Shown: in pieces, positions 1-64,000 of the stretch
How positions within the stretch are numbered: position 1 is the stretch's first letter
Layout of the letters: each line of letters begins with the position of its first letter
Assembly: GCF_018070025.1 (NCBI RefSeq)
Contig: NZ_JAGPYQ010000001.1
Span: 7,564,001 to 7,628,000, forward strand
Length of the DNA: 64,000 bases
Direction of reading: 5' to 3'
Source of the DNA: Streptomyces liliiviolaceus
GTDB lineage: Bacteria > Actinomycetota > Actinomycetes > Streptomycetales > Streptomycetaceae
The notes under the pieces: generated by a model
The model's database searches: none
What the model was told of the DNA's origin: nothing
Seen by the model: the letters and a program-made list of their open reading frames with translations, nothing else
Program-made: the position numbers and the translations under genes

Positions 1-1019
<1,019 letters not shown>

Positions 1020-1044
1020 GTCCGGTGACCCGCTGAGGGTCGAT

Positions 1045-1076
1045 ACCCGGGTCGGTCCCTCCGGACCGGCCCGGGT
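1045..1076 (+). terminator. Terminator hairpin after katG
   Basis: ACCCGGG-T-CGGTCC, loop CTCC, GGACCG-G-CCCGGGT: a 14-step stem with one U-G wobble, followed by TTCG. It lies 26 bases after the katG stop and before the convergent DUF3140 gene, so it probably ends transcription from both sides. Confidence 0.8.
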
Positions 1077-1116
1077 TTCGCGTTCAACCGCACGGACGAC
1101 CGCACCGGCATCGTGG

Positions 1117-1461
1117 TCACGCCTTCGGGTCGTGGCCCCAGTTCATCAGCGAGTACCGCCACGGCGTGTCCGTGACGTCGCCCGAGGGGCGCTGCTTGAG
1201 GTGGCGGTGCACATAGCCGACGACCTTGCGCATATGGGCGACATCGGCGTCGGTCAGGTCGGCCTTCTTCTTCTCCAGCAGGCGGACGATACGGCGCCCG
1301 GACGCGTGCCCCACGCTCTCGCCGCCGCCGTCCGACTGGCCCACGCTCTTCGAGTCGTCCGTGTCCAGCCACTCCTTGAGGGCGCCGGGCGTCATGTTGA
1401 CAGCCTCGCCGAACTCCTCGACCGTGTCCGCGCGATCCGTGTCGGTCTTGCCGGCGCTCAT
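1117..1461 (-). CDS. DUF3140 family protein
   Basis: This 114-aa protein matches the small actinobacterial/proteobacterial DUF3140 family: an N-terminal segment with EEFGEAVNMTPGALKEWL, a Ser/Gly-rich linker, then a helical block GRRIVRLLEKKKADLTDAD and a tail ending PWRYSLMNWGHDPKA. No biochemical role is established. The start ATG at 1461 overlaps the stop of the upstream DUF2945 gene as ATGA, so the two are translationally coupled. The pairing of DUF3140 with DUF2945 is common in actinobacteria and they are often found near stress genes; a role in DNA handling is only a guess. Confidence 0.85.
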   Translation of the reverse strand: MSAGKTDTDRADTVEEFGEAVNMTPGALKEWLDTDDSKSVGQSDGGGESVGHASGRRIVRLLEKKKADLTDADVAHMRKVVGYVHRHLKQRPSGDVTDTPWRYSLMNWGHDPKA

Positions 1462-1697
1462 GAACCGCTGCTCTTCTTGCGCAGCGACCCGGGCTTGTGG
1501 ACGGCGTCGCGGCCGGACTTGTCGCTCTCGACCTCGTACTGCGGCTCGTCCTTCGAGGCGTCGACGGTACGGCCCGCCACCTCGGCACGGCCCGTGATCT
1601 TCTTCTTCACCTTGCCGGGGACGGTCTGCCCATGACTGCTCCAGGAGACCTTGTCCCCCTTGCTGAGCTTCTTGTCCTTGTCCTTGTCCTTCGCCAC
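1458..1697 (-). CDS. DUF2945 (HVA1/TUDOR-like) small basic protein
   Basis: This 79-aa Lys-rich protein begins at a GTG (1697) with a charged DKDKDKK tail and then shows the DUF2945 core: GDKVSWSSHGQTVPGKVKKKI, a variable loop, and DEPQYEVESDKSGRDAVHKPGSLRK. The family is also called hypervirulence-associated TUDOR-like and forms a small beta barrel; its bacterial role is unknown. It is the upstream gene of a two-gene operon with DUF3140 (4-base overlap). An upstream start is possible, but the residues before the GTG are Arg/Gly-rich and unlike the family. Confidence 0.82.
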   Translation of the reverse strand: MAKDKDKDKKLSKGDKVSWSSHGQTVPGKVKKKITGRAEVAGRTVDASKDEPQYEVESDKSGRDAVHKPGSLRKKSSGS

Positions 1698-1814
1698 GGT
1701 CCGCACGCTCCCTCGATTTCGGCCCCCGCGATGGACGGCCCTCCCCACTGTCCGGCTCTTCGTGGCAGGGCGCACTTCGGGTGGCATCCGACCTGGGGAT
1801 GGCTATGGCTGCCG

Positions 1815-2828
1815 CTAACGGCTCAGCAGCCGCAGTACCGCCTCTTCCACCGGCTGTGTGGCCAGTGCGCCCGCGACCGGGACGGAGCCCAGGGACGCCA
1901 GAGCGGGTGCGATCGTCCTGCCCTCGTCGAAGAGTTCGAACAGGCGCGGGTTGATGTAGGAGGCCCGGCACACGGACGGGGTGTTGCCGAGGTAGCCGGC
2001 GACCTCGCGGACCGCCCGCGCGGCGGCCCGCTTCCGGGCGGTCGGCGAGGTGTCCGCCACCTCGGCCGACACCCCGAGCGCGACGGCGGCGAGCACCGTG
2101 GCGTGCCAGGTCCGGAAGTCCTTGCTGGTGATCTCCAGGCCCGCGAGGTCGCGCAGGTATCCGTTCAGGTCGGTGGCGTCGATGGTGTGCCAGCTGCGCG
2201 CCTCCCAGTACGCGAAGAGGTGGTCGTCGCCGTCACCGCGGCGGAGCAGGGCCCGGACTCCGCTGTAGACCTGCTCGTCGACGATCTCCCGGCGGTAGCG
2301 GCGCCCGCTCTTGGCGGCGTAGTCGAAGCCGACCGCGCCCCTGCCGCAGGTGACCTGGTGGCGCCGGACGGTCGTCAGGCCGTAGGACTCGTTCGTCTTC
2401 GCGTACCGGTCGTCGCCGACGCGGAAGAAGCCGAGGTCGAGGAGGCGGACACCGAGCGAGAGCACCCTCTCCCGGCTCAGGCCCGAGCCTTCGAGGGCCT
2501 TGCCGACCTGTCGTCGCACCTCGGGCAGCGCGGCGCCCACCTCCAGGACGCGGGTGTGCTTGGCGGCTTCCTGCTTCTCGCGGAAGAGGGGGTGGTAGAG
2601 GTACTGGCGGCGGCCTGCCTCGTCCGTGCCGACCGCCTGGATGTGGCCGTTCGGGTGCGGGGAGATCCACACGTCCTGCCAGGCAGGGGGGATGACGAGA
2701 TCGCGTACGCGCCGCGTCTCCGGGCCGGCGGGGAGGGCCTTGCCCTCGGTGTCGAGGTAGCGGAAGCCGCGGCCGTGGCGGCGCCGTCCGTAGCCGGGGC
2801 CCGTGAGGTCACTCGTGCGGAACCGCAT
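1815..2828 (-). CDS. DNA topoisomerase IB (poxvirus type)
   Basis: This 337-aa protein is a bacterial type IB topoisomerase, which relaxes supercoils by nicking one strand through a 3'-phosphotyrosine link. Visible landmarks: the N-terminal PPAWQDVWISPHPNGHIQA block, DDRYAKTNESYGLTT with the first catalytic Arg region, AAKSGRRY with the catalytic Lys, KDFRTWHAT with the second Arg, and CRASYINPRL with the active-site Tyr near residue 291. Length fits the short bacterial/viral forms. A GAGGGAG ribosome site precedes the ATG. It lies just downstream of two UV-repair genes on the same strand, 66 bases after the radical SAM gene. Confidence 0.95.
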   Translation of the reverse strand: MRFRTSDLTGPGYGRRRHGRGFRYLDTEGKALPAGPETRRVRDLVIPPAWQDVWISPHPNGHIQAVGTDEAGRRQYLYHPLFREKQEAAKHTRVLEVGAALPEVRRQVGKALEGSGLSRERVLSLGVRLLDLGFFRVGDDRYAKTNESYGLTTVRRHQVTCGRGAVGFDYAAKSGRRYRREIVDEQVYSGVRALLRRGDGDDHLFAYWEARSWHTIDATDLNGYLRDLAGLEITSKDFRTWHATVLAAVALGVSAEVADTSPTARKRAAARAVREVAGYLGNTPSVCRASYINPRLFELFDEGRTIAPALASLGSVPVAGALATQPVEEAVLRLLSR

Positions 2829-2848
2829 CGCGCCGCTCCCTCTCTCAC

Positions 2849-2893
2849 CCGGAACCTTCCCGGAACCATTCCCGGACCCCTTCCGGAACCGTC
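2849..2893. repeat. Imperfect CCGGAACC direct repeats
   Basis: The short gap between the radical SAM gene and the topoisomerase gene holds four tandem, imperfect copies of (C)CCGGAACC(N)TTC at about 10-11-base spacing. On the minus strand these sit in the leader of the topoisomerase gene. They may be a slippage tract or a regulatory site. Confidence 0.5.
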
Positions 2894-2894
2894 C

Positions 2895-4091
2895 CTAGAA
2901 GGCGTACCTGATACGCAGCCACGGCGCATGCGCTGCCAGCAGTTCCCGCAGCCGCGCGAGGGCCCGCTGCTTGGTCTCCAGGGCGTAGCGCACGTTCAGC
3001 GCGCCGTTCTGCGAACGCTTGGTCTCCTGGATCCCCGGCTGCCACAGCACGTCCTCGGCGCGCGGGTGCCAGCCGAGGTTGACCTCGTGGAGCGCCTGGT
3101 TGTGGGTCAGCATGATGACCTCGGCCGCCGCCTGCTCCTTCACCCGGGCGGGCAGGACGTCGTCGAGGTGGCGGAGCAGATCGGCCCAGTCCCGCTCCCA
3201 CCCCGGGCGCAGCACCACGGGCGAGAGGTTGAAGTGGACCTCGTACCCGGCGTCGAGGAAGTCGGCCGCCGCCGCGATCCGCTCGGGGACCGGGCTCGTA
3301 CGGATGTCGAGGAGCCGGGCGTCGTCGGTCGGCATGACGGAGAAGCGCACGCGGGTGCGGCCCTGCGGGTCGAGCGCGAGCAGGTCCGGGTTGACGAACT
3401 TGGTCGCGAAGGAGGCCTTCGCCGTCGGCAGGCGGCGGAACGCGGCGACGAGATCCGCGGTGTTGTCGCAGACCAGGGCGTCGACGGAACAGTCACCGTT
3501 CTCCCCGATGTCGTAGACCCAGGCCGTGGGGTCGCACTGGTTGGGCTCCGGTTTGGGGCCCTGCGCCCGCACGTGCCGCTGTACGTGGGCGACGATCGCC
3601 TCGATGTTCGTGAACAGGGTGATGGGGTTGGCGAACCCCTTGCGGCGGGGGACGTAGCAGTACGCGCAGGCCATCGCGCAGCCGTTGGAGGTGCCCGGGG
3701 CGATCCAGTCGGCCGACCTGCCGTTGGGGCGCGTGCTGAGGCCGTGCTTGACGCCGAGGACGAGCGTGTCGGTCTTGATGCGGACCCAGCGGGCGATGTT
3801 GCCGTCGTTGCCGTGCAGGGAGGGGATGCGCCAGTGGCCGTCGACCTCGGTCACCCGCACGCCCGGCAGCCGGGCCATGATCTGCTGCCCGCGCGGGGAG
3901 TCCAGGGCCGCCGGTTCGGCGTACACCTCCCGGACGTCGAGCATCCGGCGGGCCTGGGGGCTGTCCCGGAACGCGTAGAGCCCGCCCGCGGTCCCGCCGG
4001 CGCTCTCCGCGGTCCCCTCAGAACTCGCGGGCCGCTCGGGCGCCGGTGCGGTGTCCGACCACTCGAAGAGCGGTTGCTGTTCGGGCTCCAC
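2895..4091 (-). CDS. Radical SAM protein of the spore photoproduct lyase family
   Basis: This 398-aa protein resembles SplB-type spore photoproduct lyase, a radical SAM enzyme that reverses the UV lesion 5-thyminyl-5,6-dihydrothymine. The [4Fe-4S]-binding Cys triad is seen as CAMACAYC (C138, C142, C145, the CX3CX2C pattern), preceded by APGTSNG and followed by YVPRRKG. FATKFVNPDLLALDP and RVRFSVMPTD match lyase-type middle regions. The N-terminal ~35 residues are Ala/Glu/Gly-rich and probably disordered. It is 46 bases downstream of the photolyase-like gene, in the same direction. Actinobacterial homologs are often annotated spore photoproduct lyase family protein without proof of activity. 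Confidence 0.88.
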   Translation of the reverse strand: MEPEQQPLFEWSDTAPAPERPASSEGTAESAGGTAGGLYAFRDSPQARRMLDVREVYAEPAALDSPRGQQIMARLPGVRVTEVDGHWRIPSLHGNDGNIARWVRIKTDTLVLGVKHGLSTRPNGRSADWIAPGTSNGCAMACAYCYVPRRKGFANPITLFTNIEAIVAHVQRHVRAQGPKPEPNQCDPTAWVYDIGENGDCSVDALVCDNTADLVAAFRRLPTAKASFATKFVNPDLLALDPQGRTRVRFSVMPTDDARLLDIRTSPVPERIAAAADFLDAGYEVHFNLSPVVLRPGWERDWADLLRHLDDVLPARVKEQAAAEVIMLTHNQALHEVNLGWHPRAEDVLWQPGIQETKRSQNGALNVRYALETKQRALARLRELLAAHAPWLRIRYAF

Positions 4092-4137
4092 GTGCTGTTC
4101 CTCTCCGGGGCGCCGGGGGCCGGGGCCGGTGCCCCGG

Positions 4138-5850
4138 TCATCGGTCCCTGCGGTCGCGCTCCTGCTCCAGCAGCTCTTCGAGATCGGTGAGGCGGTCGAG
4201 CCCCCGTACAGCCTGCGTCATCCGCGGGTTGTGCTCGAACCGGGTGCGGTGGCGGTGCAGGAGGTTCCAGTACCCGGCGGTGAAGGGGCAGGCGTCCTCG
4301 CCCACCCGCACGGTCGGCTTGTAGCGGCAGGAGCCGCAGAAGTCGCTCATGCGGTTGATGTACGCGCCACCGGACGTGTACGGCTTGGTGGTCATGCGGC
4401 CCCCGTCGGCGTACTGCGACATGCCGACCACGTTCGGGACCATCACCCAGTCGTAGCCGTCGACGAAGCTGCGGTGGAACCAGTCGGTGACGGCCCCGGG
4501 CTCCCATCCCCGTTGCAGGGCGAGACTGCCGAGGATCATCAGACGGGGGATGTGGTGCGTCCAGCCGGTCTCACCGACCTGCCGGAGGACGTGCCGGAGA
4601 CAGTTCGCGTCGGTCCCTTCCGGGGAGAGGTCCGTGAACCAGTCGGGCAGCGGCTCGTGGTGGCCCAGCGCGTTGCTCTCGCGGTACCGCGTGCCGAAAT
4701 GCCAGTAGACGTGCCAGACGTACTCGCGCCAGCCGGTGATCTGCCGGACGAACCCCTCGGCGCTGTTGAGCGGCACGTCTCCCGACCGCCAGGCCGCCTC
4801 CGCCCGCTCGGCGCATTCGGCGGGGTCCAGCAGGCCGAGGTTGAGCGAGGAGGAGAGCAGGCTGTGGCTCATCGTCGCGTCCTCGGTGAGCACCGCGTCC
4901 TCGTACGCGCCGAAGGTCGCGAGCCGGTGCTCGACGAAGCGGTGGAGCGCGGCCAGCGCCTCGCGGCGGGTGGCGGGGAACCCGCGCGGCCCGTCCTCGC
5001 CGACGAACTCGACGTCCCCGTCGCGCGACCAGCGGTCGAGATCGGCCCGCACCTCGTCGTCGATCTCGCTCTCGCGGGGGTGGTACGGGGCCGGGACGCC
5101 CAGGTCGGTGGCGCCGCGCGGCGGGGGCTGCCGGTTGTCGTGGTCCAGGTTCCAGCGCCCGCCGGCCGGCCGGTCGCCCTCCATCAGCAGGTCGTGCGAC
5201 TGGCGGACCCAGCGGTAGAAGTCCTCCTGGCGCAGGTGCTTCGTACCGCGGCCGTCCGCCCAGCGCCCGAACTCGTCGTGCGTCACGAGGAAACCGCGGG
5301 CCGGCAGGACACGTACGGAGGGCAGGGAGCGTACGAGGGCGAGGGCCGCGTGGGACGTGGGGTGGTGGACGGTCACCGGGGCGTCCCCGACCGCCTCCCG
5401 CAGCCCCTCGCGGTAGGTGTCCGCCTTGACGTACCGCACGCGGTCACCGAGTTCGGCGGCGCGGTGGCGCATCGCGGACAGGATCAGATGGGCCTTGGCG
5501 CGGTGGAACCGCCGTCGGCGCAGGACGCTGCGGGCCTCGATCATCAGCAGCGGCGCGTCCCGGCGCGGGCCGCCGCGCGCGGGGTCGATGAAGTGGGGGC
5601 CGAGCTGGTCGCCGAAGAGCCAGTGGACGGTGCCGGGCTCCTCGGCGGGCGCTCCGGTGGGCACTCCGGTAGGCACTCCGGTGGGCTCCTGGGCGGCCCC
5701 GCTCTCGGCCGCTTTCCCGGCCGCGCCGGTCACGTTCCTCGTCGTGCTGCTCGTCGTGCCTTTTGTCGCGCCTTGTGTCGTGCTTTTAGTCGTGCCTTGT
5801 GTCGTGCTTTTTGTCGTGCTTTTTGTCGTGCCTCTTGTCATGCCGTGCAC
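4138..5850 (-). CDS. Iron-sulfur photolyase/cryptochrome-related protein
   Basis: This 570-aa protein belongs to the prokaryotic FeS-BCP (photolyase-related) family, whose studied members repair (6-4) photoproducts or sense light. The conserved part starts near residue 72 (TVHWLFGDQLGPHF). It continues with the antenna-type domain and the FAD-binding helical domain (SSSLNLGLLDP, GWREYVWHVYW). Four C-terminal Cys fit the [4Fe-4S] cluster: ANCLRH, DFCGSC and DACPF, near YADGG and YTSGGAYINRMS. Residues 5-40 are a Thr-rich TTKS/TTQG repeat with no family counterpart. It is the first gene of a probable three-gene UV-repair/topology operon. Function by family is strong, repair versus signalling is open. 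Confidence 0.92.
   Translation of the reverse strand: MHGMTRGTTKSTTKSTTQGTTKSTTQGATKGTTSSTTRNVTGAAGKAAESGAAQEPTGVPTGVPTGAPAEEPGTVHWLFGDQLGPHFIDPARGGPRRDAPLLMIEARSVLRRRRFHRAKAHLILSAMRHRAAELGDRVRYVKADTYREGLREAVGDAPVTVHHPTSHAALALVRSLPSVRVLPARGFLVTHDEFGRWADGRGTKHLRQEDFYRWVRQSHDLLMEGDRPAGGRWNLDHDNRQPPPRGATDLGVPAPYHPRESEIDDEVRADLDRWSRDGDVEFVGEDGPRGFPATRREALAALHRFVEHRLATFGAYEDAVLTEDATMSHSLLSSSLNLGLLDPAECAERAEAAWRSGDVPLNSAEGFVRQITGWREYVWHVYWHFGTRYRESNALGHHEPLPDWFTDLSPEGTDANCLRHVLRQVGETGWTHHIPRLMILGSLALQRGWEPGAVTDWFHRSFVDGYDWVMVPNVVGMSQYADGGRMTTKPYTSGGAYINRMSDFCGSCRYKPTVRVGEDACPFTAGYWNLLHRHRTRFEHNPRMTQAVRGLDRLTDLEELLEQERDRRDR
5740..5843 (-). repeat. Short tandem repeat in photolyase N terminus
   Basis: Near-tandem copies of GTCGTGC followed by TTTTTGTCGTGC or CTTGTGTCGTGC variants, about 10-12 bases apart, encode Thr-Thr-Lys-Ser/Gln-Gly repeats on the minus strand. 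The tract looks like a slippage-prone expansion at the 5' end of the gene. Confidence 0.75.
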
Positions 5851-6010
5851 TCCGTCGACGAGTCGTCGCCTCGTCGGCGCCCTGCGCGGCGCGACGCTTA
5901 CCTCCGCAGATCAAAGCGCACGACGGCACGGGCGGTACGCGACACACGCCGGGGTGCTCCCGCTTCTCACGAAGCACCCCGCGCCACGACCGCCCCGCGC
6001 CGAGGCGGTG

Positions 6011-6820
6011 TCACTCGGCGTCGGCCGCGCTCGGGTGCGGCAGCACGACGGAACTGCGCAGCGTGGAACCGGTGTCGATCACGTCCCGGGCGACCTTGCT
6101 GAGCAGCAGCCGGTGCTGCCGGGCGTGCCGGCGCATGATCTCGAACGCCCGGTTCAGGGTGATGTTGCGGCGGGCGGCGAGCAACCCTTTCGCCTGTTCG
6201 ATGATGATGCGGCTCTGCAGGGCCGTGTGGAGCTGTTCGTTCACGGTGTCCTGCTGCCGGATGGTGCGGGCGTGCAGCAGACCGATGGTGGCGGCGTCGG
6301 CGAGGGTCTGGGCGAGGGCCAGGTCGTCGGCGTCCAGGGGCCGGTCGGCGGCGCGCAGGAGCAGCAGGCTGCCGATGGTCTCCTGGCGCAGCCGCATCGG
6401 CAGGGCGACGGCGAGGAAGTAACCGGCCTGCCGCAGGCGCGTGGTGAACTCCGGCCCCGGCCTTGGGCGGGTCTCGTCGACCGGACCGTGCGCGTCTCCC
6501 CGGCCGTGTGCGTCGTCGCCCCGGCCGTGCGCGTCTCCCCTGCCGTACGCGTCGACCGGGCGGGCGGTGCGGTGGGCCTCCACCGCCGGGCCCTCACCGC
6601 AGGCGAAGTCCAGTACGCGCGCCAGGGCGGGGCTGGGGTCGCACGGGGCGGGGCTGTACAGGCCCGTCCCGTGCGACAGGAAGACCGCGGCGTCCGTGAC
6701 GTCGAGGAGTTCCTGGCATCGGACGGTCATCTGCTGCAGGAACCCGATGACGTCGAAGTCCTCCACCAGTGTGTCGGCGAGTTCCACGAAAGTGCGGGCG
6801 ATGTGCTGCTCCCTGCTCAT
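6011..6820 (-). CDS. GAF-ANTAR transcription antitermination regulator
   Basis: This protein has an N-terminal GAF-like sensor (about residues 1-190, from REQHIARTFVELADTLV to GLLHARTIRQQ) and a C-terminal ANTAR RNA-binding domain (LQSRIIIEQAKGLLAARRNI ... AFEIMRRHARQHR ... VARDVID). ANTAR proteins bind paired RNA hairpins and prevent transcription termination; the GAF ligand is unknown. Within the GAF domain a repeat-like GRGDAHGRGDDAHGRGDAHG insert is seen. The start at 6820 (MSREQH) is chosen since homologs begin just before the first GAF helix. It lies 61 bases downstream of a second GAF-ANTAR gene in the same direction. Confidence 0.88.
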   Translation of the reverse strand: MSREQHIARTFVELADTLVEDFDVIGFLQQMTVRCQELLDVTDAAVFLSHGTGLYSPAPCDPSPALARVLDFACGEGPAVEAHRTARPVDAYGRGDAHGRGDDAHGRGDAHGPVDETRPRPGPEFTTRLRQAGYFLAVALPMRLRQETIGSLLLLRAADRPLDADDLALAQTLADAATIGLLHARTIRQQDTVNEQLHTALQSRIIIEQAKGLLAARRNITLNRAFEIMRRHARQHRLLLSKVARDVIDTGSTLRSSVVLPHPSAADAE

Positions 6821-6881
6821 GGGCAAACTCCTTGTCCCCCGCACCGGCTTTCCTCCGTGCGGTCGACCTGGTCCGGTGGTG

Positions 6882-7556
6882 TCATCGCGGCAGCTCCCGC
6901 TCGATGATGTCCCGGGCGGTTTCCGTCAGGGCCCGGCCCGAGGTGTAGGCCTCGCTCCGCAGCCGGTCCAGGGCCTCGGCCAGCGATACGCCGAGTCGTG
7001 CGCTGAGCACGCCGGTGGCCTGGTGCACCTCGGCGCGGTGCAGATCCACCATGCCCGTGTGGCCACGGCCGTTGTGTGCGCTGGAGACGGCCGGCCAGTT
7101 CTTGAGCACCTGCTCCGCGAGCGCGTCGGCCACCAGCCAGCCCTCGGTCAGCTGCTGCCGGGTGAGCGGTCCCGGCGTACGCCGGTATCCGGTCATCGTC
7201 CCGGTGCGTACGGCGCCGATGTGCACGGGCCAGACGAAGAGAGCGGCGATGTCGAGCTCCTCCGCCTCGGCGGCGAACTGCGGCCACTGCCGTGCCAGCA
7301 GCCGGCCGAGGTCGGGCACCTGCCGTACTTCCGTCTCGTCCTCGATCAGCAGGCCCGGGCCCTGCCCCAGGACGAACTGCATGTCCTCCAGCCGTGCGCT
7401 GGTGCTGTCGCTGAACCACACCAGTTCCCGTCCCAGAGAGACCGCGATCCCGCCGAGGCCGAGGGCGTGGGCGCAGGCGACCGCCCATTCACGGCGCTCT
7501 TCCTCGTCCGCCGTTGGAGACAGACTGTCCAGCAGTCCCCTGACAGAGGCACCCAT
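6882..7556 (-). CDS. GAF-ANTAR regulator
   Basis: This ~224-aa protein has a GAF-like N-terminal half (REWAVACAHALGLGGIAVSLG ... VLGQGPG ... ALFVWPVHIGAVRTG) and a C-terminal ANTAR-like three-helix segment (HRAEVHQATGVLSARLGVS ... ALDRLRSEAYTSGR ... ARDIIE). The ANTAR part is close to the Streptomyces subfamily in which VHQATGV replaces the usual IEQAKGV. The start MGASVRG (7556) is preferred over ATG 7568. It is probably cotranscribed with the next GAF-ANTAR gene, 61 bases away. Target RNAs are unknown. Confidence 0.85.
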   Translation of the reverse strand: MGASVRGLLDSLSPTADEEERREWAVACAHALGLGGIAVSLGRELVWFSDSTSARLEDMQFVLGQGPGLLIEDETEVRQVPDLGRLLARQWPQFAAEAEELDIAALFVWPVHIGAVRTGTMTGYRRTPGPLTRQQLTEGWLVADALAEQVLKNWPAVSSAHNGRGHTGMVDLHRAEVHQATGVLSARLGVSLAEALDRLRSEAYTSGRALTETARDIIERELPR

Positions 7557-7568
7557 GTCGCCGCGCAC

Positions 7569-7995
7569 CGCCTTCCCGACGCTCCCGATCGCTCCCGATC
7601 ACTCCCGATACGGAGTCACCCGCACCGGAACAAGCGTAGCGACCTACACACCGTGCGTGACAGCGCTCGGCTCAACCTCCTTGGCGCAGAGGGGGTTCAG
7701 GGGGCGATCGGGGGACGTCCGCCTCGCGCGGAGAGCTGGAGGGCCGAAGAGCCGGAGCGCCGGAGGGGCGTGCTCCGCCGAGGGTCGCGTTTCGCCAAGG
7801 GCCACGTTTCGCCGAGGGCCCGGGCGGAGTTGTCGGCTCATCCGTTCGGTCGCCGTCCGCTCGCACACCCGGTGGGGCACCGCATCAGATGGGAGACGCG
7901 TGTTCCGGGTGAGAAACCGACCGAGGGGTACGCGGGACATCATCGAAACGAGGGCCCGGCCGAGCCGACCGCCCCCGGTCCGGGAGGAGTTCGTC
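7569..7995. other. Divergent intergenic region with repeats
   Basis: No gene is seen in this 427-base gap between the divergent ANTAR and Rho-N-like genes. It carries three direct copies of (C/T)TCCGCCGAGGG-like sequence at about 7780-7822 (CTCCGCCGAGGG, TTTCGCCAAGGG, TTTCGCCGAGGG, about 20 bases apart) and a candidate stress promoter near its right end. Confidence 0.6.
7907..7931 (+). promoter_or_regulatory. Candidate SigB-type stress promoter
   Basis: GGGT, 15-base spacer, GGGTAC fits the Streptomyces SigB-group pattern GNNT-N14-16-GGGTAY and lies 65 bases upstream of the Rho-N-like gene. The match is short, so this is a weak prediction. Confidence 0.35.
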
Positions 7996-8322
7996 ATGCC
8001 GCAGGGTTCCAACGCGAAGCGCGAGCGTCAGTACGAGCACATCAAGGAGAGCGCCGAGAAGCGCGGCACGTCGACGGGGCGTGCGAAGGAGATCGCGGCA
8101 CGCACCGTGAACAAGGAGAGGGCCCGCGCCGGCGAGTCGAAGACGGCGAGCAGGACGTCGACCCAGGACAGGAAGTCCGCCCCGCAGCGCGGCGGCGAGC
8201 GCTCGCACAGCGGCGCCCAGGGGCCGACGAGGGATCAGCTGTACGCGGAGGCGAAGAAGCGCAACATCGAGGGCCGTTCGTCGATGAACAAGCAGCAACT
8301 GGCGAAGGCACTCGGCCGCTGA
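7996..8322 (+). CDS. Rho termination factor N-terminal-like small basic protein
   Basis: This 108-aa, Lys/Arg-rich protein has an N-terminal segment (GSNAKRERQYEHIKESAEKRG ... AKEIAARTVNKERA) seen in small actinobacterial plasmid-stabilization/DUF proteins, a disordered middle, and a C-terminal SAP/Rho-N-like motif (TRDQLYAEAKKRNIEGRSSMNKQQLAKAL). Rho-N/SAP folds bind nucleic acid. Start ATG 7996 is backed by GGGAGGAG six bases upstream. Homologs are often stress-induced, which fits the SigB-like promoter candidate upstream. Exact role unknown. Confidence 0.85.
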   Translation: MPQGSNAKRERQYEHIKESAEKRGTSTGRAKEIAARTVNKERARAGESKTASRTSTQDRKSAPQRGGERSHSGAQGPTRDQLYAEAKKRNIEGRSSMNKQQLAKALGR

Positions 8323-8436
8323 CCGCTGACCGCCGGCCGGCCGATCGCCCCTGCGACAACACGCGCCCCGACACCGGACCGCCGATGCATCGATGTGTCG
8401 ATGTGTCGACCGACAACGGGCGGGAAGGCTCCCCAC

Positions 8437-8826
8437 ATGCGCCCTTCCCAGCGCCCCGGCTCCCGGCGCGATCTCGCAGAACGGCCCCCGCACGGCGCAC
8501 AGCGCGAGATCAGTCGTGAAGTCGGCTGCACCGAGGGCAGGATGCCGACCGGGGAGCAGCTGCTGGCGGAGACGGAGCAGCTCAAGAAGGCTCTGGAGCG
8601 GCGGCCGATAGTCGACATGGCGCGCGGGGTGCTGATGGCGGCCTGGTCGTGCACCGCCGAGGAGGCCTGGCAGATCCTGGTCCATGTGTCCCAGCACTCC
8701 AACACCAAGGTGCACGACGTGGCGAAAGCCCTCATCGCGACGACGCAGGGCGAGCCGTTGCCCGCCCGCGTGGAGGAGCATCTGCCCGCGGCCCTGGCGC
8801 GGTGGCGGGCGTCCCGGGACGGGTGA
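8437..8826 (+). CDS. ANTAR domain protein without sensor domain
   Basis: The C-terminal half is an ANTAR domain: LKKALERRPIVDMARGVLMA, then WSCTAEEAWQILVHVSQHSN and KVHDVAKALI. There is no GAF or receiver domain; the N-terminal ~40 residues are Arg/Pro-rich. Start 8437 (MRPSQ) is one choice; ATG 8542 (MPTGEQ) would give a compact 94-aa ANTAR protein and is also plausible, and an upstream ATG exists at 8395. Such short ANTAR proteins are common in Streptomyces. The target RNA is unknown. Confidence 0.8.
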   Translation: MRPSQRPGSRRDLAERPPHGAQREISREVGCTEGRMPTGEQLLAETEQLKKALERRPIVDMARGVLMAAWSCTAEEAWQILVHVSQHSNTKVHDVAKALIATTQGEPLPARVEEHLPAALARWRASRDG

Positions 8827-8872
8827 ACCACCGGTGGCGTCGACGACCACGCGGTCGACGCCGGGTTCCGCG

Positions 8873-8926
8873 GGCGGACACGTCAACGGCGTCTGCCGAG
8901 TTCCTCCGGCGGACACGTCGACGGCG
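8873..8926. repeat. 19-bp direct repeat, two copies
   Basis: GGCGGACACGTCRACGGCG occurs at 8873-8891 and 8908-8926, 35 bases apart centre to centre, in the gap between convergent ANTAR and LysR genes. No function is evident. Confidence 0.7.
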
Positions 8927-9000
8927 ACTCGTGGTCCGTGCCGTCCCTGCAGACTGGTCCGTGGGTCCCTGCACATCGATGCGAGCGGGTCACGGGGCCC

Positions 9001-9930
9001 TCAAGCCCGGCCCAACCGCAGGTCGAGCGCGGCGCCGACGTCGGGGCAGTTCCGGCGGACGACGTCGAGGAAGGCGTCCAGGGCGGGGGAACGGTCCCGG
9101 TGGGCGAAGGACAGGACCAGGTCGGGCAACGCCGTCCTCGGAGTCACCTCGCAGAACCGGATCCCCGGCCTCGCCGCTTCCCGCATCCGGGAGGGTCCGA
9201 GGCCCACCCCGACCCCGCAGGCGGCCAGGCCCATGATCGTGTGCACGTCCCTGGCCACGGTGGCACCTTCCAGCGCCGCCGCGTCCTCGCCCAGCAGGGC
9301 GCGCAGCCCGGCGGCGATGACGGGCTCGTCCTCCCCGGTGGCCACGATCAGCGGCTGCCGCCGCAACTGGTCCACGCTCACCGACGCCTGGCCCGCGTAG
9401 GGGTGCGCGCTGCCGACCACGGCGATCAGATGGTCGTGTCCGACGGGGACGGACACCAGATGCTCGGCGCCCGCGCCCCGGGGCGGTCCGAGGGTGACCG
9501 CCACGTCCAGTTCACCGGCGACGAGAGCGGCGGTGCCGCGGCGGGACGCCATCTCGTGCAGCTCCAGCCGTACGTCGGGCCGCTCACGCCCGAACCGGCC
9601 CAGGACGTCCGGGAGCGGGTCCAGCAGCGCGGAGGCGATGAACCCGAGCCGCAACCGTCCCGTCTCGCCGCGCGCGGCCCGGCCGGCGTCGGTCCTGGCC
9701 GCCGTCATCTCCTCCAGCGCCCGCCGCGCCCTGGCGAGGAACGCCTCACCCGCGGCGGTCGGGAACACACCCTGGCGCGTACGGTCGAACAGCCGGGCCC
9801 CGGTCTCCCGCTCCAGGTCGGCGATCTGTTTGGACAGCGGGGGCTGCGCGATGCCCAGCGCACGCGCGGCGCGGCCGAAGTGCCGGTGCTCGGCGAGGGC
9901 GAGCGCGTACCGCAGATGCCGCGCTTCCAT
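9001..9930 (-). CDS. LysR family transcriptional regulator
   Basis: This 309-aa protein has the classical N-terminal winged helix (MEARHLRYALALAEHRHFGR ... LGIAQPPLSKQIADLE ... ARLFDRT, residues 1-65) and a periplasmic-binding-protein-like effector domain (LRLGFIASALLDPLPDVL to the end). Length is normal for the family. The start MEARHLRY is the family-typical first turn; an upstream ATG at 9969 adds residues without family similarity. It is transcribed divergently from the alpha/beta hydrolase gene, which with the MFS gene is its likely target. Confidence 0.93.
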   Translation of the reverse strand: MEARHLRYALALAEHRHFGRAARALGIAQPPLSKQIADLERETGARLFDRTRQGVFPTAAGEAFLARARRALEEMTAARTDAGRAARGETGRLRLGFIASALLDPLPDVLGRFGRERPDVRLELHEMASRRGTAALVAGELDVAVTLGPPRGAGAEHLVSVPVGHDHLIAVVGSAHPYAGQASVSVDQLRRQPLIVATGEDEPVIAAGLRALLGEDAAALEGATVARDVHTIMGLAACGVGVGLGPSRMREAARPGIRFCEVTPRTALPDLVLSFAHRDRSPALDAFLDVVRRNCPDVGAALDLRLGRA

Positions 9931-9963
9931 ACCGCTCCCCTCCGTACCTGGCACCTGGCACCC

Positions 9964-9978
9964 ATACACACAAAGTAT
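9964..9978. promoter_or_regulatory. Candidate LysR box
   Basis: ATAC-N7-GTAT, which contains a T-N11-A core, sits in the 110-base divergent gap between the LysR gene and the hydrolase gene, where LysR proteins usually bind. Confidence 0.45.
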
Positions 9979-10040
9979 CGCCGCTCAGCGTGCCATATCT
10001 TCTGCTGGATCGACGGACGGTGATCGCTTGGGATGGGGCC

Positions 10041-10901
10041 ATGCCTCCCTCCCCGAACACCACCGCTCATCAGGTGAGCACCGTCTTCGTCCTGGTCCAC
10101 GGCGCCTGGCACGGCTCGTGGCAGTGGGCGGCGACGCAGCGGGCGCTCGCCGGCCTCGGTGCCGCGAGCGTCGCCGTCGACCTGCCGGGACACGGCTTCG
10201 GCGCTCCCCTGCCCAGCGGATACCTGCTGCCCGGCCGCCCCGGCCTGCTGACCGAGAGGTCGCGGCTCGCCGACGTGACGATGGACGACTGCGCCGAGGC
10301 CGTCCTGGACACACTGCGCCGGGTCCGCCGCTACGGCCGTGTCGTGCTCGTCGCGCACAGCGCGGGCGGCGGTCCCGCGTCGCTGGCGGCGGAACGCGCG
10401 CCCGAACTGGTCGACCAGGTCGTCTATCTCTCCGCGTTCGTGCCCGCGGGCCGTCCCCGGTTCTTCGACTACCTGGGCGCGCCCGAGAACACCACCGCTC
10501 GCGGGCAGAGCCTCAACCTCGGTGACCCGGAGGCCCTGGGCGCCGTACGGATCGACCCTCTGTCGCAGGACCCCGCCTACGTCGAGGAACTACGGCAGAC
10601 CCACTACCACGACACGCCCGCCGACCGCTTCGACCGCTGGCGCTCCGCGCTCAGCCCCGACCTGCCCCTGGCCGTCCCGACGACCCCCGTCACCCTGACC
10701 GCGGCGCGGTGGGGCCGTATCCCCCGCACCTTCCTGCGCTGCGCGGACGACCGGGCGCTGCCGACGGCCACGCAGGACCTGATGATCGCGGAGGCCGACC
10801 GGGCCCTGCCGGACGAGCCGTTCACGGTCCGCACGCTTCCGGGCAGCCACAGCCCGTTCGCCGCCCGCCCGCAGGAACTCGCCGAGGCCCTGACCCGGTG
10901 A
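10041..10901 (+). CDS. Alpha/beta hydrolase
   Basis: This 286-aa protein has the alpha/beta-hydrolase fold: VFVLVHGAWHGSWQW (oxyanion region) near residue 15, VDLPGHG, the nucleophile elbow VAHSAGG (Ser near residue 111) and a late GSHSPFAARP segment carrying the catalytic His. It resembles plant-type salicylate/hydroxynitrile esterases and Streptomyces EstC-like proteins. The substrate is unknown. ATG 10041 is chosen over the farther upstream ATG 9990 because homologs begin just before the first strand. The stop overlaps the GTG start of the MFS gene, so the two are coupled and probably under the divergent LysR protein. Confidence 0.92.
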   Translation: MPPSPNTTAHQVSTVFVLVHGAWHGSWQWAATQRALAGLGAASVAVDLPGHGFGAPLPSGYLLPGRPGLLTERSRLADVTMDDCAEAVLDTLRRVRRYGRVVLVAHSAGGGPASLAAERAPELVDQVVYLSAFVPAGRPRFFDYLGAPENTTARGQSLNLGDPEALGAVRIDPLSQDPAYVEELRQTHYHDTPADRFDRWRSALSPDLPLAVPTTPVTLTAARWGRIPRTFLRCADDRALPTATQDLMIAEADRALPDEPFTVRTLPGSHSPFAARPQELAEALTR

Positions 10902-12391
10902 CCGGCCGACGCGTCCCGCTCCTCCCGGTGGTGCTGAGCGCGACCTTCGTACAGCTGCTCAACGTCACGATCGCGCAGATCGCCGCGCCGGCCATCCAGT
11001 CGGGTCTGGGCGCGGGCCCCGGCGCGGTGCAGCTCGTGCTGGCCGGATACACCCTGGCGTACGCGTGTCTGCTCATCACCGCCGCACGGCTGGGCGACCG
11101 CTACGGCTACCGGCGGCTGTTCGCGCTGGGCACCGCGGTGTTCACGGCCGGCTCGCTGGCCTGCGCCGCCGCGCCCGGTGCCGGCTGGCTGATCGCGGCC
11201 CGGCTGGTGCAGGGTGCGGGCAGCGGCCTGGTCGCCCCGCAGGTGCTCTCACTCATCCGCACCGGCGTTCCACCGGACCGCCGCCCACGGGCCCTCGCCC
11301 TGTACGGCGCCACGATGGGCGTGGCCTCGCTGGCCGGACCCCTCGTCGGCGGGCTGCTCGTCGGCGCCGACCTCTTCGGCCTCGGCTGGCGCGCGGTCTT
11401 CCTGGTCACGGTGCCGGTGGCACTGGTCCCGCTGGCTGGTTCGGCCCTGCTGCTGCCCACGCGGGACACGTCCGGAGAACGGGTGGACTGGCCGGGAGCG
11501 GCACTGTCCACCACAGGCTTCGCCGCGCTGATCGTCCCGTGCGCGCTGGGCCGGGAGGCCGGCTGGCCCTGGTGGACGTGGGCCTCCTTCGCCGTGGCCG
11601 CGACGACCCTCACCTGCTTCGTGCGCACCCTGAGGCACCGGCCGAACCCCCTGATCCACCCGTCGGTCCTGCGCGACGGAACCGCGCGGCGGGGCGTACT
11701 GCTGGTGTTCGTCTTCAACGCCGGAGTCCCCTCCTTCACGTACCTGCTCTTCCTCCACCTGCAGTCCGCACTCGGATATACGGCGCTGTCCGCCGCGCTG
11801 GTGTCGGCACCGTTCGCTGCGGCGGCAGTGGCGGGCAGCCGGGCCGCCCCGGCCCTCTCGCGCCGCTGGGGCACGACGACGCTGACGACGGCGGCGCTGG
11901 TCCTCGCGGCCACGGCCGCGGCACTCGCACCGCTCATCGACACCGGGCCCGTCCACCACGCGGCACTGCCGGTCCTGCCGGTCCTGGCAGCCGGGGGCGC
12001 CGCGTTCGGCCTGTTCACGGCCGCGGTGTTCACACTGGTCCTGGCAGGCGTACGGGGCCCCGCAGCGACGTCGGTGTCCGGCCTGCTCCCCACGGCCCAG
12101 CAACTCGGCGGCTCGATCGGCGTGACGATGGCAGGGCTGGCCTATTTCGCCCCGGCGGCGAACACGAACGCGTCATTCACGCACGCCATGACGTACGAGA
12201 CCACGGTCTTCACCCTCACGGCCTTGATCACCCTCCGCCTGCACCACCCCAAGACCGCCCCGGACCAGCCCGATCCGGAGCAGCTCCCCGCAGCACACGA
12301 ACAGACCGCCCAAGGCAAGGCCCTACGCGAACGACCCGCAACTCAGACGCCCTTGGCGACCGGCTCCAGAATCGCCACGCACTCCACATGA
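10898..12391 (+). CDS. MFS transporter, DHA2-like exporter
   Basis: This ~497-aa multi-spanning membrane protein starts at GTG 10898 overlapping the hydrolase stop. It shows MFS signatures: NVTIAQIAAPAIQ in helix 1, TAARLGDRYGYRRLF (motif A) after helix 2, ARLVQGAGSGLVAPQVL, and the motif-C-like GPLVGGLL. About 12-14 hydrophobic segments are seen, as in drug-proton antiporters of the EmrB/QacA type. The last ~16 residues are read antisense over the 3' stub of an rRNA methyltransferase, so this tail may be non-native or simply convergent overlap. Substrate unknown. Confidence 0.9.
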   Translation: MTGRRVPLLPVVLSATFVQLLNVTIAQIAAPAIQSGLGAGPGAVQLVLAGYTLAYACLLITAARLGDRYGYRRLFALGTAVFTAGSLACAAAPGAGWLIAARLVQGAGSGLVAPQVLSLIRTGVPPDRRPRALALYGATMGVASLAGPLVGGLLVGADLFGLGWRAVFLVTVPVALVPLAGSALLLPTRDTSGERVDWPGAALSTTGFAALIVPCALGREAGWPWWTWASFAVAATTLTCFVRTLRHRPNPLIHPSVLRDGTARRGVLLVFVFNAGVPSFTYLLFLHLQSALGYTALSAALVSAPFAAAAVAGSRAAPALSRRWGTTTLTTAALVLAATAAALAPLIDTGPVHHAALPVLPVLAAGGAAFGLFTAAVFTLVLAGVRGPAATSVSGLLPTAQQLGGSIGVTMAGLAYFAPAANTNASFTHAMTYETTVFTLTALITLRLHHPKTAPDQPDPEQLPAAHEQTAQGKALRERPATQTPLATGSRIATHST

Positions 12392-12420
12392 TGCGTCATC
12401 GGAAAAATGTCGGCTCCTGT
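12343..12420 (-). pseudogene. 3' stub of TrmA/RlmD-type RNA uracil methyltransferase
   Basis: On the minus strand the reading TGADIFPMTHHVECVAILE followed by PVAKGV and a TGA stop (12343-12345) is the typical C terminus of the RNA m5U methyltransferase (TrmA-like) family, where FPMTHHVE is almost invariant. Upstream of about 12420 the similarity stops and no catalytic Cys, SAM motif or body of the gene is found. It is a remnant left by a deletion or insertion and marks a recombination junction between ordinary chromosome and the accessory region to the right. Confidence 0.75.
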
Positions 12421-12883
12421 GAGTCGCGGAAAAGGCCAGTTCAGGGGCGCTTTCTTAGCTCGCTGTGCAGCCTGAGAGCGGCCAGAGCGTCAAACGAGCG
12501 TCATGACGGACAGTCCGTGCTGCTCAGGGCGGCGCAGACTCGGCTACCAGATCGCCCCAAGAAATCCGCGTCGCTTCGCTCCAGTCCTCAATGTCGTCTA
12601 CCGCGACGGGGAGACGGAGTCCCCTCCGATGTGTGGTTCGATCAGCAACTCCAGAACAGGATCGGTGGCAGTAGGCCGATTGCAGCCCGAATCCGGAACC
12701 CGGATCCTCCAACGAGGAGCAGCAGGCCAACTCCCCCTTCTACACAAGATGGTGGCAGTGCTGGTGACCTGGACGATCCCGCCGCGACCAAGGGATTTCC
12801 CCCTGGCCATGTTCAATCTCACGAAGCGATCCGCCACCAGGCTCCCGCCGGCGACCGGGGCTCTGCAGTGACCTGAAGCCATC
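12421..12883. other. Non-coding junction DNA
   Basis: No convincing gene is seen. Several short frames are open on both strands. One on the minus strand reads RLPVAVDDIEDWSEATRISW at about 12550-12620 and looks protein-like, but it has no clear start or family. The stretch lies between the methyltransferase stub and transposase debris and is best read as scrambled junction DNA. Confidence 0.5.
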
Positions 12884-13102
12884 AGCAACTGGACAGACAC
12901 AGTCCGCGCCGATGACCTGCCAGCCTTTCATGCCTTCGTCGACGGGCTCCAGCGCGACCACGACGCCGTCGTCGCAGGACTGACGCTGCCCTGGAGTTCG
13001 GGCCCCGTCGAAGGACACGTCAACCGGATCAAGATGTTGAAGCGACAGATGTACGGACGGGCCGGATTCGCCCTGCTCCGCAAGCGAGTCCTCCTCGCTT
13101 GA
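12884..13102 (+). pseudogene. ISL3-family transposase, C-terminal fragment
   Basis: A 72-codon open frame carries the C-terminal end of an ISL3 transposase: SNWTDTVRADDLPAFHAFVD, LQRDHDAVVAGLTLPWSSGP, VEGHVNRIKMLKRQMYGRAG, FALLRKRVLLA, stop. A TGA lies in frame at 12869 and the N-terminal ~80 percent is absent. This DDE-type transposase end is unmistakable, but the element is dead. Confidence 0.85.
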
Positions 13103-13141
13103 CCGCTCTCACGCTGTGTGACCCCATCACGGAAATCTTGA

Positions 13142-13350
13142 CTGAGCCTCTCGATGACGCCGCCCATCGCCCGCACCTGGGCCCGCCGCGGGCAGACACC
13201 CGTCATCCGGGTCCGCGGCACCTCCCGCCGCCGCATCTCGATCGCCGCCCTGACCTGCTACAAGCCCGGTGAACGTTCCCGGCTGATCTACCGGCCCCGC
13301 CGCGACGACGGCCGACGCGACGGACGCAAGAGCTTCGCTTGGACCGACTA
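13142..13350 (+). pseudogene. IS630-family transposase internal fragment (first type)
   Basis: The frame reads LSMTPPIARTWARRGQTPVI, RVRGTSRRRISIAALTCYKPG and a basic segment ending in KSFAWTDYR. This is the middle of an actinobacterial IS630-type DDE transposase. It starts abruptly after a stop at 13139 and is cut at about 13354, where it joins the inverted fragment of a different IS630 element. It has no start or end of its own. Confidence 0.75.
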
Positions 13351-13354
13351 CCGC

Positions 13355-13526
13355 CGCGAGACACCCAGGTCATCCGCGACCTGCGCGTTCGGCAGGCCCT
13401 CCGCGCATGCCAGCACGATCCTCGACCGCAGCACCAGCGCCTGAGACGCGGTCTGCTTGCGCAACCAGCCCCGCAGCACCCGGCGTTCGTGATCGCACAA
13501 CCGCAAGCGAACTAACGACTCAGGAC
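13355..13526 (-). mobile_element. Inverted fragment of the IS630-type element at 14933-16050
   Basis: Read on the minus strand this segment is nearly identical to 14933-15149. It has the same terminal repeat (13508-13526) and the transposase N-terminal codons, but about 45 bases including the start codon are missing between two ACAAC microrepeats. With the copy at 14933 it forms an inverted pair around the AT-richer cassette. The shared sequence extends about 10 bases beyond the IS end (CCTAGCTCCG). Confidence 0.85.
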
Positions 13527-13694
13527 CCTAGCTCCGTCGACGAGCCCGCAAAGGAGCTTATCAAAATTATTGCCCAATACCTGCGGAAGGGCAAGAATCT
13601 TGGGTCGTTCCAAGAACTGCCGAATGGCGGCTTTGAGATCAACATGATTGGTCTCGTTGAGGGTGTTGATCTATCTCCGGAGACGGACAGATAG
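13527..13694 (+). pseudogene. Truncated paralog of the 82-aa cassette protein
   Basis: From the IS border the frame reads VDEPAKELIKIIAQYLRKGK, NLGSFQELPNGGFEINMIGL, VEGVDLSPETDR, stop. Its C-terminal half matches the intact minus-strand 82-aa protein at 14336-14584: LI.(I/W)I...L..G(K/R)N(L/I)G(S/A)F(Q/R)E(L/M)PNG..EI.M..LVE. The N-terminal ~35 residues and start have been replaced by the IS630 fragment, so it is a broken gene. Base composition is lower in GC than the flanks. Confidence 0.7.
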
Positions 13695-13798
13695 GCCATC
13701 CGCAGGATCCACTAATACGTATGCCTCGACCGTTTCTAAGCAGGTCGCGGCGTACGCCCTATTTTAGCACCCAGATAGAGCGAAAAGTATGTGGCCAT

Positions 13799-14323
13799 TT
13801 ACTTGCCTTTACCCTTCGCGTGCGGGAAGAGCTCGAAGAGCGTACGGACAGTCGCTGGATCGCCACTGTCCACTGCCTTATTCCACGTCTTCCAAAAGGC
13901 AGCTCGGTGGGCGATGTCATTGTTGAGCTTACCTTGCGCAATAATGTGATTCAATATTCCATTGAAGACTTTCATATGTGTTGCGCGAAGGTAGAACGCG
14001 GTAGCTGAGCCAACTCCACTCGCAAAACCAGCTACGATTCCTTTCGTCAAATCAGGCGAGAAGAGAACTGCAGCGATACCAGTCGCAATAAATACGAGAC
14101 CCGCGAACATGGCGACTTGAACACACCAAAAACTTCTGTGCCGCAATTTTTCAAGATCTTTAGAGTCATAGAGAGTCGTTACGTAAGGACTCTCCTGGGC
14201 TTCCTGCTCTGGCAGTTCAGCCTTCCGGCTACTACGGCTAACATAGCCCCTTGTCTCGACGAATGAACGGTCTCCGTTTAGTGAGACTATTATCTGAGCG
14301 CGCGGGGCATCGGTGTTCTCCAT
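13799..14323 (-). CDS. Two-TM membrane protein of an AT-rich cassette
   Basis: This 174-aa protein has a hydrophilic N-terminal ~65 residues, two predicted membrane helices (FWCVQVAMFAGLVFIATGIA and GIVAGFASGVGSATAFYL, about residues 78-125), and a charged C-terminal tail with FNGILNHIIAQGKLNND and a final KGKGK. The architecture recalls the two-TM domain described with bacterial TRADD-N proteins (CyanoTRADDas_TM type), but this is by resemblance only. ATG 14323 follows GGAG by five bases; a GTG at 14329 is less well placed. It lies 12 bases downstream of the 82-aa gene, an evident two-gene operon. GC content is well below neighbouring genes, indicating foreign origin. Confidence 0.65.
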   Translation of the reverse strand: MENTDAPRAQIIVSLNGDRSFVETRGYVSRSSRKAELPEQEAQESPYVTTLYDSKDLEKLRHRSFWCVQVAMFAGLVFIATGIAAVLFSPDLTKGIVAGFASGVGSATAFYLRATHMKVFNGILNHIIAQGKLNNDIAHRAAFWKTWNKAVDSGDPATVRTLFELFPHAKGKGK

Positions 14324-14335
14324 AACCACTCCGCG

Positions 14336-14584
14336 TCACTTGGTTATTTGCGTGGCGGCTTGTTCAACAAGGGCGACCATGCTGATCTCAATGTCGCCAT
14401 TCGGCATTTCTCTGAATGCCCCAATATTTCTGCCTTCTTGTAGGGCTTTCACAATCCATCTAATCAGTTCTGCTGTGAGCCGTTCATGCTCATCTTTACT
14501 GAGGTGCGGATAGCGGCTCCGCACGGCAGCAAATATCTCCCCCTTCTCAAGTGAAGCATCGCCACCTCTTTTTATTAACGCCAT
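14336..14584 (-). CDS. 82-aa protein, first gene of the AT-rich cassette
   Basis: This small soluble protein (MALIKRGGDASLEKGEIFAA ... HLSKDEHERLTAELIRWIVK ... GRNIGAFREMPNGDIEISMV ... LVEQAATQITK) looks all-alpha with a short beta-like EISM segment. I do not recognise its family. A good AGGAGAG ribosome site precedes the ATG by 4 bases. It is the upstream partner of the two-TM protein, and a truncated paralog lies at the other end of the cassette in opposite orientation. A small effector-membrane protein pair of this type would fit a conflict or abortive-infection module, which is inference. Confidence 0.65.
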   Translation of the reverse strand: MALIKRGGDASLEKGEIFAAVRSRYPHLSKDEHERLTAELIRWIVKALQEGRNIGAFREMPNGDIEISMVALVEQAATQITK

Positions 14585-14932
14585 CTTCTCTCCTGGTGCT
14601 TCCTAGCGTGATCTATCGCCATTACGTGATCATTGGCGAGCGCTACTGACCACCAGCGGACGAGTCGTCAGCACAGTACCGAGCCGGAACCAGTATCGTC
14701 AGTTCGTAGTCAAATATCGTGCCCATGTAAACTCGTTCTCGACAATCGATGTTGCAGCGTGCACCCATCTCCTCATCCCAACCAAGCAGGAGCTGTTGAG
14801 CGTAATCTTGTCAGGACATCATGTTTGCCACCTCGCGGCGGGGAGAACCCCCGCCTCAGTGATCCTTTCGGACCACCAGGACGGGGGATATCCCCGTCAA
14901 CCGCCGGGAGCGTTGGCAGCTACGGAGCTAGG
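14585..14932. other. Promoter-side gap with two hairpins
   Basis: No gene is seen in this stretch upstream of the cassette operon. It contains two strong hairpins: GGCGGGG-AGAAC-CCCCGCC at 14837-14855 and GACGGGG-GATAT-CCCCGTC at 14880-14898. They lie just inside the IS630 border and could act as bidirectional terminators that insulate the cassette. Confidence 0.6.
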
Positions 14933-16050
14933 GTCCTGAGTCGTTAGTTCGCTTGCGGTTGTAGGGTGGGGTGATGCCTGGCCCGAAGCCGTTGCCGCTG
15001 GAGTTGTGCGATCACGAACGCCGGGTGCTGCGGGGCTGGTTGCGCAAGCAGACCGCGTCTCAGGCGCTGGTGCTGCGGTCGAGGATCGTGCTGGCATGCG
15101 CGGAGGGCCTGCCGAACGCGCAGGTCGCGGATGACCTGGGTGTCTCGCGGGAGACGGTGCGTAAGTGGCGGTCCCGGTTCGCCGCGGACCGGCTGGAGGG
15201 CATGGTGGACCGGCCGCGGCCGGGAGCCCCGCGGAAGATCACGGACGAGCAGGTCGAAGCCCTGGTCGCCACGACGCTCGGCCAGGCGCCACCAACGGGT
15301 GATTCGCACTGATCGACGCGCTCGATGGCCGGGGCAGCGGGCATGTCGCAGTCGGCCGTCTCGCGGATCTGGCGGGCGTTCGGCCTCAAGCCGCACATCG
15401 TGGAGACGTGGAAGCTGTCGACCGACCCACAGTTCGTGACCAAGGGCCGTGACGTGGTGGGCATTTCCCTCCCCGCCTGAGAACGCCCTGGTCCTCTCGG
15501 TGGACGAGAAGTCGCAGATACAAGCCCTGGACCGAACTCAGCCTGTGCTGCCGATGGCGCCGATCACGCCGGCGAAGATGACCCACGACTACGTCCGGCA
15601 CGGCACGACCAGCCTGTTCGCCGCCCCGGACATCGCCTCCGGCTCGGTCACCGCCCAGCACTACCGCCGCCACCAGGAGTTCCTCCGCTTCCTGAAGGTC
15701 ATCGACGCCGCCGTCCCCCAAGAACCTCGAACTCCACCTGATCCTGGACAACTACGCCACCCACAAGACCGAGCCGGTCAAGAAGTGGCTGCTCCGGCAC
15801 CCCCGCTTCCACCTGCACTTCACTCCCACCTCGGCATCCTGGCTCAACCTCGTCGAACGCTGGTTCGCCGAGCTGACCTGCCGCAAACTCCGCCGCTCTG
15901 CCCACCGCAGCGTCATCGAACTCGAACGGGACATCCGCGGCTGGATCAACGAGTGGAACAAAAACCCCAGGCCGTTCGTCTAGGCGAAGACCGCCGACGA
16001 CATACTCGACACCCTCGCCGCATACTGCACACGAATTAACGACTCAGGAC
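14933..16050 (+). mobile_element. IS630-type insertion sequence with 19-bp terminal repeats
   Basis: The left end GTCCTGAGTCGTTAGTTCG (14933-14951) and the right end, whose complement is GTCCTGAGTCGTTAATTCG (16032-16050), are inverted repeats with one mismatch. The 1118-bp element contains one transposase gene broken by frameshifts. A partial inverted copy lies at 13355-13526. Confidence 0.9.
14974..16036 (+). pseudogene. IS630-family transposase, frameshifted
   Basis: Fragments of one DDE transposase lie in successive frames. They are an N-terminal helix-turn-helix part (MPGPKPLPLELCDHERRVLR ... QVADDLGVSRETVRKWRSRF) to about 15310, a middle part (AGMSQSAVSRIWRAFGLKPH ... [13 protein letters not shown]), then [20 protein letters not shown] with the first catalytic Asp, and [18 protein letters not shown] ... 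[19 protein letters not shown] with the second Asp and Glu. At least two frameshifts and a stop near 15478, plus an in-frame TAG near 15981, break the gene. It is inactive unless frameshifting is extensive. Confidence 0.85.
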
Positions 16051-16230
16051 ACCAGCCCCTCCAGCCTTTCGGCGAGCCAGCGCACGACTCCACGTTCGCT
16101 GAGGCGATGGATCGCCCCGAAGACGCGAGTGGAGCCATCGTAGGCCGCCCGAAAGGGCCATCTACTTCTCCGGAGCCAACCTGAGGCTGCTGAGTAAGGT
16201 CGTGGTACATCGAGCTGGAGAGGTAGTTGC

Positions 16231-16557
16231 GTGGCCAACGAGATTGTGATCGCACAGACGACCATCGACAACGAGGACCAGGCAAAGGAGCTGGCCCGGG
16301 GCGCGGTTGAAAGCAAGCTGGCAGCCGGCGTCCACATTGACGCGCCGATCACTGCCGTCTACTGGTGGAAGAGCGAGGTCGAGACGACGTTGGAGTGGCG
16401 TATCTCGTACATGACCACGACAGAGCGCCTCCCTCAGCTGGAGACGTGGTTGTCCGAGAGGCACCCGTACGACGTCCCTCAATGGATCACGCTGCCTGTG
16501 ACTGGGGGATCGGATGCGTATCTGGCGTGGGTTGTTGAGGAGACAACGCGGGACTGA
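16231..16557 (+). CDS. cutA: CutA1 divalent-cation tolerance protein
   Basis: This 108-aa protein is a CutA1 family member, a small trimeric protein linked to copper and divalent-cation tolerance. It shows IVIAQTTIDNEDQAKELARG, a central ITAVYWWKSEVETTLEWRIS (the conserved YWW-E strand region), ERLPQLETWLSERHPYDVPQ and the final WITLPVTGGSDAYLAWV. Length is normal. Start is GTG 16231, preceded by GGAGAGGTAGTT. It lies alone between the IS630 element and a convergent XRE gene. Confidence 0.93.
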   Translation: MANEIVIAQTTIDNEDQAKELARGAVESKLAAGVHIDAPITAVYWWKSEVETTLEWRISYMTTTERLPQLETWLSERHPYDVPQWITLPVTGGSDAYLAWVVEETTRD

Positions 16558-16631
16558 CAAGTGACGCGACGCGCGGCGAGCTGCGACAGTCGGGTTCTCA
16601 GGTCGCCAGTGTCCGGGGCAATGGGATCTGC

Positions 16632-17873
16632 TCAAGCCGCGAACTGTCCCAGGTGATGGGCGAGTTCTCGCTCACTTTCCGGGAGCCGTGCGGCGATCTT
16701 CGCGGCACGTTCCTTGCCCATCGTGTTCGGCTTGGCTTGTGATGCGGCCGTGAACTGGCGTGACACGTGAACGCCTTGTTCGACGTCGCCCCCATGTAGA
16801 AGCGCCGAGGCGAGATCACCGAGGACGACAACGCCGCCGTCCGGGAGTTCGTCCCCGAGGCGGCCGATCGCAGTGTCGGCCGTGGGAGTGAGTTCGGGCC
16901 GCCCCAGCTGCCCGAACACGGACAGGGCCAACGAATCCATCCGATACGGCGTCACGAAGCGGACCCACGCTTGTTCGCCGGTGTGATCCGCAAAGTCGTA
17001 AGCGAAGCGTGCTCGGTCAAGCGCGCGCAGAGCCCCTATCTCGTCGCCGACCGCGGCAGCTTCCTCCGCATGTCTTCCGAGTACCCAGGCGGCGGCCGTG
17101 GCGTTGCCGTGACCGCGTACGTCCTTGGAAGCTTGGGTGAGGAGTTCCAGCTTCCTTTTCGGTGTCGAAGCCTCGTAGCTAGCGTAGGTGAGAGCCAAGG
17201 CTCTGAGTGCAGGGTGCCCGGCCTTCGTCGCGCACGCAGTCGCGACGTCGTAGTAGGCGTCGGCCTTGTCGTACTCGCTCAAGTCCCAGGCCACCCATCC
17301 GGCCAGGGCAGCGGTTTCCCCGGCCGCGATGGTGAGAACCCGTTCGTGCTCGCCGGCATGAGGCAGGGCTACCGTGATCGCGTCGAGGTGCGATTCGACC
17401 GTGCGTTGCAGGCGCTGGGCACTGAGGTTGAGTTCCTGCACATGCAGGTCGGCAGCTCTGTTGATGAGCGCGACCGCAGCGGGCGTGTCGATACGGGAGC
17501 CCTTGCTGAGAGCGAAAGCGAGCCTCCCCCAGGGCTCGGCAGCCGCGCTTACGCCGATGGCGGCGCTGCCCAGCAGCTGGCGGCGCTTCACGTCGTCCTG
17601 GTCCTCCTCTTCACGAACGTTTCCCCGACGCCGTCGGGCACGGGCCGCTTTGGCCGCCAGGAGTAGCTCGTCGACGGGGACCCCGGAGGCCGCGGCGATG
17701 TGGGCGAGTGTGTGGTTCGTTGGGACGTTCTCGGAGTTTTCATAGCGGCTGATCTCCCGGCGGCTCACGGTTTGTCGCCCGGAGGCAGCGTTGATCGCGT
17801 CGGCCTGCTCCTCTTGCGTCCGGCCCGTGCCCTTCCGGAGCCGGAGCAGCAGTTCGGCGAACTGATCTGGCAT
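16632..17873 (-). CDS. XRE-family regulator with TPR-like C-terminal region
   Basis: This 413-aa protein has an N-terminal helix-turn-helix (LRKGTGRTQEEQADAI ... QTVSRREISRYENSENVPTN, residues 8-50) and a long all-helical C-terminal part rich in Ala with TPR-like repeats (DKADAYYDVATACATKAGHP and so on). Such Streptomyces proteins often lie next to RiPP or other specialised-metabolite loci and are presumed to sense a signal through the helical repeat. The start ATG 17873 has only a weak AAAGG site. Two GC-box-like repeats just upstream may be its operator. Confidence 0.85.
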   Translation of the reverse strand: MPDQFAELLLRLRKGTGRTQEEQADAINAASGRQTVSRREISRYENSENVPTNHTLAHIAAASGVPVDELLLAAKAARARRRRGNVREEEDQDDVKRRQLLGSAAIGVSAAAEPWGRLAFALSKGSRIDTPAAVALINRAADLHVQELNLSAQRLQRTVESHLDAITVALPHAGEHERVLTIAAGETAALAGWVAWDLSEYDKADAYYDVATACATKAGHPALRALALTYASYEASTPKRKLELLTQASKDVRGHGNATAAAWVLGRHAEEAAAVGDEIGALRALDRARFAYDFADHTGEQAWVRFVTPYRMDSLALSVFGQLGRPELTPTADTAIGRLGDELPDGGVVVLGDLASALLHGGDVEQGVHVSRQFTAASQAKPNTMGKERAAKIAARLPESERELAHHLGQFAA

Positions 17874-17916
17874 CAGTGTGACCTTTGTCGTGGGCGGAAT
17901 TCAATCATGGCCTCAA

Positions 17917-17965
17917 TTCCCTCCGGGGTTCCCCCTTGACAGAAATTTCCCCCTCGGGATTCCCC
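17917..17965. promoter_or_regulatory. Paired TTCCC-CGGG-TTCCCC repeats, possible operator
   Basis: TTCCCTCCGGGGTTCCCCC (17917-17935) and TTTCCCCCTCGGGATTCCCC (17946-17965) are similar direct repeats about 30 bases apart, with TTGACA (17936-17941) between them. They lie directly upstream of the minus-strand XRE gene. On the plus strand a short frame opening at ATG 18001 (MTMLLKFGNRGRPVLLWDEI) soon runs into the opposing gene and may be a truncated gene. Confidence 0.45.
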
Positions 17966-18063
17966 TGGTAGACGGCTTCGGAACGCGGTGCGATGGGCCC
18001 ATGACCATGCTCCTCAAGTTCGGTAACCGAGGCCGGCCGGTGCTGCTCTGGGACGAGATCAAG

Positions 18064-19227
18064 TTAGGCGGCCATCTCCTGCCGAATCCGGTCCAGGCCA
18101 TGGTCTGCGGCTTCCCTGATCTCCGGCAGCCGATGGTGCGCCGCGCGCACAATGCGCTGCAATTGGTGCGGAAGGCGCTGGCGGACGGCTTCGTCGACGG
18201 CGGTGTGCAGGGACTGCGCAGCGCGGGCGCAGTCGTCAGCGGCCAGCCGTACTTGGGCGACGGTGATGAGTTCGATCACGCGCCACTGCGGGGCGACGGT
18301 CATCGTCGGTACGGGACTGCCCTGCTCGACCAGTCGTATGGCGATATCAGTCTTGCCAGTAGCCATCAGGCCTCGAAGTCGGATCTCGTGCAGGGCGTAG
18401 GGATTGAACAACGAGGTGTGTTCGGTCTCGGCGAGAAGCCGGTTCGTTTCCCTCATCGCCTCGTCGAAGAGGGGCTGATTTCGGAGGGCGCCGGCCGCGC
18501 GAGCGAGGAGTGGCAGCACAGCTGCTTTGGCCTCGTGGTCCGGTGCAAGAGCTGCCGCGTGTTGAAGCCGGTCGACGGCGGCTCCGTGGAGGCGGGCTTT
18601 GCGCAGTTCGTTTCCGTGCATGCGCAGCACGTAGGACGTGAAGACCGGATCGCCGAAGTAACGAGCGAGGGCGATGCTCTTCGCAGTCCAGCGGGCAGCG
18701 GTACTGAGTCGCTCCTCTGGGAGGACATTGCCCAGGGCGACACCAAGGCCGACACGAGCTCGGGCCAACAGGTACAGGACTTCCCGTTCCATGTGACCGT
18801 CCTCCATGCGCGCTTCGAGCCGGGCGACCAGTGGCCACAGCTCGGCGACCGCTTCGGAAGCGTGCCCGGATTGCCGAGCGATCTCGGCAAGGCGGACGGT
18901 GGACTCGCCGAACTGGAGCATGGCGCGGTGATCGGTGTCCGCAGGATCAGTGACGCCGACGACGTGCGGAGGCAGACACAGGGACTTCGCGATGTGCCGA
19001 CGAGAGCCGACATCTTCGAGGCTTCGTTTGCCCAGTTCCAGCAGCGAGATGTACGTCTTGTCGTAGCCGAGAAGCTGTCCAAGTTCGGTCTGGGTTATGC
19101 CGTGCACACCGCGGTGGAAGCGCAGGATAGCCCCAATGTCGCGGGTGGCGAGGATTGCCTCGGCCTGCGGGGTGGCCCAATGCCACACGGTGTGTTGAGG
19201 GCGTCGTGCCATCATCGTGCCGTCCAT
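18064..19227 (-). CDS. XRE-family regulator with helical repeat domain
   Basis: This 387-aa protein has an N-terminal helix-turn-helix ([35 protein letters not shown], about residues 35-70) and a TPR-like helical region to the end ([36 protein letters not shown]). It is similar in plan to the neighbouring 16632-17873 protein but not a close copy. Its ATG (19227) is 6 bases past the stop of the NUDIX gene, so NUDIX and XRE form an operon divergent from the lanthipeptide locus and probably regulate it. Confidence 0.85.
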
Positions 19228-19233
19228 CGCCGG

Positions 19234-19653
19234 TCACATCCGCGCAAACCAGGTACCGATGGACTGTTTGTATCCGTCCGGCATGGCCAAGCCGGACACT
19301 TCGTCGGCCGTGAACATCCCGAGTTGTTTGTGCTCGTGACTCAGCACGGGGGGCATGTCCGGAGTGAGGACGGTGCATCCGTAGGTGACGATCACGACTC
19401 GCCGGTCCGGCATGGCGACGGGCAGCGGCTGGTAGATCCACACGTCCAGGAGCGGACCGGCCTTCACCGCCCAGCCGGTCTCCTCCTCGATCTCCCTCTC
19501 CACAGCGAACTCTGCTGTGGTGTCGCGGGGTTCGAGTCGCCCTCCTGGCAGTTCCCACTCCTCGCGTTCGTTCTTCAGCAGCAGTACGCGTCGCCTGCCG
19601 TCCACGGCGACGCCCTTGACGGAGACGGGCCATGTAGGGGGCGTGTAATCCAT
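19234..19653 (-). CDS. NUDIX hydrolase
   Basis: This 139-aa protein carries the Nudix box (GGRLEPRDTTAEFAVEREIE then EETGWA), the metal-dependent pyrophosphohydrolase signature GX5EX7REUXEEXGU. Start ATG 19653 (MDYTPPTWPVSV) has a GAGGAGAG site 6 bases upstream; longer upstream frames have no family similarity. The substrate is unknown. It is first in an operon with the downstream XRE gene. NUDIX genes beside XRE/HATPase regulators are common in Streptomyces RiPP regions. A palindrome ACACGTGT (19669-19676) lies in its promoter region. Confidence 0.9.
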   Translation of the reverse strand: MDYTPPTWPVSVKGVAVDGRRRVLLLKNEREEWELPGGRLEPRDTTAEFAVEREIEEETGWAVKAGPLLDVWIYQPLPVAMPDRRVVIVTYGCTVLTPDMPPVLSHEHKQLGMFTADEVSGLAMPDGYKQSIGTWFARM

Positions 19654-19821
19654 CGCTCTCCTCGCATTACACGTGTGGCCGGGCGTGTGCGGAACGTAGC
19701 ACGCGCCCCGTGGACCAACACGGGCGTGGGCGAATTGCCCGAGTCGACAATCCGTCGCTTTACCCCCGCCCTCGCGGCGCCGAACAGTGAAAACACCACA
19801 GCGCCGAGAAGGAGCTTCAGG

Positions 19822-20622
19822 ATGCGCCGAGTTCATGAGCCGTACGCCGACGTCTTCGCGCGCAACCGTATCGACCTCACCGCGACGGGAGCGGAGGCGA
19901 GGATCGCGGGGCGGCTTCGGAAGACGGGCCTGGTCACTGTCGACGGCCTTGCCTCACGCGCTGCCGTGCTCGCTTTTGCCACCCGGATCATGAATGTGGT
20001 GCCGCACCGCGACAGTGAGCCGGACGGTCTCACCACGATCTGCGACAACCGACGCGATGCACATCGGGCGGGCTTCGCGGGGTTCAGCAACGGCCCTCTC
20101 GATCCACACACCGAGCGCTCCGGGACACCCAATCCGCCCCGTCTGATGCTCCTTGTGTGCGGGCAAACTGCCGTGGTCGGCGGGGAATGCCTGCTCACCG
20201 ATGGGCAGGCCGTGCACTCCGGCCTCTTCGCTGATGAACGGCAGGCCGGACTGGCTCTGGCGCAGCCCCGCACCGCCTTCTTCGGCGCCGGTGACGGACA
20301 CACCACGCAGGTGTTCACCGTCCATGACGATCTGAGGGTGTCCGTTCGTCTCCGGTTCGACGGGCTGGCGCGCTGGAACCCGATAGTGCACCCCTACCTC
20401 CCGCAACTGCGGGCCGCAGCCGTACATCATCAGGTACGTCTTCCCCTGGCTCTCGGCCAGGGCTACCTGCTGGATAACGAACGCTGGCTGCACGCGCGAC
20501 GTGCCTTCACCGGTGATCGTCTCTTCTGGCGTGCCCTTGGTGAGCCCCTGTTCCCCATGCCGCACGGGTTCGTTCCCGCCCGCGCCTCCGTTCGCACACC
20601 CGTGCTCTCGGAGGCAGGATGA
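19822..20622 (+). CDS. TauD/TfdA-like Fe(II)/2-oxoglutarate dioxygenase
   Basis: This 266-aa protein has a metal-binding facial triad of the clavaminate-synthase/TauD type: H96-T-E98 in DPHTERSG and a late His at residue 224 in NERWLHARRAFTGDR, followed by Arg residues suited to 2-oxoglutarate binding. The N-terminal AGRLRKTGLVTVDGL is typical of the fold. ATG 19822 follows AAGGAG by 7 bases. Its stop overlaps the start of the HATPase gene (ATGA). Its position before the methyltransferase and precursor suggests a tailoring hydroxylase of the lanthipeptide, though it may instead act on a free amino acid. Confidence 0.82.
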   Translation: MRRVHEPYADVFARNRIDLTATGAEARIAGRLRKTGLVTVDGLASRAAVLAFATRIMNVVPHRDSEPDGLTTICDNRRDAHRAGFAGFSNGPLDPHTERSGTPNPPRLMLLVCGQTAVVGGECLLTDGQAVHSGLFADERQAGLALAQPRTAFFGAGDGHTTQVFTVHDDLRVSVRLRFDGLARWNPIVHPYLPQLRAAAVHHQVRLPLALGQGYLLDNERWLHARRAFTGDRLFWRALGEPLFPMPHGFVPARASVRTPVLSEAG

Positions 20623-21092
20623 TCGCGAAACGAGGCACGACGTTCGCGACGGGTGTGACGACGTCCAGCGAGTCCTTCGCCCTCAGTTCCTCACCCGAGG
20701 ACCAGGCGGTTCTGTGCGGCTTCCAGGTCGACTTCCTCCCGGCTGAGATCCGCACTGCGGAGATGAGACAAGTCGCCAGGGGCCAGCTGAGCCGGTGGGA
20801 CCTGACGATGCTGACCGACGACGCCACGCTCGTCGTCTCCGAACTGGTGACCAACGCCATCAAACATGGCAAGGGAAGATCGGTCGGACTCAAGGTGTGG
20901 CGCTTCACCGATGACCTTCGCATCGAGGTGACCGACGACAGCTCGACTCCAGCACGGCTGCGTTCTGCCGGCCCGGCCGACGAGAACGGCCGCGGCCTGT
21001 TTCTCGTGCCGGCCGTCGCGAAGGAGTGGGGCGCAAGTCCCGACGGCACGATGATGTGGTGCTCACTGACGATCCCCGATGAGGCATCGTGA
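20619..21092 (+). CDS. HATPase_c (anti-sigma-like) ATP-binding regulator
   Basis: This 157-aa protein has a single histidine-kinase-type ATPase fold as in SpoIIAB/RsbW: the N-box VVSELVTNAIKHGKG, G1-like LRIEVTDDSSTPARL and the G2-like NGRGLFLVPAVAKEWG, ending with SPDGTMMWCSLTIP. There is no phospho-acceptor His domain. Such proteins are common beside Streptomyces XRE/DUF397 genes and regulate by partner switching or signalling. Its start overlaps the TauD-like stop by four bases. A close relative with the same C-terminal SPDGTM.WCSLT signature is found at 45951-46409. Confidence 0.9.
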   Translation: MIAKRGTTFATGVTTSSESFALSSSPEDQAVLCGFQVDFLPAEIRTAEMRQVARGQLSRWDLTMLTDDATLVVSELVTNAIKHGKGRSVGLKVWRFTDDLRIEVTDDSSTPARLRSAGPADENGRGLFLVPAVAKEWGASPDGTMMWCSLTIPDEAS

Positions 21093-21430
21093 TGGCCACA
21101 GTGACGGCTGATGTCGCCGGGCGGTTGCCGAGTCCGGGAGCGTCCAACGATCGCGAGACGATCGGCGTGGGTCTGTACTGCCTTCGCCGGCTCCTCACGA
21201 GCGAGGTGATCGAGCGCGCTCCCATGGCAGACGTCGGGCAGCGTCCTCTGTCTGCCCGAGTCTTCGCCCGGCGCTGGGCCACGGCCCCACGTCCCCTACG
21301 GGGAACCTCAGCGCCTCGGCGCTGGGCGGTGGCTACACCCCATCAATCGCCAACTCCCCTGCTCGGCAACCCCGTTTACATCCACTTGCCGTACGCGGGG
21401 CCGGCTGGCCGGTCGCTGGTCCCCGAGTAG
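21092..21430 (+). CDS. Hypothetical protein downstream of HATPase gene
   Basis: A 112-codon frame opens at ATG 21092, overlapping the HATPase stop. It reads MATVTADVAGRLPSPGASND and LYCLRRLLTSEVIERAPM at the start, then becomes Arg/Pro/Ala-rich and could be out-of-frame GC-rich sequence. The overlapping start favours a real coupled gene, at least at its 5' end; the C-terminal half may be spurious. No family is recognised. Confidence 0.35.
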   Translation: MATVTADVAGRLPSPGASNDRETIGVGLYCLRRLLTSEVIERAPMADVGQRPLSARVFARRWATAPRPLRGTSAPRRWAVATPHQSPTPLLGNPVYIHLPYAGPAGRSLVPE

Positions 21431-21786
21431 TCGGTGATCCGGAACCGGCGGCCGACCTTGCCAGACACCCGTCCCTGTGCTCGCCGTTCGTGGGGTTCTA
21501 CGGCACAGGGGCGGGCCCGTCTCCCGGTGTGGAGAGCCACACGGCCTCCGGTCACGGACGGTATGGCAACTCTCCACGCCGGGACACCCGAGTCATCAGC
21601 AACCAGCCGGCCTCAGCAAGTGCCGTTGCCGAGGACCTACTTGATGCAGTCTCAGTCGAAGTTGATCAGCTGTCCCGCACCTCGGCGCGTGGCCGGGACC
21701 AAGGGGCGACGCCCTGGCTAGCGTCCCCAGCACCACTCCGGCCTCGGTTACAGGCACCCCTCCCAGAGACAGAAGTAGGTAATCGG
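21431..21786 (+). other. Leader region before the lanthipeptide methyltransferase
   Basis: No gene is recognised in these 356 bases. The frame of the methyltransferase stays open upstream to about 21490 but lacks family-like sequence. The promoter for the methyltransferase-precursor-LanB operon probably lies here. Confidence 0.5.
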
Positions 21787-22992
21787 ATGACTGCCGTTGA
21801 TGACGCGACCGTTCGCGATGCAGACAGGTTGCGTGCAGAGATGGTCCGTGCGTTGCGTGATCAGGACGCGATCACGTCCGAGGCGGTTGCTGCGGCCTTC
21901 GCCATGGTGCCCCGGCACCTGTTCGCGCCGGAAGCGTCCCTGAAAGTCGTCTACGATCTCCACCGCATCGTGCCGGTCAAGAAGGACGACAACGGCCTGA
22001 ACGTCAGCGTCATGTCCGCCGCCCACCTTCAGGCCGTGATGCTGGAGCAGGCCGACATCGAGCCCGGGATGAAGGTTCTGGAGATCGGCTCCGGCGGGGT
22101 CAACGCCGCGTATCTCCAGGAACTTGTGGGCGGTGACGGTGAGGTCACCACCGTCGACATCGACGGGGACATCGTCGACCGCGCCCGCCTCTGTCTGGAC
22201 GACGCCGGCTATACCTTGGTGAAGACGGTGCTCGCCGATGGCGAGAGGGGCGTCCCTGAGGGGGCACCGTACGACCGGATCATCGTCACCGCCGCTGCGT
22301 GGGACATCCCCCGTTCGTGGATCGACGGACTCACGGAGAAGGGCCGGCTCGTCGTTCCGCTGACGGTGTGCGGCACGACCCGCTCGATCGCCTTCGACCG
22401 CGACGGCGAGGGCCTGGTCAGCCGCTCCTACCGGTTGGCGCACTTCGTACCCATGCAGGGAGAGGGCGCCGCCGAGGAACGCAAGGCACTGCTGCGAGAG
22501 GGCGTCGTCGTGCAGACCGACGACGGGCGGGTACCCCTCAACCCGCAGGCGCTCAACCATGCCCTGGACGCCCCCAGGCTGGTGCGCTGGTCGGGGGCGG
22601 CGTGGGACCTGCCCGACGAACTGGAGCTGTACCTCACGCTCAACCTGCCAAGCGTGGTGCGGCTGCACGCCGCCAAGGACGTGGTCGACCAGGGCCTGGT
22701 GAACCCGTCGGCCCTGGTCGGGGTGTCCGCGCTGGTCAGCGAGGACAGCATCGCCTACCGCACCCGCCGCGACAACGAGGACACCGGCGGCTTCGAGAGC
22801 GGCGTCATCGCCCACGGTCCGCAGGCCGAAGCCCTCGCCGACCAGTACTCGGAACTGCTGCGCCGCTGGGCCGAACACCACCGTCGCAGGGGAGCCGTGA
22901 CGTTCCGGTACCTGCCGGGCCCCGCCCCTACCCCGCTGCCGCAGAACGCCGTGCTGCGGCGGCACGGGATCGTCACCGCGTCCTGGACCTGA
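21787..22992 (+). CDS. PCMT-type methyltransferase, FxLD lanthipeptide system
   Basis: This 401-aa protein is a protein-L-isoaspartate O-methyltransferase homolog with an extra C-terminal domain, the layout of the methyltransferase of FxLD lanthipeptide systems (LanS-like). SAM-binding motif I is VLEIGSGGVNAAYLQEL, with VTTVDID as motif II; the PCMT-like N-terminal reads AFAMVPRHLFAPEASL. Studied relatives methylate a core Asp, which then forms aspartimide and isoAsp. It is 67 bases upstream of the precursor gene. ATG 21787 has only a weak AGTAGG site. The long C-terminal domain (from about residue 230) is thought to recognise the peptide. Confidence 0.9.
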   Translation: MTAVDDATVRDADRLRAEMVRALRDQDAITSEAVAAAFAMVPRHLFAPEASLKVVYDLHRIVPVKKDDNGLNVSVMSAAHLQAVMLEQADIEPGMKVLEIGSGGVNAAYLQELVGGDGEVTTVDIDGDIVDRARLCLDDAGYTLVKTVLADGERGVPEGAPYDRIIVTAAAWDIPRSWIDGLTEKGRLVVPLTVCGTTRSIAFDRDGEGLVSRSYRLAHFVPMQGEGAAEERKALLREGVVVQTDDGRVPLNPQALNHALDAPRLVRWSGAAWDLPDELELYLTLNLPSVVRLHAAKDVVDQGLVNPSALVGVSALVSEDSIAYRTRRDNEDTGGFESGVIAHGPQAEALADQYSELLRRWAEHHRRRGAVTFRYLPGPAPTPLPQNAVLRRHGIVTASWT

Positions 22993-23059
22993 GACTCCGG
23001 GGCCCTGCGAGGGCTCCGGGACCCTGCACACCCTCACCTATTACCTCAAGGAGGCATGC

Positions 23060-23245
23060 ATGACCGTTCAACTGGAACGACCGGCCATACCCGCGCAACC
23101 GGTCGCCGAAGTGCCGGAGTTCGCTGACTTCGACCTGGACATCACCATCGTGGAGGGCGGTCCTTCCTCGGACCAGCTCATTCGGATGACGGACGACGGC
23201 TGCAACTCCACGTGCGCGACCGCGTGCACGAGCTGCCCCGCGTAG
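23060..23245 (+). CDS. FxLD-family lanthipeptide precursor
   Basis: This 61-aa precursor has a leader with the FxLD box (F24-D-L-D27 in FADFDLDITIVEGG) and a core rich in Cys and Ser/Thr (about residues 43-61: TDDGCNSTCATACTSCPA). Four Cys (48, 52, 56, 59) and several Ser/Thr could form up to four lanthionine or methyllanthionine rings. D45-D46-G47 just before the first Cys is a likely target of the PCMT-type enzyme, since Asp-Gly forms aspartimide readily. AAGGAGG lies 4-5 bases before the ATG. It sits between the methyltransferase and LanB genes. Confidence 0.95.
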   Translation: MTVQLERPAIPAQPVAEVPEFADFDLDITIVEGGPSSDQLIRMTDDGCNSTCATACTSCPA

Positions 23246-23269
23246 TACCGACCGCGTCCATCGCTGTCC

Positions 23270-23300
23270 CCGGTCACGCCCGCGCTACGGGCGCGGCCGG
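23270..23300 (+). terminator. Possible attenuating hairpin between precursor and LanB
   Basis: CGCCCG-CGCTA-CGGGCG (23277-23293), extended by outer CCGG/CCGG pairs, lies 25-55 bases after the precursor stop. Hairpins here commonly lower expression of the enzymes relative to the precursor. There is no U-run. Confidence 0.4.
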
Positions 23301-23327
23301 GCAACCACGCAGTCCCAGGAGGGGCGT

Positions 23328-26231
23328 ATGTATCGCCACCTTGATGCGGCCCTGGTCCGGGCGTCTGCATGGCATCCCGAGCGCCAGATCGTTTGGCCTG
23401 ATCTCACTGGCGCGTGCGCGGGCCCAGCGTCCTGGCGGGCGTGGCTCCAACACGTCTGGTGTGACAACGACTTCGCGGCAGCCGTCAGGGCGGCCAGCCC
23501 CGACCTCGCGAGCAGTGTGGATCAGGTCTACGCCGGCCAGCCGGTACCTGCCGCTGCCGTGTGGCGCACGGTGGTCGCGATGATGCGCTACCTGCTGCGT
23601 GCTCGCAGCCGGGCGACCCCGTTCGGCCTGTTCGCTGGCGTCGCGGCCGTACGAATAGGTACGGTGCCCGCGCTCCGTGTCGGCACCGGTCACCGCGCCG
23701 CCGCCAGAGCAGACGCGGCGCGGAGTACGGCCCTCATCGACCGCTTTGAGCAGCACCCGGCGTTGCGGCCCCACTTGATGCTGCTCGCCTCCAGCCTCCT
23801 CGTCGAACGCGACGGGTGCGGGGTGATAGAGCACCGCCCGAGCGGAACCCCCGATCGGCGCCCCGACCACATGCAGATCCGCATGACCGCGCCGGTCCGC
23901 GAGGCTCTGGACGGGGCACGGACACCGGTCCTGTGGAGTGACCTCGCCACGAAATTGACCACCAGCTTCCCGAGCGCGCCGCCGTCCGTGATCGACGGCC
24001 TCATCGCAGACCTGGTCAGGCAGCGCGTCCTGCTCACCAGCCTCCGCCCGGCGATGACCGTCACCGACCCACTCGCCGCCCTCCTCGACCACGCAGCTCA
24101 CCTCCCGCCCACTGACGCAGCAGAGATCCAGTCCGTTCCCAGGACCGCGCTCGACCTGCGGGTGGACTGGGACCTGACCGTACCTACGGCCGTCATACAG
24201 GAGGCGGCAGCGGCAGCGAAGGCGCTCATCCGCCTCGCGCCACAAGCGTCCCTGACTGGCTGGGCCCAGTGGCATCGCCACTTTCTGGAGCGGTATGGTC
24301 CGCGGGCGGTCGTCCCCGTCCTGGACGCGATCGACATGCTCGGCTACCCGTCCGGGTTCGTGGGCGCCACCACTACGCCGACGCCTTCCCCACTGCCCGA
24401 CCGGGTCGGCCGCCTCATCAAACTCGCGCACACCGCCGGTATGCAGCGCCACCTCGAAATCCAGCTCGACGATGCGGTGATCGAGGATCTGGCCACCGTC
24501 GATCCGGTCCATCCCGTCCAGCCGAGCACTGAACTGACCGTTCGCATCGATGCCGATAGCGTTGCCGCCCTCCAGCAGGGGGATTTCACGCTGCACGTGG
24601 TCGGGGTGGCGCGCTCGGCCGGCGCGACCACCGGACGCTTCCTCCACCTGCTCGACGCCGATGACCGCCGCCGCATGACCGAGGCGTACGGCGCTCTGCC
24701 CGCGGTGCACCGAGACGCGCTCCCCGCACAGATCAGCTCAACTCCCTTAACGACGCTCACGGAGAACGTCGCGCGCGCCCCACAGGCGACCGACTTGGTG
24801 ATATCGCTCGGCGACTACCACGGCCCGGACACCTATCTTGTCCCCGTCACGGACCTCGCGGTGACCGCAGACGCCGAACGGCTGCACCTCGTCTCGCTGT
24901 CCTGTGCCCGCCCGGTCCACACACTGCTGCTCAACGCCGTGGACCTGGGCCACCACTCGCACCCGCTGTGCCGCTTCCTGACGGAGGCACCCGCCGCGCT
25001 GGCCGTCCCCTGCACCGGGTTCAGGTGGGGGACTGCAGCCTCCCACCTGCCGTTCCTGCCCGCGCTGCGCTACGGCCGGACGATCCTCTCCCCGGCCCGT
25101 TGGCTCCTCACGCACGAGGACCTGCCGCCCACGTCGGCGCCATGGCCGCAGTGGGACGAGGCACTGGCGCGATGGCGGCGCGAAGTCCATCTGCCCGAGC
25201 GGGTGTACCTGAGCGAGGACGATCAGCACATGGCCCTGGACCTGGCGGAGCCCTCTCACCGGGCCCTGGTGCGCGTCCACCTGGACCGCGACGGCACCGT
25301 GACGCTGTACCCGGCACCGCACCCGAAGGACCTGGGCTGGACCGGCGGCCGTGCCCACGAAGTCGTCATTCCCCTGAGCACCGAGCAGAACATCACCCCC
25401 GTCCGGGTGGCGGGCGGCGCCGTCCCCCGGGAGCACAGTCACCTGCCCGGATGCAGAAACCGCATCTCCCTTCACCTCCACGGTCATCGCGACCGGCAGA
25501 CCCCCATCCTGACCCGGCACCTCGCCGCCCTGCTGGACGAACTTGGCGCTCCCCAATGGTGGTTCGTCCGCTACCGGGACCCCGACGACCACCTTCGTGT
25601 CCGCTTGACCTGCCTGCCCGGCACCCTTGGCCCTGCCTTCGAGGCGGTCGGCCACTGGACCCGCGGCCTGCGGCAACGCGGTCTGATCACTCACGCCAGT
25701 GTGGAGACCTACCACCCGGAGACCGCCCGTTTCGGCGGCCCCACCACCGTCGATGCGGCCGAACGATACTTCGCCACCGACTCCGCCGCCGCCATGGCGC
25801 AGCTCAACATCGCGGTAGGAACGGAGGTCCCCGACCCTCGTGCGGTGACCGCCGCGAGCATGGTGGACATCGCGGTGGGCGTGCTCGGCGACAGCGCTGC
25901 GGCGATGCAGTGGCTGATCAAGCACACGCGCACCGATCCGGCCGCTCCGCCCCGCGCCGTCTACCGCCAAGCCGTCGACCTGGTGAACACGACCACAGGC
26001 AGCTTGGGCGAGCACGTCACCGCAGCCTGGTCCGCGCGCCGCGGTGCGCTGGCCGACTACCGCCGCGCGCTCACGGACGCAGCCCTCCATCCGGACGAGC
26101 TGCTGCCGGACCTGCTGCACCTTCACCACGTACGAATGCACGGGCCGGGACTGCCTGAGGAACGCACCCACCTTCACCTGGCCAAGGCCGCTGCCCTCAG
26201 CTGGACAGCACGCGCAAGGAGTACACCGTGA
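23328..26231 (+). CDS. Class I lanthipeptide dehydratase LanB
   Basis: This 967-aa protein is a full-length LanB. The N-terminal glutamylation domain (about residues 40-680) contains TPFGLFAGVA near residue 95 and LLRARSRATPFG, the tRNA-Glu-dependent transferase part. The C-terminal elimination (SpaB_C) domain begins near residue 720 (TPILTRHLAALLDELGAPQW then WFVRYRDPDDHLRVRLTC). Together they glutamylate and then eliminate Ser/Thr hydroxyls of the precursor to give Dha/Dhb. ATG 23328 follows AGGAGGGG. The stop overlaps the LanC GTG start. Length is normal for the family. Confidence 0.95.
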   Translation: MYRHLDAALVRASAWHPERQIVWPDLTGACAGPASWRAWLQHVWCDNDFAAAVRAASPDLASSVDQVYAGQPVPAAAVWRTVVAMMRYLLRARSRATPFGLFAGVAAVRIGTVPALRVGTGHRAAARADAARSTALIDRFEQHPALRPHLMLLASSLLVERDGCGVIEHRPSGTPDRRPDHMQIRMTAPVREALDGARTPVLWSDLATKLTTSFPSAPPSVIDGLIADLVRQRVLLTSLRPAMTVTDPLAALLDHAAHLPPTDAAEIQSVPRTALDLRVDWDLTVPTAVIQEAAAAAKALIRLAPQASLTGWAQWHRHFLERYGPRAVVPVLDAIDMLGYPSGFVGATTTPTPSPLPDRVGRLIKLAHTAGMQRHLEIQLDDAVIEDLATVDPVHPVQPSTELTVRIDADSVAALQQGDFTLHVVGVARSAGATTGRFLHLLDADDRRRMTEAYGALPAVHRDALPAQISSTPLTTLTENVARAPQATDLVISLGDYHGPDTYLVPVTDLAVTADAERLHLVSLSCARPVHTLLLNAVDLGHHSHPLCRFLTEAPAALAVPCTGFRWGTAASHLPFLPALRYGRTILSPARWLLTHEDLPPTSAPWPQWDEALARWRREVHLPERVYLSEDDQHMALDLAEPSHRALVRVHLDRDGTVTLYPAPHPKDLGWTGGRAHEVVIPLSTEQNITPVRVAGGAVPREHSHLPGCRNRISLHLHGHRDRQTPILTRHLAALLDELGAPQWWFVRYRDPDDHLRVRLTCLPGTLGPAFEAVGHWTRGLRQRGLITHASVETYHPETARFGGPTTVDAAERYFATDSAAAMAQLNIAVGTEVPDPRAVTAASMVDIAVGVLGDSAAAMQWLIKHTRTDPAAPPRAVYRQAVDLVNTTTGSLGEHVTAAWSARRGALADYRRALTDAALHPDELLPDLLHLHHVRMHGPGLPEERTHLHLAKAAALSWTARARSTP

Positions 26232-27472
26232 TCACCGCCGCTCCCACTCCCACGACGCTGGCGAGCGTCGACTATCTGGCCGACGCGCTGGCCGAGCCGG
26301 GCACCGCATGGCCCGGCGGACGCCCCGACGGCGGCCGGTCCTGGCCACAGTCGCTCGCGGGAGGAGCCTCAGGCATCGCCCTTCTACACATCGAGCGCGC
26401 CCGGACCGGGCACGGTGACTGGGACACCGCGCACGTCTGGCTGAAGGCGGCGGTGCAGGGCGAGGTCAGCGCCGCGGCCAACGCGAACCTGTACTTCGGC
26501 GCTCCCACCCTCGCATACGTGATGCACCGGGCGTCCAGCGCATCGAGCCGCTACCTGCCAGTCCTTGACCGCCTGGACGCCGCCACCCTCGCCCTCACCC
26601 GAACCAGGCTGGCCGCCGCCCACCTGCGCATCAGTCGTGCCGAGCACCCCCTCATGGAGGAGTTCGACCTGATCCGCGGTCTGTCCGGCCTGTGCGCCTA
26701 CCACCTCAGCCGCCACCCGCACCACGAGATCACCGCGGACGTCGTCACCTACCTGGTCCGCCTGACCGAGCCCCTCCCCAGCCCGGCCGGGCTGCCGCCG
26801 TGGTGGACGGACGCCGCTCCCAGCGGCGTCCTTCACCCCGACTACCCCGGCGGGCACGGCAACGTCGGGCTCGCCCACGGCATCGGCTCCACCCTCGGCG
26901 TCCTGTCGCTTGCCCTGCTCGGCGGGCCGGCCGTGCCCGGCATCGCCGACGCGATCGCGAGGATCTGCGCCTGGACGGACCACTGGCGCCAAGGCGACCA
27001 GAGGGCGCCCTGGTGGCCGGGGCACCTCTCGGCGGAGCAGGTGACCGCCCACCAGGTTCATTCCGCTCTTCGGCCCCGGCCGTCCTGGTGCTACGGCGTC
27101 GGCGGCACCGCCCGTGCCCAGCAGCTGGCCGGACTCGCCCTGGGCGACCCGGCACGCGTCGCGATGGCCGAGACCGCGATCCTCGCCGCCCTACGAGACC
27201 CACTCCAGCTGGATGCGCTCCCTGAGACCGGTTTGTGCCACGGCATGGCCGGACTCCTTCACGCGGCGTGGCGGATGGCCACCGAGACGGACAACCCCGA
27301 GATCGCCGCGGAGTTGCCGAGCCTTACCGACCGCCTGATCACCGCACTCGACCAGAGCGACCCCGGCCCGGAACTCCTCGAAGGAACGGCCGGAGCAGCA
27401 CTCGCCCTGCACACCGTGGGCACGGGTAGGGCGCCCGCGCCGCACTGGGACACCTTCCTCGCTCTGGCGTGA
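26228..27472 (+). CDS. Lanthionine synthetase C-family cyclase LanC
   Basis: This 414-aa protein is a zinc-dependent LanC cyclase that joins Cys thiols to dehydrated residues. Zinc ligands are visible in PSWCYGVGG (Cys near residue 290) and GLCHGMAGLLHAAW (Cys-His near residue 337). An upstream HGNVGLAHGIGSTLGVLSLA carries the conserved GxAHG. The N-terminal ~25 residues are unlike the toroid core. GTG 26228 overlaps the LanB stop (GTGA) and is preceded by AAGGAG. Confidence 0.95.
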   Translation: MITAAPTPTTLASVDYLADALAEPGTAWPGGRPDGGRSWPQSLAGGASGIALLHIERARTGHGDWDTAHVWLKAAVQGEVSAAANANLYFGAPTLAYVMHRASSASSRYLPVLDRLDAATLALTRTRLAAAHLRISRAEHPLMEEFDLIRGLSGLCAYHLSRHPHHEITADVVTYLVRLTEPLPSPAGLPPWWTDAAPSGVLHPDYPGGHGNVGLAHGIGSTLGVLSLALLGGPAVPGIADAIARICAWTDHWRQGDQRAPWWPGHLSAEQVTAHQVHSALRPRPSWCYGVGGTARAQQLAGLALGDPARVAMAETAILAALRDPLQLDALPETGLCHGMAGLLHAAWRMATETDNPEIAAELPSLTDRLITALDQSDPGPELLEGTAGAALALHTVGTGRAPAPHWDTFLALA

Positions 27473-27509
27473 TGCCGTGCCCATCCGTACCGACACCGAA
27501 GGGTCTGAA

Positions 27510-28412
27510 GTGACCGACCTCGTGACCGTCGCCGTGTGGAACATCGAGGCCGACGGCGGCCGTAACGGCGAACACCGGGATCTCGCACTCGACGTCCTGA
27601 CCGAGTTCGAGCCGGACATCTTCCTCCAGCAGGAAGCCAAGTTCAGCCGTGATCGGGGCAGTGAACGCCTGCACGCCGCGGAGAACCGGCTGGGCTTGCG
27701 CGGGTTCCTCTCCGCGCCCAATCCGCACGCGGACGCCGACATCGCGACCGCCGTCTACCTGCGGCCCACGATGTTCGACGTCGTGGAGGCACGCCCCCGC
27801 GCCAAGCCGTGGTGGCTGCACCCCTGCCACGTGGTCGCGCGGCTGGGCGCCTGTCCGGTCCCTCTCAACCTCCTCTCCCTCCATATGTGCTGCTTCGACG
27901 CCAACCAGCGTCTGACGGAGGCATGTTGGACGGCCATGCATGCGGGTGGGGTCACTCTCGCCGCCGGTGACACCAACAGCTACCCGCATAATCCCGAACG
28001 CCTCGCCCTGCCCGACTGGGCCGCGGTGACCGACCGTGCGCACATGGTCCACCGGACCTTCCTCGACGCCGACGGGCACCGCCACAGCGACACCCGCCCC
28101 GACGCCGCCCTGACCGACGCCGGCTACCTCGACCTCGCCCGGTACGCCGCCGACCACCTCGGTCAACCTGAGGCACTCAACGCCACTGCCGGACAGCGCA
28201 AGCTCGACCAGGGCGGTCCCCAGCGCATCGACCGTGCCTATGGGACAGGCGGCCTCGCCTCCGCGCTGCACAGCGTCGAAGTCGTCGACAACGACGACAC
28301 CCGGGAAGCCTCCGACCACTCGCTCCTGATCCTGCGCTTCTACCAAGTGCGGCTCGAACGCGTGCTGACACCGCCTCTGGCCGCTGCCCACACCGCGGAG
28401 GCACTCCGATGA
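27510..28412 (+). CDS. Endonuclease/exonuclease/phosphatase (EEP) family protein
   Basis: This ~300-aa protein has the EEP fold of metal-dependent phosphoesterases: VAVWNIEADGG (Asn of motif 1), IFLQQEAKF (Glu), AGDTNSYP (Asp-x-Asn), RIDRAY and EASDHSLLILRF (terminal Asp-His). The substrate is unknown. GTG 27510 has GAAGGG 6 bases upstream. The stop overlaps the next gene (ATGA), so it is embedded in the lanthipeptide operon. A clear paralog lies at 52590-53534 in the second biosynthetic locus. EEP proteins are not core lanthipeptide enzymes, so its role here is open. Confidence 0.88.
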   Translation: MTDLVTVAVWNIEADGGRNGEHRDLALDVLTEFEPDIFLQQEAKFSRDRGSERLHAAENRLGLRGFLSAPNPHADADIATAVYLRPTMFDVVEARPRAKPWWLHPCHVVARLGACPVPLNLLSLHMCCFDANQRLTEACWTAMHAGGVTLAAGDTNSYPHNPERLALPDWAAVTDRAHMVHRTFLDADGHRHSDTRPDAALTDAGYLDLARYAADHLGQPEALNATAGQRKLDQGGPQRIDRAYGTGGLASALHSVEVVDNDDTREASDHSLLILRFYQVRLERVLTPPLAAAHTAEALR

Positions 28413-29239
28413 CCTTGTCCTCCTGGTGCCAGGCCAATATCGCGTTCACGGACTGGGACAGCGCCGAGTCCCTCGCGGTGTCCCGACTCGCACCCATTCT
28501 GCGGGCCGCCGAGGACGAAGGTGTCCTTGCCCGCTGGTTCATCATCCGCAAGAGCCCCTGCTGGCGTGTGCGCTACCTGCCCGGCGCCGGAGGAGCAGAG
28601 CGCATCAGCCAGGGCTTCGACGCACTGGTGGGCGAGGGGGTCACCACGGCGTGGACAGAGATCGTCTACGAACCCGAGGAGAACGCCTTCGGCGGCGCCG
28701 AAGCCATGGCAAGCGCGCACCGCCTCTTCCACCACGACAGCCGCACCCTGCTCGAACACCTCCAGGGAGAGGGCGGCGCGCACCGGCGCGAGACATCCGT
28801 AATGCTGTGCAGTCTCCTCATGCGCTCCGCCGGGCTGGACTGGTACGAACAGGGCGACGTCTGGGCCCGCGTCGGTGCCCACCGAGGGCTGCCCCCAGGT
28901 GTCACCTCAGAGAGTCGCGAGCAACGACAAGCTGCCGTGCATCGGTTGATCTCCGCGAACGGGGACGAACTGATGCGCGCCGGCGGGCCGCTGGCACACC
29001 TGGCGGACTGGGCCCGCGCCTATGCCGTTGCCGGGCGGGATCTGGCCCACCTCATGGAGTTGGGGCGGCTTCACCGCGGCCTACGCGACGTCCTCGCGCA
29101 CCACGTGCTGTTCGCCTGGAACCGCATAGGCCTCCCCTACGCCACTCAGGCCGTTCTCGCCGACGCCGCGAAAACCGTCATCTTCGGCCCGGACCCCACC
29201 ACAGAAGGGAGCGCCGCGAACCATGTGGGCAATCCCTGA
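28409..29239 (+). CDS. Thiopeptide-type bacteriocin biosynthesis protein (LanB_C-like)
   Basis: This 276-aa protein is a stand-alone elimination-domain (SpaB_C/thiopep_ocin) homolog: WCQANIAFTDWDSAESLAVS, WFIIRKSPCWRVRYLP, TAWTEIVYEPEENAFGGAEA (a family-typical YEPE..AFGG box), and SVMLCSLLMRSAGLDWYEQG. Stand-alone members usually partner split LanB proteins or act in thiopeptide-like pathways. Here a full LanB with its own elimination domain is also present, so this is a second one. ATG overlaps the EEP stop; the stop overlaps the next gene by 17 bases. Confidence 0.92.
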   Translation: MTLSSWCQANIAFTDWDSAESLAVSRLAPILRAAEDEGVLARWFIIRKSPCWRVRYLPGAGGAERISQGFDALVGEGVTTAWTEIVYEPEENAFGGAEAMASAHRLFHHDSRTLLEHLQGEGGAHRRETSVMLCSLLMRSAGLDWYEQGDVWARVGAHRGLPPGVTSESREQRQAAVHRLISANGDELMRAGGPLAHLADWARAYAVAGRDLAHLMELGRLHRGLRDVLAHHVLFAWNRIGLPYATQAVLADAAKTVIFGPDPTTEGSAANHVGNP

Positions 29240-30356
29240 TGTCCTGGCCCGGCGCTTCCCGCTCATCGCCCGCCCCCGCCCGCCCACTCTCCCCCTGCCC
29301 CAGCGTGTTCGAGCGCTCGCCGAACTCGCCGCACGGGTGGCGAAGACCGGCGACGCGAGCATCGCCTCCACGGTCTACAACCAGGCCGCACTGATCGCCT
29401 CCGACACCGGCATGCCGGACGTCGCCCGCGCGCTGTGCCGTCAGCATGCTGCCGCCTACCTAGACGCCGCCCCCTTGTCCGGCCGGGCCGCGATCCGTGC
29501 CCTCGAACCCGTGGTCAACCTTGCCCGTCTCGACATCCGTGCTGGGCACTATGCCGACGGCCGCCATAGGCTCCTCCAGTTGTTCGACGCAGTCAGCACC
29601 AGCGTCTCCATCGCCGTGTTCGAAGACATCGTCGTGCCACCCGACCTCACCTCAACAGCGAGCGACCGCCAAGAGATCCGCGCCTGGCTGTGGCGAGTCC
29701 TCCTCGCCGATGGCACCCGCGCACTGACCGCCGCCGGCCGCTGGACGGAAGCACTCGCCCACGTCGAGGCACACCACGGCGTCGGGCAGCGCATGCTCGA
29801 CGGCCGCCAGGTCGCCGTCCTCGCCGCGCTCTCCACCGGAAACACCGGCGACGCCAACAACCTTCTGAACGACACGAAGCCCGGGGAACCTTGGGAGGAA
29901 GCGGTCACCGACTGCCTGACCGCCATGTGCCACCGGGCAACAGGACTGCCCTGGGAGCGCACCCTGCAGAACCTGGTGACCACCTACCTCGGACACCAAG
30001 AAGAGGAAGCTCTGACCGTGTTCTACACGCGGCTCGGGCTCGCCGTCCTGGACGTGATTGCCTCGCCCGAGAGATCCGAAGCGCGCCTCGTGGCCGAGGA
30101 GTTGCACCGCAGAGCGATCAAGGCGTCCGACGGCTATGCCGTCCGAGACATCCTGGCGCACCCCCTGTGTGCCGCCCTCGCTACCGATCGAGAGGCGCAA
30201 GACTGCCGGACTCTTCTCACCGCCTGCGCCCTCGGAGCTGGAACGCTCACCGAGGAGCTACGTGGCCAACTGGACCATGCCGTGCGTACGAGCGACCACA
30301 CGATCCGGGAAAGCCTTGCCCGCCAAGATCATTCTTACCCAATTGGGCAAGAATGA
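29223..30356 (+). CDS. Helical protein of lanthipeptide operon, function unknown
   Basis: This 377-aa protein is largely alpha-helical with possible TPR-like repeats (LPQRVRALAELAARVAKTGD, ARALCRQHAAAYLDAAPLSG, LARLDIRAGHYADGRHRLLQ). No catalytic motif or membrane segment is evident. It overlaps the preceding gene by 17 bases and is the last gene before a strong hairpin, so it belongs to the operon. Proteins of this type recur beside FxLD systems and may be scaffolds or regulators. The final codons (SYPIGQE) are encoded within the terminator stem. Confidence 0.75.
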   Translation: MWAIPDVLARRFPLIARPRPPTLPLPQRVRALAELAARVAKTGDASIASTVYNQAALIASDTGMPDVARALCRQHAAAYLDAAPLSGRAAIRALEPVVNLARLDIRAGHYADGRHRLLQLFDAVSTSVSIAVFEDIVVPPDLTSTASDRQEIRAWLWRVLLADGTRALTAAGRWTEALAHVEAHHGVGQRMLDGRQVAVLAALSTGNTGDANNLLNDTKPGEPWEEAVTDCLTAMCHRATGLPWERTLQNLVTTYLGHQEEEALTVFYTRLGLAVLDVIASPERSEARLVAEELHRRAIKASDGYAVRDILAHPLCAALATDREAQDCRTLLTACALGAGTLTEELRGQLDHAVRTSDHTIRESLARQDHSYPIGQE

Positions 30357-30360
30357 TCTT
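30325..30360 (+). terminator. Long hairpin ending the lanthipeptide operon
   Basis: AAGATCATTCTT-A-CCC, loop AATT, GGG-C-AAGAATGATCTT: a 15-pair stem with a single A/C mismatch. The stop codon of the preceding gene lies inside the right arm. The AT-rich stem stands out from the surrounding GC-rich DNA. Confidence 0.85.
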
Positions 30361-30622
30361 GATTGGGTCGACGCCCCTACATCACTGCGAGCCGATCAGC
30401 ACGTGGAAACCTCATGCGCCACAGGCGTCACAGGCTTCGGCGATTCGGCCAGATCTGCACCGCTCCGAGCCGTGCCAGTGCGGCGATCCCGCGCACATCC
30501 CCTTGCGATTCAAGGGCTCACGCGCGTCCGAAATCGAGCGTGTTCGAATCCCGTGGCATGTCGTTATGCCGGGCACCGCCGAGCCATCCAGGTGCTGCCA
30601 CAACCCCCAAGGAGGGATGCAG

Positions 30623-32512
30623 GTGACTGCGACTGACGCCTCGACTTCAGACAAGGAAGCGCCACCCCCTCCGCCGCCGGCCACCATCGCCTTCGAAGGC
30701 GTGCACGGGAGGAACCCGCTGGCAGACGCCAGTTTCGGAGCCATGTGCCGGCGCCTTCCGTCCGTACTCGGACACACGGCACGGATGGCCTGGGCAGTTG
30801 ACAGGACCGGCGTCGTGCTTCTCCTCGCCTGCCAGTTGCTCACCGGTGCCGCGGCGGCTGTCGTCCTCGCGTTCACCGCTCAGGCGATGACTCATCTCCT
30901 AGGCACCGGCGCCGTGTCCGAACGCCTGCACGCCGCCATGCCCGCCCTGGTCGTCGTCGCAACGGCCGCGGGCATCGGCCGCATCAGCAGCGCCCTGTCC
31001 TCCTACGCCGACACCCGGATCACACCTCTGCTGATGACCGAGGCGGACATCACCCTCGTCGCCGCCGTATGCCGCGTGGAGGCATCCGCATACGGCGAGG
31101 ACGGCTTCGCCGACCAGCAAGAAGCCGCCGAAGTCGGCGTCACCCGCACCCGGACGATGCTGCAAGACGCCCAGCGGTTCATGTCCGCCCTGATCCGTAT
31201 GGTCGCCGCGAGCGGGGTCATCACCACCCTGCACCCGCTCATGCTGCCCTTGCTCCTCCTGGCCGTTCTCCCGGCCGGCGTCGGAGCCGTGCTCTCCGCA
31301 CGCATCGACTACGAGACCCACTACCTCAACGTCGGCGACCGCAACGTGCGCTCGATGATGCGCTGGTGGGCCACCTACTCCCGCTACGGCGACGAGGTCC
31401 GCGCCAACGGCATGACCGGCTACCTCATCTACTGGTACCGCGCCCTGTCCGATCGAGTCGATCAGCGAACCTTGACCGCGGCTCCGCGGATGCTCCGCAT
31501 CGTCCTGGCCACCAGTGCCCTGGGCGGGCTCTTCCTCCTGGGCACCTGGGCCACTCTCGCCTGGCTGGCCACCACCGGCCGCGTCGCGCTGCCCATCGCG
31601 GCCACCGCGATCGTCGCCGTGCAGACCACGCTGGCCGCGCTGTCCCAGTTCGTCATCCACGGCGCCGCGATGTTCCACACCTCGCTGTACCTGGCCGACA
31701 TGCGGTCCTTCCTCGACATGGCCAGCAGGCGGGCGCCGAAGCGAGGGGACTTGGAGATCCCGCCACGCGTGGAAGAGATCTGCCTCGACGAAGTCGTCTA
31801 CCGCTACCCCGGCAAGGACGACCCGGCAGTCGCAGGCGTCTCGCTCACGCTCCGCCGCGGTGAGATCCTGGCCATCGTCGGCGAGAACGGCTCCGGCAAG
31901 TCCACCCTGGCCAAGCTCATCACCGGCATCCTCCTCTCCGACAAGGGCCGCGTCCTGTGGGACGGGATCGACCTCGCCCATGCCGACCCCGACGCGGTAT
32001 GGAAACGCACCGCGCTGGTTCCTCAGAACTTCGCCTGCTGGCCCCTGCGCACCCGCGAGAACATCACCCTCGGTCAACCACACACGTACGACGACGGACC
32101 GGTGTGGGACGTCGTCGACGCCGTCGGAATGCGAGAGGCCATCGAGAAGCTGCCCCAGCAGCTAGACACCCTTCTCGCCAAGGAACTGTGGGGCGGCGCC
32201 GAACTGTCCGGCGGACAGTGGCAGCGACTCGTGTGCGGGCGGGCGCTGTACCGTCAGACGCCACTGTTGATCTTGGATGAACCGACCTCGCAGATGGACG
32301 CCCGCGGCGAACACGGCATCTTCCTGGAGATCAGGCGAATCGCCGCCCAGCGTATGACGATCGTAGTCACCCACCAGCTCGAAAACACCAGGCTCGCCGA
32401 CCGCATTCTTGTCATGGACAAGGGCCAAGTCATCGAACAGGGTACGTACGAAGACCTGGTCAACGGTGGAGGCTTGTTCGCGGAACTCGCCGCTCTGGCC
32501 AAGGACCGGTAG
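30623..32512 (+). CDS. ABC transporter, fused permease and ATPase, probable lanthipeptide exporter
   Basis: This ~629-aa half-transporter has six membrane segments (about residues 55-360; LLLACQLLTGAAAAVVLAFT, LMLPLLLLAVLPAGVGAVL, LGGLFLLGTWATLAW) and a C-terminal ATPase: Walker A GENGSGKST, Q-loop ALVPQNF, signature LSGGQWQR, Walker B LLILDEPTSQMD and the H-loop VVTHQ. The N terminus is acidic/proline-rich. GTG 30623 is preferred, as AAGGAGG lies 7 bases before it and only 1 base before ATG 30617. There is no peptidase C39 domain, so leader removal must occur elsewhere. It lies 260 bases after the operon hairpin, so it has its own promoter. Confidence 0.92.
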   Translation: MTATDASTSDKEAPPPPPPATIAFEGVHGRNPLADASFGAMCRRLPSVLGHTARMAWAVDRTGVVLLLACQLLTGAAAAVVLAFTAQAMTHLLGTGAVSERLHAAMPALVVVATAAGIGRISSALSSYADTRITPLLMTEADITLVAAVCRVEASAYGEDGFADQQEAAEVGVTRTRTMLQDAQRFMSALIRMVAASGVITTLHPLMLPLLLLAVLPAGVGAVLSARIDYETHYLNVGDRNVRSMMRWWATYSRYGDEVRANGMTGYLIYWYRALSDRVDQRTLTAAPRMLRIVLATSALGGLFLLGTWATLAWLATTGRVALPIAATAIVAVQTTLAALSQFVIHGAAMFHTSLYLADMRSFLDMASRRAPKRGDLEIPPRVEEICLDEVVYRYPGKDDPAVAGVSLTLRRGEILAIVGENGSGKSTLAKLITGILLSDKGRVLWDGIDLAHADPDAVWKRTALVPQNFACWPLRTRENITLGQPHTYDDGPVWDVVDAVGMREAIEKLPQQLDTLLAKELWGGAELSGGQWQRLVCGRALYRQTPLLILDEPTSQMDARGEHGIFLEIRRIAAQRMTIVVTHQLENTRLADRILVMDKGQVIEQGTYEDLVNGGGLFAELAALAKDR

Positions 32513-32529
32513 GGCCCCTAACGGATATC

Positions 32530-32858
32530 TGCCCGCCAAGACGCACCGTGCGGCACTGATGGCGCTCCAGCAGTCCGGGAATCTGCTCGCGGGAGGTCTG
32601 ACGCCGGCAGGCCAGGGTCGGACAGGCCAGCCGCCGTACGCGCAGCTGGTCGACGACCTGGTGGCCGTCGACCAGCATGCCCCTCACTGTTCGGCGGTGA
32701 TAACCGTGCACCTTCGCCGTCGGCGTCCCGTACACCGGACACGGCACCGCCACGTCCCGGGTCTGGGCCAAGACCATCACCGCGTCACCGCCGTCCTCGA
32801 CAACCAGAGGCGAAAGCCCCGAAAACACCCTCCCCATGAGGGAGTTGATATCCACCAC
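32530..32858 (-). pseudogene. ISL3-family transposase, N-terminal fragment
   Basis: The minus-strand frame reads VFSGLSPLVVEDGGDAVMVL, CPVYGTPTAKVHGYHRRTV, VRRLACPTLACRRQTSREQI and PGLLERHQCRTVRL, the N-terminal zinc-finger part of an ISL3 transposase. The first zinc-binding pair is damaged (CPVYG in place of CPVCG). The rest is missing. The C-terminal end of an ISL3 transposase lies 20 kb away on the opposite strand (12884-13102). Confidence 0.8.
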
Positions 32859-32955
32859 AAGATCATGATCAAGGGCGGCTACTCGACATCACCACCGACT
32901 ACGGAACGTCTTACAGTCCCACCTCGCCCGTTCAGACGTCACCTGCTGTAAGACG

Positions 32956-32990
32956 CCTTCGCCCCTGTCCGGCGCGGACAGGGGCGAAGG
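32956..32990 (-). terminator. Terminator hairpin after the integrase gene
   Basis: CCTTCGCCCCTGTCC, loop GGCGC, GGACAGGGGCGAAGG: a perfect 15-bp stem lying 5 bases past the integrase stop. It probably terminates the integrase transcript and shields the element from the left flank. Confidence 0.85.
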
Positions 32991-32995
32991 AACGT

Positions 32996-34084
32996 TCATG
33001 TGGTGATGGTGAGCGGGTTTTCCATGCTTTTCCAGGCTCCGAGGACGGCCTTGTGCGCGTCCGGCTGCAGGTGGGCGTAGCGCTGGGTGGTCTGGAAGCT
33101 CTCGTGGCCGAGGAGGTGTTGGACCTCGTAGAGCGAGACTCCCTTCTGGACGAGCCATGAGGCGCAGGTGTGGCGCATGGAGTGTGGCGGGTAGTGCGGG
33201 ACGAGCTGCAGCTCGCCGTCGTCGCCGAAGTGGTACGCGGCCTCGACGGCGGGCCACCACGTCTGCCGGCGCCAGTTGCTGTCGGCTAGCAGGCGCCCGG
33301 AGCGGCCCCTGGTGATGGTGGTGAACACCACCGCGTCGCGGTCGAGCCGGTGGATGTGGCGTTCGAACGCTTCCAGGACGTGGGGTGGGAGCGGGACCTC
33401 CCGGCGGCTCTTGGAGCTCTTGGGGTATTCCTTGATGCCGCTTTTGGTGTTGACCTCCACCACGAACAGGCGCGAGCGGCGCACGTCGATGCGGTGGCGG
33501 TGCAGGCCGGAGAGTTCTCCCCAGCGCAGTCCGGTGTAGAAGCCGAGCAGGCACATCGTCCGCCAGGCGGGGGCGAGTTGGTCCAGGATGCTCTGCGCCT
33601 GGTCGGGCGTGAACCACTGCGGTGGTTTGACCGCGATGGGCGGCAGATCGATGCTGCGGCACGGGCTCACCGCGATCACATCATCGTCGACCGCCGCACG
33701 CATGATCGACGACGTCAGGTTGTAGGCCCGCTTGATCGCAGCAGGGCCCGCGCCCTTGTCGACCAGGGAGCGGATCCAAGTCTGGACGTCCATGCGGGTG
33801 ATGGCCCGCATCTCCCAGTCCGCCCAGTGGGGCATGACGTGGTTCTTGATGCTCGACGCGTCGCCGCGCAGGGTGTGTGGTTCGACGATGCGGGCGTTCC
33901 ACCATCGGTCGTGCCACTCCCGGAACGAGATTTCACCGGCCCGCGGGTCGCGCACTGCTCCACGGGCGAACTGGGTCTCCAACTCGATGCCCCAGGCCCG
34001 CGCCTGGGCCTTGAGGGGGAAGGACTCGCTGAACCGGTCGCCGGTTCGGTTGCGTACGGTCGCCTGCCACCTGCCGGACTTCAA
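32996..34084 (-). CDS. Tyrosine recombinase integrase of a mobile element
   Basis: This 362-aa protein is a phage/ICE-type tyrosine integrase. Catalytic residues: Arg in LLGFYTGLRWGELSGL, the HxxR-H group in PPHSMRHTCASWLV, His in LLGHESFQTT and the nucleophile Tyr in TTQRYAHL. An N-terminal arm-binding (AP2-like) segment and a SAM-like domain (REWHDRWW) precede it. The start is uncertain: TTG 34084 is the first standard start, yet the family-like YLRK just upstream suggests a few more residues after a non-standard codon near an AAGGAG site. Excision and integration would be controlled by the adjacent Xis. The attachment site is not visible. Confidence 0.93.
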   Translation of the reverse strand: MKSGRWQATVRNRTGDRFSESFPLKAQARAWGIELETQFARGAVRDPRAGEISFREWHDRWWNARIVEPHTLRGDASSIKNHVMPHWADWEMRAITRMDVQTWIRSLVDKGAGPAAIKRAYNLTSSIMRAAVDDDVIAVSPCRSIDLPPIAVKPPQWFTPDQAQSILDQLAPAWRTMCLLGFYTGLRWGELSGLHRHRIDVRRSRLFVVEVNTKSGIKEYPKSSKSRREVPLPPHVLEAFERHIHRLDRDAVVFTTITRGRSGRLLADSNWRRQTWWPAVEAAYHFGDDGELQLVPHYPPHSMRHTCASWLVQKGVSLYEVQHLLGHESFQTTQRYAHLQPDAHKAVLGAWKSMENPLTITT

Positions 34085-34150
34085 TTTACGCAGGTACGTG
34101 GTACTGCTCCTTCACGCAGGGACGGTGAGGGCCGGAGTGACGGTGAGAGA

Positions 34151-34357
34151 TCACCGGCGGGCGCGTGGGGAAGCGACCAGCCTGCTGGCGATGAACTCCT
34201 CCAGCTCTGCGGCGGGGACACGGACTCGGGAGCGTTGCGTGCCGGTGTGCAGGTCGACGACGGGAAGGTCCCCGGCGGCGATGAAGCGGTAGACGGTGCG
34301 GCGGTCGACGTCCAGGGCGGCGGCCACGGCAGGGATGGACAGCAAACGGGCAGGCAT
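34151..34357 (-). CDS. Excisionase-like DNA-binding protein
   Basis: This 68-aa protein is a MerR-type helix-turn-helix excisionase (Xis/AlpA-like): LLSIPAVAAALDVDRRTVYR, FIAAGDLPVVDLHTG and the DNA-contacting tail RVRVPAAELEEFIASRL. ATG 34357 has AAGGAG 7 bases upstream. It lies 66 bases upstream of the integrase gene on the same strand, the usual order in actinomycete integrative elements. Confidence 0.9.
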   Translation of the reverse strand: MPARLLSIPAVAAALDVDRRTVYRFIAAGDLPVVDLHTGTQRSRVRVPAAELEEFIASRLVASPRARR

Positions 34358-34790
34358 GGGCGACTCCTTGGAGACATGGAGGGGAGGAAAGAGCCGGCGA
34401 TTGGATTTCGCCGGGCTGGCGGGCGGTCTAGGACGAAGGTCGACCAGCCCGGTCAGGGCAGTGGGACCGCATCGCCCGGGAGATGCGTCACGTGATGGCC
34501 GCAGTGAGGTGCGGACCGCCGAAGGTCGGGATGCGTGCGGCGGCGGGCCCGTCTCCGGATCTTGGGCCGGAGCGCGGAGCGGTTATTACTGCTTGAGTGA
34601 GTGGGCTGTGCCCGTCATGATGGCAAAGGCTGGCCCCGAAGACTCCTCTTCAATCCTTTTCAGAAGGGCCCGAATGCGCCCCTCGAAGAGCAACAAGGAG
34701 TCGCCTATTGCGGGCTGCGGCAAACTGCTCGACTCCTCACACACAAGTTAGAGCCACGTCGGCGCTCTCGGTCGTTCAATGGTCTTGAGA
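34358..34790. other. Gene-poor gap in the mobile element
   Basis: No gene is supported in these 433 bases between the Xis promoter side and the XRE terminator. The short frames are inconsistent with Streptomyces codon bias. Composition drops near 34560-34760. Confidence 0.5.
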
Positions 34791-34815
34791 ATCGCCGGTT
34801 TGGCCAACCGGCGAT
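34791..34815 (-). terminator. Hairpin after the element's XRE repressor
   Basis: ATCGCCGGTT, loop TGGCC, AACCGGCGAT: a perfect 10-bp stem 7 bases past the XRE stop on the minus strand. Confidence 0.7.
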
Positions 34816-34821
34816 CGTCGG

Positions 34822-35103
34822 CTATATTCCCCCGCCGTCGGCCCAGGGAGGCGTACCGGCATCGCCGAGGAGCGCCTGCGGGGTCACACCGAGGGCGGTG
34901 GCGATGGCCACGAGGTCGTCGACGTCGCAACGGCGAACTCGCCTTTCCAAGCGGGAGAGTTGGGTGAAGGTCAGGGGCCGGCCGAGGGCGGTGACGCGGG
35001 CGGCGAGGTAGCGCTGCGAGTAGCCGCGCGTGGTGCGCAGGCGCTCTATGGCGTGTGCGGCGGCTTGTCCGGCGGGGCCGATTTCGAGGGGGCATGGCGG
35101 CAT
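34822..35103 (-). CDS. XRE-family repressor of the mobile element
   Basis: This 93-aa protein is a small Cro/CI-type helix-turn-helix: AIERLRTTRGYSQRYLAARV, FTQLSRLERRVRRCDVDDLV and AIATALGVTPQALL. ATG 35103 (MPPCPLEIG) is chosen; no ribosome site is seen, so it may be leaderless. It is transcribed divergently from the replication gene and is probably the element's copy/transfer repressor. Confidence 0.8.
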   Translation of the reverse strand: MPPCPLEIGPAGQAAAHAIERLRTTRGYSQRYLAARVTALGRPLTFTQLSRLERRVRRCDVDDLVAIATALGVTPQALLGDAGTPPWADGGGI

Positions 35104-35172
35104 GGGTGTGTTGTAGCTTGCTTTCCCGAGCCAGGGGAAGCGGTGTGGTGTCTGCCGTGAGCGATGCACGCG

Positions 35173-35197
35173 AGGTGCCGGTTACCGGCACCTTTTT
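35173..35197 (+). terminator. Intrinsic terminator upstream of the replication gene
   Basis: AGGTGCCGG, loop TTA, CCGGCACCT, then TTTTT: a textbook intrinsic terminator on the plus strand in the divergent gap between repressor and replication genes, where no plus-strand gene ends. It may be an attenuator in the replication-gene leader or a barrier to read-through. Confidence 0.75.
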
Positions 35198-35248
35198 CCT
35201 TGACCGGCGTTTCGGGTTTATGGTTTCCCGGCCCCGCACGACTACTGG

Positions 35249-35268
35249 AGAGTTTGTAGGTCAACTCT
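35249..35268. promoter_or_regulatory. Inverted repeat, possible repressor operator
   Basis: AGAGTT-N8-AACTCT lies just ahead of the first possible start codons of the replication gene and facing the XRE repressor gene, a suitable place for an operator. Confidence 0.4.
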
Positions 35269-35272
35269 GGAC

Positions 35273-36262
35273 TTGTGCGCGGTGGGTGTGGCTGTGTTGT
35301 CCACGTGCCCCGGCATTTCGCCGGTACAGCGCCCCGAATCGCGACGAAGGTGGTCGATCGACATCGCCCGTATCCGCACCATCAAGCCCGAAGCGTTCGC
35401 CTCAGAGTCGTTGGCGATGGTGTCCCTGTCCGCGGAGCGGACGTTCTTCGGGCTGCTCACGCAGGCCGACGACCGCGGCCGGTTCCGCGACCAGGCCGCG
35501 GTCATCGCCGGCCTGCTGTGGTCGCTGCGCCCGGACCACGGCCCCGTGGGCGTCGACGACGACCTCAGCCAGCTCCAGAACGCCGGGCTGATCTGCCGCT
35601 ACGAAGGATGCGACGGCAAGCGGTACCTGCACCTCGTCACCTTCGCCCGCCACCAGAAGATCAACCGGCCCAGCGGCGTGCGCCACCCCGACTGCCCACA
35701 CCACGATCTGGGCCACCCCGGCCCTGTCCGTGAGCCCGCACTGAGGACTCACGCAGACCTCACGGAGCACTCCGTGAGTCCTCACGGAGCCGAGGCGGCA
35801 CCTCCGCTTGTCGAGGAAGGCGCTGGTCAGACGCCACTCCGTGAGTCCTCATCACCCACTCACGGAGGGCTCACGGAGGGGTCCGTGAGTCCTCACGGTC
35901 CGGATCTAGGACCTAGGAACGTGGATCTAGGATCTTCCCCTTCGGGGGGCGCAAGCGCCCCCGCGCCTGCGAGCGTCTCGGTGCAGGACCTGATCGGCGA
36001 GTACGTCGCCGCGTGTGCCGAACGCCCGCCGGGCAGCGTCCTGGGACACCTGGGACGCGAAGTGCGCAACCTGCTGGCCGAGGGCATCAAGGCCGACCAC
36101 ATCCGCGCCGCGCTGGTCCGGCAGCGGGCCAAGGGAGTGCACCCCAGCGTGCTGCCCAGCCTCGTCAACGACGTGATGAACACACCCACACGCAGCACCG
36201 CCCCGCGCCGGGCCTGGACCAACCCGGCCGATACCGCAGCGGCTTACGGAGGCCAGCTCTGA
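35273..36262 (+). CDS. Replication initiator / helix-turn-helix protein of the mobile element
   Basis: The protein has an N-terminal winged-helix-like domain of the phage replisome-organiser kind found in actinobacterial plasmids (ARIRTIKPEAFASESLAMVS, FFGLLTQADDRGRFRDQAAV, and KRYLHLVTFARHQKINRPSG with VRHPDCPHH). A low-complexity linker follows, then a C-terminal helical domain (QDLIGEYVAACAERPPGSVL ... HIRAALVRQRAKGVHPSVL). The family usually starts as MARIRTIKPE, so the true start may be near 35355, but no ATG/GTG lies there. TTG 35273 and GTGs at 35282 and 35288 are in frame. The linker is encoded by the phased repeats at 35759-35898. The next gene follows directly. Confidence 0.75.
   Translation: MCAVGVAVLSTCPGISPVQRPESRRRWSIDIARIRTIKPEAFASESLAMVSLSAERTFFGLLTQADDRGRFRDQAAVIAGLLWSLRPDHGPVGVDDDLSQLQNAGLICRYEGCDGKRYLHLVTFARHQKINRPSGVRHPDCPHHDLGHPGPVREPALRTHADLTEHSVSPHGAEAAPPLVEEGAGQTPLRESSSPTHGGLTEGSVSPHGPDLGPRNVDLGSSPSGGASAPAPASVSVQDLIGEYVAACAERPPGSVLGHLGREVRNLLAEGIKADHIRAALVRQRAKGVHPSVLPSLVNDVMNTPTRSTAPRRAWTNPADTAAAYGGQL
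35759..35898. repeat. Iteron-like repeats at 11-bp phase inside the replication gene
   Basis: The 9-mer CTCACGGAG or its complement CTCCGTGAG occurs at 35759, 35770 (complement), 35781, 35837 (complement), 35859, 35870, with partial copies at 35882 (complement, 8/9) and 35892 (7/9). Starts fall on an 11-bp grid. 35770-35789 is a perfect 9-2-9 palindrome. A GGATCTAGG direct repeat follows at 35902 and 35923. The set is best read as the binding sites of the initiator, that is, the replication origin. Confidence 0.75.
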
Positions 36263-36309
36263 ACACCACCACCGGCACCCGCAGGCGCCCACCGCAGCCC
36301 GTCGGCGCC

Positions 36310-36969
36310 ATGGCGGACCGTCTCGACGCCATCCTCACCGCCCGCGGCCTCGACCCCACAGCCACGGCAACGCCGCCACCGGAGGAACCGGTCAGCGCCC
36401 TGGAACTGGCCGACAGACGCATCCCCGCCCGCTACCGCGGCGCCCTCGCCGACCACCCCCAGATCACCGCCTGGGCCACTCAAATAGCCCGAACAGGACG
36501 CCCAGGCCCAGCCGGCGCACCCGGTATCTCCGAGGGTGGCTCACTGCTGATCGTCGGCCCCACCGGTACGGGCAAGACCCACCAGGCATACGGCGCCATC
36601 CGCACCCTCCTGCACCGAGGTGTGCGCCTGCGCTGGGAAGCCACCACCAGCGCCGATCTCCACGCCCGACTGCGCCCCAGCTCCCGCACCGGGCACGACA
36701 GCGAACGCGAGCTGCAGACCCTGGCCCGCTGCCCGCTGCTGCTCCTGGACGACCTCGGCGCGGCCAAGACGAGCGAGTGGACCGAGGAGCTGACCTACCG
36801 GCTCATCAACCACCGCTACGAACACCTGCTCCCCACCCTCATCACCACCAACCTCCCCACCACCGAACTCCGCACCACCCTCGGCGACCGCGTCGCCTCC
36901 CGCCTCGCCGAAATGACCGAACGCATCATCCTCACCGGCCCCGACCGCCGACGCGAAGACCCCGCCTAG
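36310..36969 (+). CDS. DnaC/IstB-like AAA+ ATPase
   Basis: This ~219-aa protein is a helicase-loader type AAA+ ATPase: Walker A IVGPTGTGKTHQA near residue 83, Walker B PLLLLDDLGAAK, sensor-1 LPTLITTNLPT and an arginine-rich RVASRLAEMTERI. It lies directly after the initiator gene, the common initiator-loader pair in plasmids and integrative elements. ATG 36310 (MADRLDAI) is chosen; the frame is open to a CTG at 36259 that overlaps the initiator stop, which might be a start. Confidence 0.88.
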   Translation: MADRLDAILTARGLDPTATATPPPEEPVSALELADRRIPARYRGALADHPQITAWATQIARTGRPGPAGAPGISEGGSLLIVGPTGTGKTHQAYGAIRTLLHRGVRLRWEATTSADLHARLRPSSRTGHDSERELQTLARCPLLLLDDLGAAKTSEWTEELTYRLINHRYEHLLPTLITTNLPTTELRTTLGDRVASRLAEMTERIILTGPDRRREDPA

Positions 36970-37096
36970 ACCCACCGAGCACGCCACCCTGCAGCCGGCC
37001 GGTCGGGCCGTCCCGGTTGGGGACCGTCGCCACCTCTCGGGGGACCGTCCCGACGGCGCACTTCGGGGACCGGTCCCCAACGAACTAATCGGACCC

Positions 37097-37243
37097 GGGG
37101 ACCGGGGACCGGGGACCGGGGACCGGGGACCGGGGACCGGGGACCGGGGACCGGGGACCGGGGACCGGGGACCGGGGACCGGGGACCGGGGACCGGGGAC
37201 CGGGGACCGGGGACCGGGGACCGGGGACCGGGGACCGGGGACC
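37097..37243. repeat. GGGGACC heptamer array, 21 perfect copies
   Basis: Exactly 147 bases of uninterrupted GGGGACC. The same heptamer, in both orientations, is scattered through the surrounding gene-free DNA (about 36,985-37,495), including GGGGACCGGTCCCC palindromes near 37066 and 37415. The gap 36,970-37,566 holds no credible gene. The array lies between the ATPase and mobilization genes and could be an iteron, partition or transfer-origin region. Confidence 0.95.
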
Positions 37244-37566
37244 GGGGATAACAAGCAGGACAACGCCTTACAAGAGCAGCCTCGGTCCCCGCAGCACACT
37301 CGGGGACCGACCATGCGGGGTGGCCGGGGACCGACGCCTTCGTCGCATGCCGGGACCGAGAAACGCGGGGACCGACTGGCACCACGGTCCCCTCAAGCGG
37401 GGACCAACCCCGGGGACCGGTCCCCGGGACCGGATGAAGAAGACCGGTCCCCACGGTCCCCGATCCGATGCATCCCCGCAGGACCGTCCCGGTCTTGACT
37501 GGCCTCTCTCACGCCGCGACCACCACGGACCGCGCCCCGCCTCAAATACTTCGTCAAGGGACTTCC

Positions 37567-38193
37567 ATGCATCAGCGTCACCCTCAGACGTCCACCGAGG
37601 CACACCAGAACGCGACCTCCCCAGCCCCAAACCGCACAGCAAGTTGGAGGTTCGGACACTCCCCCGCAGGGGGTACGCCCGAACCCGGCCCCGCCCCGGG
37701 GGTGGCGGGGCCCGTCCGGCGCCAGGGGGCGCCGGACGGGAAGGCTGCGACCGAGGGCGGACCGCAGCCAGACAAGACCAGCCGCAAGCGCAGGGCCAGG
37801 AAGGCGACGTCGCGGCCGCGTGACAAGAAGCAGCGCCCCGCTCACAGCGTGCGCCTGAACGCACAAGAACTCGCCATCATCCAGTCCGGCGCCGACCACG
37901 TCGGCATGAGTGTGGCCGGGTTTATGGCCCACTGCGCCCTGGCCGCCGCCCGCGACCAGTCGCGCACCGCGGCAGCGATCGCCACTGACCACGACATCCT
38001 GATGGCCTTGTTCGGGGTGCGCCGTCAGTTCGGCTGGGCCGGCAGCAACGTCAACCAGATCGCCAAGGCCCTCAACTCCGGTGGCGACGCAACGCACTTG
38101 GACGCCGTCCTCGCCGACCTGCAACGTGCCGCACAAGCCGTCCAGCGAGCGGCAGACCGGGTCGAAAACCGGCAGGAGGACCGAGCAGTTTGA
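37567..38193 (+). CDS. MobC-like relaxosome accessory protein
   Basis: This 208-aa protein has a basic, disordered N-terminal half (KTSRKRRARKATSRPRDKKQ) and a C-terminal MobC/ribbon-helix-helix-like domain (HSVRLNAQELAIIQSGADHV, GMSVAGFMAHCALAAARD, then RRQFGWAGSNVNQIAKALNS), a pattern seen in accessory proteins that help the relaxase at oriT. ATG 37567 (MHQRHPQ) is chosen. The TTG start of the relaxase overlaps its stop by four bases. A 13-bp perfect hairpin is encoded in its N-terminal half. Confidence 0.85.
   Translation: MHQRHPQTSTEAHQNATSPAPNRTASWRFGHSPAGGTPEPGPAPGVAGPVRRQGAPDGKAATEGGPQPDKTSRKRRARKATSRPRDKKQRPAHSVRLNAQELAIIQSGADHVGMSVAGFMAHCALAAARDQSRTAAAIATDHDILMALFGVRRQFGWAGSNVNQIAKALNSGGDATHLDAVLADLQRAAQAVQRAADRVENRQEDRAV
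37711..37740. repeat. Perfect 13-bp hairpin inside mobC-like gene
   Basis: CCCGTCCGGCGCC, loop AGGG, GGCGCCGGACGGG. It lies upstream of the relaxase gene within the N-terminal coding part of its partner. It may be the transfer origin stem or a regulatory structure. Confidence 0.6.
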
Positions 38194-39929
38194 TCCCCCG
38201 GATCCACCAGCAGGGCAGCAACACCCTCGGACTCCTGCACTACCTGTACGGCAAGGGCACCCACGAGGAGCACGTCGACCCACATCTGGTCGCTTCCTTC
38301 GATGGCATGGCCCCCGACCCCGGGCGCGACCCTTCGGTGACGAAGAAGGACCTCCAGCACCTCCTCGACCAGCCCCTGTCCCTGCTCACCACCGACCAGC
38401 GTCCCGAGAAGCACGTCTGGCACTGCTCGGTGCGCGCTGCCCCCGACGACCCGATCCTGTCCGACGAACAGTGGGCCGGCATCGCCCGCCGCATGGTGGC
38501 CGCCACTGGCATCGACCCCGGTGACGGCGCCGGCTGCCGCTGGGCCGCCGTCCGGCACGCCGACGACCACATCCACATCATCGCCACCCTCATCCGCGAG
38601 GACGGCCGCCGCCCCGACCACCACCGCTCCGGCCAACGCGCCCAGACCGAATGCCGTCTGATCGAAAAGGAACTCGGCCTGCACCAGGTCGCATCCGGAG
38701 ACGGCACCGCCGCCAAGCGGGCCACCAGCGCCGAACGCCACAAAGCCAAGCGCCAAGGCCACGGGCGCACCGCTCGCGATCAACTGCGCGAGTTGGTGCG
38801 TCGTGCAGTGGCCGGCGCGATGGGCGAGGACGAGTTCTTCGACCGGCTGGCCGCCACCGGCGTGCTGATCCGCAAGCGCCTCGCGCCCTCCGGTGACCTG
38901 CTCGGATACAAGGTCGCCCTCCCCCAGGACCGCAACAAGGACGACGAGCCGGTCTTCTACGCCGGCTCCACCCTCGCACCCGACCTGTCCCTGCCCCGCA
39001 TCCGCGACCGCTGGACCCTCCCCGAAGAAACTGCCACCGCCTCGGCAGACAGCTCCAGCCCGCACCAGCCCTCCCTGCCACAGGTGACAGGTCCCGCATT
39101 CGCACGGCGCCGGGCCACCGCCGCCGCATGGCAAGCCCTGCTGATCATCGACCACGGCGACGACGGCACCGCGGCAGCCCAGATCGCAGCGGGCGGAGAA
39201 ATCCTGGACGCACTCGCCACGACCTCCGCCGCCCGCACCCGCGCCTCCCTCCGTGCAGCGGCCCTTACATTCGAACGAGCCGGCCGCTCCCACGTGAGAG
39301 CCGTACGCGGACACGACCGCGCTCTGCGCCACGCCGCTCGCGACCTCCTCCATAGCGGACCCGCTTCCGGCCGCGGCGAAGACGGCGCCACCACCGCCAT
39401 GCTCATCGACATGGTCTTCTTCCTCGCCATCAGCTCAGCGAACTGGCACGCCAAAAGGCACCACAGCCAGCAGGCCGCCGCAGCCCACCAAGCCGCCGAA
39501 CACCTCCGCACCGCCTACCAGGTGGCCGCGGCCGAGCCCATGGCCGCCCTTGGCCAGCGAGGCCGGCGACTGACACCGCGTGCCCGACAGCGACAGGCCG
39601 GCCTGCTGCATCAGGTGCTGCCGGACCTGGCCGAGCGCATCCAAACCGAAGGAAGCTGGCCCGCCCTGGCCGCCACCCTCGACGACACCCGCAAAGCTGG
39701 CCACGACCCGGCCATCCTGCTCGCTGACGCCGCCCGACGACGCGAGCTCGACACCGCCGACTCCATCAGCGACGTCCTCATATGGCGCCTACGTCGCAGC
39801 GCCCATCTACCCGCCCTGCCTGAAAATCACCACGCCGCGTCCACCCGAGACAACCGGCGTACGACGGCCCCGACACCCACCACACCAGCGGTAACCAGAG
39901 CAGTAAACGACTCCAGCCGCCAGCGCTGA
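38190..39929 (+). CDS. Relaxase / mobilization nuclease
   Basis: This 579-aa protein is a MobP/VirD2-like relaxase that nicks oriT and leads the strand into the recipient. It shows HVWHCSVRAAPDDP, then the three-histidine metal motif RHADDHIHIIATL (H..DDHIH), near residues 125-137. The catalytic Tyr is likely among the N-terminal tyrosines (LLHYLYGKG). The C-terminal half is a long helical Ala-rich region. TTG 38190 follows AGGAGGA and overlaps the MobC-like stop (TTGA). No TraB/FtsK or T4SS gene is present, so the element is mobilizable and not self-transmissible on the visible evidence. Confidence 0.9.
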   Translation: MIPRIHQQGSNTLGLLHYLYGKGTHEEHVDPHLVASFDGMAPDPGRDPSVTKKDLQHLLDQPLSLLTTDQRPEKHVWHCSVRAAPDDPILSDEQWAGIARRMVAATGIDPGDGAGCRWAAVRHADDHIHIIATLIREDGRRPDHHRSGQRAQTECRLIEKELGLHQVASGDGTAAKRATSAERHKAKRQGHGRTARDQLRELVRRAVAGAMGEDEFFDRLAATGVLIRKRLAPSGDLLGYKVALPQDRNKDDEPVFYAGSTLAPDLSLPRIRDRWTLPEETATASADSSSPHQPSLPQVTGPAFARRRATAAAWQALLIIDHGDDGTAAAQIAAGGEILDALATTSAARTRASLRAAALTFERAGRSHVRAVRGHDRALRHAARDLLHSGPASGRGEDGATTAMLIDMVFFLAISSANWHAKRHHSQQAAAAHQAAEHLRTAYQVAAAEPMAALGQRGRRLTPRARQRQAGLLHQVLPDLAERIQTEGSWPALAATLDDTRKAGHDPAILLADAARRRELDTADSISDVLIWRLRRSAHLPALPENHHAASTRDNRRTTAPTPTTPAVTRAVNDSSRQR

Positions 39930-40148
39930 CCGGCGGAAAACGTGCGGTACATCGGTTCCTGTACAGCACGGCTGAGGGCTGCAGAGCTGGTAACACGACG
40001 TAGAAATCCGTGCCACGCCCTGGGACTGGCGGGCGGAGGCCATGATCACTAACCGCACATCTCGTCAGCGTGACGCAAAATGAGGAGAACTCACGCTTCA
40101 TCCCAGCTGGTCTGAGATCCTGGAGTCCGATCGAGAGGGGTCGCGGGC

Positions 40149-40682
40149 ATGGAGTGGAAGACCCACGGTGAGCGCCAGATCTACAACAACCCCTGGGTGA
40201 ACCTGTGGTAAGTGGACGTCCAGCAACCGGACGGGCGCCGTTGGGAGTACCACGTCGTTCGCCTTCGGCACCTGGCCGTCGCCGCCGTGGTCAACGACCG
40301 CCAAGAGGTCTTGATGATGTGGCGGCACCGCTTCATCACCAACTCGTGGGCCTGGGAGCTCCCCATGGGGCTGGTGGACGAGGGCGAGACTCCGGAGGAA
40401 GCTGCGGCTCGCGAGGTGCTGGAGGAGACCGGCTGGCGCCCGGGTCCCATCAAGCCTCTGATCTATGCCGAGCCGGCCAACGGGATCACCGACTCGCAGC
40501 ACCACGTCTTCCGCGTCGACGGTGCGACCTACTCCGGACCACCCACGGAGAAGAACGAGTCCGACCGCATCGAGTGGATCCCCCTCAGCGAGGTACGGGG
40601 AATGATCGACCGTCGCGAGGTCGTCAGCAGCGGATCTCTGGTCGGTCTGCTGTACCTGCTCATGGACGAAACGATCCGCTGA
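40149..40682 (+). pseudogene. NUDIX hydrolase gene with in-frame stop at codon 21
   Basis: The frame opens at ATG 40149 with the family-typical MEWKTHGERQIYNNPWVNLW, then a TAA (40209-40211), then GTG 40212 and VDVQQPDGRRWEYHVVRL. The rest is an intact NUDIX domain: Nudix box GLVDEGETPEEAAAREVLEE then TGW, with WELPMG before it and NGITDSQHHVF after it. The stop replaces a residue inside a conserved N-terminal strand. Either the gene is inactivated, or translation restarts at GTG 40212, though no ribosome site is seen there. The GAGAGGGG site lies before ATG 40149. Confidence 0.8.
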
Positions 40683-41305
40683 CGGGCTGGCGGACCTCCC
40701 ATAGCCAGGCATCGAAGGCCAGGGCTACGGGTTCCTGTCCATGAGGATCCAACTGGCCCGTGAAAGCAACTCAGGTGGCCCGGCACCCGCTCAGACACCA
40801 CAGTCGACGCGGACTCCAGAGATCACCACCGCGACGGACAGCACCCGGGTCCCGCCGGGCTATGAGTTCGGAAATCCCCACGACGACCAAGGCCCAGTCG
40901 CGGGCGGGCCCGGGTGCGTCACCTCCGTACGTGCGCGCCATGTAAGCGTGGAAGCTGACATGCAACGATGGGAAGCCAGTTTGGAACTGGTGGGGGAAGG
41001 CCACGTGCCGCAGGCCAGTCCACGAGGTACGTACTCGCAGGCGTCTGACTCGCTGCGCCAGAAGATCAGCACCCTTCTCAGTGGGGAAGCGATCGCCGGC
41101 CTTGACTCCGTCGACTCGCAGCAGGTCGATCACCCTCTCGACCAACCGGCAGCGGTCACCGCTCCCCGCCATGATCACCCGGCGGTGCGCAATTATGGCA
41201 AGGAGTTCCGGACCTGGAGCTCGCAGCCGGCCGCCCTGGCCATGGCCGCATCCGCGTCGCAGGCGCCGTGCTCCAGGGAGGTGCGAAGCCGAAGGAGTCC
41301 GACGG
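40683..41305. other. Unresolved gap
   Basis: No gene is supported. A minus-strand frame across 40771-41379 includes a plausible stretch (RLVERVIDLLRVDGVKAGDR, LLAQRVRRLRVRTSWTGLRH), and a plus-strand frame reads MSSEIPTTTKAQSRAGPGAS before a stop. Neither has a recognisable family or a ribosome site. It may hold a decayed gene. Confidence 0.4.
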
Positions 41306-42010
41306 GTGTCCCTGCTCAGTTCCGATCCCGCCGCGTTCCCCGCCGATCCCCCCACCGATACGCACGATCCCGTAGCCATCGCGGCCCACGACTGGGCGGC
41401 GTTCAGCGCACTCGACGAGATGACCGACCATTGGTCACGCCCCGGTTGGTCGGACGGCAGCCGCGCATACTACTGGATGCTGACCTTCCCGGATGACCAG
41501 GGACTCGCCGCTCTCGCTGGGTACTGTCAGGCGGAGCTGGCTCCTCTCGGCCTCGACCCGGTACCGACGGACGGACTGCACACCACCCTCGCCCGAGTAG
41601 GAACACCGGACGTCGTCACACCCGGCCAGCTGGACAGCCTCGCGCGGGGCGCCGAGGCGCTGTTGCCCTCCGCGTTCTTCGTACGTGCCATGCCGCTGGC
41701 CGGCTCCCGCGGTGCTGTCCGGCTGTCCCTCGGCCCGTGGGAACCCCTGCTTCTACTGCACCATGCGCTGGCCAAGGCAGGGAGCGACGCCGGCTTGGTC
41801 CCGAAGAAGCCGACGTCCGCTTTCCGGCCGCATCTGAGCCTCGCGTACAACAACCGTCGGCGCCCCGCCGCCCCCGTCGTGGAAGCGGCCTCAAGCCTCC
41901 GCACCCTCCCGGCCGTCGAACTCTCAGTGTCCCTCGTCCAGCTGGTGGAACTCCGTCGTGAGGGACGGACGTACCACTGGGATGTACGCAAGAGCGTCCC
42001 GCTCCGATAG
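41306..42010 (+). CDS. 2'-5' RNA ligase / 2H phosphoesterase family protein
   Basis: This 234-aa protein has the two HxTx-type motifs of the 2H phosphoesterase superfamily: GLHTTLARVG and FRPHLSLAYNN. Between them lies a two-lobed alpha/beta layout with YYWMLTFPDD at the first strand. Members include bacterial 2'-5' RNA ligases and cyclic phosphodiesterases; the substrate is unknown. GTG 41306 (VSLLSSDP) has GAAGGAG 8 bases upstream and is preferred over upstream in-frame codons in Arg/Pro-rich sequence. It stands alone. Confidence 0.88.
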   Translation: MSLLSSDPAAFPADPPTDTHDPVAIAAHDWAAFSALDEMTDHWSRPGWSDGSRAYYWMLTFPDDQGLAALAGYCQAELAPLGLDPVPTDGLHTTLARVGTPDVVTPGQLDSLARGAEALLPSAFFVRAMPLAGSRGAVRLSLGPWEPLLLLHHALAKAGSDAGLVPKKPTSAFRPHLSLAYNNRRRPAAPVVEAASSLRTLPAVELSVSLVQLVELRREGRTYHWDVRKSVPLR

Positions 42011-42020
42011 CCCACCGGCG

Positions 42021-42236
42021 TCCCGAGCGAGCACCACGACCGGCATGCACGGTCCGGCGGTCAATGCAGAGTTCGCCGACCGGGACGTGGCACTTCGTGC
42101 AGAGGACGAAGTGCACGCCGTGCCGGAACCGGGCCGCGGTCTCGTGCGCAGCATCATGTGCGGCGTCCGCAACCGGGGACGGGATGAGGACGAACAGGGA
42201 GGACGTCTGAAGGGACACGGGCAGTCGGACATTCAT
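42021..42236 (-). CDS. Possible small Cys-containing protein, 3' end unclear
   Basis: A minus-strand frame beginning at ATG 42236 reads MNVRLPVSLQTSSLFVLIPS, AHDAAHETAARFRHGVHFVL and CTKCHVPVGELCIDRRTVHA. The CxxC...C pattern resembles short zinc-binding proteins common in Streptomyces. The frame then runs antisense into the 2H phosphoesterase gene and loses any protein-like character, so the true stop may have been lost by frameshift. No good ribosome site is seen. Confidence 0.3.
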
Positions 42237-43023
42237 GGAGGGGCATCTCCTCGTTGCGACGAGAGCGAGCCAGCCCTCATGTCCTGTACGTCGAACTGCC
42301 GTTCCGCGTTACGTTCACGACGTTTGGTCTGCTCAGAGCGTTGGTGCGTTCGACGATGATGAGAGACATGCTGGCGGACCCGACGATGGCCGGAGCCCCG
42401 TGAGAGCGTTCGGGCTCAGCAGGTGCTCGTGCTCATCGTCTGGCAGAAGGGGATGCCCAGGGGTCGTTGATTCAGCATGACGACGCCGTCGATGTACGCC
42501 CTCGCCGTCGGGACCCAACGCTCGGATCGGTTCCCCGTCGGCCGACCCTCTGATCACAGGGGTCACCTTCCACGGATCCGGCTTAAAGGCCCGGGGCACG
42601 CACTAAACCCCGTTCGCGCCACTGTCCGACCGCGCAGTGGCACCTATGGAAGGATCACGCGCCTGGCTACTGGAAATAGGCGGACCAATTCCTGAGCCAG
42701 CACTATGACTGGCTATGGCGACTGAAACCGGCTCCACCGAGGCGTCTCCAAGTGGCGCCGATTGGTGAAGATCGGATCGAGGCGAGCCGCGATAGCCCCG
42801 TCCGTGACCGGACGGTTCGATGGGTGGGGCCGCTTCAAGCCGCCCCTCGATCTTCACGAAGTGGTCCCCGGTCAAGTCGCCTCAGTGGGGCCGATTCCGG
42901 TCGCCGCAGCCACTATGACCGTGTACGACGAGGACGCCATCAACAGTGACAACCTAGCGCCGCAAATCTGACTAATTTCCCTAAAGTCACCCAGCCCTCA
43001 CCACGGGACTTAAAGACACCATT
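42237..43023. other. Gene-poor gap
   Basis: No clear gene. A plus-strand frame near 42270-42400 reads VLYVELPFRVTFTTFGLLRA and stops, and another at 42762-42971 reads RFDGWGRFKPPLDLHEVVPG and ends QI. Both are short and unrecognised and may be decayed remnants. GC falls towards 43,000, ahead of the AT-richer phosphotransferase gene. Confidence 0.45.
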
Positions 43024-43929
43024 TCACAGGATGTTCCATGTTTGCATCCGATCCCCCAACTTCAACCCTTCGACTCGACGCTCAACTTCCGCCAAACTAC
43101 CCGGAGAATGATGCGTCTTTCTGGCATTGGTTGTAATCATGCGGAGCTCACGTATTGCCGAAAGGGTTGCATATCCGGTCCAGCAAGTGACATCGAACCC
43201 GTACGCGTCAGCGAACGCCCTATAATGATTTCCACCATGCCCGAACCTCCGACAATGGACCTCGATCGTCACCAGATCCCATTCGGGCTGCCCTATGGCA
43301 ACGGTATCCCAGTCACACAACACCACCTCACCGTCTTGCGCATATAGGGCATTTCGATGCTGCGGATCTCCTTGAATTACCCCCTCGCTCAATTCGAACT
43401 CAACACCCACAAGCTCCCTTTCCAAGCGATCTGCACATTCAGATAGAAACTGAATCACGCCATCGGGAAGAGATGTAATACTTGCTATTGAATTACGGAT
43501 CGCTTGCAGATTGTCATGGCGGGGAATATTGAAGGGCGGCATCCCTAGAGTATGCAGACTGTACAGAGGTTTAGCTAGCCCTTGAGCCGTAATGCCGTGC
43601 TCGGGCGTGAAAAGGTAGGTCCAGAATGTAACGGCATGCCGATCTATTACTATTGGCTGCTCAATGCCATGCAAAGGGACCGTCGGAAATCCAGAATCCA
43701 TAAGCCAAGATACAAACCGGACTGTGCGCGTAACGTCTTCTATTCGGGACCCCCTCCTGGCGATCTTGACAACTACTCCCTCGTTGCCAAGCAGTACGAC
43801 AGCATTGGTGTGTCCACGAAGGAGCCGCGCATCGGAGCAGTCGAGCCCTGCGGCCTCGCACGCTTGCTCCAGAACCTCATACATCTCGAACTCGTCGAAT
43901 CCACCAGGGACCGGCATCGTTGCTGTCAT
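43024..43929 (-). CDS. Aminoglycoside-phosphotransferase-fold protein
   Basis: This ~301-aa protein has the APH/choline kinase fold: a P-loop-like segment ARLLRGHTNAVVLLGNEGVV followed by VVKIARRG (ATP-binding Lys), the Brenner-like catalytic loop VIQGDPQHRNALYAQDGEVV and metal-binding CDWDTVAIGQPEWDL. The loop has Gln in place of the usual His before Gly-Asp. The substrate is unknown, and resistance cannot be assumed. ATG 43929 (MTATMPVPG) is 31 bases past the XRE gene's stop, so the two are an operon. GC content is visibly lower than in neighbouring genes. Confidence 0.85.
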   Translation of the reverse strand: MTATMPVPGGFDEFEMYEVLEQACEAAGLDCSDARLLRGHTNAVVLLGNEGVVVKIARRGSRIEDVTRTVRFVSWLMDSGFPTVPLHGIEQPIVIDRHAVTFWTYLFTPEHGITAQGLAKPLYSLHTLGMPPFNIPRHDNLQAIRNSIASITSLPDGVIQFLSECADRLERELVGVEFELSEGVIQGDPQHRNALYAQDGEVVLCDWDTVAIGQPEWDLVTIEVHCRRFGHGGNHYRAFADAYGFDVTCWTGYATLSAIRELRMITTNARKTHHSPGSLAEVERRVEGLKLGDRMQTWNIL

Positions 43930-43960
43930 GGGTCCAGGCTCGCTGACGATCCGCCTGCTG

Positions 43961-45349
43961 TCACTTCTCTCCGGGCTGCAGCGCCAGAATCTCGGCGAAC
44001 TCCCGTGCCGCCCTACTCGCGCGCACCTGAGGCACGAGAGACGAAATGACGTCTCGCGCACGCTCTTCAACGATCGGTGTGCGATGAGCCGGCGGGACTC
44101 CGAGGTAGATCGTTCCTGCAAGCACGCACGCTTCGGCCGGACAGCGGTCGAGGGCTAGGCAGATAGCTGCCTCAAGGTTGAGCAGGGTGGGATCGATACC
44201 GGTCTTTGCCGGATACATTTCGAGCGCCTGTGCTTGTACCTGGCGGGCCTGGTTTGTGCGTCCCAGCGCTGTGAGGGTGCCGCTCTTGTACAGAAGGAAG
44301 CGTCGCTCTGGGAAGGAGAAAGCGTCGGCGTCCGCGCCGCCAGGTCCGCTCTGCTCGAACATCGCAGTCGCGTAGCGGATCGCCTCCTCGGCGCCCTCCG
44401 CGTCTCCAAGCCTGGCCCGCGCGCGTGCCTCGGCTGCCGAGGCAAACGCTCCCGTCGCGCTGGGACCGCGTGCAATCATTCGCGCTGACCGCGAGAGGCT
44501 GACTGCAGCCTCAATCGGACCGTAATAGAAGGGCAGCATCGCGGCTTGGGCACGAACTCTGGCTCGCAACTCCCTATTGCCACTGTCGTCTGCCGCATTA
44601 AGTGCAGTGTCGTACCAGCCACGCGATCTTGCAAGTTTCCCCAGCTTCATCAGGGCATCGGCTATCAAGGTCGAGAGCACCGCGGTCAGTTCAGATAACT
44701 TGCTCTGCACGGTGGCGGGTTGTCGATCTCGAGCCAGGTCACTGACCTCGCTCAAGTAGTCTAAGAGCGAGGCCAACATCGGCGCCGGGGGCGTGTAAAC
44801 GTATTGCTGGCGCGCCCAGAGAATTCTTTCATCGAGGCGGTCGAGTTGGCTGGCACTCACGGTAGAAGTGGCCAAGGTGCGATCAACAGTGCGGCGGGCA
44901 GCATCGACACGCTCGTCAAAGGGATCGTCGGCGTAGGCACTAGCGGTAGAGGGCGATGGCCGTATCCCGGGCGCCAGCTTACTTCCGGCCCCGGTTACCT
45001 GCGCTACAGAGTCCGCGAAACCCAGTTCTTTAGGGATGCATTCGTAGAGTTCACATAGAAGTGTAATGGTCAGCAATTGAGGATGGTGGCGCCCAACCTC
45101 CCAGGCGCCCAGCTGAATAGCGTCCACCCGCGGGGCCCCCTCGCCGTGAGATTCAGCGAGCCGTCGAAGACGGTCGGCAGATTCCTTTTGAGTCATCCCC
45201 CTAGCCAAGCGTTGAGCACGTAGGGGGGAGACGGAACAGTGCTCCCTGATGGCTCGCGCAACTTGTTCGAGCGGCCACGCCTTGCTGGCGCCGTCCTCTC
45301 GAATCTGTCGTGCACACGAGGGGCCGTGCGGCTTCATAGCTTCAATCAT
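43961..45349 (-). CDS. XRE-family regulator with TPR-like region
   Basis: This ~462-aa protein has a helix-turn-helix (PLRAQRLARGMTQKESADRL ... AIQLGAWEVGRHHPQLLTIT, residues 45-95), a Ser/Pro linker and a TPR-like helical half (LMKLGKLARSRGWYDTALNA, SLSRSARMIARGPSATGAFA, FLLYKSGTLTALGRTNQARQ). ATG 45349 (MIEAMKPHG) has GGAG 7 bases upstream and is preferred to GTG 45361. It is upstream of the phosphotransferase gene in a two-gene operon that recurs in Streptomyces. The third such XRE protein in the window. Confidence 0.85.
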   Translation of the reverse strand: MIEAMKPHGPSCARQIREDGASKAWPLEQVARAIREHCSVSPLRAQRLARGMTQKESADRLRRLAESHGEGAPRVDAIQLGAWEVGRHHPQLLTITLLCELYECIPKELGFADSVAQVTGAGSKLAPGIRPSPSTASAYADDPFDERVDAARRTVDRTLATSTVSASQLDRLDERILWARQQYVYTPPAPMLASLLDYLSEVSDLARDRQPATVQSKLSELTAVLSTLIADALMKLGKLARSRGWYDTALNAADDSGNRELRARVRAQAAMLPFYYGPIEAAVSLSRSARMIARGPSATGAFASAAEARARARLGDAEGAEEAIRYATAMFEQSGPGGADADAFSFPERRFLLYKSGTLTALGRTNQARQVQAQALEMYPAKTGIDPTLLNLEAAICLALDRCPAEACVLAGTIYLGVPPAHRTPIVEERARDVISSLVPQVRASRAAREFAEILALQPGEK

Positions 45350-45950
45350 GGCAATCTCCACCCGCTGTGTCTGTCGACGAGCCTACTGGCGTTGGCCTCA
45401 TTCGCGTCAGAAACCTGCGACGCCCTTCACAGTTCAGCAAGAAAAACTGTGAACCTACGTACCTGTTGTCGTTGATATGTGTCGCGTGCCAGTTGCCGGG
45501 GATCGGCTGCAGGACCACTCTTGCCGATCTCGGAACACTCAGAGTCCAGCTCCCAGTCGGATCACCCCAACCTCGGTTGCCAAGCCTGGCTGGGGACGAC
45601 GTCTCATACCGGGGCACTCACGACCATCAGGTACCGAGGAGATGTTGTAGCGATGGACATCATGATCACAAAGACCGGAACCGTGGCCGCCGTTCCAATG
45701 CGTCGGGCAGACCCTGATCAGACCGAAGTCATGGCGCTGGCGCACCACGATCGGTAGAGGTGCCGCGGTATTTCACGCACAGCCGCTTTCAACCTCGCTT
45801 GATGGCTCAGCTGAGGGTGCATGCTCAGCGATCTTCCGCTTGCCCACTGACTCCAGAACCCCTTCGAGGACACTGCATGATCAAGCCACCGGCGCCATCA
45901 ACCAAGCTGCTGGGCAGCGGAGTAGTCGTCCCTGCTGAGGAGGGATCGAC
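45350..45950. other. Intergenic region with a possible short ORF
   Basis: This 600-base gap separates the divergent XRE operon and HATPase genes. It holds one possible small gene at 45653-45757 (MDIMITKTGTVAAVPMRRAD ..., 34 aa) with GAGGAG 10-15 bases upstream, and a 29-codon frame from ATG 45877 (MIKPPAPSTKLLGSGVVVPA). Neither has a known family. The rest appears non-coding. Confidence 0.4.
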
Positions 45951-46409
45951 ATGGCTGGGGCTGTGACCATTGCCCGGACGGGCCTCAGCGCCTCCTTCCA
46001 GTTCATCCCCCGGCTTGGCCTCGACGTCGTGTTCGAACGTTCCCGCGGCTCTGGGTCTGGAGTGATTGCGAAGGATGACCTGCTCTGGCCCCGGAGGATG
46101 AGGACCGTCGTACGGGCCGGCCTGGCTCCCTTGAAGCGTCCTGCCCTCACTGAAGATGCCGAAGTTCTCGTATGCGAGCTGGTTACCAATGCCCTCAGAC
46201 ACGGCCGGGGCGACGTCGGCGTGCGACTGCTCTTCTCTACGCAGCAGCTCCGAATCGAGGTCCGTGATGCCTCTCCCGACAGCCCTGTGCTTCGCAACGC
46301 CACGCCGGCGGACGAAAGCGGACGCGGCCTTTTCATCGTCCAAGCTCTTGCCTCCGAGTGGAGCATCAGCCCCGACGGCACGATGACCTGGTGCTCCCTC
46401 ACCTTCTGA
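45951..46409 (+). CDS. HATPase_c ATP-binding regulator
   Basis: This 152-aa protein has the RsbW/SpoIIAB-like ATPase fold: LTEDAEVLVCELVTNALRHG (N box), LRIEVRDASPDSPVL (G1) and ESGRGLFIVQALASEW (G2), ending SPDGTMTWCSLTF. ATG 45951 follows GAGGAGG. It closely resembles the HATPase protein of the lanthipeptide locus (20619-21092), down to the C-terminal SPDGTM.WCSLT. It is the first gene of a pair and precedes the second biosynthetic locus. Confidence 0.9.
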   Translation: MAGAVTIARTGLSASFQFIPRLGLDVVFERSRGSGSGVIAKDDLLWPRRMRTVVRAGLAPLKRPALTEDAEVLVCELVTNALRHGRGDVGVRLLFSTQQLRIEVRDASPDSPVLRNATPADESGRGLFIVQALASEWSISPDGTMTWCSLTF

Positions 46410-46420
46410 GAAGGATCGAC

Positions 46421-46906
46421 ATGGAACACGTCACGGCGCCAGCCCTGTTCCTGAATATGGACGCTGCCGGTCCAGCCTCTCCCTTCGTGGAGCGTCCGCA
46501 GACCTGTGAGCGGGAATTCCCCATCGGGCCGAATGCCGTGCTGCGTGCTCGGTTGCACGCCCGGACACGGCTCACGACTATGAGCTGGCACGGGGACCAG
46601 GACGAGGCTTTACTCATCGTCGACGTGCTGATGGCTAACGCCGTCAAGCATGTCGAACCGCAGCATCCGTCAGATGAGATCCGTCTTGGTCTGTCCGTGG
46701 ACGACGACGAAACGCTGCTGATTTCTGTGACGGACCCGAGTCCCGCGTTCCCGAACTTCGAGGAAGCCCGCGCCGCGGCGGGCAAGGGTTTCGCCCTCGT
46801 GCAGCTCCTCGGCGGTGAGCTCAGCTGGTTCATTCCGGAGGACGGCACATCAAAGACCGTCCAGGCACTGATCAGGTACCGCCCCACGCCGGGCGGCACC
46901 CACTAG
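46421..46906 (+). CDS. Divergent HATPase_c-like protein
   Basis: This 161-aa protein is a more divergent member of the same fold: EALLIVDVLMANAVKHVEPQ (N box with Ala in place of Glu at the usual position), LLISVTDPSPAFPNF (G1-like) and AAGKGFALVQLLGGELSWF (G2-like). It begins 11 bases after the preceding HATPase stop, with AAGGATCG ahead. The altered N box may weaken ATP binding, which suggests a partner role to the upstream HATPase. Confidence 0.8.
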   Translation: MEHVTAPALFLNMDAAGPASPFVERPQTCEREFPIGPNAVLRARLHARTRLTTMSWHGDQDEALLIVDVLMANAVKHVEPQHPSDEIRLGLSVDDDETLLISVTDPSPAFPNFEEARAAAGKGFALVQLLGGELSWFIPEDGTSKTVQALIRYRPTPGGTH

Positions 46907-47087
46907 TCGGCCGCCGGGCCGCAGCCCTACGCCTCTGGCTCCCCCAAGAGATCCGAGCTCTCGGGCTGTCGCTCGGCGGCTCTCCACCCCCCTTGCTTTG
47001 AGGACTCAACCCCCATGCCCCTCTTACGCGCACCAGGCCAGTGCGCCCCTTCGGCCTACCCCTTTCGTTCGACGAGGGGGCACGCCG

Positions 47088-48083
47088 ATGCCCTCACATG
47101 ACATGCCCTTGACGACGCCTCACCCGGCCGGCCGGGACGACGACCTGCGCCGCGCGCTGGAGGACCTGCGTCTGAACCGGTGGCTGTCCACGAAGGCGCT
47201 GCTCGCCGCGACAGGCAGTTTCTGGCCGCTGCGTACTTCCCGCAGCCAGGTTCTGGGCCACGCCGCAGCCCACACCCGCGTCATCGAAGAGTGGTGCTTG
47301 GAAGAGCCCGACAACGGGGACGCGCTGATGATGCTGGGCCGGGTCCTGACCGAGCGGGCGCTGCTCGCCCACCGCAAGGGAGTGGACCGGCGGGAGCTGA
47401 TGAACGCCGTCCTCTCAGCTCGTACGGCGAACAAGGCCGCGGCGGAGTGGTGGCCGGACGATCCGGTGCCATACGTCAACTACCTCGCTCTTGCACAGAC
47501 CGACACCGACCGAAGCAAGCCCCACAGCCCACGGCACTGGGTGGATCGCCCCGATTTACTGCCGTCGGGCCCATGGGGGCTGCTGCAGTGGGTGCAGCAG
47601 CGAGACCCCTACAACCGCGAGGCCTTCCACCGGATGCTCGCCGTCTTCCACGCCCGCGGACAGGACGGTACCGCCTTCGCTCAGTGGGCGGCCTCCCTCG
47701 CGCCCGACGGCTCACCGCTGAAAGTGCTGACGCTGCACGCCTACGTCCAGAGCTTTTGCAGGTACCACGAACAGGGAACCGGCTCGCTCTCGTTCTGGAG
47801 CACAAGCGAGAAAGCGAACTATGCGCGTCAGGCACTGGACGAGTGGTTCGAGCAGACGCATCCCGCGCCGGATGAGCCCGACTGGCGCTCTCTTCTCGAT
47901 CTGAACTACCTGGCGTACGCCCTGACCGCTACCGGCGAGGGAGGCGCGGCCGCCGTGTTCGAGGCGATAGGCGCGCACGTGACCACCGCTCCGTGGGCCC
48001 TCGTCACCCGGAAACACGAGTGGTGGCAAGAGGACTTCCTCAGGGCCCGCCGCTACGCCATGAGGTTCAGGAGCCGCCGATGA
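47088..48083 (+). CDS. Helical protein of unknown function
   Basis: This 331-aa protein is soluble, Trp- and Arg-rich and probably TPR-like (ALLAATGSFWPLRTSRSQVL, EEPDNGDALMMLGRVLTERA, NKAAAEWWPDDPVPYVNYLA, QQRDPYNREAFHRMLAVFHA). No catalytic motif is seen and I do not recognise the family. ATG 47088 follows GAGGGGG. Its stop overlaps an ATG (ATGA at 48080), and it may be the first gene of the second biosynthetic locus. Its position and fold recall the helical protein in the lanthipeptide operon, but no clear sequence similarity is visible. Confidence 0.75.
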   Translation: MPSHDMPLTTPHPAGRDDDLRRALEDLRLNRWLSTKALLAATGSFWPLRTSRSQVLGHAAAHTRVIEEWCLEEPDNGDALMMLGRVLTERALLAHRKGVDRRELMNAVLSARTANKAAAEWWPDDPVPYVNYLALAQTDTDRSKPHSPRHWVDRPDLLPSGPWGLLQWVQQRDPYNREAFHRMLAVFHARGQDGTAFAQWAASLAPDGSPLKVLTLHAYVQSFCRYHEQGTGSLSFWSTSEKANYARQALDEWFEQTHPAPDEPDWRSLLDLNYLAYALTATGEGGAAAVFEAIGAHVTTAPWALVTRKHEWWQEDFLRARRYAMRFRSRR

Positions 48084-48152
48084 ACATCCGAGGCCCACCG
48101 TGCCGCCGCCCGCCGCCGTGTTCCCTCCGACTCGTCCAGAGGACCCTCTCCG

Positions 48153-48356
48153 TTGCACTTACCACGTACTCCGCGCAAGCCGGTTCGCGTCACCCGCGCC
48201 CGCCGCGTGCTCCACATCTCACTGGTTCTCATCCTGGCGGGCGGTGTGGTGTTGCTCTTCCCGGGACTTACTCACAACGCATTTGCCAGCACACGAACAC
48301 TCTGCCCGCCTCCCTCCTCACCGGAGGTGCACGGTGCCATTCAGGCGATCAGTTAG
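48153..48356 (+). CDS. Possible small membrane or secreted peptide
   Basis: A 67-codon frame from TTG 48153 has a basic N terminus (RKPVRVTRARR), one hydrophobic segment (VLHISLVLILAGGVVLLFPG) and a short tail ending SSPEVHGAIQAIS. This is a signal-anchor-like layout. AGAGGA lies 10 bases upstream. A competing frame from ATG 48080 also exists, so reality is uncertain. Its last codons double as the ribosome site and start of the next small ORF. Confidence 0.4.
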   Translation: MHLPRTPRKPVRVTRARRVLHISLVLILAGGVVLLFPGLTHNAFASTRTLCPPPSSPEVHGAIQAIS

Positions 48357-48546
48357 CGCGGTACTGACAGACATTGCCGAACTGCGCAGCATCGGCTACC
48401 CGCCCGAGGTCGCGCTGACGTTCAGCCTCTTCACCGGCCTGGCGTTGATCACCAGGGGCCTCCCTGACAACGCTGCCGCCCCTCACGCCCTCTCCACCCC
48501 TCCTTTCTCTTCCGAGGTATCTGGTGAATCACAGACGATCAAGTAG
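48334..48546 (+). CDS. Possible small peptide coupled to the permease gene
   Basis: A 70-codon frame from GTG 48334 reads RRSVSAVLTDIAELRSIGYP, PEVALTFSLFTGLALITRGL and ends SSEVSGESQTIK. GGAGG lies 7-8 bases before the GTG. The C-terminal pattern SSEVSGESQTIK parallels SSPEVHGAIQAIS at the end of the previous small ORF, and each end overlaps the start of the next gene. It could be a precursor peptide or only a leader ORF. Confidence 0.4.
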   Translation: MPFRRSVSAVLTDIAELRSIGYPPEVALTFSLFTGLALITRGLPDNAAAPHALSTPPFSSEVSGESQTIK

Positions 48547-50032
48547 CCGCCTGCCGGACAACGCCGTGCTGCGCAAGCTCGGCTACAAGTCCGAACTGGC
48601 CCGCGGAATGGGCGGATTCGGCAACTTCGCGGTCAGCTTCAGCGTGATCTGTGTCCTGGCCGGCGGCCTGACCCTGTTCGGGTACGGCATGAACACCGGC
48701 GGCCCTGCCGTCATGCTGTGGGGCTGGGTCGGCATCGGTGCCATGACGCTGATCCTGGGTCTGTGTCTGGCCGAGGTCACCTCCGTCTACCCCACCTCGG
48801 GCGGCCTCTACTACATGGCCCACCGGCTCGGCGGGCCCCGCTGGGCGTGGGTCACCGGCTGGCTCAACCTGCTGGGCCTGCTCGGCGCGATCGCCGGTAT
48901 CGACTACGGGTGCGCGCTGTTCGTCGGCGCGTTCGCCAACCTCCAGTGGGGCCTGGTGCCCACACCCGAGACGACGATGCTGATATTCGCCGGCATCCTG
49001 CTGCTGCACGGCACCCTCAACTCGCTCGGGATCAAGCTGGTCACCGTCCTCAATTCGATATCGGTGTGGTGGCAGCTCGGCGGTGTCGCGCTGATCGTCG
49101 GGCTGCTCGCCTTCGCCCCGGGCGAGCGGCAGAGCGCGGACTTCGTGTTCACGCACTTCAACAACGGGACGGGCTTCGACAACCCCGTCTATGTGGCCGC
49201 GCTGGGCTGTCTGCTGGCCGCGTACACGTTCTGCGGCTACGACGCGTCCTCCCACCTGTCGGAGGAGACCAGGGACGCGCAGATGGCCGCGCCAAAGGGC
49301 ATCGTCCGCGCCATCGCGTGGTCGTGGGCGGCCGGGTTCGTGCTGCTGGCCGGGCTGCTGTTCGCCATTGAGGACTACGCGGGCACCCTGGGCACCAGCA
49401 CCGGCGTGCCGCCCGCGCAGATCTTCATCGACGTCCTGGGTACCGGCGTCGCCAAGGGCCTGCTCCTCATCGTGATCGTCGCGCAGCTGTTCTGCGGGAA
49501 CGCCGAGACCGCTGCGGCGTCCCGCATGGTGTACGCGTTCTCGCGGGACGGGGCGCTGTGGGGCTCCACGACCTGGCGGCGCGTCACCAGCCGCACCAAG
49601 ACCCCCGTGTACGCGGTGTGGCTGTCCGTCGGCGTCGCGCTGTTCCTGGCGGCGCCCAGCCTGTACTCGCCGACCGCGTACGCGGCCGTGACCGCGATCA
49701 ACGTCATCGGGATCACGCCCGCCTACGTGATCCCGGTCTACCTGCGGCGGCGCTATCCCGAGAAGTTCACGCCGGGCCCGTGGAGCCTGGGCCGCTGGAG
49801 CAAGCCGCTCGGCTGGATCTCCGTCGTCTACGTGGTCGTCCTGACCGTCGTGTTCTGCCTGCCGCAGGCCTCCCCGATCACCACGCAGTCGTTCAACTAC
49901 GCGGGCGTCGCCCTCGCGGTGGTCCTGTTCATTGCGTGGCTCACGTGGGTCACCAAGGGCCGACGCTCCTACAAGATTCCGCCGCTCGGCAGTGACGCCG
50001 AAACCGTGGCCCTGTCCGAAGGCGTGGTGTGA
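48524..50032 (+). CDS. APC-family amino acid permease
   Basis: This 502-aa protein is a ~12-TM amino acid/polyamine/organocation permease: GFGNFAVSFSVICVLAGG, LAEVTSVYPTSGGLYYMA (helix 2-3 consensus), GYDASSHLSEETRDAQ (the APC loop motif E-E-T-x-D-A) and FCGNAETAAASRMVYAFSRD. It resembles eukaryote-like GABA/choline permeases of actinobacteria. GTG 48524 follows CGAGG. The stop is joined as TGATG to the start of the glutamine-synthetase-like gene, which suggests that the ligase acts on the imported substrate. Confidence 0.92.
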   Translation: MNHRRSSSRLPDNAVLRKLGYKSELARGMGGFGNFAVSFSVICVLAGGLTLFGYGMNTGGPAVMLWGWVGIGAMTLILGLCLAEVTSVYPTSGGLYYMAHRLGGPRWAWVTGWLNLLGLLGAIAGIDYGCALFVGAFANLQWGLVPTPETTMLIFAGILLLHGTLNSLGIKLVTVLNSISVWWQLGGVALIVGLLAFAPGERQSADFVFTHFNNGTGFDNPVYVAALGCLLAAYTFCGYDASSHLSEETRDAQMAAPKGIVRAIAWSWAAGFVLLAGLLFAIEDYAGTLGTSTGVPPAQIFIDVLGTGVAKGLLLIVIVAQLFCGNAETAAASRMVYAFSRDGALWGSTTWRRVTSRTKTPVYAVWLSVGVALFLAAPSLYSPTAYAAVTAINVIGITPAYVIPVYLRRRYPEKFTPGPWSLGRWSKPLGWISVVYVVVLTVVFCLPQASPITTQSFNYAGVALAVVLFIAWLTWVTKGRRSYKIPPLGSDAETVALSEGVV

Positions 50033-51426
50033 TGACCAGCGAAACCAGCTCCGATACCTGGTACGTCGCCCATCGGCCGCTCCTGACGCCGGAAGCGCTT
50101 GAGGATTTGGTGCGGGACGGCGAGATCACGACGGTGATGCTCGCGGTCCCCGACATGCAAGGCCGTCTCAAGGGCAAACTCCAGGACGCCCGCGGATTCA
50201 TGCACCGCTTTGGCGGGTCGGAGATGTGTGCCTACGTGCTCGCCACGGACCTCGACATGGACCCGCAGCCGGGATATGCCCTCACGGGCTGGCACGACGG
50301 ATTCGGTGACCTGCGTGCCGTCCCCGACGGCCGGGCCATGCGCCGCCTGCCCTACCTGCCCGGCACCGTCCTGGTCCACGGCGACGCCGTTCACCACAAC
50401 GGCCGGCCCGTCGACGTCGCCCCACGGCAGATGCTCCGCAGGCAACTCCAGGCGCTCCGCTCCTTCGGCCTGGAGGCCAAGGCCGGCGTAGAGAGCGAAT
50501 ACGTGCTCTACAACGGCACCCAGGCGCAGGTGCGCCGCCGCGGGTACCGGGGGCTCACGCCCGTCTCGCCTTACAACCTCGACTATGCGCTCGACCATCC
50601 GCCGGCGGTGAGTTCGTTCTTCGAAGACCTCCGGGCGGCACTGCACGGGGCCGGATGCCCGGTCGAGGCGTTCAAGACGGAAGGGGCGGCCGGTCAGGTC
50701 GAGGTGACGTGGCCGTACGGGGATCCGATGCGGGCCTGCGACGACTACACCGTCCACAAGCACGCCGTGCGCCACCTCTCCGAACGGCACGAGATGGTGC
50801 CCACGTTCATGGCCGCCCCGCGGACCGGCGTAGGCAGTGGTCTGCACCTGCACGTGTCCCTGTGGCACAGCGACGGGGACTCGGCGTTCTATGCGCCGCA
50901 GCCCGACGTGCTGCCCTCCGAACTTATGCAGCATTCCATCGCCGGGCTCATCGAGGCACTGCCGCACATGGTGCCCCTGTGCGCGCCCTTTGCGAACTCG
51001 TACAAGCGGTTCAGGCCGCACTCGTTCGCTCCGACGCGTTTCACCTGGGGGCGCGACAACCGCACGTGTGCGGTCCGGGTCATCGGCGAGGACACGAATC
51101 CGCACCTGGAGGTGCGCCTGGCGGGTGCCGATGCGAACCCGTATCTGGCTCTGGCCGCGGTGATCGCAGCGATCAACTACGGCCTGCGCAACGAGCCGAA
51201 ACTCCCGGAACCCTGCGCCGGGGACGGCTACGGTGCCGACGACGCACTGCCGGTGCCCAACAACCTGGACGAAGCCCTCACCGACTTCGCGGGGAGCGAG
51301 ATCGCGCAGCGCGCATTCGGCGCCTCCGTCGTGGACCACTACGCCCACGTCGGCGAGATCGAACTCGCCGTGGCCGAGGGGCAGGTCACGGACTGGGAAC
51401 TGCGGCGGGGGTTCGACCGTGCCTGA
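50032..51426 (+). CDS. Glutamine-synthetase-like ligase (GlnA-like)
   Basis: This ~464-aa protein is a GS-fold ligase of the kind that forms gamma-glutamyl amides with polyamines, ethanolamine or other amines. Visible motifs: VESEYVLYNG (metal-binding Glu pair region), GAAGQVEVTWPYGDPM, GSGLHLHVSLW (HLH/HVS metal-binding), FTWGRDNRTCAVRVIG and HLEVRLAGADANPYLALAAV. The adenylylation-loop Tyr motif of ordinary GlnA is absent. ATG 50032 overlaps the permease stop. Its stop overlaps the next gene by 8 bases. Substrate unknown; permease linkage suggests an amine or amino acid. Confidence 0.9.
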   Translation: MTSETSSDTWYVAHRPLLTPEALEDLVRDGEITTVMLAVPDMQGRLKGKLQDARGFMHRFGGSEMCAYVLATDLDMDPQPGYALTGWHDGFGDLRAVPDGRAMRRLPYLPGTVLVHGDAVHHNGRPVDVAPRQMLRRQLQALRSFGLEAKAGVESEYVLYNGTQAQVRRRGYRGLTPVSPYNLDYALDHPPAVSSFFEDLRAALHGAGCPVEAFKTEGAAGQVEVTWPYGDPMRACDDYTVHKHAVRHLSERHEMVPTFMAAPRTGVGSGLHLHVSLWHSDGDSAFYAPQPDVLPSELMQHSIAGLIEALPHMVPLCAPFANSYKRFRPHSFAPTRFTWGRDNRTCAVRVIGEDTNPHLEVRLAGADANPYLALAAVIAAINYGLRNEPKLPEPCAGDGYGADDALPVPNNLDEALTDFAGSEIAQRAFGASVVDHYAHVGEIELAVAEGQVTDWELRRGFDRA

Positions 51427-52525
51427 CCCCACCATCGGAGAGCGCATCCGGGGAGCGTTCCGCGACAAGGACGCGTTACGTCCCAAAGCCGCCGTTTTCT
51501 CCCTGACCGCCACGTCGGCGGGGCGAGTGCTGGGAGAGCTGGCGGGGCTGCTGCTGCTCGCTTCCCTGACGGGCCTGATCAACGGGGCGGCGATGGTGGC
51601 CGCCATATACGGCGTGCAGTGGGAGGTGAGTGACCTTCTGGGCATGACCCAACTCGCCTGCAGCGCTGTACTGGGCGCCTGGCTCACCTGGAGAGTCAGG
51701 CAACGGCCGGATCCGAAGGGCACACCGCGATGGTGGCCTCCACTCCGGACGCCTGCGGCGGGGGTTCTTGCCCTCACGGTCTTCTTCACGGCCATCCCCA
51801 TCGACAGCATGCTGCACGACGACGTGGGCCCTGCGCTGTTCGGGTGCGCGGTGGCATGGCTGGCCGTGGAAGTCTGCCGGGCGCACGGGGTGTGGGCGGA
51901 CAACGGGGCGCCCTACACGGCCGTTCAGCGGCTGCACGCCTGGCAGATCGCACAGATGGGGTTCGTCGCCTGCGCCGCGACGGGCTTCCTTTTCGGATGG
52001 CTGGCGATGTTCTTCCTGTGGATCGGCCCGGACTCCGTGCCGGTCATGCAGGACGATCAGTTGAGCGCACTCGGCATCAGCGGTCCGGTGGAGCTCGTCC
52101 TCGCCGTCGTGCGCGCCGTGGTGATCGAGGACGTCGTCATCGTCGCGGCCACGGTCACGCTGATGAAGGCTGTCCGCCGGCCCACGTGGGAGATCTACAC
52201 CCTGATCTGCCTCATCGAGGTCGCACTGCACGCCTACTTCGGCCTTCCCGCCATCGGCGCCGCTGTCATGGCCGCCGGCCGTGTCTGGCTGTACCTGCGC
52301 TACCGCAGCCTCCTGCCGCTGATGGTCTCGCACGCCCTGTGGGACTTCGTGCCCACGCTCCAGTCGCTTCCCTCCATTCCTCGGATGGCGTTGGGCATCG
52401 GTCTGATCCTGACCGTCAGCCTGGTCGACACACGGCTGAAGAAGGCCGCGGGCAAGGGGAAACCGTCGGCGCCCTCCCCGGTGGCCCCAGCGGCTGCCGC
52501 GGGCGACGAGGTGAGGAATCCATGA
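51419..52525 (+). CDS. CPBP (CAAX-like) intramembrane protease family protein
   Basis: This ~368-aa protein has about eight hydrophobic segments and the CPBP motifs in divergent form: VVIEDVVIVAATVTLMK (motif 1 with only one Glu), HAYFGLPAIGAAV (motif 2) and LMVSHALWDFV (motif 3, HxxxD). CPBP members process prenylated proteins or are self-immunity or peptide-maturation factors in bacteriocin loci. GTG 51419 overlaps the ligase gene. The tail is Lys/Ala/Pro-rich. Protease versus immunity role is open. Confidence 0.8.
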   Translation: MPDPTIGERIRGAFRDKDALRPKAAVFSLTATSAGRVLGELAGLLLLASLTGLINGAAMVAAIYGVQWEVSDLLGMTQLACSAVLGAWLTWRVRQRPDPKGTPRWWPPLRTPAAGVLALTVFFTAIPIDSMLHDDVGPALFGCAVAWLAVEVCRAHGVWADNGAPYTAVQRLHAWQIAQMGFVACAATGFLFGWLAMFFLWIGPDSVPVMQDDQLSALGISGPVELVLAVVRAVVIEDVVIVAATVTLMKAVRRPTWEIYTLICLIEVALHAYFGLPAIGAAVMAAGRVWLYLRYRSLLPLMVSHALWDFVPTLQSLPSIPRMALGIGLILTVSLVDTRLKKAAGKGKPSAPSPVAPAAAAGDEVRNP

Positions 52526-52593
52526 CCGACCCCGGCCGGTCCGTCCCCATGCATCCCGCCCTGACACCGGGCGAAAGTGAAGGTGCCGTATGA
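52522..52593 (+). CDS. 23-aa mini-ORF coupled on both sides
   Basis: ATG 52522 overlaps the CPBP stop (ATGA), and its own TGA overlaps the EEP start (ATGA). The product is MTDPGRSVPMHPALTPGESE followed by GAV. AGGTGAGGA lies 5 bases upstream, the best ribosome site in the neighbourhood. It may be a coupling leader or a very short precursor peptide of the radical SAM/methyltransferase locus. Confidence 0.55.
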   Translation: MTDPGRSVPMHPALTPGESEGAV

Positions 52594-53534
52594 CGAAAAG
52601 ATTCACCGCGCTGCTGTGGAACTTCGAGAACAATGGCGGCGACAACCGCCCCAAGCGGACACGGGCCCACAGGAGGCTGGCGTCCCTCGACCCGCATCTC
52701 GTGTTCCGGCAGGAGATGCCGACGGCGGACATCAACGGCAAAGCGGTCATGTACGAGCTGGAGGCCATTCTGCGCCTGCGTGGATGGCTCGGCGCGAAAT
52801 CGTGCACCGCGCTCTTCGCCCACCCGGACTACTTCCAGCCCGTGCGGGAGTTCCCGCCGCTCGCCTCCGGGCCGGTGATCCCCGCTCCCTCGTGGGAACT
52901 GCCGCCCACCGCGCTCGCCCTGCGCTACCTGCCGGCCGGTCCCGCCGCCACACCGATCGTCCTAGGCTCCTACCACCTCGACTACTCCTCCAGCGGTCAA
53001 CGCCTCACCGAGGCGCAGTGGCTGTCCCGGCTCGCGGACAAGAGGTGGACCACCCCGGAAGGCCAGACCGTACGGATGCCCTGCCTCCTCGGCGGGGACA
53101 ACAACAGCTATCCCGTCCCCGGCACCCCAGGCGACCCCCCGCTGCCGGTACTGGAGAACATCCAGGACCGGCGCCACCGCCTGCACCGCTCGTACGTCAG
53201 CCCGGACGGCAAACGACGGATGGACGACCGCCCCGACGAGGCGCTGCGCACCGCCGGCCTGGAGGACGTGGCCCGCTACAGATCAGCAACCTACGGAGAA
53301 CTGGCCGCGGTCACCCGCACAGTGAGTGGCTGCGCCACACACGGGCCGGACGCCCGCATCGACCGCTACTACGCCACCCCCGATGTAGCGGAAGTGGTGC
53401 TCAGCGTCGACGTGATCGAGGTCCACGAGAAGGAATCCGACCACCACATCGTCCGACTCGTCATCGACGGCGACGGCCTTTCGGACGTCCTCAATCTGGG
53501 GCGGAGCCGGCACACGTTGCCGACCGCTTCCTGA
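52590..53534 (+). CDS. Endonuclease/exonuclease/phosphatase (EEP) family protein
   Basis: This 314-aa protein is a paralog of 27510-28412: ALLWNFENNGGDN (motif 1 Asn), LVFRQEMPTAD (Glu), LGSYHLDYSSSGQRLTEAQW, LLGGDNNSYP (Asp-x-Asn), ARIDRYYATP and EKESDHHIVRLVI (Asp-His). All metal-site residues are kept. The substrate is unknown. It follows the 23-codon ORF (4-base overlap) and precedes the radical SAM gene by 78 bases. Confidence 0.88.
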   Translation: MTKRFTALLWNFENNGGDNRPKRTRAHRRLASLDPHLVFRQEMPTADINGKAVMYELEAILRLRGWLGAKSCTALFAHPDYFQPVREFPPLASGPVIPAPSWELPPTALALRYLPAGPAATPIVLGSYHLDYSSSGQRLTEAQWLSRLADKRWTTPEGQTVRMPCLLGGDNNSYPVPGTPGDPPLPVLENIQDRRHRLHRSYVSPDGKRRMDDRPDEALRTAGLEDVARYRSATYGELAAVTRTVSGCATHGPDARIDRYYATPDVAEVVLSVDVIEVHEKESDHHIVRLVIDGDGLSDVLNLGRSRHTLPTAS

Positions 53535-53612
53535 GACCGGCCGCCGGTGGGCCGGGCCCCGCGCTCCGGCCCGCCGGCGGCACTGCACCACCCTGCAGAA
53601 AGGAGATCGCTC

Positions 53613-54467
53613 ATGACGATCGCGCCCGAGGCTCCTGCTCGATCACGAGTGCCGGAGTTCCTCGAACTGGAGATCACCGGTAAGCGTCAGCTCACCTGCC
53701 CCACCCTCTGTTACGCCAACGCCGGCCCCACCGAGGGGCACGGCAGCATGACCACCGACGACTGGAAGCGGCTCATCAGTGAGGCCGCCGAGATCGGCGT
53801 ACGGAAAGTGCAGTTCATCGGTGGTGAGCCGACTCTGCATCCGGACTTCGACATTCTGGTGCATCGCGCCCTGGCGCTCGGCCTGGACGTGCAGGTGTAC
53901 AGCAACCTGTACCGCGTGCAGGTGAAGCACTGGGAACTGTTCATGCACCCGCGGGTGTCCCTGGGGACGTCGTACTACAGCGACGACCCCGCCGAGCATG
54001 AGCGCGTCACCGGCCGGAAGGGATCGCACGCCGCGACCCGGGCGAACATCGTCGAAGCCCTGCGGCGCGGCATTCCGCTCCAGGTCGGCATCGTTGAGGT
54101 GGAAGACGGGCAACGCACAGCGCAGGCCCGCGAGGAGCTGCTCGGTCTCGGGGTCCGCAGGGTCGTCACCGACCGAGTGCGCAGTGTCGGCCGGGGCGAG
54201 ATCCACACCCCGAGCGTCGGTGACCTGTGCGGCAGGTGCGCGAAGGGGAAGGCCGCAGTCATGACCGACGGCACCGTCACCCCGTGCGTCCTCGGGCGGT
54301 TCCTGTCCACGGGGAACGCGAAGACCGACGGGCTCGCCGCGGTGTTCAGCGGACAGACTTGGGCTGACACGGCAGCGAGCATCCCGCCCCGGATGGACGG
54401 ATGCCCTCCCGACGACTCCGGCGACTGCGACCCGGCAAATACCGATGCGTGCGATCCCGCCTACTGA
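53613..54467 (+). CDS. Radical SAM peptide maturase with altered first Cys
   Basis: This 284-aa protein has a radical SAM barrel: ELEITGKRQLTCPTLCYANA, then GHGSMTTDDWKRLISEAAEI, VRKVQFIGGEPTLHPDF (SAM-binding GGEP) and VYSNLYRV. A C-terminal twitch/SPASM-like part has CGRCAKGKAAVMTDGTVTPC. In the cluster motif R25 stands where Cys is expected (ITGxCQLxC in relatives), leaving C29 and C33. The codon is CGT, one base from TGT. The tail is Asp/Cys-rich (GDCDPANTDACDPAY). ATG 53613 follows AAAGGAG. It lies directly upstream of the PCMT-like methyltransferase and is the likely key enzyme of the locus. Confidence 0.85.
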   Translation: MTIAPEAPARSRVPEFLELEITGKRQLTCPTLCYANAGPTEGHGSMTTDDWKRLISEAAEIGVRKVQFIGGEPTLHPDFDILVHRALALGLDVQVYSNLYRVQVKHWELFMHPRVSLGTSYYSDDPAEHERVTGRKGSHAATRANIVEALRRGIPLQVGIVEVEDGQRTAQAREELLGLGVRRVVTDRVRSVGRGEIHTPSVGDLCGRCAKGKAAVMTDGTVTPCVLGRFLSTGNAKTDGLAAVFSGQTWADTAASIPPRMDGCPPDDSGDCDPANTDACDPAY

Positions 54468-54486
54468 AGAAGAGAGCCGACCAGCA

Positions 54487-55614
54487 ATGAAATGGCAGCC
54501 CTACGCCGCGTCTCTGGGGGACGAGATCATTCGTCCGGAGTCCCGCTGGTACCGCGCTGTGGCCAACGTGCCGCGGCATGAGTTCGTCCCCAACTGGTGG
54601 GAGCGCAAAGGTGACGGGTGGGTTCTGCGCACCGGCTCCGACGACACCGCCGGCTGGATGGAAGCGGCCTACGCCGACCAGACGCTCGTCACCCGGGTCG
54701 ATACTTCCTATGCCGACTACTCCCGTGTCGGTGCTGTCCTCGCCGGCGGCACGCCGACGTCGTCGTCGACGCAGCCCAGCCTCCTCGTCCGGATGTACGG
54801 GCACGCGATGATCACAGACCGGGATCATGTCCTCGTGACCACGGGCACCGGGTACGGCACCGCCCTGGCGTGCGCCCGGCTCGGCTACGACCAGGTCACG
54901 AGCGTCGATGTCGACGGGCACCTGGTGAACAACGCCAAGAACCGGCTCTCAGCGCAGGGCATGCGCCCGAAGATGGAGGTCTGCGACCTCACCGGGCCGC
55001 TGCCGGGCATCTACGACCGGATCGTCTCCACCGTGTCCGTACGTCCCGTACCCGTCTCCTGGCTCCGCTCGCTGCGTACGGGCGGCCGACTCGTGACGAC
55101 GATCGCCGGAACGGGCCTGATCCTCACCGCGGACAAGACCACGGACGGCGGCGCGGTGGGCCGTATCGAGTGGGACCGTGGCGGGTTCATGCCCACCCGC
55201 CACGGTGACGACTACGAACACCCGGCAGGCGACGACTGGAAGGGCGCCCGCGAAGACACCGGCGAGGAGACTTTCACCAGCCGGTACCCGCTCCTGTACC
55301 CGCCGGACGCATGGGACGTCATGTCGATGCTGGAGCTGGAGTTTCCGGGCATCGACTACCGCCAGCGCCAGGACGGAGAGATGCGCACGGTGTGGCTGAT
55401 GCACGATGGGGCATGGGCCCGCGCTACGGCGACCGGGTTCCTCACCTCACCGGTCGCCCATGAAAGCGGCCCCCGTCGGCTGTGGTCGGCGCTGGAGAAG
55501 ATCCGCGACCGCCTCAACCGTGGAGGCTCGCTCCCCGTCTACGGGGCCCGGGTCGCCATCACACCCGAGGGAGAGACCACGCTGACCCGCGGGAACTGGA
55601 AAGCAGTCCTGTAA
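54487..55614 (+). CDS. PCMT-like methyltransferase
   Basis: This 375-aa protein is a PCMT-type SAM methyltransferase with a C-terminal extension: SRWYRAVANVPRHEFVPNWW (PCMT N-terminal helix), VLVTTGTGYGTALACARLG (motif I), VTSVDVDGHLVNNAKNRL, YDRIVSTVSVRPVPVSWL and LRTGGRLVTTIAG. The layout is like the FxLD methyltransferase in the first locus (21787-22992). It may modify Asp or C-terminal carboxylates of a peptide. ATG 54487 (MKWQPYAA) lies 19 bases after the radical SAM stop. Confidence 0.87.
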   Translation: MKWQPYAASLGDEIIRPESRWYRAVANVPRHEFVPNWWERKGDGWVLRTGSDDTAGWMEAAYADQTLVTRVDTSYADYSRVGAVLAGGTPTSSSTQPSLLVRMYGHAMITDRDHVLVTTGTGYGTALACARLGYDQVTSVDVDGHLVNNAKNRLSAQGMRPKMEVCDLTGPLPGIYDRIVSTVSVRPVPVSWLRSLRTGGRLVTTIAGTGLILTADKTTDGGAVGRIEWDRGGFMPTRHGDDYEHPAGDDWKGAREDTGEETFTSRYPLLYPPDAWDVMSMLELEFPGIDYRQRQDGEMRTVWLMHDGAWARATATGFLTSPVAHESGPRRLWSALEKIRDRLNRGGSLPVYGARVAITPEGETTLTRGNWKAVL

Positions 55615-55768
55615 CCGTCCGGGTCTTGGCACCCATGCGGTCACGCTCTGTCGGTTGACAGGTAGTAAAAGAACACAGAACCGCTACTGATCCAGTCGGG
55701 GACGAGGACACCCCCACCCCGATGGTGGAATATGGGTCGTCCGGGACTCGGCGGGGGGAAAGACGCGC

Positions 55769-58354
55769 GTGCACGCTCAGGAGACCACGTTCAACGAACT
55801 CGTCCAGGGCGAGAAGCAGTACCAAGTGCCGCTCTATCAGCGCACTTACAGCTGGCAGCGGGATGAGCTGCGTCAACTCTGGGATGATGTGCAGGAGTTG
55901 GTTGAGGAGCAGTTGGAAGGACGGTCTCCGGCAGCGCATTTCCTCGGCTCCGTGGTGCTGGCCCCCGGCCGGATCACCGCTGGCGGCATGCAGCGCTGGC
56001 TCGTCGTAGATGGCCAGCAGCGGCTCACCACACTCATGCTCGCCTTTACCGCGCTGCGCGACCGCCACCGGGAACGCGGCGCGCAGCAGAAGGCTGAGCG
56101 CATCCACGACCTCGTGCTCGTCAACAAGTACCGCAGCGGCGACGATCACTACCGCCTCCTACCGACGCAAGCCGACCGCGACGCCTTCACCGCTTGCGTC
56201 GAGAGCTCTCCCAGAGCCGGTGGCCCTGGCAATGTGGGCGCCGCCTACCGGTACTTCCTGGGCGCACTCGCCGAGGGTGAGGAAAACGGCGGTGAGGTGT
56301 GGACAGACGCGGTGGAGACCGTGCTGAGCGGTCTGCTGTCGATCGTGGAGATCACCGCGTCGGAGGGCGACAACGTCTACCGGATCTTTGAGTCGATCAA
56401 CAACACCGGCGTCGGACTCAGTCAGAGCGACCTGCTGCGCAACTACCTCTTCATGTGCCTGCCGACCCGGGGCGAGTCCGTCTACCAGAATCTCTGGCTG
56501 CCCATGCAGGAACGGCTGGGCCCCGCCAACCTCGAACTCCTCGTCTGGCTGGACCTGGTGGTGGCTGGCAACAGTCGGGCGAAGCAGAGCGAGATCTACC
56601 GGGACCAGAAGAAGCGCCTTGAGCCTCTGAGCTCCGACGAAGCGGCTCTGGAGGGCGAGATCGCCTCCCTGGCCCGTCGGGCGGAACGTCTGATGCGGAT
56701 CCTGAAACCCGAGAGGGAGCCCGACCCGGAGCTGCGCGAAGTGCTGGAGAGGCTCTCCCGGTGGGGCGGCCAGACCCACTACCCGCTGGCTCTCCACCTG
56801 CTCGACCGCGTGGACGACGGGCAGGCCACGCCCCACCAGGCCGCCCGGGCATTGGCGTACGCCGAGAGCTACATGGTGCGGCGCCTGTTCACCGGACACT
56901 CCACCACGGGCAGTAACCGGGTGTTCATGGAGATGGCCAAGGACATGGAGAAGGACGACGATCCGGCCGATGCTGTAAGCCGCTTCCTGTCGAAGAGCAA
57001 GACGGGAGCCCGCGTTTGGCCCGACGACGACGCCGTCCGCGAGGCGATCCGCACCCGCCCCTTCTACAAGGCGGGCCGCAGCAACCAGCGGTTCCAGGTG
57101 CTGCGCAGGCTGGAGGAGAGCTACGGAGCCAGCGAACCGGTCGACTACGCCAAGGCCCACCTGACCGTCGAGCACGTGCTGCCGCAGAGCCCCGCGCACC
57201 AGTGGCTGGACCTGCTCGCCGAGGAGACCGAGGACGGGCAGGGCACCGAGGAGCTCCACGCCCTACTGGTCCACACGCTGGGCAACCTGACTCTCTCGGC
57301 GGACAACGCGAAGCTCTCGAACCATCCGTTCCGCCGCAAGCAGGAGATCCTGGACTTCAGCTCCCTGCGCATGAACCAGGAGATCGCAGGGCGGGAACGC
57401 TGGGGGAAGGCGGAGATCCTCAACCGCGCCGCCGCCCTCGCCGACCGGGTGGTACGGCTGTGGCCCGGCCCCGTCGCGGGCACGGTCCCGGTGGACGACG
57501 AATGGTCCGGCTGGAAGGAACTTCGGGCCGCGCTCCTCGCCATACCGGCCGGGACGTGGACGACGTACGGCGATGTCGCGGCGCTCATCGGAACCCACGC
57601 CGTCCCGGTCGGCCAGCATCTGGCGTCCAAGGTGGGCCTGCACGGCGCCTACCGGGTGCTGACGGCGGACGGTCGCGTCTCGGCGGGCTTCAGGTGGCCG
57701 GACGGCCAGGACCTCGGTGATGTGCGAACCCGCCTGGAGACCGAGGGAGTTTCCTTCGATGATGCGGGCCGGGCCCGCCGATCCCACCGGCTGACCACCT
57801 CCGACCTCGCGGCCCTTCTCGGCAAGGATGTCGCCGATGAGGCCGAGCCGTCACCGCGGGCCGACGGTGACGAGCAGCAGTCGACGGCCAACCGGTTCGA
57901 AACTCAGCTGCGCGACAACCAGACCGAGGAGACCGTCGACGGCGTCCTGAACGCCCTGCGCTTCTGGGAGCAGCAAGGCGGTCATCTCGCCTACGGTCGA
58001 GCGAGCGAGACCAGCTGCTTCCCCACAGTGCGTTTGGGCGACGCTCCCGCTTCCCGAGAGCTGTGGCCCCTGGCCCTCTATCCGGTCTCCGGCACCGTCG
58101 AGGTCGTCTTCCAATATCTGAAGCGACGTCCCCCGTTCGATGACGAGCCGCTGCGGCGCGAGTTGATGAACCGCCTGAACGGGATCGAGGGCATCGATCT
58201 GGCCGAGGCAAAACTGGACCTGCGCCCGTCCTTCGCGGTGGAGACCTTCGCCGCGCACAGCGAAAAGATCTGCGCGGTGCTGGAGTGGTTCGCGCATACG
58301 GCGGCTCTCGCGGAGGCCCGCCGTATGGTGGACAAGGACCCCAGCACTCCCTGA
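55769..58354 (+). CDS. GmrSD-type DUF262-DUF1524 nuclease with alkyltransferase-like domain
   Basis: This 861-aa protein starts with DUF262 (YQVPLYQRTYSWQRDELRQL; LVVDGQQRLTTLMLAF), an NTP-dependent ParB-like module of type IV restriction systems. It continues to a DUF1524 HNH nuclease (HLTVEHVLPQSP near residue 468, then HTLGNLTLSADNAKLSN). Residues ~590-645 are a methylguanine-DNA methyltransferase-like DNA-binding domain (IPAGTWTTYGDVAALIG ... GAYRVLTADGRVS) without the PCHR active-site Cys, that is, ATL-like. The last ~150 residues form an unassigned domain (ENTVDGVLN-type helix, WEQQGGHLAYG). It probably cuts modified DNA. It is oriented towards the DISARM-side genes and starts at GTG 55769. 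Confidence 0.9.
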   Translation: MHAQETTFNELVQGEKQYQVPLYQRTYSWQRDELRQLWDDVQELVEEQLEGRSPAAHFLGSVVLAPGRITAGGMQRWLVVDGQQRLTTLMLAFTALRDRHRERGAQQKAERIHDLVLVNKYRSGDDHYRLLPTQADRDAFTACVESSPRAGGPGNVGAAYRYFLGALAEGEENGGEVWTDAVETVLSGLLSIVEITASEGDNVYRIFESINNTGVGLSQSDLLRNYLFMCLPTRGESVYQNLWLPMQERLGPANLELLVWLDLVVAGNSRAKQSEIYRDQKKRLEPLSSDEAALEGEIASLARRAERLMRILKPEREPDPELREVLERLSRWGGQTHYPLALHLLDRVDDGQATPHQAARALAYAESYMVRRLFTGHSTTGSNRVFMEMAKDMEKDDDPADAVSRFLSKSKTGARVWPDDDAVREAIRTRPFYKAGRSNQRFQVLRRLEESYGASEPVDYAKAHLTVEHVLPQSPAHQWLDLLAEETEDGQGTEELHALLVHTLGNLTLSADNAKLSNHPFRRKQEILDFSSLRMNQEIAGRERWGKAEILNRAAALADRVVRLWPGPVAGTVPVDDEWSGWKELRAALLAIPAGTWTTYGDVAALIGTHAVPVGQHLASKVGLHGAYRVLTADGRVSAGFRWPDGQDLGDVRTRLETEGVSFDDAGRARRSHRLTTSDLAALLGKDVADEAEPSPRADGDEQQSTANRFETQLRDNQTEETVDGVLNALRFWEQQGGHLAYGRASETSCFPTVRLGDAPASRELWPLALYPVSGTVEVVFQYLKRRPPFDDEPLRRELMNRLNGIEGIDLAEAKLDLRPSFAVETFAAHSEKICAVLEWFAHTAALAEARRMVDKDPSTP

Positions 58355-58459
58355 GACCCTCCGTGCCCCTTCCAGCGGAGCGTGGGGCGACGGCATCATG
58401 CAGGCCCCACGCGCGTCACGCATGGGGCCCGTAGCACTGCCGTACGGGTCCTATGGACA

Positions 58460-60610
58460 CTACGGGCGCGGGTTGACGACCGGCGCTAGGAATGGACTCG
58501 GCGCTCCGTGCCAGGACACCCGCAGCGCCTCGCGCGCCCGCGTGCACGCCACGAATAGCAGGTTCAGCTCGCCGTTCAGGTCCTCCTGGTGCTGCTGTGC
58601 GTCGACCTCGACCGCGGTGACGGCCGACTTCATCGGCACGGTGCCGTCATTCACGCCCGTGACGGCGACGCAGCGGAACTCCAGCCCCTTCATCCGGTGC
58701 ATGGTACCGATCCGGACACCGGTACCACCGCGCCCAGCACCGAGCACGCACGCGGCGACGCCAGCCTGCTCCAGGGCCTGGGCGATGTCCCGCCCGAGCT
58801 GGACGAAGCGCACGGCAACCCCGATATCCTCCGCCCGCACCCCCGCGCCGGTCCAGTCCCGCAGGCGGGCCACCAGCGCCTCGATCTCTTCCGGCTTCGT
58901 GGCATACCCGGCAGTCTCCGGTCGCTCTCCATGCATGGTCGAGCGGTATCCCGCCAGCGTCTCGTTCCCGCCGTCCATGTCGTCCGGCTCCTCACCGGTC
59001 AGCAATGAGGCCGACCAGGCCAGGATTTCCTGCGTGGTGCGGTAGTTGATCCGCAGTCGGTGCGAGCGGCCGACGACGCGGACGCCGAGTGAGCGCAGGG
59101 ACACCCGGTTCCCGTAGATCCGCTGGTAGGTGTCCCCGGCGAGGAACAGATCGTCCTGGCCGGGAGTGACCAAGGTCCGCAGGAACCGCCACTGCGCGGG
59201 GTGCAGGTCCTGCGCCTCGTCGATCACGACATGGCGGTACGGCCGCTTTTCCCGGCCGTCCAGGACGCGTGCCGCCTCCGCGCACACCTGAAGGAACGTC
59301 CACTCGCCGGCCTGGCGCAATTGCTCCTCGAACGCGGTGACAGCTCGCCATACCTGAAGGCGTTTCAGCGGTGGGAGCGCGGTGCCACGGCCGGTGCGCG
59401 GCGCCTTCAGGTACTCCTCCGGGGCCGTCAGGGCCTGCGCCAGGACGATCTGACGCCACTCCTGGTCGAGAAAGACGTCCGTGAAGTCGACCTCCAGCCG
59501 CCGGGCGATGCGCGCCCAGCGGGCGGTGATCTCCTTCTGGTCGACGACCATCTTCAGCGGGGCGCCGCCGTGTTCCGCCCGCACGATCTCGTTGGCCAGG
59601 GCGTCGACGTTGACCACCCGGATCTTCGCTCGGACGTTCTCCTCCTCGACCAGCAGCGTCAGACAGCGCTCCAGCTCGGCCGCGAGGTCCCTGGTGAAGG
59701 TGGTAAGCAGAATGCATCCGTCGGGGGCGTCCTCGGGAAGTTGCCGGGCCAGGTGATACGCCCGGTGCAGGGCGACCACCGTCTTCCCCGTGCCGGGCCC
59801 GCCGGTGACCCGGGCCGGCCCGGCGTAGCGCTCGTGGTACGCCACCCGGTACTGGCTCGGGTGCAGAAAGACCCTCCAGGCGTCGAACGGCCGCTCCAGG
59901 ATTCCTTGCAGTTCGACGGGGCCCGACACGAGCGCGACCCGGCCGCGGGAACGGGCCATCGCGGCTTCCAGCTCATCGCCGTCATCGGCTCCGGAAGTCC
60001 GCCCGGCGGTCCGGGCATACGCCTGCACCAGTTCCCGGTCGATCGCCTCGGGCTTCATCCCGGTCGCGAGTCCCAGCAGCACGTCGTACTGATGCTCCGG
60101 CATCACCTTGTGCAGTGCTTCCAGATGTTCCTCGTCCGGGATCAGCCGGATGATCGGCACGATCTCCTCGTCCACGCCGAGGCTGCGCAGCACCTTGTCC
60201 GGGTAGTCGGAGGCGGGGAACAGGCGGGTCGGTTCTTCGGCGGCGAGCGCACGCAACCCCGCGGTGGCGCGTTCCAGGGCCACGTCGTTGCGTATCTCGA
60301 TGCCCTGCGTCGCCTCGTTCACCGACGCGCGGTGCTTGGCGGCCCAGTCGTTGGCCTTGTCATGGGGGAGCACCTTGAGTAGCAGGTAACTGTCGCCCGA
60401 CTCGCCCTTGAGGACAACGCCGCGCCAGAAGCCGGTGATGCGGATGGTCCGCAGCCGAGGGTCCTTCTGGTGCGTCAGCTTCTCCAGGTGCAGCCCGGTG
60501 TGCGTGGCCGCCGTGAACTTCTCGAACACCTCGAAGACCCGCTTCTGAACGGGTTTCTCCAACGCCGCGAACTCCAGCAGGAAGTCCCGGTGCATCCCCA
60601 GCGTCGCCAT
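58460..60610 (-). CDS. RelE-like domain fused to UvrD/Rep-type helicase
   Basis: This 716-aa protein begins with a RelE/ParE-like toxin-fold domain (FLLEFAALEKPVQKRVFEVF, EKLTHQKDPRLRTIRITGFW then RGVVLK, about residues 8-90), then a linker and an SF1A helicase: Walker A VTGGPGTGKTVVALHRAYHL (near residue 270), Walker B VVIDEAQDLHP, LRINYRTTQEI, GTMHRMKGLEFRCVAV and LLFVACTRAREALRV. Such fusions are found in defence islands. ATG 60610 follows GGAGGGG. It lies downstream of the 450-aa gene and convergent with the GmrSD gene. Confidence 0.9.
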   Translation of the reverse strand: MATLGMHRDFLLEFAALEKPVQKRVFEVFEKFTAATHTGLHLEKLTHQKDPRLRTIRITGFWRGVVLKGESGDSYLLLKVLPHDKANDWAAKHRASVNEATQGIEIRNDVALERATAGLRALAAEEPTRLFPASDYPDKVLRSLGVDEEIVPIIRLIPDEEHLEALHKVMPEHQYDVLLGLATGMKPEAIDRELVQAYARTAGRTSGADDGDELEAAMARSRGRVALVSGPVELQGILERPFDAWRVFLHPSQYRVAYHERYAGPARVTGGPGTGKTVVALHRAYHLARQLPEDAPDGCILLTTFTRDLAAELERCLTLLVEEENVRAKIRVVNVDALANEIVRAEHGGAPLKMVVDQKEITARWARIARRLEVDFTDVFLDQEWRQIVLAQALTAPEEYLKAPRTGRGTALPPLKRLQVWRAVTAFEEQLRQAGEWTFLQVCAEAARVLDGREKRPYRHVVIDEAQDLHPAQWRFLRTLVTPGQDDLFLAGDTYQRIYGNRVSLRSLGVRVVGRSHRLRINYRTTQEILAWSASLLTGEEPDDMDGGNETLAGYRSTMHGERPETAGYATKPEEIEALVARLRDWTGAGVRAEDIGVAVRFVQLGRDIAQALEQAGVAACVLGAGRGGTGVRIGTMHRMKGLEFRCVAVTGVNDGTVPMKSAVTAVEVDAQQHQEDLNGELNLLFVACTRAREALRVSWHGAPSPFLAPVVNPRP

Positions 60611-60723
60611 CCGTGCCCCTCCAGAAGACTACGATCACTTTACTGACCGCTGTCGATGTGCAATGCCGGTCCATACGCGCCAGGGCGCGAAGGCTGATGG
60701 CCAGGGTCCGCCTACGGCGCGGG

Positions 60724-62076
60724 TCAGTTGACTCGGCGGTTGCCGGGCGGAACCTCGCTCCGGTGCATTCCCACGACGACGGAGCCCGGTCCGCCGACGG
60801 ACAGACTCTCGCGTATCAGGTCGATGACGTAGTCCCAGCCGGTGCCGCGCGAGCCGATCCATCCGTCCCTGAGCAGCGTGGTGAAGGTGGTGTTGTTCAG
60901 GTACCGAGGAACTGACTCCTCGACGATGCGCGTACCGCCGGACGGCCCGTCGGCCTCGGGGCGTTGGAGCAGTTCCTGGAAGTGCTCCCGGGTCAGATAC
61001 ATGCCGGGGATGAGAGCGGCGGAGTTCATCATGAAGGGAGTGGTCCGGCACAACTTGACCATGCTGGGAGTGGGGACCAGGCGCGGGTCACCCAGCGTCG
61101 CCGAGCTTTCTTGGCTGGATCGAGACCACTCGTCCTCAGCCTTGCACTCGTCGTCCACGGTCTCCATCCGCTTCACTTCCCGCTCGCCGGTGGCATCGTG
61201 CCAGTACACCCAGCCGGGCCCGCTCTGACGCATCCGCTTGTACTGGACCATGGCCACGCTGCGGGCGTGCTCGTTCACGTAGATCATGTCGACGCCCATG
61301 ACGGTCTCGGCGTTCGTGCGATTGGCGTTGTACACGAATAACCGATGGCGGGATTCGGAGTTACGACGGTAGATCCGCCAGCCGACCTGCACGGCGTCCT
61401 CGCCCTCCATGCCAGGGAAGCGCAGGTAGTCGTGGACGATCTGCTGGTCCTCGATCTGCCGGAGAGCAGGCAGCCCTTCGATGAAGGGGACGGAACGGGA
61501 TCGGGGATCATCCCCGCTGAGCGGTTGTTGCCATGCTTCGAGCGCATCGCGGTCCGCGCCGAACGTCTCCATGAGGGTTCCCACGGCATCCTTCTCAAGG
61601 CTCCGCTGTTCTCCCTCCCGACCTGTCGGAGGATTGGCCCCCAGGCTGTTCTCCAGGTCGTCCAGCGTCTCATTCAGTTCCGGCCGCAGATTCCGCACGG
61701 CGGCGAGCAGGTTGTCGCCAGCCGCGGGAGACAAACGACCGTCGTCCTTGAGGTATCGGCGGCCGGCCCCCATGGCGCCCTCAAGATCGACGAGCGGCAG
61801 CGGAACCCGGAGTGCGGTGAAGTCACGGGCGAGCAGAGCGCGTTCGTAGGTACCCGACCGCCTGCCCGGGAAGACGCCGCCCAACCCGATAATCCTGCGC
61901 TGCTCATAGCGGGCGTGACGGTCCGTGATGAAGGCGAGACACCACACACGCGGCTTCCTCCAGTCCTTGTACGGGTACGCGAAGGTCCGCTCACCGCGGG
62001 TCAGCCAGGCCGGAGACTTTTCGGGGAGCCGCTCCGTCATCAACGCGGTGCTGTGCACCAGGGCGACGGCGACCAT
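60724..62076 (-). CDS. Defence-island protein with a PD-(D/E)XK-like motif
   Basis: This 450-aa protein is not assigned to a named family. Residues 258-281 read TVMGVDMIYVNEHARSVAMV then QYKRM, the D-(X14)-QxK pattern of Mrr-like PD-(D/E)XK nucleases (D263, Q278, K280). The N-terminal half contains YPYKDWRKPRVWCLAFITDR and helical segments, and the C-terminal half HFQELLQRPEADGPS and TTFTTLLRDGWIGSRG. A perfect AGGAGGT lies 5 bases before ATG 62076. It sits between drmC and the RelE-UvrD gene on the same strand, 121 bases after drmC. Confidence 0.75.
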   Translation of the reverse strand: MVAVALVHSTALMTERLPEKSPAWLTRGERTFAYPYKDWRKPRVWCLAFITDRHARYEQRRIIGLGGVFPGRRSGTYERALLARDFTALRVPLPLVDLEGAMGAGRRYLKDDGRLSPAAGDNLLAAVRNLRPELNETLDDLENSLGANPPTGREGEQRSLEKDAVGTLMETFGADRDALEAWQQPLSGDDPRSRSVPFIEGLPALRQIEDQQIVHDYLRFPGMEGEDAVQVGWRIYRRNSESRHRLFVYNANRTNAETVMGVDMIYVNEHARSVAMVQYKRMRQSGPGWVYWHDATGEREVKRMETVDDECKAEDEWSRSSQESSATLGDPRLVPTPSMVKLCRTTPFMMNSAALIPGMYLTREHFQELLQRPEADGPSGGTRIVEESVPRYLNNTTFTTLLRDGWIGSRGTGWDYVIDLIRESLSVGGPGSVVVGMHRSEVPPGNRRVN

Positions 62077-62197
62077 CTGCGACCTCCTGCATCGTGTAAA
62101 CCTGGAGGCTTAATTGTTGGCCAGGTTCCGACCGTCAGGGCTCAGTGGCCGTCAACCGGCCATGCGAATGGCGATGATTCGACGGTGACGGACCTCA

Positions 62198-62965
62198 TCA
62201 TGCGCCTGGCCACCGCGCGAGAACCCCTCGGCGCTGCAACTCCCTTATGTGGTCCGCCATCCGTCCCGGCATGGGACCGCCGTTCAGCAGGACGCCCGCT
62301 TCGATGTTGCGCTCAGCGCCCGCCGCCGTGAGGTTGGCGCTGGAGAGGAAGAGGATCCGGTCGTCGGCCACGGCCAGTTTCGCATGCAACCGGCTGCCGG
62401 GAGTGGGACGTTGGCCCGTCGGCCAGTGCCAGAGCCGCAAGCCCGGTATACGGGAGAAAGCGTCGCCCGGTTCGCTCCCAGAGAGAAGCCCACCCGCACC
62501 TTTCAGCGTCTCCACGACGATGTCCACCGTGACGCCTCGGGCCACGGCCTCGGACAACGCTGCGGTCAACGGTGCGTACGAGCGGGCCGAGTAGGTAACG
62601 GCGACGAGCCGGTGCTGCGCCGCGCCGACCACCTCCGTCAGCACCTGGGCCGTGGAGCGGCCGGGTGTCCCGGGTGTGGAGGGGCCGCTCCACACCGCAC
62701 GGGCCTCGGTGTCCTCACGCCGCCGGGTCCAGGCCGCCGCGTAACCCCGCAGATACGCCGCCGTCTCCGCCGAGGGAACGCCGTCCTCCGTCATCGACGC
62801 CAACAACTCCGATACGGCTTCCAGCGCGGCTGGCGTCTGGAGCCTACCGAGGATGTACGCGGGGGAACGGCCCTGGGAGAGGAGCGTGGCCAGCGCCTTA
62901 GTCCGTGTGAGCCCGAGCGAGGCGGCGGCCGTCGCTGCCGCCGCCTCGAAGCGTTTGCGGCTCAC
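62198..62965 (-). CDS. drmC: DISARM phospholipase D-like protein DrmC
   Basis: This 255-aa protein has a single PLD (HKD) motif as in DrmC: LHAKLAVADDRILFLSSANL then TAAGAERNIEAGVLL, preceded by LVAVTYSARSYAPLTAALSE. The N-terminal half is helical (RFEAAAATAAASLGLTRTKA). DrmC supports but is not essential for DISARM anti-phage activity in tested systems. GTG 62965 (VSRKRF) lies 13 bases past the DrmB stop, so the two are co-translated. Length fits the family. Confidence 0.9.
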   Translation of the reverse strand: MSRKRFEAAAATAAASLGLTRTKALATLLSQGRSPAYILGRLQTPAALEAVSELLASMTEDGVPSAETAAYLRGYAAAWTRRREDTEARAVWSGPSTPGTPGRSTAQVLTEVVGAAQHRLVAVTYSARSYAPLTAALSEAVARGVTVDIVVETLKGAGGLLSGSEPGDAFSRIPGLRLWHWPTGQRPTPGSRLHAKLAVADDRILFLSSANLTAAGAERNIEAGVLLNGGPMPGRMADHIRELQRRGVLARWPGA

Positions 62966-62978
62966 CGGGTCGATCCGC

Positions 62979-64000
62979 TCACCCGAAGTCCGGGATGAGA
63001 GCCAGCGTTTTCGGGTCGCCTGCCAGGTGAGTGATGAACCGCCGGTCCAGGAACCGGTTGCCGCGCTCACACGTCGTCTCGGACACGAACAGGCAGGCGT
63101 GGCAGGCGGCACCGTGCAGGAAGTCCTCCGGCGCCTTGGGAAGACGCTCGCCGCACAGCGGGTCCGAGGAGCACCGCCCCGCCTTGTACAACGCCGTACG
63201 TACGATCCTGGCCAGCCGGTTCTCCCCGGTGCTCGGGTCCTGATCGGCAAGGGAGACCAGCCCGCCAAGCGTGCCCTCCGAGTCCGGGACGGCCGTGTAG
63301 ATGAGGATGCCTGTCCGCCGCTCCTCAGCGTCGCCGCTATAGATCCGCTCGGCCAAACTCGCCGAGTTGTAGCCGCACTCCATCGCGATGGTGCGGATGA
63401 GTAGATGGGAGAGCGTGTGCAGAGCGATGTAGCGACTACCCGGCCAGCCTTGCATCAGGTCGGAGCCGTCCTGGATTCGTTCCGACCTCCGGTGCTCACG
63501 GAACCGGCCGAAAGCCGCGGCGTGTGCGGCGAGGGCGTCACTCGACGCGACCCGCTGCTCCCACTGCTCGATCAGGTGATCGTCCACCCGCAGGAACAGC
63601 CCCTCGCCACGCACCTCGCTGGCCGGCACCCAGCCGCGCTCGCGCCGCCCCAGGTCCACACGGGTGACCAAGCCGGGGTCCTCCGGATCGGGGGCGTCGA
63701 GCCGAGTGAAGCCGATAAGGGCCCGCACCTCGCGCAGTCGTTCCGCCTGCCGAAGCTGGGAGAAGACGGTGGACAAGGGCCCGCTGAGCGAGGCGTCCAC
63801 CAGCGCGAAGTCTTCAGTCGGGTCGGCGGTCTTCGCAGCGGACAGCACCTGCCACTCGGGGGTCAGCAGGTCCGGAGGGCCTGGCGGCTGCTCGGTCTCG
63901 CCCGCATCGCCCGACAAGGCCGCGCGGTAGGCGGACATGGCCTGCCAGACCTGTCCGGGTTCGTAGTCGCGAAGGTAGCGGTGGTGCTTCGACTTCTTGG
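62979..64000 (-). CDS. drmB: DISARM DUF1998 protein DrmB, C-terminal part (cut by window edge)
   Basis: The visible 340 codons are the C-terminal part of a DUF1998 protein, the DrmB component of DISARM: LREVRALIGFTRL, SRYIALHTLSHLLIRTIAME, CGYNSASLAERIY, GILIYTAVPDSEGTLGGLVS and a zinc-binding group with CSSDPLCGERL, AACHACLFVSETTCERGNRF. The frame stays open to the right edge; the start and probably drmA/drmD/drmE lie beyond. It is the upstream neighbour of drmC. Confidence 0.92.
   Translation of the reverse strand, partial: KKSKHHRYLRDYEPGQVWQAMSAYRAALSGDAGETEQPPGPPDLLTPEWQVLSAAKTADPTEDFALVDASLSGPLSTVFSQLRQAERLREVRALIGFTRLDAPDPEDPGLVTRVDLGRRERGWVPASEVRGEGLFLRVDDHLIEQWEQRVASSDALAAHAAAFGRFREHRRSERIQDGSDLMQGWPGSRYIALHTLSHLLIRTIAMECGYNSASLAERIYSGDAEERRTGILIYTAVPDSEGTLGGLVSLADQDPSTGENRLARIVRTALYKAGRCSSDPLCGERLPKAPEDFLHGAACHACLFVSETTCERGNRFLDRRFITHLAGDPKTLALIPDFG

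Follow-up and report, generated by a model that had tools for sequence, protein, structure and literature searches.

The DNA analysed here, a window of 64,000 nucleotides corresponding to positions 7564001-7628000 of contig C1 in a host genome of 11.1 Mb and four contigs, contains a locus made up of two modules lying side by side, as opposed to the single coupled seven-gene class that had been proposed for it. Module A comprises two HATPases, a TPR-like protein, an APC permease, a glutamine-synthetase-like (GS-like) ligase, a CPBP protease and an EEP-like protein; module B consists of a radical SAM (rSAM) protein and a methyltransferase (MT). We tentatively favor, with a little less than even confidence, the interpretation that the locus is a composite of these modules in which the C-terminal, CxP-bearing tail of the rSAM protein would serve in cis as the substrate of both the rSAM enzyme and the MT.

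Organization of the locus

The genes of the locus lie in one direction, on the forward strand. Module A opens with HATPase regulator 1 (45951..46409; PF13581, E 9.2e-12) and HATPase regulator 2 (46358..46906); Pfam bears out the first member of this previously noted pair, the score of the second falling under the cut-off. The TPR-like protein (47088..48083) is present as an ORF without any Pfam match and precedes the APC gene in 13/13 of the cassettes counted below. These are followed by the APC amino-acid permease (48524..50032; PF13520, E 3.6e-61), the GS-like ligase (50029..51426; PF00120, E 9.4e-83), the CPBP (Rce1-like) membrane protease (51419..52525; PF02517, E 7.4e-6, over the cut-off), a 23-aa ORF (52522..52593) and the EEP-like protein (52590..53534). 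Module B begins after a gap of 78 bp with the SPASM/twitch-like rSAM protein of a CxP-tailed family (53613..54467; PF04055, E 8.9e-13), and ends with the PCMT/PAMT-like MT (PF01135, E 1.2e-9), whose ORF opens at 54445 with a probable start at 54487 and runs to 55614. The gene run of the initial annotation is thus recovered by Pfam for the permease, ligase, CPBP, rSAM and MT genes, and weakly for EEP (PF03372, E 0.27, under the cut-off). In a comparison with Puu/GlnA3/GlnA4-like gamma-glutamyl ligases, the GS-like ligase scored under the cut-off for both TIGR03105 and NF045547. Judging from the families of its members, module A would probably import an amine or amino acid and ligate it to glutamate, with the CPBP protein acting as a protease. 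Among 295 genomes of the host's genus, relatives were recovered in 35 for the GS-like ligase (E 1e-130), 27 for EEP (E 1e-10), 20 for CPBP (E 1e-10) and 59 for the rSAM protein (E 1e-20); those close relatives that carry names are mostly Streptomyces.

The two modules occur apart and are rarely joined

Among 68 rSAM loci fetched and searched with tblastn (E 1e-4), the MT was found in 42, and TPR, APC, GS and CPBP matches in one each, all of them in a single locus (L047) of Streptomyces sp. NBC_00414 (G109); a weak EEP match (27%) was seen in another (L054). These stretches extend no more than about 8 kb to either side, and a cassette in genome G032 lay outside the fetched stretch (L083) and was found later. 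The rSAM protein and the PCMT-like MT form a widespread two-gene unit, which occurs on plasmids too. In passing, we noticed no export gene or protease that is constant beside module B, a point against the reading of the tail as substrate.

The joined modules were found in a few genomes only. The order TPR-APC-GS-CPBP-rSAM-MT of the window recurs in L047 and in S. apricus (L175), where the CPBP protein is only 37% alike. A second S. apricus locus (L172) shows, behind a run of N, the GS gene, a mostly deleted CPBP remnant, rSAM and MT. The same order recurs in G032, but with an rSAM gene that is interrupted and frameshifted; in L161 a short rSAM start adjoins CPBP and the remainder, frameshifted, lies about 8 kb further on. 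Because such joined loci are rare, any functional link between the two modules is hypothetical.

Module A exists independently in a second copy on contig C2 of the host genome, which retains HATPase regulator 2 (69%), TPR (56%), APC (98%, compared with 89-90% for L047, L161 and L175), GS (92%), the 23-aa ORF (78%) and EEP (90%), along with a CPBP gene split between two frames and zincin genes, and shows no rSAM or MT match within 20 kb. We further counted 13 TPR-APC-GS cassettes among the loci chosen for fetching, which are not a census (the window, L152, L047, L161, L175, L153, L154, L162, L164, L167, L198, L199 and L203); the GS gene of L161 is frameshifted. LanB/LanC genes occur within about 10 kb in 5/13 (L047 together with L200, L162, L167, L198 and L203), rSAM-MT follows the cassette in the window, L047 and L175, and neither is near five others within the stretch examined (L152, L153, L154, L164 and L199). 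Models for the FxLD precursor and methyltransferase each scored over the cut-off in 11 of 12 genomes, a set to which the L203 genome, G253, does not belong, and their matches adjoin GS only in G128, G024, G235 and G109. These associations suggest that module A is an accessory cassette that recurs next to FxLD-type lanthipeptide genes. In L171 two EEP-like genes on one side and an FxLD-type methyltransferase on the other flank the rSAM-MT pair; arrangements of the L047 and L171 type imply that the pair has come together with FxLD-type islands on more than one occasion.

Search for a separate precursor

The initial annotation had envisaged one seven-gene pathway, with the 23-aa ORF or the small ORFs upstream as precursor and gamma-glutamyl conjugation supplied by the ligase and permease. 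The overlaps between stops and starts at APC/GS, GS/CPBP, CPBP/23-aa ORF and 23-aa ORF/EEP are in its favor, as is the recurring TPR-to-MT order in a few genomes, but the permease/ligase and rSAM/MT genes also occur apart from each other, the copy on C2 stands without module B, and EEP and the 23-aa ORF were seen together with all the rest only in the window. Moreover, no conserved small ORF emerged either from the 23-, 67- and 71-aa ORFs or from those near 37 rSAM-MT loci. We accordingly regard a seven-gene pathway as highly improbable and, on the initial annotation's own terms, already largely refuted.

Compared with the C2 version, 7/72 bases of the 23-aa ORF are changed (five nonsynonymous and two synonymous changes), so that it appears to have evolved nearly neutrally. 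By tblastn it matched only the window and the C2 copy among 22 sources, with none in L047 or L161, and it was not seen by eye in L172 or L175. It is probably a vestige, for which the C2 copy provides a precedent: just after the 23-aa ORF there, an EEP gene has been cut down to its first and last residues (by eye). The small ORFs proposed as genes at 48153-48546 fared no better. The 71-aa ORF equals its C2 counterpart at 57/57 residues and had no match beyond that copy among the 22 sources (tblastn); the DNA of this stretch (48331..48546) is practically identical in the two copies, apart from a single 1-base gap and a few mismatches close to the 3' end. Since the DNA is as alike as the protein, we ascribe the identity to gene conversion and rejected the ORF as a conserved precursor. 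Likewise rejected was the 67-aa ORF, which matches its C2 counterpart at 69% and bears a faint resemblance to a stretch of L167 (by eye).

A comparison of ORFs of 18-140 aa around the 37 rSAM-MT loci (BLAST E 1e-4), in which clusters of at least four loci were inspected, likewise recovered no precursor-like family linking at least four loci; the clusters obtained were shadow frames, near-identical neighborhoods or small proteins resembling ordinary regulators (by eye). A 66-aa tail-bearing ORF in genome G022 was rejected as a free precursor, being the end of an rSAM gene beside a transposase-like gene. Ten loci of distant members of the family also showed no separate gene-like CxP-rich frame.

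A conserved Cys-Pro tail on the rSAM protein

A different candidate emerged from the alignment of the relatives, which revealed a Cys/Pro-rich C-terminus in the rSAM protein itself. In the window this tail, CPPDDSGDCDPANTDACDPAY, consists of three units (54402..54464). The alignment comprised the rSAM ORF from 66/68 loci (all except L046 and L070) and that of the window, or 67 rows, from which five with tails shorter than 45 aa were dropped, leaving 62 for a classification by tail type. The MT lies downstream in 32/32 rows with a DSxD tail and 6/6 with a PDCGPNDD tail, and in 0/9 of the ECxPGxPxSxCxP, 0/6 of the PMCGPC, 0/2 of the NPSFDTC and 1/7 of the unclassified rows (its presence in L055, L065 and L074 being taken from the tblastn search of the 68 loci). 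Tail type therefore tracks the partner gene, a link that may not be independent of descent because tail type probably follows the rSAM clade. The second enzymes encountered across the tail types include the PAMT-like MT, a kinase-like protein (by eye) and others.

Tail conservation computed on a motif-filtered set, in which most non-cysteine positions were kept as well, was set aside as circular, and the calculation was repeated without the filter. In 33 sequences, with the PDCGPNDD group left out, the 19-residue stretch ending with the final CxP shows a pairwise identity of 64% as against 50% for the bodies, with only 6/212 body windows scoring higher; with that group included (39 sequences) the tail is average (53%; 94/212 body windows higher). 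The repeats are informative in this regard. L186 contains six identical peptide units encoded by six different DNA units, 82/135 codon comparisons differing and all of these synonymously, and the full set of nine units shows nonsynonymous differences as well; the pattern indicates that its repeats are kept at the protein level. The copies in L187 hardly differ in their DNA, implying that the arrays also expand, and in L076 a 21-aa unit is present in two versions.

The rSAM protein has 1597 relatives at E 1e-20 or better, the best 120 of which were examined for tails. A second set, the 120 best-matching relatives of a Reyranella protein that is itself a distant member, has at least three CxP motifs (3 to 12) in 113, two in one and none in six, three of these six being at least 300 aa long and lacking CxP after the SPASM motif as the other three do. 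Of the ten distant loci, which come from other groups, L182-L188 have at least four CxP in a span of 45 residues, whereas L180 and L181 have a single CxP and L190 has none. These exceptions in the two samples count against a substrate role for the tail. When 50 genomes were searched with a tail profile, 33/35 matches were rSAM C-termini by their coordinates; of the other two, one was the end of an rSAM gene adjoining a transposase-like gene and one a weak match beside a degenerate rSAM end. These observations raise the possibility, to which we give less than even weight, of a cross-phylum rSAM family with a multi-core substrate built into each protein as a tandem-repeat CxP tail at the C-terminus; such a family would dispense with a separate precursor and exchange its second enzyme according to tail type. 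In the open-access literature, no paper naming such a system was found under fused tail, rSAM with isoaspartyl methyltransferase, FxLD, CX3CX3C, or GS with lanthipeptides.

Cluster motif and state of the rSAM protein

In near relatives the cluster motif reads CX3CX3C; the window protein has RX3CX3C, with Arg25 (codon 53685..53687) in place of the first cysteine. Of 120 proteins, the one from the window among them, 116 possess all three cysteines, three lack the segment, and arginine is found only in the window; a protein 97% identical to it (P0002) has cysteine at this position. In the locus set, L053 has tyrosine at the first cluster cysteine and L105, a fragment, has tyrosine at the third. 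Owing to this replacement, the module B copy of the window may be inactive or misassembled. The spacing is CX3CX3C in 108/120 and CX3CX2C in 9/120 of the near clade (three unread), and CX3CX2C in 117/120 distant relatives (three unread). In one article (PMC9692996), CX3CX3C is printed once, for NifB.

Alternatively, the junction could have arisen accidentally within a mobile island, with rSAM-MT inserted by chance beside module A and now dead and decaying. The arginine would fit such a history, as would the broken rSAM gene of G032, the G022 rSAM gene truncated next to a transposase-like gene, and the CPBP genes mostly deleted in L172 and split on C2. However, the order is the same in the window, L047 and L175, and on the branch leading to the window rSAM has accumulated 11 nonsynonymous and 25 synonymous changes, and the MT 19 and 26 (20/23 and 25/27, respectively, on the control branch, L047). 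By these counts both genes look to have been under selection until recently, so the cysteine was lost recently or the arginine is an assembly error; we consider an accidental junction unlikely.

Tail as substrate or as ligand

The predicted model of the rSAM protein (from 38 sequences) has a pLDDT of 80, the tail being poorly ordered at about 50, and its nearest structures (Foldseek) are SkfB (E 6.8e-12) and SuiB, with EpeE also among them. With an MT nearest to the graspetide family TIGR04188, though under its cut-off, this upholds the earlier view of the enzymes as RiPP-like.

The main rival to the tail as substrate is ligation of an Fe-S cluster: in an otherwise composite locus, the CxP tail might coordinate a metal or an Fe-S cluster, or serve as a docking arm, while the enzyme would act on a small molecule, a protein or some unlinked peptide. 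SkfB, SuiB and EpeE carry auxiliary clusters, the three conserved body cysteines of our family (C206, C209 and C225) are one short of four, leaving one ligand to find, and CxP tails occur also in the absence of an MT. Set against this, the number and spacing of the tail cysteines vary widely, most of the other tail positions are conserved too (in the set biased by the motif filter), and L186 keeps its repeats at the protein level. We consider a ligand or docking role possible but somewhat doubtful.

Under the preferred reading, the tail as substrate in cis, module B would be a mobile RiPP-type maturase pair, one for which our searches yielded no separate precursor, and the core peptide would be the rSAM protein's own CxP tail. 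We infer a chemistry in which the rSAM enzyme might cross-link the tail cysteines in cis, after which the PAMT-like MT could esterify the Asp of the DSxD motif, leading to aspartimide or isoaspartate; the order of these steps and an eventual release of the product are equally conjectural. The DSG/DSN of the tail we take to be a plausible aspartimide site. Cross-linking followed by Asp methylation is proposed on the strength of this site, the TIGR04188 affinity of the MT, the SkfB/SuiB-like model and reports of cyclised PAMT substrates. According to one review (PMC11285071), PAMTs convert Asp to isoAsp via a methyl ester and aspartimide, and most of them need a cyclised precursor peptide.

The usual starting point in mining genomes for RiPPs is a precursor beside an enzyme. 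If the core is indeed fused to the rSAM protein, such systems would be missed by precursor-led mining, numerous as the 1597 relatives are.

Comparison with known systems

The locus resembles FxLD class I lanthipeptide systems (TIGR04363/TIGR04364) in the LanB/LanC genes found beside module A in the five cassettes above, but it contains no LanB, LanC or FxLD precursor, rSAM-MT standing in their place. An FxLD core lies elsewhere in the window, with a methyltransferase at 21820-22986 and, at 23126-23233, the sole precursor match in the host genome (G000); LanB/LanC matches in the window are confined to 23271-27469, apart from one weak LanB fragment at 28535.

The link to graspetide systems is the MT, whose nearest family is TIGR04188 (E 1.3e-69; 235 bits against a cut-off of 380). 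A relative of the MT in L042 is annotated tgmC and lies beside tgmB and tgmA, and 7/20 further MT loci have an ATP-grasp-like frame (by eye) at their upstream end. One article (PMC8939145) lists the TIGR04188 family as occurring 717 times together with ATP-grasp enzymes. Here, in contrast, the partner of the MT is an rSAM protein, and no ATP-grasp was detected in the gene run by Pfam and NCBIfam (for EEP, by Pfam only).

The rSAM protein shares its fold with the SPASM/twitch maturases of RiPPs (SkfB, SuiB, EpeE and ChlB) and differs from them in its CxP tail, in the CX3CX3C motif of the near clade and in that no separate precursor was found. In borosins the enzyme, an N-methyltransferase, is fused to the core. 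Should the tail prove to be the substrate, the present family would follow the same principle of an enzyme fused to its core, with an rSAM enzyme in place of the N-methyltransferase.

Gene contexts of the rSAM-MT unit

Examination of neighborhoods of the two-gene unit coding for the CxP-tailed radical SAM protein (rSAM) and the PCMT/PAMT-like methyltransferase (MT) revealed a further fixed context in four loci (L043, L049, L053 and L055), where three genes stand ahead of it: one kinase-like, one lactate-dehydrogenase-like and one whose product, judged by eye, is similar to HPr kinase. On linear plasmids (L039-L042) the unit is followed by a conservon-like set of roadblock, DUF742 and GTPase genes. 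By visual inspection, an amidohydrolase-like gene lies downstream of proteobacterial CxP-tailed rSAMs (L184, L185 and L187), and in L253, L255 and L260 the rSAM tail end alone is retained upstream of the MT gene, the rSAM body having been lost.

Module A copies and the surrounding region

Nearly 300 bp are practically identical between module A in the window (~48314-48600) and the second copy of this genome, which lacks rSAM and MT (L152, ~7670-7955), whereas these copies are elsewhere ~88% alike; this is recent gene conversion. Directly after the composite locus comes a defence island (55769-63938) with a GmrSD-type restriction protein, a UvrD-like helicase and, near the window end, DrmC and DrmB of DISARM.

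The stretch 21820-28412 of the window also contains an FxLD lanthipeptide core of methyltransferase, precursor (23126-23233), LanB and LanC, followed by a paralogue of the EEP gene of the composite locus. In Streptomyces sp. NBC_00414, a single region (C1, 2870918-2921228) holds two FxLD-type cores, one of them joined to TPR-APC-GS-CPBP-rSAM-MT.
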